The notes beneath the pieces were generated by a model. The model saw nothing but the letters and a program-made list of their open reading frames with translations. It did not search any database and had not been told where the DNA came from. Shown one piece after another: positions 1-26,629 of a stretch of 26,629 nt of DNA. The stretch is from a virus. Numbering within the stretch: position 1 is the first letter of the stretch; every line of letters starts with the position of its first letter. Position numbers and translations under genes: made by a program. The stretch covers positions 1 through 26,629 of IMG/VR virus record IMGVR_UViG_3300027796_000314. One strand, given 5' to 3'.

Positions 1-2652
1 TCAATCGTTAATCATAACATTGCCCGTAGCTTCATCATAATTGACAGCACACCCAAGAGCTTCTGAAATTACTCTAAGTGGTACATAGATTCTGCTGTTG
101 TAATTTATTGCAGCCGTATCGGAGTAAATGTACTCACCGTTTTTTATAATGTAATTCGTGTCTTGCTTTATTTCAACCCGCAAATCTCCAAGCGTAATCA
201 TTGCAGTTTTACTGTCGCCAAGCCACTCAACCGCACAACCGAGCTTTTCAAAAACAGCGCGAATCGGTATCATAGTACGGTTATTGATGAGTAATGGTGG
301 AGTGTCAAACTCAACTTTTTCGCTATTTACGAAAACAATACCGTTTAATAAGGGAATATCAATAAATCCAGCTATGCCTGTGTAATTTTTATTTGGTATG
401 CTAACATTAAAAAATCCGTCTATAACATCATACCAAGTAATATTGCTATCTCCAAATATACCATGAGCCTCATATGGATTTTCGTAGGATATATATGGGA
501 AAACCAATTGGTTATTCATATCAATGATTCCGTGTGAATTGTCACGTCCAACAACCGCATGTTTTCCGTCACGCATAAGCCGTATGTTCTCATACTCCAT
601 CGGAATGATGCTGTTTCCCATACCATCGGTTATTCCAAACCACAAAACATCCGATTCGTTTCTAATTGCAAAAACAATATCGCCATTGGAATGTCTTTCT
701 ACATAATCCCATATTGTGTCAACAAGGTAATTGCCTTTTGTGTCGATAAGCCCCCATTTTCCGCCGTACATACCACCACGCTGAAGTGTTCCGCCTTTCA
801 TTACCAATGCCGTTTTATTAGTAAATGGTTGAGCATCAGACCAGTCATCATCTAAAATGAGCGTATTGGCTTCATCATAATATTTGACCGTACCCCACGC
901 GCTATAACTTCCAGAACCCGCATGAACTCTTCCTTCGATCTTTAGAAGCGGATACTCGTCAGGTACAGGATAAATATTTCCACCACTATACTTAATATCA
1001 TCTGAATATTTTACCCACTCCCACGTAATTCCCTCGTTTGGAAGATATGGCTCGTTCACAAAAAATTCAGTCTGTTTAGTATTGTTGTTCCAGCGCATTT
1101 TGCCAAACTCTCCCAGTTGATCAATAAACACGACAATCCTTCCATCTATTGAAAAGGTTTTTGCAACTCTATTATTTATATAAACAGTTGTGTCGGTCTT
1201 GAAAACCGCATATTGTTCGGCATAACGAAAGTCGTCTTGTATATCCGCCTTTTCACGCATAGAGTTTTTTTCTATAAATATGTTTTTATTATTTTCGTTT
1301 ATTTTAACATCAAATCCATATTTCGGCAAAACTTTTACATCAATATACCCATACCCGTTTATGCTGTAAATGCTCTGGGAAACTCCGTTAATACTCATCA
1401 CAATCGGATGTGCCGTGTCAAGCGGATCGGTTGGCAGGGTGTATAATGCTCCGTCGTCATTAAGCCGAATTATGCCATACTTGCGGTCGTTGTCATATAC
1501 TACCGCGCGTCCTTCATAAAAAGCGTTTGCCTGCCATATAAAAGGCTCAACAACCACATTCCCGTTTAAATCCATATAGCCCATTTTATAGTTTTCATTA
1601 TCATATGTTCCCACAGATATAATTCCGTCAGTACCAATGCCATATCCGATTGATTGCCATCTTACATTTTTCGAAGAATGAATAAGATTAAAGTTATGAT
1701 CAAAAAAATAAATTATTTTGTTTTCAGTGTCACAGCCAAATATAATGTCGTGTTCTTTTGAATAACCCATATAATAGCTATATTTTATGTCATCAAACTG
1801 ATGAGGTCTTATTTCCGCGCTAAAAACATTTACTATGTCATCAGGAGAGTAACCGCCCATTTTGTTATCACTGTATGCAGCATCTTGATACCCATTAGAT
1901 TTCAGCCATATTGTACCGTTTTGATATGTGGCAGGTTCCTGTAATTTTTCGACAATAACATTGCCGCTTCTGTCTATTATCGCTTCGCCTTCATGAAAGC
2001 TTTCAAACCTTACCTCGGCTATAGCATATCCTTCATGGAAAGAATGTGCGAATTGATATTTGAAATCCAGCGCAATCTCGCCGTCGGGCGTTATATATCC
2101 CCATTTGGCATCCATACGAACTGCGGCAACGCCTTCGCTAAATCGTTTTGCATCTTGGTATTTAGGTTCGATTACAAACACTCCGGTTTTGTTTATATAA
2201 CCATAATTGAAGAGATTGTTTCCATTCGGTGATTCAATATCGTTCCTTATTCCAACGACTGCCAATCCTTCAAAGAAAGGACTTGCTTTGTCAAATTGGA
2301 AATCAATTACAGTATCACCGTTTTTATTAATATATCCCCATTTGCCGCCAAGCATCACTGGTGCAAGTCCATCGTAAAAGGGCTTAACGCATTCATATTG
2401 CATCGGAATTTTCATTTCTCCGAATCTGTCTACAAATCCATAATAACCCGCTCCTCCATTCTCATCATAGCCTTGTATAAAGGCAAGCCCCTCTGAAAAA
2501 TCTCCAATGTATGACCATGTGCGAGGAACAACCCAATCAAACTGCTCATCGGCTGCATATGCTGATGTTGAAAAAATAGTTGACGCAAACGAAAACAACA
2601 AACCAATTACCAATATAGCCGATATAGTATTATTAAATTGCTTTTTAAGCAT
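1..2652 (-). CDS. Secreted WG-repeat protein with C-terminal copper-amine-oxidase-N-like domain
   Basis: This 883-residue protein is probably exported. Residues 1-33 form a signal peptide with a hydrophobic core and a likely cut after AYA. The mature part carries WG (KWG-type) repeats, recognisable as GKWGYINKNG, AKWGYITPDG and GKWGLIDTKG, each followed by an F..A..F.EG.A unit. They lie at about residues 50-250, 350-390 and 630-720. The last ~105 residues resemble the copper amine oxidase N-terminal (stalk) domain, with NNRTMIPIRAVFEKLG and NSRIYVPLRVISEALG. In clostridia that domain is a cell-surface module, not an oxidase. The start is supported by a GAGGT ribosome site (2664-2668) about 11 bases upstream. 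The gene ends at the window edge with its own TGA, so it appears complete. The molecular role is unknown; surface binding or envelope interaction is inferred from the architecture. Confidence 0.9.
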   Translation of the reverse strand: MLKKQFNNTISAILVIGLLFSFASTIFSTSAYAADEQFDWVVPRTWSYIGDFSEGLAFIQGYDENGGAGYYGFVDRFGEMKIPMQYECVKPFYDGLAPVMLGGKWGYINKNGDTVIDFQFDKASPFFEGLAVVGIRNDIESPNGNNLFNYGYINKTGVFVIEPKYQDAKRFSEGVAAVRMDAKWGYITPDGEIALDFKYQFAHSFHEGYAIAEVRFESFHEGEAIIDRSGNVIVEKLQEPATYQNGTIWLKSNGYQDAAYSDNKMGGYSPDDIVNVFSAEIRPHQFDDIKYSYYMGYSKEHDIIFGCDTENKIIYFFDHNFNLIHSSKNVRWQSIGYGIGTDGIISVGTYDNENYKMGYMDLNGNVVVEPFIWQANAFYEGRAVVYDNDRKYGIIRLNDDGALYTLPTDPLDTAHPIVMSINGVSQSIYSINGYGYIDVKVLPKYGFDVKINENNKNIFIEKNSMREKADIQDDFRYAEQYAVFKTDTTVYINNRVAKTFSIDGRIVVFIDQLGEFGKMRWNNNTKQTEFFVNEPYLPNEGITWEWVKYSDDIKYSGGNIYPVPDEYPLLKIEGRVHAGSGSYSAWGTVKYYDEANTLILDDDWSDAQPFTNKTALVMKGGTLQRGGMYGGKWGLIDTKGNYLVDTIWDYVERHSNGDIVFAIRNESDVLWFGITDGMGNSIIPMEYENIRLMRDGKHAVVGRDNSHGIIDMNNQLVFPYISYENPYEAHGIFGDSNITWYDVIDGFFNVSIPNKNYTGIAGFIDIPLLNGIVFVNSEKVEFDTPPLLINNRTMIPIRAVFEKLGCAVEWLGDSKTAMITLGDLRVEIKQDTNYIIKNGEYIYSDTAAINYNSRIYVPLRVISEALGCAVNYDEATGNVMIND

Positions 2653-2692
2653 TTTGAATACCTCATTTCTCTATAACAAAATAGCGATTCAA

Positions 2693-2710
2693 CTGTTATA
2701 ATTATAACAG
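2693..2710. promoter_or_regulatory. 18-bp perfect palindrome over the -10 (candidate operator)
   Basis: CTGTTATAATTATAACAG reads identically on both strands and covers the whole -10 element and the start point of the WG-repeat gene promoter. A dimeric repressor bound here would block the polymerase. No regulator gene is recognisable nearby, so the operator role is inference. Confidence 0.5.
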
Positions 2711-2729
2711 AAAATTACGTAAATTTCAA
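2701..2729 (-). promoter_or_regulatory. Sigma-A promoter of the WG-repeat gene
   Basis: On the minus strand a TTGAAA -35 (2724-2729) and a perfect TATAAT -10 (2701-2706) are separated by exactly 17 bases. Transcription would begin near 2694, leaving a leader of about 40 bases before the start codon at 2652. Confidence 0.75.
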
Positions 2730-2738
2730 TATAATGTT

Positions 2739-2861
2739 TTAATAAGGGTGTATATTTATAAAAAGCTTTTCGTTTTTGCTCTGCCAATATGCATATGCGC
2801 TGCCTTGCTGCCACTCCTTCATAAGAAAATCCTTTTCATCATACCGCAAATCAGAATTCAT
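2739..2861 (-). CDS. Possible 40-residue small protein
   Basis: An open frame begins MNSDLRYDEKDFLMKEWQQG and ends FINIHPY. It is hydrophilic and aromatic-rich, without signal peptide or membrane segment. It ends just upstream of the WG-repeat promoter, and its upstream flank offers only a weak purine-rich stretch as a ribosome site. It could be a genuine small gene, or the tail of a larger gene cut off at the junction with the phage-like segment that starts near 2.9 kb. I do not recognise it. Confidence 0.22.
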   Translation of the reverse strand: MNSDLRYDEKDFLMKEWQQGSAYAYWQSKNEKLFINIHPY

Positions 2862-2906
2862 ATAAAAACATCCGCCAAGCCAAAAACAAATCGAATATAA
2901 AAAAAC

Positions 2907-3011
2907 CAAAAGCCCAATGCTGAATACCTTGCCAGTGCTGAAAATGCAGGCATGATGGCGGGCAGAGATCAGAAAACCACCGGAATAATTTATGTTCCTC
3001 CGTTTCGATAG
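2907..3011 (+). pseudogene. C-terminal remnant of a phage-like gene
   Basis: An open frame without a suitable start reads KPNAEYLASAENAGMMAGRD and ends IIYVPPFR at a TAG (3009-3011). A stop lies a few codons upstream, at about 2896, so only a tail is left. It is followed at once by a GGAGGTG ribosome site and the next broken gene, as in a tightly packed phage operon. The 5' part is missing, and the junction with AT-rich sequence falls at about 2.89-2.91 kb. The family is not recognised. Confidence 0.35.
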
Positions 3012-3023
3012 GAGGTGAAGGCT

Positions 3024-3463
3024 GTGTATAGTTGCAATCAGACAACACGAAATATCATTGACGCTTTGAACGCCTCGATTGATGTGAGCGGGGATGTTCT
3101 GGATGCGTCATTTATCTTGTGGTCAATGAGGTGGAGCAGGTGCTGTATTCCTCACTGATCCGCGACATGACTGTTTTTGAGAATACGGTGGAATTCCCCT
3201 ATGTTCCGTCACTGTTCCGCTTTGAGGATATTTATAAAATGTATGTAAACGGCACGGAACAGAGCAAAGCCACGGCTAACTCCATACTGGACAACACCTT
3301 TTATAAATCCTATGTCACGGTTGCGGGCGAAACGCAGGAAGCTATGGATATTTACCCGCATTATGACGAAGTGGTGGATGTAAGAATCCTGTACTTTGCC
3401 CGCCCGATTGTCAAGACAAGTATACGGATAAACTCGGCAAACGCAGGACATGGAAGGGCGTGA
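3024..3463 (+). pseudogene. Frameshifted phage-like gene, family not recognised
   Basis: A GTG start at 3024, preceded by GGAGGTG (3011-3017), opens a frame reading VYSCNQTTRNIIDALNASID and then GDVLDASFI. At about 3115-3118 the frame breaks: one missing base changes an expected FILVVNEVEQ into FILWSMRW and an early stop. The +1 frame continues smoothly as VNEVEQVLYSSLIRDMTVFE, FPYVPSLFRFEDIYKMYVNG and a YDEVVDVRILYFARPIVK end. The original product was probably about 145 residues. The context of regulator, HNH nuclease and small terminase downstream indicates prophage origin. I could not assign a function. A faint likeness of FPYVPSLFRFED to an endonuclease V motif is not backed by catalytic residues. 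Confidence 0.5.
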
Positions 3464-3486
3464 AGCTGTGCGATGCTGAAATTTGA
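3409..3486 (+). pseudogene. Possible tail fragment of another phage-like gene
   Basis: Overlapping the end of the preceding broken gene in another frame is a start-less reading DKYTDKLGKRRTWKGVKLCD followed by AEI and TGA. It is basic and protein-like. The likely explanation is a deletion that fused the tail of a second gene to the preceding one at about 3.41 kb. The identity is unknown and the evidence is weak. Confidence 0.22.
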
Positions 3487-3651
3487 CGGCTTAACGGAAT
3501 TTACGGGTTTCCTGTTTTCTTTACGTGTAAGACCAAGGTATAAGAGCAAGGGAAACGCAAAAAAAACGCGTATATATAAAAGAATAAATATATGTACTCG
3601 TCAAATCCGTAATTCCGTCAAAAACGGAGGGTGATCAGGAGGTGGATCAAA

Positions 3652-4065
3652 ATGACGGCAAAGGATTTTTTGTCTCAGGCGTACCGTATTGACCAGCGCG
3701 TCAACAGCAAGCTGGAACAGGTCATGTCCCTGCGCGAGCTTGCCGCAAAGGCTACCGCCACTCTTCGAAGCGGCGGCCGTATGGCTTCCGGAAACATCCG
3801 TTCCATGGAGGATATCATTGCGAAAATGATGGATCTGGAGAATGAAATCAACCAGGATATAAACACACTGATGGATTTAAAGCGTGATATCGTCAAAGTG
3901 ATAAAGAAGATTGAGAATCCGGAATATCAGACGCTTCTGGAGCTTCGCTACCTTTGCTTTAAGACATGGGAGCAGATCGCTGTCGAAATGGGCTACAGCA
4001 TACAGAATGCGTATAAAATGCACGACAGGGCACTTAAGTCAATTATTTTTTTAAAAGTAGAGTAA
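3652..4065 (+). CDS. Phage transcriptional regulator, ArpU/DUF1492-type sigma-like protein
   Basis: The product is 137 residues, counted from the ATG at 3652, which has an ideal AGGAGG nine bases upstream; the frame extends in-frame 21 bases further. The N-terminal two thirds are helical and charged, with a probable coiled coil around MEDIIAKMMDLENEINQDIN. The C-terminus is a sigma-70 region-4-like helix-turn-helix: LLELRYLCFKTWEQIAVEMG followed by YSIQNAYKMHDRALKSI. Proteins of this layout sit before HNH and terminase genes in Firmicutes prophages, where they are thought to activate late genes. The same order occurs here, with HNH then small terminase downstream. It looks intact although its neighbours are broken. 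Confidence 0.75.
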   Translation: MTAKDFLSQAYRIDQRVNSKLEQVMSLRELAAKATATLRSGGRMASGNIRSMEDIIAKMMDLENEINQDINTLMDLKRDIVKVIKKIENPEYQTLLELRYLCFKTWEQIAVEMGYSIQNAYKMHDRALKSIIFLKVE

Positions 4066-4132
4066 AGTTGATTGTATTAGAGTATCCGTTTATGATATGA
4101 TTATAATAGCAAAAAAGAATAAAACACTTGGA

Positions 4133-4166
4133 GAAAGCCTTTGCGGAAGAAACCGCAGGGGCTTTC
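4133..4166 (+). other. Hairpin between regulator and HNH gene
   Basis: GAAAGCC plus TGCGG (4133-4146) pairs with CCGCA plus GGCTTTC (4153-4166), with two G-U pairs and a six-base loop, AAGAAA. Only three T residues follow, so it is a weak terminator at best. An attenuator or processing site ahead of the HNH gene is possible. Confidence 0.4.
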
Positions 4167-4190
4167 TTTGCGTGGTCGGGAGATGAGTAT

Positions 4191-4541
4191 ATGCCGAAAA
4201 AGCCGAAACGCCCGTGCAGTTACCCTGGCTGCCCGGCGCTGGTGGACGGGCGCTACTGCGAGCAGCATCAGAAGCTGGCGGATAAACAGTACGACAAATA
4301 CAGGCGCGACCCCGTCCATCATCAGCGTTACGGAAAGATATGGAAACGGATCCGCGACGGATATATCAAAGCGCATCCTTTGTGCGCGGAGTGCTTTAAG
4401 CAAGGCAGGCTGACCGCCGCCGCAGAGGTTCATCATGTGCTGCCGCTGTCAAGAGGTGGAACGAATGAGGAAAGCAACCTAATGAGCCTTTGCAAGGCCT
4501 GTCACAGCAGTATCACAGCCCGTGACGGCGACCGCTGGTGA
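4191..4541 (+). CDS. Phage HNH endonuclease
   Basis: The product is 116 residues if started at the ATG at 4191 (MPKKPKRPCSYPGCPALV), which has GGGAG about ten bases upstream. The same frame is open 21 codons further up, but that part runs through the hairpin. An N-terminal zinc-binding CxxxxC..YCxxH region (CSYPGC, YCEQH) precedes the HNH core. The core has C-x2-C (LCAEC), the HH pair in EVHHVLPLSRGGTNEESNL and a final LCKACH. This is the usual form of the small HNH nuclease next to terminase genes in Firmicutes phages, where it helps packaging-linked DNA cleavage. The position right before the small terminase supports the call. Confidence 0.85.
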   Translation: MPKKPKRPCSYPGCPALVDGRYCEQHQKLADKQYDKYRRDPVHHQRYGKIWKRIRDGYIKAHPLCAECFKQGRLTAAAEVHHVLPLSRGGTNEESNLMSLCKACHSSITARDGDRW

Positions 4542-4631
4542 ACCTCGCCATGGGGCGGGGGATCAGCATCTCTACAGCCTACGCGCAGGAGACCGGGCGC
4601 TCAGAGCCGCACACAAACATTGGAAATTAAA

Positions 4632-4702
4632 CGGGGTATTAACCCCGAAATTAAACAACCCTTGAAAACACTGGGTTTGCGGCGATTTTGGGTTGTTTAA
4701 TT
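4632..4702. repeat. Nested inverted repeats before the small terminase gene
   Basis: A small hairpin, CGGGGT-ATTA-ACCCCG (4632-4647), is followed by 13-base arms AATTAAACAACCC (4649-4661) and GGGTTGTTTAATT (4690-4702) around a 28-base spacer. They fill the gap between the HNH nuclease and the small terminase. Possible roles are a packaging-initiation (cos/pac-like) site or transcript structure; the sequence cannot decide. Confidence 0.5.
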
Positions 4703-4740
4703 CTTTAATAAAAATTGTGCAAACGCGAGGTGAATTTGAA

Positions 4741-5298
4741 ATGGCAAAAGACGGAACCAACCGGGGCAATAAGCCGGGTAATTACAACGGCGCCGGCCGG
4801 AAGAAAAAACCGCTTGCGGATAAAATCGCCGAGGGCAGAAGCGACATGACGGTGCTGACACTGCCCGAGCCGCCTGAGCTTACGGCCTTTGAAGTACCGC
4901 CGGTTGAAGAGTACATGAAGGCTCATCAGAAAAACGGCCGTGACCTTTGCGCCGAGGAACGGTATATGCGGACATGGCAGTGGTTACAGGAGCGCCGCTG
5001 TGAAAAACTCGTCAATCCTCAGCTTGTGGAACAGTACGCCATGAGCGTAGCACGGTGGATTCAATGCGAGGAGGCACTGTCGGAATTCGGGTTTCTCGCT
5101 AAGCATCCGACCACGGGCAGCCCCATTGCCAGCCCCTTTATTAAAACCCTGCAGGATTTCATCAAGCAATCCAATATGCTATGGGCGCAGATTTACACAG
5201 TGGTTCAGGACAACTGCTCCGAGCAGTATTCCGGTTCCGATCCGCAGGATGATGTAATGGAACGGCTGCTCACCATGAAACGGAAGCGGCAGGAATGA
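4741..5298 (+). CDS. Phage terminase small subunit, P27 family
   Basis: The 185-residue product would bind the phage packaging site and hand DNA to the large terminase. The ATG at 4741 is preferred because GAGGTG lies eight bases upstream; a longer in-frame reading from 4693 crosses the inverted repeat. The N-terminus is basic and glycine-rich (NRGNKPGNYNGAGRKKKP). The helical core includes EERYMRTWQWLQERRCEKLV and FIKTLQDFIKQSNMLWAQIY, as in P27-type small terminases. The large subunit that should follow is absent. Instead an ATGA overlap opens a truncated frame, and the only large-terminase sequence is a dead fragment at 16.8-17.4 kb. The protein is therefore probably orphaned. Confidence 0.75.
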   Translation: MAKDGTNRGNKPGNYNGAGRKKKPLADKIAEGRSDMTVLTLPEPPELTAFEVPPVEEYMKAHQKNGRDLCAEERYMRTWQWLQERRCEKLVNPQLVEQYAMSVARWIQCEEALSEFGFLAKHPTTGSPIASPFIKTLQDFIKQSNMLWAQIYTVVQDNCSEQYSGSDPQDDVMERLLTMKRKRQE

Positions 5299-5441
5299 CA
5301 GAATTACAAAAACGCAGAATTGCCGCCCTAGACAGTGCGCTGAGTTTATCATGGCAGGAATCGTACGGTATTATACACAAATTAACAGTAAATGATTGTC
5401 GGATTTATACGTTGATTATTATTCTGTTTATGTTAACATAG
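5295..5441 (+). pseudogene. Truncated start of the gene after the small terminase
   Basis: An ATG overlapping the small terminase stop (ATGA at 5295-5298) begins MTELQKRRIAAL, which looks like a genuine phage N-terminus. After about 13-15 codons the reading turns into an unpatterned tail (HKLTVNDCRIYTLIIILFML) ending at 5441. The change of character near 5.34 kb marks the break where the rest of the phage packaging operon was lost. The original product cannot be told from so few residues. Confidence 0.4.
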
Positions 5442-5490
5442 ACGATAACCCTGAGAATCTCAGGGAAAATAAACGATTGGAGTGTTAACT

Positions 5491-5853
5491 ATGCAGGGAA
5501 AACAAACGGGAACGGCGTATTTCAAGCATCGGGCGCGGAGGCTGATTGAGCTGGAGGATTACCGGATGGAATGTATCAGGCAAGGCAAAAAGCCGCAGCG
5601 GTATGTGATTGAAAAGGTGATTACCCTCAGTAAAATCGAGTATACAAATTTTTCATGCGATCTGCTTATGCCAAGGCAATTCATCGCGGACAATCTTTCA
5701 CTGATGAAAGCGGACTCGGACAATTTCCGGCATTGCCTGCTGGTGGTGCAAAAGGGCAGTGAGGACGCCGGCATACTGGTGGACAGCCGCGAAACGGAAT
5801 CTCCGACCTACACCGCACTGTATAAAAAGCCGGGGTTTAAAATAGCCGAGTAA
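5491..5853 (+). CDS. DUF6329-like small protein of mobile elements
   Basis: The 120-residue protein starts at the ATG at 5491 (MQGKQTGTAYFKHRARRLIE), with GGAG eight bases upstream; a GTG three codons earlier overlaps that ribosome site and is less likely. It is soluble and mixed alpha/beta, with VIEKVITLSKIEYTNFSCDL in the middle and DNFRHCLLVVQKGSEDAGIL near the end. I recognise it as resembling the DUF6329 family, which occurs in clostridial plasmids and integrative elements and has no established function. A CCCTGAG-AAT-CTCAGGG hairpin (5449-5465) lies just upstream of the ribosome site. It probably forms an operon with the next gene, 23 bases downstream, ended by the terminator at 6066. 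Confidence 0.65.
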   Translation: MQGKQTGTAYFKHRARRLIELEDYRMECIRQGKKPQRYVIEKVITLSKIEYTNFSCDLLMPRQFIADNLSLMKADSDNFRHCLLVVQKGSEDAGILVDSRETESPTYTALYKKPGFKIAE

Positions 5854-5876
5854 GACATTGATGGGAGCGGAAGTTT

Positions 5877-6047
5877 ATGAAAGAGGAACTTGCCAAAATC
5901 GTGAAGGAACTGCTTCTGATTGACACATTGGAAATAAGAAATTCCGATATTATGGATTTTCATGAGATATCAGTATGGCAGCTGCGAAAAGCGCTGGAAG
6001 CGGCGTATGCACTGGGAAAAATGGAAGCGGAAACACACAGCCGGTAA
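5877..6047 (+). CDS. DUF6900-like 56-residue protein
   Basis: The reading is MKEELAKIVKELLLIDTLEI followed by RNSDIMDFHEISVWQLRKAL and EAAYALGKMEAETHSR. The ETLE(T/I)RNSD.LDFHE.SVW...ALEAAY.AG pattern matches the DUF6900 family of plasmids and integrative elements, whose function is unknown. GGGAGCGG lies about nine bases before the ATG. The spacing to the upstream DUF6329-like gene (23 bases) and the terminator immediately after suggest the two are transcribed together. Confidence 0.65.
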   Translation: MKEELAKIVKELLLIDTLEIRNSDIMDFHEISVWQLRKALEAAYALGKMEAETHSR

Positions 6048-6065
6048 TGCCGAAGGATAATTTTG

Positions 6066-6095
6066 AAAGGAACTTCAAATGAGGTTCCTTTTTTT
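6066..6095 (+). terminator. Rho-independent terminator
   Basis: AAAGGAAC (6066-6073) pairs with GTTCCTTT (6084-6091) around a ten-base loop and runs into seven T residues. It ends the DUF6329/DUF6900-like pair. Confidence 0.8.
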
Positions 6096-6134
6096 GTATA
6101 GCGGATTATATTATTGAAGAATTTAAGGTTGCTC

Positions 6135-6163
6135 TTGATTTATTTGACTAAAGATGTTATAAT
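6135..6163 (+). promoter_or_regulatory. Promoter of the 1290-residue secreted protein gene
   Basis: TTGATT (6135-6140), a 17-base spacer and TATAAT (6158-6163) preceded by TGT give an extended -10 sigma-A promoter. The leader to the start codon would be about 95 bases. Confidence 0.65.
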
Positions 6164-6265
6164 TTGTATAAGCGTGGGTGAAGGTACGGCATACTATAAA
6201 AGAATTCACTCGTATTATTTGAATAATATCGTAAGAATCAACAAGGATAAAGGCGGGTGTTTCAT

Positions 6266-9200
6266 ATGCGCAAATGGTTATCGGCTTTGTTTATTTTCTG
6301 TGCCTTAACTGGTTTTTACGTCCCGGCAAAGGCTTCCTCCACTCCCGGAACCTACACGCTTCGATACGGCGAAAGCATGACGATTGAGGTAACAGAAACA
6401 ATCATCAATGTGAAAGATCAATATGACAATCTCATTTCTTCCTCTTACGAAAACTACAATCTCCGTTTTTCGGGCACAACCACTTCGGCGTATTTTAAAG
6501 ACAGTGTGCAAATATCCGGTCAACCTGAATATCAGCAGTATCGGAATACGTATGAACTTTTTGCGGAGAATTACGGCCGGCAGGTATATGATCTGTACAA
6601 GATCACGACTGTCAGCGTTCCGGGGCCATACCATTATAATGAAGAGCTGATCGGACAGTATATTATCGACGTTCCGCCGGAGGGCAAGCTGCCCGCGCCG
6701 GTCGCGACAAAGCCTTCCGGTACATATGACCTGAACACCATCGTCGGCCTGTCCTGCGACATGGAGGGCTCGTCGGTATGTTTCACCTGCGGCACAGAGG
6801 AAGAAACGGCGGCAATGGAAAAAAAGGACTACAACAATCTGACCGTGTGGCCGTATCCCGCAGAATTGTTCTCCCTCACGCAGGACACGGTGGTAAGGGC
6901 CTATGCCACCAAATTCGGCTATGAGGACAGCGACATAGCCACCTTCCGCTACAATATCAGCCGGTACCGGCTGACCATGGTGGTACGGGATAAATATACG
7001 CAGGAACCGCTGTTTGACGCAGAAATCAAGCTTGGCTACTTTGACACGCTCCGAACCAACCTCAGCGGCATGGCCGTGTTTTCGGCGCAGAATGTCACCG
7101 ATCTTGACCTGAACGTAACCAAACAGGGCTATGCGCCTTGGAACGGCAGCTATCACCTTGCGGAGCAGGCGGGGCTTTTGTATATTGATCTGGAGCCTTT
7201 GCCGGACAGCATTTCTTTGTCCGTGAATTTAGGCGGTAGCGTGTCTTTCTACACCGAGGGACCGAAAATTGATTTTATGAATCAGCAGTTCCCCCTCTTT
7301 CCGGAAATGGAAGTAGGGTTCGATTTGCCGCTTGGCGGCAGCGACAGTGACATGATTACGCTGGAATTTGACCCGCAGACGCAGACCTATAAAGGCACGC
7401 TCAGCACCGAGGGCGAAGCGGAGAATGAAAACGTAAAATTTGAAAAGGCGAAATCCGCCGTTAAATCCATGAATAAAAACCGACTGCGGCTGCTCTCCGG
7501 CGATCTGCCCGGGAAACTTGGCGTAAACGGCAGTTACTCCTGCGTGGGGTATGTGGAAGCCAGAAAGCTGCCAAACGGAGAAATCCGGATTGTCACCGGT
7601 GAACTGGTGTTTTCGTTTGGAGCGGGCGCAAGCCTCACCTATCCTTTCCCCTCTTTCCCGCTTGCCTATTGTAAATTCGCGGTGGAAGGCAGTGCGGACG
7701 GCAACCTCAAGCTTTCACTGACCGATTCGTACAACTGGTTTGACGGGGCGACGGCGAGTGGGCATCTTTTGGCATCGCTGGAGCCTTCCGTGGGCGTGGG
7801 GCTGGGCGTGAGCGGGTTGGCCAATCTGGAGGTAGGGCTCAAAGGAACGCTGGACGTGGAAACACAGCTTCCGCTTGTCAACCCACAAACAGACCTGACG
7901 GTGGATTTGGCAGGCTCGGTATATTTAAAGGCACAGGCGATGGGCTTTTCGCAGGAGCGTTCGCACACGCTGTCCAGCTGCCGCCTGTATCCACAAATGA
8001 CGGAAACCATGTCGCTGATGAGCCTTGACGCGGATGGGTTTTCACCGGTTCCCCGCGTTCAACCGGCACGGCTGCGGCTGATGGCGTTTGACATGAACGC
8101 TGCGGATGAGCCTGTCAAAGCCAATGTTTACCCGTATGGCCAGCCCGATTTTATCACTCTTGCAGACGGACAAAAGCTAATGGTATGGGTGGATGACCTG
8201 CCCGCACGTTCCGCCGCCAATCGTACGGCTATATTGTATTCTATTTATGACGGTAACTCCTGGAGTGCTCCGCAGACAGCCGCGGACGACGGCACCGCCG
8301 ACTTTTCGCCTCGGCTGTGCCAAACCGCAGACGGTGTTTTCCTTGTTTGGCAGAACGCTGACGGTGTTCTCCCGGAGGGTGCGGACATGACCCAGACAGC
8401 GGCTTCTTTAGGTATCAGCGCTGCAAAATTTACCGGCAGCGGATTCGGCGCTGTTCTTTCCCTAACGCAAGCCGGCGACGGCTTCGATTCTGCGCCGCAG
8501 GTTTCGGCAAACGGTAGCAAACTGGCTGTCATCTGGACAAAGAATTCCGAAAATGATTGTTTCGGCATGACCGGATACAATTCCATTCTCCGCAAGATAT
8601 ATAACGGAACAGCATGGGAAAGTACACAGGCGATTCAAGAATACCTTTGGGGGCCGGCTGAGCTGGCTGCCACATGGATAAACGGCGAAAATATCGTTGC
8701 GTACAGTGCGGACACCGACAGCAACCTTAGCACGGTTTATGACCGGAATATTTTCTTGTATCACGGCGCGGAAACCACCGCCCTGCCCGTCGGCAAAGGC
8801 AATATTACCTGCCCTGTGTTTTCCGGCGCCGACCTGTACTGGTGTTGCGGCGGCGATATTATGACCATGAAAAACCTTGATACCGAGCGGATTTCCACTG
8901 TCGCAGAAAAAGCGGATGCATTTGGGCTCAATGCCGCAATAAACGAACAGGGCGGCACACTGCTCTACTGGCTGCGCGCCAACGGGTTCGGCACGGATGT
9001 ATACGGCATGACATACGACGCTGAAAATACACGCTGGAGCTCCCCTGTTACCCTTGCGGCGAAAGGCACCCGCGTTCGCGACGTTAAGGCGATTCTGGCT
9101 ACCGACGGTTCGGCAGAGCTTGCCTATAATTCCGTCGCATTGACCGGCACGGACGACGCTCCCTATGGGCAGACGGATTTGATCTTTTCGTCCGCCTCAT

Positions 9201-10138
9201 CCGCCCCCGACCTGATCGCAGACGAAACATTTTTTGACGACACGCAGGTAGTCGCAGGAGCGCCACTGACCCTGCATATTCCGGTGAAAAACACCGGTCT
9301 TGGCACGGCGGATTCCCTTCTGATTGAACTGCTGGACGCAAATGATACTTTGATACAAAGCAAAATGGAAAACACACCGCTTTTACCAGGAGAAAGCGGC
9401 CTGTTTGAAATGCAGTATTCCCTGCCGGAAAGCCTGACAAAGCACAATATAAAGGTGCGTGTTTTGCCCGCAAATGGCACAGACGCCGCGCCGGAAAACA
9501 ATATTACCACGCTCACCATCGGCGGTGCGCGAATTGTTCTGAAAAAAGCGGATGTTTCCCGCAGTTTTCCGAACAGAACCATTAGGCTGACATTGCAGAA
9601 CAAAGGCTATGCAGACACCGGCACTGTCATGCTGATTCTGCGGGATCATGAAAAAATCATTTTTACGGATCAAATCAGAAACATTGCCGCACAGGGCGAG
9701 TCTGTGATTACCCTGAACATGCCGGACAGCGCGTTTGACTATACCGGCAATACGCTTGTTCTAAGCGGTAACGTTACGTCCCAAAGCGGCGCGGGCACAG
9801 ACTTTGGCGTGCTGATGGAAAAAATGTACCCGCTGGATGCTGCCATTGGGTATATCACCATGAACAGCGAATCACTGGATGTGGAAACGTCCGTGCGCAA
9901 TAATACAAGCGACACGCAAACCACGCGGCTTGTTTTGTCCGTGCATGACAACCAAAACACGCTGCGCGGTATACGGATACAGAGCGTCAGCGTGCCGCCG
10001 GGCGAACAGCTGCTCGAAAGCCATGAGGTCGGCATCGGCGATAATTATCCCGGCAACTGTAAAATAAAAATGTTCCTTTGGCAGGAGGATGGCACCCTTA
10101 CCCCTCTTGCCCTCCCGAATGTGCAAGCTATCAATTGA
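6266..10138 (+). CDS. Large secreted multidomain beta-rich protein
   Basis: The product is 1290 residues from the ATG at 6266, chosen because the purine-rich AGGCGGG lies eight bases upstream; a GTG three codons earlier overlaps it. Residues 1-23 form a signal peptide cut after AKA. About 140-232 resemble a chitobiase C-terminal-like fold (PSGTYDLNTIVGLSC ending TVVRAYATKFGYEDS). About 233-312 resemble a carboxypeptidase regulatory-like module (PLFDAEIKLGYFDTLRTNLS). The middle is glycine-rich and beta-structured. About 610-970 look like sialidase/propeller-type repeats (YDGNSWSAPQTA, NGTAWESTQAI, DAENTRWSSPVTLAA). About 977-1190 hold two CARDB-like domains (HIPVKNTGLGTADSLLIEL). The last residues, CKIKMFLWQEDGTLTPL, match the tail of the 464-residue protein downstream. 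There is no sortase signal or transmembrane anchor. It is GC-rich compared with its neighbours. The ligand is unknown; extracellular binding is inferred. Confidence 0.85.
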   Translation: MRKWLSALFIFCALTGFYVPAKASSTPGTYTLRYGESMTIEVTETIINVKDQYDNLISSSYENYNLRFSGTTTSAYFKDSVQISGQPEYQQYRNTYELFAENYGRQVYDLYKITTVSVPGPYHYNEELIGQYIIDVPPEGKLPAPVATKPSGTYDLNTIVGLSCDMEGSSVCFTCGTEEETAAMEKKDYNNLTVWPYPAELFSLTQDTVVRAYATKFGYEDSDIATFRYNISRYRLTMVVRDKYTQEPLFDAEIKLGYFDTLRTNLSGMAVFSAQNVTDLDLNVTKQGYAPWNGSYHLAEQAGLLYIDLEPLPDSISLSVNLGGSVSFYTEGPKIDFMNQQFPLFPEMEVGFDLPLGGSDSDMITLEFDPQTQTYKGTLSTEGEAENENVKFEKAKSAVKSMNKNRLRLLSGDLPGKLGVNGSYSCVGYVEARKLPNGEIRIVTGELVFSFGAGASLTYPFPSFPLAYCKFAVEGSADGNLKLSLTDSYNWFDGATASGHLLASLEPSVGVGLGVSGLANLEVGLKGTLDVETQLPLVNPQTDLTVDLAGSVYLKAQAMGFSQERSHTLSSCRLYPQMTETMSLMSLDADGFSPVPRVQPARLRLMAFDMNAADEPVKANVYPYGQPDFITLADGQKLMVWVDDLPARSAANRTAILYSIYDGNSWSAPQTAADDGTADFSPRLCQTADGVFLVWQNADGVLPEGADMTQTAASLGISAAKFTGSGFGAVLSLTQAGDGFDSAPQVSANGSKLAVIWTKNSENDCFGMTGYNSILRKIYNGTAWESTQAIQEYLWGPAELAATWINGENIVAYSADTDSNLSTVYDRNIFLYHGAETTALPVGKGNITCPVFSGADLYWCCGGDIMTMKNLDTERISTVAEKADAFGLNAAINEQGGTLLYWLRANGFGTDVYGMTYDAENTRWSSPVTLAAKGTRVRDVKAILATDGSAELAYNSVALTGTDDAPYGQTDLIFSSASSAPDLIADETFFDDTQVVAGAPLTLHIPVKNTGLGTADSLLIELLDANDTLIQSKMENTPLLPGESGLFEMQYSLPESLTKHNIKVRVLPANGTDAAPENNITTLTIGGARIVLKKADVSRSFPNRTIRLTLQNKGYADTGTVMLILRDHEKIIFTDQIRNIAAQGESVITLNMPDSAFDYTGNTLVLSGNVTSQSGAGTDFGVLMEKMYPLDAAIGYITMNSESLDVETSVRNNTSDTQTTRLVLSVHDNQNTLRGIRIQSVSVPPGEQLLESHEVGIGDNYPGNCKIKMFLWQEDGTLTPLALPNVQAIN

Positions 10139-10161
10139 AGCTATTGAATTCAGGTTAAAAA

Positions 10162-10202
10162 ATCCAGCCATGCTCAGGTGTAATCGCCGGGCATGGCTGG
10201 AT
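10162..10202. terminator. Bidirectional terminator
   Basis: ATCCAGCCATGC (10162-10173) pairs perfectly with GCATGGCTGGAT (10191-10202) around a 17-base loop. TAGTTTT follows on the plus strand, and ATTTTTTAACC on the minus strand. It separates the convergent 1290-residue gene and the recombinase operon. Confidence 0.85.
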
Positions 10203-10215
10203 ATAGTTTTATGCC

Positions 10216-10632
10216 TTATTCTGCCTTGGGTGCACGGAACACATCTTCAATTGCTTCTTCCATATCAAAAAATACAGTCCTGCTCTCCGTGTCAAAATAT
10301 CCTATTACCTTATAACGAAGCTTTGGGTCACAATCGTCCTTCATAAGCGTTCTGACGGTTTCAATAAAATTTTTGTTACTGGTACTGAGTGTTGAAAGCT
10401 GTTCGCTCCTTGGCTTTGAAAACGGAGTGCTTTTCGCTTCGTTGCTTTTGCATACACGAACGGCAAACACCTTTTTTTCCGCATTTACACAGTATTGCAC
10501 GTTTGCCGGATACCCCAAATCTTCCAGCACCTTTTTTGTAAAGGTGATCGAGGTCTTATTAATATAGATATCAGGCGTTGCGTTTACGCTCAGGTCGATG
10601 ATGTCAAAATTGATATTTTTAAAGTCTTTCAT
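10216..10632 (-). CDS. Conserved-looking protein downstream of a serine recombinase
   Basis: The product is 138 residues, starting MKDFKNINFDIIDLSVNATP, with AAAGGA eight bases upstream; a longer in-frame reading from 10668 overlaps the recombinase. It lies 13 bases after the recombinase stop, so the two form one operon, and the ribosome site sits at the end of the recombinase gene. Visible segments are NKTSITFTKKVLEDLGYPAN, VQYCVNAEKKVFAVRVCKSN and LRYKVIGYFDTESRTVFFDM. There is no signal peptide or membrane segment, and no known motif. It recalls the anonymous proteins often placed next to clostridial large serine recombinases. A recombination-directionality or accessory role is possible but is inferred from position only. 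Confidence 0.7.
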   Translation of the reverse strand: MKDFKNINFDIIDLSVNATPDIYINKTSITFTKKVLEDLGYPANVQYCVNAEKKVFAVRVCKSNEAKSTPFSKPRSEQLSTLSTSNKNFIETVRTLMKDDCDPKLRYKVIGYFDTESRTVFFDMEEAIEDVFRAPKAE

Positions 10633-10645
10633 AATAATATTCCTT

Positions 10646-11857
10646 TCATGTCGAGTCTTTAGGCTCATTTATTGATTTTAATATTTGGATGAATTTACTG
10701 CGTTCTTCCTTGTTCCAAGAGGGGTCTATCAGATAAAATCCACGCAGGCGACCGGATTTCACCCTTGCGACCACAAACTTTTTTTGTATATTTTTGATTT
10801 TGGCACCATGACTGCTCCACTCTTTAGCAATGAGCAGTTCCTGAGCCTTATCCCATTTACCCCGTTCAATGATCGCGACATGGCAGTTTTCCCAACGGTA
10901 CTGTATCAGTATGTTGTCATTTTTAGCGGATTTGTGAGTCAGGAAGTCCTTTGTATAGGTTTTCTGATATAACACGTCCCCGCAATACTTTTCATTGGAT
11001 AATATTCCCTTTACTGTACCTTGCCCCCAACGCTCCATGCCTTTCGGCGAGGTAATCCCCTGTTGAGTCAGAGCGTCGGCAATGCCCTGCGGCGAAGCGC
11101 CTTCAATAAAGCTGTCGTAAATATAACGTACAATCTCAGCCTCCGCAGGCTCAATTTTAACTGCTCCCGTGTAGTCACGATAATAACCAAGAGTATTCAA
11201 AACGGTGAATTTGTACACACCTTCATGCATCCTGTATCGGATACCTGCTTTAATGGCTTCACTTTTTTGTTGCGACTCCAGTTCAGCAAGCGCCGACAAC
11301 ATGGAAATCAGCAGCTTATTCCTGCCATCGGATGTATCAATGCCCTCCGTTTCAAAATTAACAGTGACAGGCGGAGTGAGGTCGCCCAGTATGCGGAGTG
11401 AAGTCAGTATATCTACAATATTTCGCCCGAACCGGCTTATGCTCTTTGTGAGTATCAAATCAATTTTGCCGCGCCGTGCGTCCTCAATCATCTCCTGAAA
11501 CTCCTTGCGTTTTGCAACAGAAGTGCCGGAAATACCCTCATCTTTATAAATTCTTGCCAATTCATACTGCGGATTGCTTTCTATCACTTCGGTAAAATGC
11601 TGTACCTGCATTTCAAAACTGCCGACCTGAGCTTCTTCTGCTGTGCTGACGCGGCAATACGCAGCTACCCGTAATTTCTTTGCGGACTGGTCTGACGTGT
11701 CCTTCTTGGTAGGCATTATAACAGTAACCTTGCGCTCGCCGTTACGATTTTGCAAAATTGCGTCCTGCAACCGTTTTCGCTCTATTTCCCTGCTGTTAAC
11801 AGCCTCGCCTTTTCTTCGAGCCTTTTCAATACGGTCTGCATCCAGCTTTTTTGCCAT
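10646..11857 (-). CDS. Large serine recombinase (resolvase/invertase domain plus recombinase domain)
   Basis: The product is 403 residues; AGGAGGT lies about ten bases before the ATG. An unusual ~60-residue basic N-terminal extension precedes the catalytic domain. That domain has VAAYCRVST (nucleophile Ser71), YKDEGISGTSVAKRKEFQEM and ILTKSISRFGRN, all intact. The recombinase domain follows, with LGYYRDYTGAVKIEPAEAEI and GTVKGILSNEKYCGDVLYQK. It is shorter than typical large serine recombinases (450-550), because the C-terminal cysteine zinc ribbon and coiled coil are absent. The tail has basic, aromatic residues only. It would cut and rejoin DNA at an attachment site through a Ser-DNA link. 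It is followed by a 138-residue partner gene. It looks functional, though the short C-terminus could alter synapsis control. Confidence 0.88.
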   Translation of the reverse strand: MAKKLDADRIEKARRKGEAVNSREIERKRLQDAILQNRNGERKVTVIMPTKKDTSDQSAKKLRVAAYCRVSTAEEAQVGSFEMQVQHFTEVIESNPQYELARIYKDEGISGTSVAKRKEFQEMIEDARRGKIDLILTKSISRFGRNIVDILTSLRILGDLTPPVTVNFETEGIDTSDGRNKLLISMLSALAELESQQKSEAIKAGIRYRMHEGVYKFTVLNTLGYYRDYTGAVKIEPAEAEIVRYIYDSFIEGASPQGIADALTQQGITSPKGMERWGQGTVKGILSNEKYCGDVLYQKTYTKDFLTHKSAKNDNILIQYRWENCHVAIIERGKWDKAQELLIAKEWSSHGAKIKNIQKKFVVARVKSGRLRGFYLIDPSWNKEERSKFIQILKSINEPKDST

Positions 11858-12186
11858 TTAGTACAGACCTCCTATTGCTGCGACTAACGTTTCCCGTGCG
11901 CATATAACGACCACCCCCTTTCTGTGCAAGCATATTATTCATCTTTGCGCAGTATTTATGTAAAATTTAGAGAACAGTAATATTTACCCTCTATATCCAA
12001 TATTTGTTTATAAAATTATGTATCTGTACAAAATACATTGACAATGTAACACATAAATAGTATAATATAGTCGGTAAATTTCTTATTATTTATATATATT
12101 CTATAGCAAAATATTATCTAAAATTTCAAACGTCATACCGCTTACATAAATAAGTATAAGGTTGACCGATAAGGAGGTCCATAACG
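11858..12186. other. Divergent intergenic region between the recombinase operon and the secreted protein gene
   Basis: This 329-base AT-rich gap holds the leader of the minus-strand recombinase and the promoter and leader of the plus-strand gene at 12187. On the minus strand a possible 25-codon leader ORF (11826-11903, beginning MRTGNVSRSNRR, with AAGGGGGTGG upstream) overlaps the recombinase start and could couple its translation; the support is weak. No convincing promoter for the recombinase was found here. A short inverted pair, ATGTAT/ATACAT, lies at about 12018-12037, just before the -35 of the plus-strand promoter. Confidence 0.4.
12038..12066 (+). promoter_or_regulatory. Consensus sigma-A promoter
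   Basis: TTGACA (12038-12043) and TATAAT (12061-12066) are both perfect and are spaced by exactly 17 bases. Transcription would start near 12073, giving a leader of about 115 bases to the start codon at 12187. Confidence 0.85.
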
Positions 12187-13581
12187 TTGAAACGCATTAT
12201 AACAGTTATTATCGCATTGATACTAAGTATAACGCCGACTTCAGTTCGAGCTGAACAAAACACAAGCGGATCATCTTCCGGGAGTGGTGGAGGCGGCATT
12301 CAAGTACCGGTTCCTGATTATCAATTCGTTAATGCGGCTATTCCGCAAAGTATGCAACTGAGTAAATATCATGATATATGCTATGGCAACGGTGTTTTTG
12401 TTTGTCTTGCTTCTACATACATTGAAAGGCTCGGCGGTTATTTTCCTGCCGTAGCCATATCCCAAAACGGATATATTTGGCAGACCTATCGAGCTGATGT
12501 ATTGGGTCCAATCACGGGAATTGAATTTGACGGCACAAGATTTATAGCTTATTCGCACAATACGTATGATTCCATATATGCCATCTCTTTAGATGGCATT
12601 AACTGGACAAGACATGAGTTTTTTGAGCAGGGACAAGAAATTACCCAATTAGGCTTGTCTGTAACCTTCAAAGATAACAAAGCTTATATGTCTATTTCCC
12701 GCGACGGTAATTCAACAATTTATAAAAACTCCAGAGATGCGAATACTTGGCTTTATGACGAATGGTCGGAAGTATATTCTGCCCAAGACTGCTATATAGA
12801 AGATTTAAAATGCCTTGATGGAGAATTAATAGCTGTTGGGACAAATGGATTTATTATAACTTCGACCGACGGAATGACTTGGAACAAAGTGCCTGATATT
12901 ACGACCAATAAAACACTACGCGCAGTTGCAAACTTAAACGACCAGCTATTAGTTTTTGGAACTCCGGCTGATAATGTATGTGATAGCCTTGTTTTCACAA
13001 GAAATTTAGATGGTGTTTGGGAAATTAAAAATGTTGAAAATAATAATTTTCAAGCAATTTTAACCGTAACTCCTTATGCGTTTTTCAGGGCAATAATCAT
13101 GGGATTACAGCAGATTTTCTATGATGGTGAAAACTGGATAAACCTATCTGAAGGGCCTTCTGTCTGGACATTTGCTGCTAACGAAGATGTAATTGTCGAA
13201 ATGACGGATAATGAATTGTTTGCAGGAACAAGAACAGATGAATTTTCAAGCCGAACTTATATATCGGATAATAATGGTGTGTCAATTGATTGGCAGAAAG
13301 AGTATGATAGTGTGATTAACAATGTTTTTGTTTTTAACCCAGACAGTTTAGATTGCGCAATAATATCTACCATGTATGATAAAAGCAACAAACTCGTATC
13401 AACGCAGATAAGAACCAAAGAAGATTGGGAAAAAAATTTCACTGCTCAATTTACCTTTGAGAATTTTACGCCGCAATGTGAAATAAAAACATTCTTTTGG
13501 AACAATATAAATTCTATGCAGCCGATTGGAGATAAAAAAATTAACAATAGCTATGATGCATGGGATTTGGGAAACCAATAG
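12187..13581 (+). CDS. Secreted propeller-like repeat protein
   Basis: The product is 464 residues. The start is a TTG, supported by a near-ideal AAGGAGGT (12171-12178) eight bases upstream. A signal peptide (KRIITVIIALILSITPTSVR, cut after RA) is followed by a Ser/Gly linker. The body shows repeated units that read as beta-propeller blades: GNGVFVCLAS, ISQNGYIWQTYR, ISLDGINWTRHEF, ITSTDGMTWNKVP and NLDGVWEIKN. The S/T-x-DG-x-x-W core is typical of YCF48/sialidase-type (BNR-like) repeats. The C-terminus, CEIKTFFWNNINSMQPIG, matches the tail of the 1290-residue secreted protein. It sits alone behind a consensus promoter. The ligand is unknown and no catalytic residues are apparent. Confidence 0.8.
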   Translation: MKRIITVIIALILSITPTSVRAEQNTSGSSSGSGGGGIQVPVPDYQFVNAAIPQSMQLSKYHDICYGNGVFVCLASTYIERLGGYFPAVAISQNGYIWQTYRADVLGPITGIEFDGTRFIAYSHNTYDSIYAISLDGINWTRHEFFEQGQEITQLGLSVTFKDNKAYMSISRDGNSTIYKNSRDANTWLYDEWSEVYSAQDCYIEDLKCLDGELIAVGTNGFIITSTDGMTWNKVPDITTNKTLRAVANLNDQLLVFGTPADNVCDSLVFTRNLDGVWEIKNVENNNFQAILTVTPYAFFRAIIMGLQQIFYDGENWINLSEGPSVWTFAANEDVIVEMTDNELFAGTRTDEFSSRTYISDNNGVSIDWQKEYDSVINNVFVFNPDSLDCAIISTMYDKSNKLVSTQIRTKEDWEKNFTAQFTFENFTPQCEIKTFFWNNINSMQPIGDKKINNSYDAWDLGNQ

Positions 13582-13660
13582 AATGCAATGCAATGTCGGC
13601 AGAAAATACATCGCCTTTATTGCAAGTTCTAATTATGCGGAGACTGATAATGGATATGAA

Positions 13661-13975
13661 TTATTGCGAGAGTGTCCAGCGACAAGGAAGCAAAGATTCA
13701 CTCGCTATCGGCTCAGATAAGTTATTATAGCGAACTTATTCAGAAGCACAACGGGTGGGAGTACATCGGTATTTATGCGGTCGAGGCCTTGAACGGTATT
13801 AGGGATAACAGAACAGAGTTTCAAAAAATGCTTAATGACTGTAGCAATGGCCGAATTGATATGATCATTATAAAATTCATATCAAGGTTGGCACGCAACA
13901 CCGTAACGATGCTCCAAACGGTAAGAGAATTGAAAGAATTAAACGTTGATATTTTATTTGAAAAAGAGAATATAA
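13661..13975 (+). pseudogene. Truncated serine recombinase copy
   Basis: Only the middle of a resolvase catalytic domain remains, from the nucleophile region (ARVSSDK minus its upstream part) to VDILFEKENI. It aligns without gaps to residues about 25-125 of the recombinase at 17641, differing at roughly 17 of 103 residues. Key positions are lost: YEDEALTG has become YAVEALNG, and ITKSISR has become IIKFISR. There is no proper start, and the reading is shifted by one base near 13664. The 3' end stops abruptly at the terminator stem at 13976. It is in the same orientation as the intact copy 4 kb away. Confidence 0.85.
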
Positions 13976-14018
13976 AACACGGCAGAAACCATTGATTTTA
14001 CTGGGTTTCTGCCGTGTT
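13976..14018. terminator. Strong hairpin terminator, probably bidirectional
   Basis: AACACGGCAGAAACC (13976-13990) pairs perfectly with GGTTTCTGCCGTGTT (14004-14018) around 13 bases. On the minus strand a TTTTAT run follows, so it serves the restriction operon that ends at 14094. On the plus strand AAGCTTTGTTTT follows. Confidence 0.75.
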
Positions 14019-14093
14019 AAGCTTTGTTTTATCGCTTGTTTGTCGCTTAAATTTACTAAATTATACATGATAATGCTTGAAGTTAAGTAGCAA

Positions 14094-15782
14094 TTAAGAA
14101 GCTAACCACATATCAACACAGGCTTGAATACCATAGTGCCAGTGGTTTTCATCGGTTGCTTTTTCGCATAGCTTAATAGCATAATCAAGAAAACTGCGAA
14201 TGTCTGCCGGAGTAGGTTGCGTTTTGTAATTATAGGAATTTTCTACAAGCCGCATAAATTGGTCTAATTCAAGTGGTATGATTTTTGATTTACCACCATA
14301 TAAAGCGATGGACAAATGGTTCAAACCGTAGAAATGGGCTAAAGTTGCTGCATTTATTGACGGCGCAACAAACAAGCAATATGTTTCTTTCCCAGATTTC
14401 TTTTTTAACTGTCCATAATGACGGGCTACAGGTTCGCCCTCCGCTTCATATTGACGTTGCCCCGATTGCATGGTTACTTCAACAGATAATGCAAAATCGG
14501 AATAATCACATTCAATGTCAGGCATATTTCCGGTCGCAGTTGAAAGCGGCTGTCCTGCGTCGTCAAATTTGAAATTGCCTTTTATTTTACCGCCGTCAAG
14601 CATAGTCATAGCTCGCCATGTATTGTATTCAAACATTAACGGTGCGTCAAAAATCTCGTCGGATATTATTTCGTTGTATGTGTCCATAATCTCGGAATAC
14701 AGAGAATAGGACTTTATCTTTTCTACCTGCTCGGTAATTACCGCCTCTTTGTGCTTCTGTACTATATCGTCGCGCAAGTCTTTCAGGTCGTCTATCGTCC
14801 GGCTTATGAGTTCGCGCCTTGTATATGCGCCGATACGCATAAGTGTATCAACAATGTTGTCTTTGACATCCACATAAAGCGCAGGTTGCGTTGCCGAAAA
14901 CAAATGCGCCTTATATGCCGCTTCATCGTCAATAAAAACGGGCTTTCGATCAACCGTCGAAAGTATGTAGTCAACCTCCGGCAACTTATCGGCAAAGAAA
15001 GTTATTGTTCGGTTTCTGTGAGCTATGGACACAAGCCCGGTATAACGCAAATAACGAAAGCAAGCGTCGGCATAATCGCGCAAGTTGCTTTTCTTTGTTG
15101 CTATAAATTTCTTTAAACTTGCGTCAGCGGTTTCCCTGGTTTTAGTCTTGCCTTCATTAATATCGTCGTTATAAATACTCATAATTGCATTTGTCCACAC
15201 GTCATTGACAAAACGCTTGTATTCGCCCCTATGAGCTTCCTTATCAACGCGGAACGCGAAAATTCTCGTTTTTACAGCATCAAACTTGCGATAGTCCGTA
15301 AGCTGAACTGCAAATATTTTCAGTTCATCGAACGTGATATATTCCAGTTCGCGCACTAAACGCATTATTTCAAGGTATGGACGAACATAAAAAGTTCCGG
15401 CAATACCACGATTTTCAATATGATAGGGGGACGGCAACTGAAATTTGAGAAGTTGCCGCAAGAATATTTCTTGCGGTCGCTTGCCCGATATTAGAGCGTT
15501 ACCGGCGTCAGTTAGTGCTATGCTCGGTTTTAAGTCAACAAACCCTAACGCCTTAGGCGCTCGGTTTATACGGTCGCGGGCGCTAAACGCCTTATCGGTA
15601 GGTGAGCCTGTCCCCTCGAAAAAATCAGATTCCGCAAGCCTATCTATGAATTCCTCTTGCGTTGCGGAATTCCATAGACGTCCCTCAAAGAGTTCGTGCA
15701 AAAGTCGAATTTCGGGTATCATCTTCGCGGGGGTACGCGGCGATGTTGTAAAAAACAAAGCCTTATTATCAATTCGTGCCAT
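14094..15782 (-). CDS. AlwI-family type II restriction endonuclease
   Basis: The product is 562 residues. The start at 15782 (MARIDNKALFFTTSPRTPAK) is preferred to an ATG two codons upstream, because AGGGGG is nine bases away from it but only three from the other. The N-terminal half (SPRTPAKMIPEIRLLHELFE, then SARDRINRAPKALGFVD) resembles the DNA-binding half of AlwI-type type IIS nucleases. The C-terminal half carries a PD-(D/E)xK-type site, NMPDIECDYSDFALSVEVTM, with Asp422 and Glu435 as likely metal ligands. Family members cut outside short asymmetric sites such as GGATC; the site of this one cannot be read from sequence. It is the second gene of an operon, 20 bases after the methylase stop, which would let modification precede cutting. 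It appears intact. Confidence 0.85.
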   Translation of the reverse strand: MARIDNKALFFTTSPRTPAKMIPEIRLLHELFEGRLWNSATQEEFIDRLAESDFFEGTGSPTDKAFSARDRINRAPKALGFVDLKPSIALTDAGNALISGKRPQEIFLRQLLKFQLPSPYHIENRGIAGTFYVRPYLEIMRLVRELEYITFDELKIFAVQLTDYRKFDAVKTRIFAFRVDKEAHRGEYKRFVNDVWTNAIMSIYNDDINEGKTKTRETADASLKKFIATKKSNLRDYADACFRYLRYTGLVSIAHRNRTITFFADKLPEVDYILSTVDRKPVFIDDEAAYKAHLFSATQPALYVDVKDNIVDTLMRIGAYTRRELISRTIDDLKDLRDDIVQKHKEAVITEQVEKIKSYSLYSEIMDTYNEIISDEIFDAPLMFEYNTWRAMTMLDGGKIKGNFKFDDAGQPLSTATGNMPDIECDYSDFALSVEVTMQSGQRQYEAEGEPVARHYGQLKKKSGKETYCLFVAPSINAATLAHFYGLNHLSIALYGGKSKIIPLELDQFMRLVENSYNYKTQPTPADIRSFLDYAIKLCEKATDENHWHYGIQACVDMWLAS

Positions 15783-15802
15783 TGTCATTTACCCCCTTGC
15801 TT

Positions 15803-16651
15803 TCAATAGTTTTTAACGATAATATGCATTTTGTCGTTGTTAAAGCGATTCTTTATATTTACAGCATAGTTTTTATAGTATTCGTCAAAGATAAATTCGC
15901 CGTAAAGTTCCTCGGTGAGCGGTGTTTTACCGATAATCATAAGGGCGCGACAAGGAAGATTCCGAAAATCAGCGGCTAACCTACGGTGTTCTGTTTCATC
16001 AAAACCGTTCATCATATCAATATTGCCATAGTCGTTGAACACACAATCATATGGCGGGTCAAGAAAGATAAAATCATCATCTTCTGCCATGTCAAATATT
16101 TGCCGATAGTCAAGGCTGAACAATTCCGCGCCTTGAAGTAACTCGCTATGTTGTGAAGTTACTAACCGCGTATTAAGATTAGGATAACGCCCAAATGGCA
16201 CATTATATTCCCCGCTGCTATTATAGCGTATCATACCAGAATAAGCTGTTTTGTTTATAAAAAAGTATAGAACGCCGTCTAAATAGGTATCGTCCGGATG
16301 ATTGAACAAGTCACGAATACGGTAATATAAATCCTCGTTGGCGTTGGGTACGCGTTCTTCCGGGGTTTTTATTTTCAGTTCCTTGTATGTAGTTTGATTC
16401 AATTCATACTGCCTTTGAAGTTCGTCAAACTGTTGCCGCATTTTCGGGTAGCTATCCCTTAATTGTGTATAGAAAGCCATAAGTCGCTCATTTACATCGT
16501 TTAATATGGCGTTATCAGGTTCAAGATAAAAATATACTGCGCCGCCGCCCAAAAATGGTTCAATATAACGGTTAAAATTATCAGGAATATATTGTAGGAA
16601 ACGCGGTATTTCCCGCGATTTTCCACCACGATATTTTAATACGGGATTCAT
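15803..16651 (-). CDS. Dam/D12-class DNA adenine N6-methyltransferase
   Basis: The product is 282 residues, starting at the ATG at 16651 with AAAGGAG ten bases upstream; the in-frame extension to 16696 lacks a ribosome site. Motif X is KYRGGK (6-11), motif I is EPFLGGGAVYF (31-41) and motif IV is DPPYD (198-202), in the alpha-class order of Dam-like enzymes. The target-recognition region lies between motifs I and IV and includes YFFINKTAYSGMIRYNSSGE. It transfers a methyl group from S-adenosylmethionine to adenine in the site of its partner nuclease. It precedes the AlwI-family nuclease in one operon behind the promoter at 16712-16740. If the nuclease reads GGATC, a GATC-type methylase would protect both strands with one enzyme; this is inference. 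Confidence 0.92.
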   Translation of the reverse strand: MNPVLKYRGGKSREIPRFLQYIPDNFNRYIEPFLGGGAVYFYLEPDNAILNDVNERLMAFYTQLRDSYPKMRQQFDELQRQYELNQTTYKELKIKTPEERVPNANEDLYYRIRDLFNHPDDTYLDGVLYFFINKTAYSGMIRYNSSGEYNVPFGRYPNLNTRLVTSQHSELLQGAELFSLDYRQIFDMAEDDDFIFLDPPYDCVFNDYGNIDMMNGFDETEHRRLAADFRNLPCRALMIIGKTPLTEELYGEFIFDEYYKNYAVNIKNRFNNDKMHIIVKNY

Positions 16652-16681
16652 AGTGCGTCGGCTCCTTTCAAAGATTTCGGT

Positions 16682-16701
16682 GAGAGGTGGACACACCTCT
16701 C
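16682..16701 (-). other. Leader hairpin of the restriction-modification operon
   Basis: GAGAGGTG and CACCTCTC pair around a four-base loop within the untranslated leader, between promoter and methylase start. It may be an operator or an RNA hairpin affecting expression. Confidence 0.4.
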
Positions 16702-16711
16702 CACTATGATA

Positions 16712-16740
16712 ATTGTATCATACCTATTCCAAAAAGTAAA
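16712..16740 (-). promoter_or_regulatory. Promoter of the restriction-modification operon
   Basis: On the minus strand a TTTACT -35 (16735-16740), a 17-base spacer and a TACAAT -10 (16712-16717) preceded by TGA form an extended -10 promoter. It starts transcription near 16705, about 55 bases before the methylase. Confidence 0.6.
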
Positions 16741-16756
16741 GGTTTTTTTGGAATAG
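16724..16756. promoter_or_regulatory. 12-bp inverted repeat over the restriction-modification promoter (candidate operator)
   Basis: CTATTCCAAAAA (16724-16735) and TTTTTGGAATAG (16745-16756) are perfect inverted arms spaced by nine bases. They straddle the -35 and run into the spacer of the minus-strand promoter. No controller protein gene is seen beside the operon, so methylase autoregulation or a remote regulator would be needed. Confidence 0.5.
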
Positions 16757-16845
16757 AGGCGCTTTTAACCCTCTTTTCTTGTAATATAGCCATAATTCTG
16801 CTTGTCTTCTCAAACGCGCGTGGGCAAAGCTGTACAAAATGCCCC

Positions 16846-17409
16846 TTATATCGCCCCTATGTATTCGTTATAATGCTCATACAGTTCGACATAACAATCA
16901 AGTAACGCCACCGCCCCGTCAATTTATTGCTGGGGAGATTGGTTTTTTATGGGTACAATGTTTCCGTTGCAGTCGGTCTATATGCCCGTGTTTGTCAGGC
17001 ACCATTTCAAAATAGGGTTGTTGTAAATAACCCTGTGCTCCTGCAAGTCCGCACCTAACATTTGCATGGGCAAAGACAGTGTTTTTGCGCCCTGTATGCA
17101 CCGAGCCATATTAAAGCCTTGGAACGTCATTTTCTCGACAAAATAACGTTCCGAATAGCTGTCATAGTAAACCCACGCTGGGAACAGTTCGTATTCCTTG
17201 ACGGTTTCGGCAAATCACGCTGTAACGTCGGAATAGTTTATCGAATTACCCACGCAAAGGTGCAATAGCCCACGTTCAAACCATTTGCCATACGGGATTT
17301 TGTCCTGCTGTACCCGCCCTTGCAGTTTGTCGTTTGGAAGGCAGTACATTTGAGCGACAAACTTTTTGTCGTCCCCGCGCTTCATAAACAAAAGCGTCGC
17401 GCAGGTTAT
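16846..17409 (-). pseudogene. Dead C-terminal fragment of phage terminase large subunit
   Basis: Read on the minus strand, the sequence gives ITCATLLFMKRGDDKKFVAQ, then YGKWFERGLLHLCVGNSINY, AWVYYDSYSERYFVEKMTFQ, MARCIQGAKTLSLPMQMLGA and DLQEHRVIYNNPILKWCLTN. It ends near LLDCYVELYEHYNEYIGAI at a TAA (16846-16848). This is the nuclease half of a Terminase_1-type large subunit. At least three in-frame stops break it: one replaces Trp at 17215-17217, another follows TNTGI, and another follows KNQSPQQ. The ATPase half is missing. The break at about 17409 abuts the SHOCT-like remnant on the other strand. It may derive from the same prophage as the small terminase at 4741, but in inverted position. 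Confidence 0.85.
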
Positions 17410-17571
17410 GAACAGTTTGAACGTGAAAAGAAGTACAGAGCGTCAGCCGCTATCACCAAAGCTTTGCTTTCACGGGGGTTTATCAGTGAAAAGGAGTACG
17501 GTAAAATTGATACAATTCTCATTGCGAAATACCGTCCTGTTTTGGGTAGTTTACGGGCAAAATTAACTTGA
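17410..17571 (+). pseudogene. 5'-truncated SHOCT-like small gene before the recombinases
   Basis: The reading EQFEREKKYRASAAITKALL, then SRGFISEKEYGKIDTILIAK and YRPVLGSLRAKL, resembles the short SHOCT-type proteins (about 55-60 residues) found directly upstream of clostridial serine recombinase pairs. No in-frame ATG remains. The open frame continues upstream only by running antisense through the terminase fragment, and an ATG at 17408 is out of frame. The N-terminal few residues and the native start seem to have been lost at the junction. Translation from a TTG cannot be excluded. Its family function is not established. Confidence 0.55.
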
Positions 17572-17640
17572 TAATGCAGGCATTCAGAGGTATCATGGTA
17601 CTACCGGGGGTAAATTCACCCGGCAGAACGGAGGATTTAC

Positions 17641-18975
17641 ATGGAAAAAACCGTACGAAAAATAGCGCCTTCCGCACCGCGGATACCAAAACGAAAGCGT
17701 GTCGCGGCTTATGCGAGAGTGTCCAGCGACAAGGACGCAATGCTTCACTCGCTGTCGGCACAGGTCAGCTATTACAGCGAACTTATCCAGAAGCATAACG
17801 GGTGGAAGTACATTGGCGTTTATGAGGACGAGGCCTTGACCGGTACCAGGGATAACAGAGCAGAGTTTCAAAAGATGCTTGATGACTGCCGCAATGGCAG
17901 GATTGATATGATCATTACAAAATCCATATCAAGGCTGGCGCGCAACACCGTTACAATGCTACAAACGGTAAGAGAACTGAAAGAATTAAATGTTGATATT
18001 TGGTTTGAAAAAGAGGAAATCCATAGCTTAAGCGGGGACGGTGAATTGCTACTCACCATCCTCTCTTCTTTTGCGCAGGAGGAAAGCCTGTCGGTCAGCG
18101 AAAATTGTAAATGGCGGATTCGGAAACAGTTTCAAGAAGGGCGGTCAACAAATTTAAAATTACTTGGGTATGATTATATTGACGGCGATTTGATTGTCAT
18201 TCCTGAGGAAGCGGAAACAGTACGAATGATTTTCCTCGATTATCTGAGCGGTATGGGTAAGCAGGCAATTATGAAGAAGCTAAACGACCTCGGTATAAAA
18301 ACCAAACGTGGCTGCGTCTGGCACGAACATTCTGTCGGGATTATCCTATCAAATGAAAAGTACATTGGAAATATGCTTCTTCAAAAAACATACAAAAATA
18401 ACCACATAGAAAAGAAGCCACGCTTCAATCACGGTGAGCTGCCCATGTACTTTGTTGAAAACAGCCATGAGGGAATCATTGACAAACCTACCTTTGACGC
18501 CGTTCAGGCTGAAATGCAAAAACGGGCTTCAAGGTTTGTTAAAAAATCCAAGCCGGATAGCATATTCACAGGCCTGATTCACTGCTGCGGCTGCGGAATG
18601 AATTACCGAAGAAAAATCGCCAACGCTGGCAGCAAATACGCAAAACCAATATGGATGTGCCAAACATTTAACCTATACGGCAAAGAAAGCTGCCCCTCAA
18701 AGCAGATACCTGAAGATATTCTGATAGCTCTTACGGCGGAGGTTTTGGGGATTCCGGAATTTGACGAAGCGGTCTTTAAACAGCAAATCAGTGAGATACG
18801 AGTACCAGAGCCAAATACACTGATTATTGTTTTTAATAATGGAAGAATCACAGAAAAACAGTGGCAAAACAAATCACGCAGGGATAGCTGGAGCGCTGAA
18901 TCCAAACAGCGGGCACGGGAAAAACAGCTTACATACCTGGAAAGGAGGAACCTGCCATGTCCGCAAGATCAGTAA
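17641..18975 (+). CDS. Large serine recombinase, first of an overlapping pair
   Basis: The product is 444 residues; GGAGG lies six bases before the ATG. The catalytic domain has VAAYARVSSD (nucleophile Ser28), YEDEALTGTRDNRAEFQKML and ITKSISRLARNT, all intact. The recombinase domain contains VGIILSNEKYIGNMLLQKTY. A zinc ribbon (LIHCCGCGMNYRR, later MCQTF and ESCPSK, at about 314-350) precedes a short C-terminal region without a long coiled coil. It should act in site-specific integration or excision of the element carrying it. Its 3' end overlaps the next recombinase by 19 bases, so the two are translationally linked. Such tandem pairs are usual in clostridial integrative elements and often act together. 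A truncated copy lies at 13661-13975. Confidence 0.92.
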   Translation: MEKTVRKIAPSAPRIPKRKRVAAYARVSSDKDAMLHSLSAQVSYYSELIQKHNGWKYIGVYEDEALTGTRDNRAEFQKMLDDCRNGRIDMIITKSISRLARNTVTMLQTVRELKELNVDIWFEKEEIHSLSGDGELLLTILSSFAQEESLSVSENCKWRIRKQFQEGRSTNLKLLGYDYIDGDLIVIPEEAETVRMIFLDYLSGMGKQAIMKKLNDLGIKTKRGCVWHEHSVGIILSNEKYIGNMLLQKTYKNNHIEKKPRFNHGELPMYFVENSHEGIIDKPTFDAVQAEMQKRASRFVKKSKPDSIFTGLIHCCGCGMNYRRKIANAGSKYAKPIWMCQTFNLYGKESCPSKQIPEDILIALTAEVLGIPEFDEAVFKQQISEIRVPEPNTLIIVFNNGRITEKQWQNKSRRDSWSAESKQRAREKQLTYLERRNLPCPQDQ

Positions 18976-20543
18976 CCTTTATACCGGCAACGACAGGCCG
19001 TCTTGCCCCTGTAATCCTTGGCACACCTGATAAAAAGCGGGTAGCAGCTTACGCCAGAGTGTCGACCGATAATGAAGAGCAGCTATCCAGCTTTGACGCC
19101 CAAATGGACTATTACACAAAGAAAATTCAGTCAAATGAAGCCTGGGATTTTGTAGAAGTCTACACTGATGAGGGGATTTCGGCAACCAGCACCAAAAAAC
19201 GCGACGGCTTTAAACGGATGATCAGCGACGCTCTAAACGGCAAAATTGACCTTATTATCACAAAATCGGTGAGCCGTTTTGCACGCAATACGGTGGATAC
19301 TCTTACCACAGTCCGGCAGCTTAAGGAAAAAGGTGTGGAAGTTTTTTTCGAGAAAGAGAATATTTATACATTAGATAGCAAAGGCGAATTGCTGATTACC
19401 ATTATGTCCTCCTTGGCTCAGGAAGAATCCCGTTCAATCAGTGAAAACGTCACATGGGGTCAGCGGAAACGTTTTGCCGACGGGAAGGTCAGCCTACCGT
19501 ACAAACGGTTTCTCGGTTACGAAAAAGGGGAAGACGGAGTCCCGAAAATCGTAGAAAAGGAAGCGGAGGTTGTTAGACTAATTTACAAAATGTTTCTTGG
19601 AGGAAAGACTCCGGCGACTATTTCACGGCATTTGACGAATAACGGAATACCCACACCAGCTGGGAAAGTGAAGTGGAATTCAAGTACGGTGGTAAGTATC
19701 CTCACCAATGAGAAGTACAAGGGTGACGCCATCCTGCAAAAGAAGTTCACAGTCGATTTCTTGACTAAGAAAACAAAGGTCAATGAAGGCGAGGTACCGC
19801 AATATTATGTGAATAACAGCCACCTCGCAATCATTGAGCCAGAGGTGTTTGACCTAGTACAACATGAGATGGAAAAGCGGAAATGTACAGGGCGGCATCA
19901 AAGTGGTATCAGCTGTTTTTCAAGCAGGATTATCTGCGGCCAGTGCGGCAGCTTTTACGGAAGCAAGGTGTGGCATTCCACCAGCAAATACCGGCGGGTG
20001 GTTTGGCAGTGTAATAATAAGTTTAAAAACGATACACCGTGTCAAACGCCCCATTTTTATGAAGATACGCTTAAACAGGCATTTGCGGATGTATTCAACA
20101 GTCTTATAGAGAACAAACACGAGGTTATATCGGTTTATGACGATATTGTCCGCACCCTGACCGATAACACGGCACTTGAAGCAAAGAGCGCCACGCTGCA
20201 AAAGAAGTGTGACGCTCTGTTTGAACAGATGCGGCAATGCGTGGATGAAAACGCCCATAAAACCCTTGATCAGAATGAATATCAGCGCCGGTACAGCGGT
20301 TTATTAAATCAATATGAAGCGACAAAACGAAAGCATGACCAGATTACAAATGAAAAGCAAGAACGTATTACAAAACACAAAAATATCAGCCTGTTTTTAA
20401 GGACGCTTGATCAGAATAGTACGCTGTTAGCGGAATTCGATGAGGAGCTTTGGTATTCTATGGTGGATACAGTATCCGTACATTCCGAACACAACCTAAC
20501 ATTTACATTTAAGGACGGAACAAAAAGACCTTGGATAATCTAA
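18957..20543 (+). CDS. Large serine recombinase, second of the pair
   Basis: The product is 528 residues, starting inside the end of the previous gene, with AAAGGAGG eight bases upstream. The catalytic part has VAAYARVSTDN (nucleophile Ser36), YTDEGISATSTKKRDGFKRM and LIITKSVSRFARNTVDTL. The recombinase domain includes STVVSILTNEKYKGDAILQK. The zinc ribbon is IICGQCGSFYGSK with VWQCNNKF and TPCQTPH. A coiled coil at about 400-470 (ALEAKSATLQKKCDALFEQM) follows, as in integrases that need directionality control. All main residues are present, and the length is usual for the family. A terminator lies directly after the gene. The target site cannot be read from the window; no clear attachment repeat was found. 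Confidence 0.93.
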   Translation: MSARSVTFIPATTGRLAPVILGTPDKKRVAAYARVSTDNEEQLSSFDAQMDYYTKKIQSNEAWDFVEVYTDEGISATSTKKRDGFKRMISDALNGKIDLIITKSVSRFARNTVDTLTTVRQLKEKGVEVFFEKENIYTLDSKGELLITIMSSLAQEESRSISENVTWGQRKRFADGKVSLPYKRFLGYEKGEDGVPKIVEKEAEVVRLIYKMFLGGKTPATISRHLTNNGIPTPAGKVKWNSSTVVSILTNEKYKGDAILQKKFTVDFLTKKTKVNEGEVPQYYVNNSHLAIIEPEVFDLVQHEMEKRKCTGRHQSGISCFSSRIICGQCGSFYGSKVWHSTSKYRRVVWQCNNKFKNDTPCQTPHFYEDTLKQAFADVFNSLIENKHEVISVYDDIVRTLTDNTALEAKSATLQKKCDALFEQMRQCVDENAHKTLDQNEYQRRYSGLLNQYEATKRKHDQITNEKQERITKHKNISLFLRTLDQNSTLLAEFDEELWYSMVDTVSVHSEHNLTFTFKDGTKRPWII

Positions 20544-20552
20544 TATGAAACG

Positions 20553-20588
20553 AACCGCCTGCAGAAAATGACATTTCTGCAGGCGGTT
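20553..20588 (+). terminator. Rho-independent terminator of the recombinase pair
   Basis: AACCGCCTGCAGAAA (20553-20567) pairs perfectly with TTTCTGCAGGCGGTT (20574-20588) around a six-base loop, followed by TTCTCTTTT. Confidence 0.88.
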
Positions 20589-20633
20589 TTCTCTTTTACA
20601 AAGAAAATGGGGAAATTCCGGAAGTTTTGTCAA

Positions 20634-20662
20634 TTGAATTTTGTGGAAAACTATGGTATAAT
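20634..20662 (+). promoter_or_regulatory. Promoter ahead of the small membrane-protein ORF
   Basis: TTGAAT (20634-20639), 17 bases, then TATAAT (20657-20662) preceded by TGG. The -35 lies in TGTCAATTGAA (20628-20638), a sequence repeated at the same place in the helicase promoter at 21062-21090. Confidence 0.65.
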
Positions 20663-20685
20663 AATAAAAATTAATTTCCTCAGAG

Positions 20686-20907
20686 ATGACAATTATAATG
20701 AATCTACAACAACCAAACATGCAAATAGAGTCCTTAACGAAAAGGAATAACAATTTAATTCGACACCCCAAAGAACTCCGTATTTATAAGATTGCGGTAT
20801 TCATCAATATACTGGCAATTGCTATTGTAGTGTCGTGGTTTATTGGTAAAGTTATGTTAAATTCAAAGCCATGCAGAATTTTTCATATACATCGGCATCT
20901 ATTGTAA
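20686..20907 (+). CDS. Possible 73-residue membrane protein
   Basis: The open frame starts about 20 bases after the likely transcription start of the promoter above. It has a polar N-terminus (MTIIMNLQQPNMQIESLTKR), then one clear transmembrane segment (IAVFINILAIAIVVSWFIGK), then a short basic tail. No good ribosome site precedes either ATG (20686 or 20698), which weakens the call. A real single-pass protein or the truncated front of a larger membrane protein are both possible. It lies between the recombinase terminator and the helicase fusion and shares a promoter motif with the latter. The function is unknown. Confidence 0.35.
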   Translation: MTIIMNLQQPNMQIESLTKRNNNLIRHPKELRIYKIAVFINILAIAIVVSWFIGKVMLNSKPCRIFHIHRHLL

Positions 20908-21061
20908 TCAATACTCACAGGCTAATTTTGTAATTACACTCATAGTGTATACTATAACATTTTTAAATTATATAAATATATATTTAAGATATTTTATTAT
21001 AGGCTTCTCCATTAATTGAAATCCGTAAATATATAATATAATTTTTTGGATATTCTGTCAA

Positions 21062-21090
21062 TTGAAAGTTGATTTTGTTAGTGGTACAAT
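21062..21090 (+). promoter_or_regulatory. Promoter of the exonuclease-RecQ-UvrD gene
   Basis: TTGAAA (21062-21067), a 17-base spacer and TACAAT (21085-21090) preceded by TGG. TGTCAATTGAA (21056-21066) covers the -35 and contains the palindrome TCAATTGA. The leader would be about 35 bases, with GAGGAG six to seven bases before the ATG at 21132. Confidence 0.7.
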
Positions 21091-21131
21091 ATTAAAGGAT
21101 AATAATATAAAATTGTCATGAGGAGAGAGAT

Positions 21132-24100
21132 ATGGCAAAATCAATTGTATTTATCGATAGCGAAGTCGGTGTCGACGACAAAAAAATACATGACTTAGGT
21201 GCAGTGCGCAATGATCGTGCCACATTTCACAGCGCATCTGTACAGGATTTTTGTGCCTTTATCTCTGGATCAGAATGCCTTTGTGGGCATAATATAGTAC
21301 ACCATGATATGAAATTCATCAAACCTCATATCAGTGGTGGTATTACCTATAAATATATTGATACTTTATATCTTTCCCCGTTACTTTTTCCAAAAAGGCC
21401 TTATCACGCTTTGCTGAAGGATGATAAGCTCCAATCAGATGAGTTTAACAATCCGCTTAATGACGCTCAAAAGGCAGAAAAACTCTTTTATGATGAAGTA
21501 AGTGCCTTCCATACACTGTCATCGCAAAGAAAGCAAATATACTGTTGTCTATTATATCAATTTGAGGAGTTTCAGGGGTTTTTTGACTATGTAGATTTTT
21601 TGCCTTATAGATCCAATGTAGAAAAACTTATTGCAACTGAATTCAATGGTAAAATATGTTCAAATGCAGATATCCCTCTATTGATTAAATATTACCCTGT
21701 AGAGTTGGCATATGCGCTTGCTCTTATCGGAAGTGATGACTATCATTCCATTACACCTCCGTGGCTCCTTAAAAATTATCCGAAGATAGAAAATGTTATT
21801 AAGTTTCTGTGTAACACTCCTTGTGGTAACGACTGCATTTACTGTTCATATGCGCTTAATATTCACAAAGAATTGAAGAAAATATTCGGGTATGATAGCT
21901 TCCGTACATATAATGGTGAGCCTCTGCAAGAAAAAGCAGCTCAAGCAGCTGTTGATGGGAAATCACTGCTCGCGGTCTTCCCTACAGGAGGCGGTAAGTC
22001 TATAACTTTCCAGCTGCCGGCACTTATGGCAGGCAAGACCGTTCACGGTTTGACGGTTGTCATTTCTCCGCTTCAGTCGCTGATGAAGGATCAGGTAGAC
22101 AATCTCAACGAAATCGGAATCGTGGATGCTGTTACAGTGAATGGGTTGCTTAGCCCAGTTGAGCGTTCAGAAGCTTATGAACGCATTGCGAATGGTACCG
22201 CCACACTTTTATATATTTCTCCGGAGCAGCTGCGTTCAAAAACAATTGAAAAAATGTTAATGTCACTTAATATTGTTCGTTTTGTTATTGATGAGGCCCA
22301 TTGCTTTTCAGCATGGGGTCAGGATTTTCGTGTCGATTATCTATACATTGGCGACTTTATCCGTGGATTGCAGAAGAAAAAGAAAGATAAAAAGCCGATA
22401 CCGGTTTCATGCTTTACCGCCACTGCAAAGCAAAAGGTTATCAGTGATATTTGCGAGTACTTCAAGTGCAAGCTTGATCTCGACCTTGAATTATTTGCAT
22501 CATCAGCTACACGTGAAAACCTTCAATATGTTGTTCTTTATAAGGAAACTGAAGAAGAAAAGTATTCAGCACTCCGTTCATTGATAGAGCAAAAGAATTG
22601 CCCGACAATCGTATACGTGTCCCGTACAAAGCGTACCCGCGATTTAGCGTCAAAGCTGACAAGCGACGGTTTTCCTGCCAAGCCCTTTAACGGAAAGATG
22701 GACCCGAATGAAAAAATCGCCAATCAAGAGGCTTTTATCCGTAACGAAGTTAAGGTTATAGTTGCAACTTCGGCTTTTGGTATGGGCGTTGATAAAAAGG
22801 ATGTTCGCCTGGTAATCCATTATGATATTTCTGATTCTCTTGAAAATTATGTTCAGGAAGCCGGTCGTGCGGGGCGCGATCCTTCGCTTCTTGCAGATTG
22901 TTATGTCCTATTTAACGACAATGACCTTGACAAGCATTTCATACTGCTGAACCAGACAAAACTCAGCATCAGCGAAATTCAACAAGTATGGAAAGCACTA
23001 AAGGATCTGACAAAGCTTCACCCTAACATTTGTTGCTCGCCGCTTGAAATTGCACGCCAAGCCGGTTGGGATGACTTTGTCTCTGATATTGAACCAAGGG
23101 TAAAGACCGCTATCGCTGCATTGGAGAGTGCCGGATATATAAAGCGTGGCCGCAATGTACCACACGTTTATGCCACAAGTATTCTTGCCAAAAACATGCA
23201 GGAAGCAAGCTTTCAGATAGACCGTTCACCCCTGTTTTCCGACTCTCAGAGACAGGATGCTAAAAGAATCATTAAGTCTTTGATTTCAAGCCGCAGTATA
23301 GCAAAGGCGGGAAATGACGATGCTGAGTCACGAGTTGATTATCTTTCAGATATTCTTGGCATTGCTAAGCATGATGTTGTGACTTCAATCGATTTGATGA
23401 AACAAGAGGGACTCCTTGCCGACGCACAGGATATGTCCGCTTACATCCTCAAATCTGATTCTCAAAACAAATCGCTGCAAATTCTTGATAGGTTTGCGAA
23501 GCTCGAATCATTCATTTTTTCTCAGCTGCCCGAAGAAGGCTGCTCCATAAACTATAAAGAGTGGAATGAAGCAGCACTTGCCTCCGGTGTAACGTCTTCT
23601 AGCGTTAGGAATATAAAAACATTGCTATATTATCTGACCATAAAAGATTATATTCGCAAGGTCGAAGACGCAGAACAACACATTGCAATAGTTCAGCCTT
23701 CTATGAATCCTAAACTTTTATATAATAAATATACTCTCAGAATAGATATATGCAGATTTATTGTTAGTGAATTATATAGCAAGATCGAAAATATTGCTGA
23801 CGAGACTAAGGAAGAATCTCCTGTATTATTTTCTCTTGTCGGCTTGTTACTCACATACAAAGAAACCCCTAAACTAGACATAGATACATCATCAGTCACG
23901 GTTGCAGACGTTGCTGACGCATTACTTTACTTGTCTAAAATAGGCTCCATGAAGCTTGAAGGTGGTTTTTTGGTACTATACAACGGCATGGAAATTAAGC
24001 GTTTGGTTTCGGATAACAGAATCAAATATAAAGTTGATGATTATAAATTGCTGGATGAGTTCTACAAGCAAAAAATCAGACAGATTCATATTGTCGGTGA

Positions 24101-25976
24101 GTATGCAAATCTGATGGTACGGGATTATAATGCCGCGCTGCAATTTGTGCAGGATTATTTCCAGTTGGATTTCAAAAAATTTATTTCAAGATATTTTAAA
24201 GGTGACAGAGCAAAGGAAATTAACCGTAATATTACTCCTGATAAATATAATCAGCTATTCGGGCAGTTATCTGATATTCAATCTCAGATAATTAACGATA
24301 ATGAATCAAAGTATATTGTTGTGGCTGCTGGTCCCGGAAGCGGAAAAACCCGTGTGTTAGTGCATAAGCTTGCCTCTCTTCTTCTTCTTGAAGATGTAAA
24401 ACACGAACAGCTCCTTATGCTGACATTTTCACGCGCCGCGGCCACTGAATTTAAGAAACGCCTGATTGACCTAATAGGTAATGCCGCTAATTTTGTAGAA
24501 ATCAAAACATTCCATTCTTATTGTTTTGATCTGCTCGGTAAGATCGGAACCCTTGAAAGCTTAGATAATGTTGTTAAAAATGCCTCTGAAATGATTTATA
24601 ACGGCGAAGTCGAGACGGGAAAAATCACGAAGAGTGTTCTAGTAATCGATGAAGCACAAGACATGGACGAAAATGAATTTGCACTAATTCAGGCACTTAT
24701 TCATTCCAATGATGATATGCGTATATTTGCAGTTGGTGATGACGACCAGAATATTTATGAATTTAGAGGCTCAAATTCCAAATATTTACGCACTCTTATC
24801 GTGGACTATGGTGCTGTAAAATATGAAATGGAAGAAAATTTCAGAAGCATGGGCAGCATCGTCGCTATGAGTAATGCTTTTGTCGCATCCTTGCGAAATC
24901 GTATGAAATCTTCTCCAATTCAGGCTGTTCAAGAAGAAACCGGAACAGTTGAAATTACTCATCACAGCTCGGACCGTATGGAGGAAGCTATTGCAAATCA
25001 TGTGTCAAAGACATATCAGGGTGGAAAGGCTTGTGTGCTTACAAGCACCAACTACGAGGCGTTGCAGGTGCAGGCCATACTTACCCAAAAAGGTATATGG
25101 GCCAAATTAATACAATCCAACGATGGATTTAGGCTATATAATCTTGCAGAAGTCCGCTTTTTCCTCAATCTAATTGATACCGAACTCAAGTCTCCGGTAA
25201 TTGATGATGCTTTATGGTCTGCTTCGAAAAAACAACTTGCTAAGGCTTATACTGAGAGTTCCTGCTTGCCCAATTGTTTAAATATGCTTACGGAGTTTGA
25301 AAGCGTTAACAGTATAAAATTCCGTACTGACCTGGGCGAATTTATCAAAGAATCTAACTATGAAGACTTTTATACTGGAGAGGGCGAGGCTGTATATGTT
25401 TCTACGATTCATAAATCTAAGGGCAGAGAGTTTGATACCGTATATTTACTTTTAAAAAACGTATTTGATACAAGCGATGAAGAAAAACGAAAGCTGTATG
25501 TAGCGCTGACCCGTGCTAAAGAATCTTTGTATATCCACTATAACACCGATATTTTCAACAAATATTCTGTTGATGGTATCATTAAAAAGGAAGATATGAC
25601 AGAGTACGATGAACCTTTGGAAATTTTTCTTCAGCTGACACATAAAGATGTTGTCCTTAACTTTTTTAAGGATAAGAAGGAAATCATATTGAGGCTTCGT
25701 AGCGGCGGTAAACTTGCAGTATCCGAAAATTTTCTATCCTCTGAAATAGGTGAGAGGACCGTTCGTGTGGCAAAATTCTCAAATGGATTTGCAGAGAAAC
25801 TGGAGACACTAAAAAACAAAGGTTATGAGCCGATTAGCGCCCAAGTAGGCTATATTGTCGCATGGCAGGGCGAAGAAGATGATGATGAATCAGCTATTAT
25901 TTTGCCAATTCTGCGCCTAAAGCAATCACATATACCCGATTATGACAGAAGCATTAATAGACAGAATTTATTTTGA
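21132..25976 (+). CDS. Exonuclease-RecQ-UvrD triple fusion helicase
   Basis: The protein has 1614 residues. Residues 1-125 form a DnaQ-like 3'-5' exonuclease domain with IDSE (Asp9, Glu11), GHNIVHHDMKF (Asp59) and NNPLNDAQKAEKLF (Asp111); the usual motif III histidine is Asn106. A four-cysteine cluster follows (Cys227, 231, 235, 238). About 255-600 form a RecQ-type SF2 helicase: FPTGGGKS (283-290), VIDEAHCFSAWGQDFR (DEAH 387-390), FTATAK and QEAGRAGRD (575-583). About 600-1050 contain winged-helix-like segments; no RQC zinc site or HRDC domain is evident. About 1060-1480 form a UvrD/Rep-like SF1 helicase: AAGPGSGKT (1065-1073), VIDEAQD, VGDDDQNIYEFRG, TIHKSKGREFDTVYL and LYVALTRAKESL. All helicase motifs look intact. 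It would unwind and process DNA ends or branched DNA using ATP. It has its own promoter and is followed by a DEDDh exonuclease gene. Confidence 0.93.
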   Translation: MAKSIVFIDSEVGVDDKKIHDLGAVRNDRATFHSASVQDFCAFISGSECLCGHNIVHHDMKFIKPHISGGITYKYIDTLYLSPLLFPKRPYHALLKDDKLQSDEFNNPLNDAQKAEKLFYDEVSAFHTLSSQRKQIYCCLLYQFEEFQGFFDYVDFLPYRSNVEKLIATEFNGKICSNADIPLLIKYYPVELAYALALIGSDDYHSITPPWLLKNYPKIENVIKFLCNTPCGNDCIYCSYALNIHKELKKIFGYDSFRTYNGEPLQEKAAQAAVDGKSLLAVFPTGGGKSITFQLPALMAGKTVHGLTVVISPLQSLMKDQVDNLNEIGIVDAVTVNGLLSPVERSEAYERIANGTATLLYISPEQLRSKTIEKMLMSLNIVRFVIDEAHCFSAWGQDFRVDYLYIGDFIRGLQKKKKDKKPIPVSCFTATAKQKVISDICEYFKCKLDLDLELFASSATRENLQYVVLYKETEEEKYSALRSLIEQKNCPTIVYVSRTKRTRDLASKLTSDGFPAKPFNGKMDPNEKIANQEAFIRNEVKVIVATSAFGMGVDKKDVRLVIHYDISDSLENYVQEAGRAGRDPSLLADCYVLFNDNDLDKHFILLNQTKLSISEIQQVWKALKDLTKLHPNICCSPLEIARQAGWDDFVSDIEPRVKTAIAALESAGYIKRGRNVPHVYATSILAKNMQEASFQIDRSPLFSDSQRQDAKRIIKSLISSRSIAKAGNDDAESRVDYLSDILGIAKHDVVTSIDLMKQEGLLADAQDMSAYILKSDSQNKSLQILDRFAKLESFIFSQLPEEGCSINYKEWNEAALASGVTSSSVRNIKTLLYYLTIKDYIRKVEDAEQHIAIVQPSMNPKLLYNKYTLRIDICRFIVSELYSKIENIADETKEESPVLFSLVGLLLTYKETPKLDIDTSSVTVADVADALLYLSKIGSMKLEGGFLVLYNGMEIKRLVSDNRIKYKVDDYKLLDEFYKQKIRQIHIVGEYANLMVRDYNAALQFVQDYFQLDFKKFISRYFKGDRAKEINRNITPDKYNQLFGQLSDIQSQIINDNESKYIVVAAGPGSGKTRVLVHKLASLLLLEDVKHEQLLMLTFSRAAATEFKKRLIDLIGNAANFVEIKTFHSYCFDLLGKIGTLESLDNVVKNASEMIYNGEVETGKITKSVLVIDEAQDMDENEFALIQALIHSNDDMRIFAVGDDDQNIYEFRGSNSKYLRTLIVDYGAVKYEMEENFRSMGSIVAMSNAFVASLRNRMKSSPIQAVQEETGTVEITHHSSDRMEEAIANHVSKTYQGGKACVLTSTNYEALQVQAILTQKGIWAKLIQSNDGFRLYNLAEVRFFLNLIDTELKSPVIDDALWSASKKQLAKAYTESSCLPNCLNMLTEFESVNSIKFRTDLGEFIKESNYEDFYTGEGEAVYVSTIHKSKGREFDTVYLLLKNVFDTSDEEKRKLYVALTRAKESLYIHYNTDIFNKYSVDGIIKKEDMTEYDEPLEIFLQLTHKDVVLNFFKDKKEIILRLRSGGKLAVSENFLSSEIGERTVRVAKFSNGFAEKLETLKNKGYEPISAQVGYIVAWQGEEDDDESAIILPILRLKQSHIPDYDRSINRQNLF

Positions 25977-26074
25977 ATGGTCATTCTTTTAGATTGACTG
26001 TGAACCTACCGAAATATAGAAAGGCGCTTTAAAGCAGATTACTAGGATTTGCAAGTAGATTTAAGGAGATTAAT

Positions 26075-26629
26075 ATGAGCCGATTTGCTGTAATTGACAC
26101 GGAGACAACTTGGGGTGATGCGGTTATGTCCATCGGAATCGTCATCGCCGATTCTGAAACGTTCGAATTGGTGGACAAACGATATTACATACTCACCCCA
26201 TTCAAAAATCACGGCGGTATGTACACTTATGCCCTATACGCTGGCGGTATCAAGCCAGACCTTGAGTGCTCACGGGAAAATGCAATGGACGAGTTGCAAC
26301 TATTTCTCTATGCTCACGACGTTGCGGCCATCTTTGCTTACAACGCCACGTTTGACTATCGCCACTTGCCGGAACTCCAACACCTCGCTTGGCACGATAT
26401 TATGAAACTGGCGGCATATAGGCAATACAACCCCAAAATTTTGAATTGCGCCGAATGCTATGGTACAGGCAGATTGAAAAGAGGCTATGGTGTGGAGAGC
26501 ATTTACAGATTATTGAGCGATAATTTAGCATACTGTGAGATGCATAACGCTCTAACCGATGCGATAGACGAGTTGGAGATAATGAGGTTGCTGAATCATG
26601 AACTCTGCAGGTATACAAAAATCTCATGA
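26075..26629 (+). CDS. DEDDh 3'-5' exonuclease (DnaQ/RNase T-like)
   Basis: The product is 184 residues; AAGGAG lies seven to eight bases before the ATG, and the TGA falls at the window end. Motif I is VIDTETTWGDAVMSIG (Asp8, Glu10), motif II is FAYNATFDYRHL (Asp94) and motif III is MHNALTDAIDELEIM (His157, Asp162). All five DEDDh residues are therefore present, and exonuclease activity on single-stranded DNA or RNA is expected. Two extra cysteines in NCAECYGTG may be structural. It follows the exonuclease-RecQ-UvrD gene by 98 bases on the same strand, without a visible terminator between them, so co-transcription is likely. It could supply the nuclease activity for the helicase protein, whose own exonuclease domain lacks the histidine. 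A housekeeping exonuclease placed by chance is the alternative. Confidence 0.88.
   Translation: MSRFAVIDTETTWGDAVMSIGIVIADSETFELVDKRYYILTPFKNHGGMYTYALYAGGIKPDLECSRENAMDELQLFLYAHDVAAIFAYNATFDYRHLPELQHLAWHDIMKLAAYRQYNPKILNCAECYGTGRLKRGYGVESIYRLLSDNLAYCEMHNALTDAIDELEIMRLLNHELCRYTKIS

Follow-up and report, generated by a model that had tools for sequence, protein, structure and literature searches.

RecQ and UvrD helicases are usually separate enzymes. Members of both families translocate 3'→5', and nucleases of the DEDD type shorten DNA from its 3' ends. In the Werner protein (WRN), an N-terminal DEDD exonuclease of the DEDDy subclass is followed by a RecQ helicase with an HRDC domain, and there is no UvrD motor. 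DinG of Staphylococcus aureus and Bacillus subtilis (ExoDinG) is an SF2 helicase whose N-terminal part is a DEDD exonuclease; in the S. aureus protein (SaDinG) nuclease and helicase are both required for crosslink resistance, and replacement of the catalytic His149 by alanine nearly abolishes activity (PMC12345164). Here we describe a family of bacterial proteins in which an exonuclease, a RecQ helicase and a UvrD helicase share one chain, so that the way in which two motors work together on DNA can be studied in a naturally occurring protein. The RefSeq label for such proteins is "RecQ family helicase", as a sequence-only reading of the locus had anticipated, and its suspicion that a described role is missing was borne out by a search of the open-access literature, which found neither a paper on this layout nor a role for it. 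If the gene serves defence, the current annotation has concealed a large system made of one gene; if it serves repair, the protein is a bacterial parallel to the Werner protein with a second motor.

The gene lies in the window (the whole stretch of 26,629 nucleotides analysed here, a 26.6-kb IMG/VR contig) as a complete open reading frame on the plus strand (21132..25976; ATG start, 1614 aa). It is preceded by a ribosome-binding site, GAGGAGAG (21120..21127), and by a candidate sigma-70-like promoter, TTGAAA-17-TACAAT (21062..21090), which is only plausible, as the scan returned about as many sites as in shuffled sequence. The sequence-only reading had recognised SF2 (RecQ) and SF1 (UvrD) motif sets and DEDD exonuclease residues in a single frame, and the intact frame, profile matches and folds all agree with it. 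A scan of genome collections yielded 136 confirmed relatives, of which 80 were retained, with 70 full-length rows in the alignment; conservation across phyla is strong (53-76% over the full length). The layout is not a chance one, since every one of the 70 full-length relatives keeps the acidic residues of the exonuclease, four cysteines and the Walker lysine of each motor (K289, K1072).

The RecQ core (residues 244-640, 21861..23051; K289 codon at 21996-21998) contains SF2 motifs I-VI and the aromatic-rich loop (WGQDFR), as do E. coli RecQ and human RECQ5 and BLM, and it belongs on these grounds to the RecQ helicase superfamily. It matches Pfam DEAD and Helicase_C, TIGR01389 (E 3e-97, residues 247-640) and TIGR00614 (280 bits, over the curated cut-off of 219.8). 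Unlike those helicases, it shares its chain with an exonuclease and a second, UvrD-type motor and scores below the equivalog cut-off for housekeeping RecQ (TIGR01389, 326 bits against 640); a search of the fusion protein for HRDC (PF00570) gave no match, and by eye no zinc-binding domain of the RecQ type is apparent after motif VI. Among defence proteins, the best PADLOC matches to this half (residues 244-629) are the RecQ-like helicases DpdF and PsyrT, but the likeness is limited to the RecQ core: the NCBIfam DpdF model scores 218 bits against a required 550, the window contains no Dpd operon, and no PsyrA match was found among its ten large proteins.

A mainly helical linker follows (residues 641-1040, 23052..24251), with an RQC-like appearance in the AF2 model that suggests a winged helix. 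The second motor (residues 1041-1480, 24252..25571; K1072 codon at 24345-24347) shows SF1A motifs Q, I, Ia and II-VI, matches Pfam UvrD-helicase (4.5e-33) and UvrD_C (1e-21), and in a model of residues 596-1614 has the PcrA/UvrD/Rep fold (Foldseek, E 5e-23), placing it in the UvrD/Rep group of SF1A. It shares all of these motifs with UvrD, PcrA, Rep and GajB of Gabija, the last of which is among the PADLOC matches, but differs from them in being a compact core of about 440 residues in the C-terminal part of a longer chain. The ten large window proteins gave no match to GajA (OLD nuclease), the partner that a Gabija system would require. The C-terminal tail (residues 1481-1614, 25572..25973) is predicted by AF2 to include a small beta-rich domain at about residues 1527-1598.

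For the N-terminal domain (residues 1-230 with its helical extension, 21132..21821), Pfam showed no exonuclease match in the protein encoded here; in relatives it gave weak DNA_pol_B_exo1 matches only, so that the identification needed fold comparison. Modelled by AF2 (pLDDT 89, pTM 0.85), residues 1-265 matched S. aureus DinG best (3e-4), together with E. coli DnaQ epsilon and Pol II, and D9, E11, D59 and D111 are unchanged in 70 of 70 full-length relatives; an RNase H-like fold with these four metal ligands places the domain among the DEDD (DnaQ-like) exonucleases. The claim that the DEDD residues are present therefore stands, with one refinement: the position of the histidine of the DEDDh subclass (D-5) holds Asn106 in 69 of these 70 relatives, and that of the tyrosine of the DEDDy subclass (D-4) holds Asn107 in all of them, and so the domain is, by sequence, a "DEDD with Asn" type. 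Asn106 corresponds to the catalytic His149 of SaDinG, so the predicted activity should not be assumed: the domain may be either a distinct active subclass or a weak nuclease. The cysteines of the earlier reading's Cys4 cluster were confirmed in sequence, C176, C231, C235 and C238 (21657..21845, spacing C-x54-C-x3-C-x2-C) being invariant in all 70; they are putative ligands of zinc or an Fe-S cluster. Distant plasmid-borne relatives (about 30% identity) keep Asn106 and the acidic residues but not C231, C235 and C238. Compared with the Werner protein, which has the same order of exonuclease and RecQ helicase, the fusion differs in the asparagine at the tyrosine position, the Cys4 set and the second motor; compared with DinG, it differs in that DinG is a 5'→3' helicase and has no SF1 motor.

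The family is accessory, patchily carried and widespread. It is present in 30 of 96 species (about a third) of the genus of genome G002, probably Bacteroides. Of the genomes sampled from the class to which G001 (Pseudoflavonifractor sp.) belongs, which we take to be Clostridia, 19 of 293 carry it. There is usually one copy per genome; the few genomes with two matches hold pieces of one domain. Bacteroidota, Bacillota, Verrucomicrobiota, Planctomycetota, Kiritimatiellota and Thermodesulfobacteriota all have relatives, several of them metagenome bins, and others are carried by proteobacterial plasmids. Branching in the gene tree agrees for the most part with the phyla, with few jumps (6 label changes, minimum 5), which implies that exchange is slower than for typical defence genes. 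The gene is also dispensable and can be lost alone: genome G396 lacks it but retains its last 41 nucleotides as a 3' scar (coding AVLLADLLLSR) between flanks that are 98.3% (left) and 95.7% (right) identical to those of G317. A viral origin was rejected, as a set of 50,697 phage records held none that matches the protein over 80% of its length; the IMG/VR relatives have mostly bacterial-looking flanks by eye, for example cytochrome bd genes beside L149.

In G002's genus, as judged from the first residues of the neighbours, the fusion is often flanked by a sigma/anti-sigma operon on one side and dnaK on the other. The anti-sigma-type gene and dnaK can be as close as 1.2 kb (in G396, which has no fusion) or more than 100 kb apart. 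The fusion is the sole cargo of this slot in L125 and L129; in L119 it is accompanied by a type I restriction-modification system (HsdR and HsdM), and the slot of L124 contains an AlbA_2/Schlafen protein and an SNF2/ResIII-type helicase. In relatives without the fusion the slot carries a C5 methyltransferase with Vsr (L178), a 1007-aa methyltransferase that is DUF1156-like by eye only, a PDB lookup having given no match (L176), AlbA_2, or an integrase/relaxase element (by eye; L177, L190, L192). The sequences thus compared show that the contents of the slot turn over, with the fusion as apparently exchangeable cargo. Across L174-L192 the site beside dnaK is a chromosomal hotspot with restriction, AlbA_2 and integrase/relaxase cargo. 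AlbA_2 lies downstream of the fusion, adjoining it or within about 1 kb, in seven genomes (0.44 expected within 5 kb); these cases probably share one origin, being largely one inherited pairing. In L124, L127, L114 and L123 the AlbA_2 (Schlafen-like) gene shortly downstream is followed by a small membrane-protein-like gene, and the three may form an operon in one Bacteroides lineage.

The neighbourhood statistics depend on the comparison made. Across all loci sampled, near and far neighbours match similar numbers of PADLOC families (65 vs 62). Since far genes can share the same islands, the comparison was redone within G002's genus against random regions of that genus (threshold 1e-20) and gave the opposite answer: 63 PADLOC families among 127 fusion neighbours against 5 among 110 random-region proteins, a count of families, several per protein, that corresponds to an estimated seven or so distinct defence-type proteins at least. 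Across bacteria the immediate neighbours are mainly housekeeping or metabolic genes, and no general partner gene is conserved across the loci. HsdM was rejected as a defence marker, with one observed within 15 kb and 1.1 expected. Plasmid copies have, within 10 kb, HsdRMS (Allochromatium), HipA (Rhizobium, Aliarcobacter) or VapC (Sulfitobacter). Enrichment of defence genes among the neighbours was thus seen in G002's genus, but neither in the near/far comparison across phyla nor for HsdM; the opposite possibility, that homologues sit in core positions without such enrichment, fits the mostly housekeeping neighbours elsewhere better than that genus, where the gene often occupies a variable slot shared with restriction and other defence-type genes.

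In the window, two large serine recombinase genes of the CcrB type stand in tandem directly upstream of the fusion (17641..18975 and 18957..20543, plus strand), with a terminator-like hairpin (20552..20589, plus strand) between them and the helicase gene, and an AlwI-type restriction endonuclease (14094..15788, minus strand) and its Dam-type adenine methyltransferase (15803..16696, minus strand) lie within 7 kb. Because of the tandem recombinases, a truncated recombinase copy and this restriction-modification pair, the sequence suggests a bacterial-looking SCC-like or other integrative element; the fusion gene may lie either inside it or just past its end, and a search of the window for att-like repeats gave no clear one. 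Related recombinases were found at only one other fusion locus searched, so that the recombinase context, which the earlier reading had taken as a clue to function, is peculiar to the window and one other IMG/VR contig (L147) and was set aside as general evidence.

Three explanations of the family have to be weighed. We tentatively favour, at a little less than an even chance, a single-gene genome-defence enzyme (anti-phage or anti-plasmid) that travels as exchangeable cargo in slots used by restriction systems. Its close rival, itself a substantial possibility, is an accessory enzyme of DNA repair or recombination. Such an enzyme would be the bacterial equivalent of WRN, or of S. aureus DinG with its fused exonuclease; combining unwinding with trimming of the 3' strand and displacement of RecA, it would clear crosslinks, D-loops or stalled forks. 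The DinG-like exonuclease fold, the strong full-length conservation, the largely vertical tree and the many copies amid housekeeping genes, some near dnaK and recA, all speak for repair, as does a tendency in Clostridia for the fusion to be found where canonical RecQ is missing (both together in 1 genome, 3.8 expected, P ~0.08, uncorrected for relatedness). In G002's genus, however, all 96 genomes have canonical RecQ with or without the fusion, which is therefore an addition there and not a substitute; replacement of RecQ is excluded in that genus and is only hinted at in Clostridia. Carriage by a minority of species, the clean loss in G396 and a slot common to restriction systems also weigh against a repair role. 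An unlikely third explanation is a maintenance factor that aids the replication, excision or establishment of its recombinase-bearing element: the window copy directly follows two recombinases, L147 has a related pair about 4 kb off, and one of the plasmid copies lies beside ParA/ParB and replication genes. Yet both recombinase cases are IMG/VR contigs, from a collection selected for element-like features, the other loci searched have no related recombinase, in some Bacteroides a chromosomal slot holds the fusion and nothing else, and the hairpin separates the recombinases from the fusion gene. Of the defence or element-maintenance role that the sequence-only reading drew from the context, the defence part has partial support from the shared dnaK slot, the 63 against 5 families, the loss of the gene alone, the plasmid copies near HsdRMS, HipA or VapC and the AlwI/Dam pair of the window, while HsdM, the similar near and far counts, the want of a conserved partner, the housekeeping neighbours and the phylum-like tree count against it.

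Under the defence reading, the protein would be a stand-alone accessory machine of two ATP-driven 3'→5' motors and a DEDD 3'→5' exonuclease. Having loaded on a DNA end, a 3' tail or a branched structure, it would separate the strands, clear away or remodel bound material (for example by UvrD-type removal of RecA), and trim the 3' strand with the exonuclease; we infer the polarity, the substrate, the nuclease activity and foreign DNA as the target. It is conceivable, and we hold it with a good deal of doubt, that this is a one-gene system against phages or plasmids that has so far escaped description, in which motors of two superfamilies but equal polarity open foreign DNA and, with a DEDD nuclease lacking the histidine on the same chain, break it down.

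Some further observations concern the window and its relatives. No capsid, tail or other structural phage gene was recognised in the contig, which has one weak small-terminase match (Terminase_4, 4693-5298). A truncated recombinase fragment at 13672-13995 repeats the opening stretch of the serine recombinase gene that lies downstream (17712-18011; 300 nt, 87% identical). In L147 a related serine recombinase (198-1499, 52% identical) lies about 4 kb from the fusion gene (5914-10779). A separate, canonical DEDDh exonuclease gene, which has the histidine, starts 98 nt past the fusion gene (26075..26629, plus strand) and runs off the contig end; it was not seen in the other loci searched and so is not a conserved neighbour. 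In L141 (7792-12455) the fusion gene appears as two adjoining open reading frames of 773 and 741 aa, which may reflect a frameshift, an assembly error or a natural two-subunit form.
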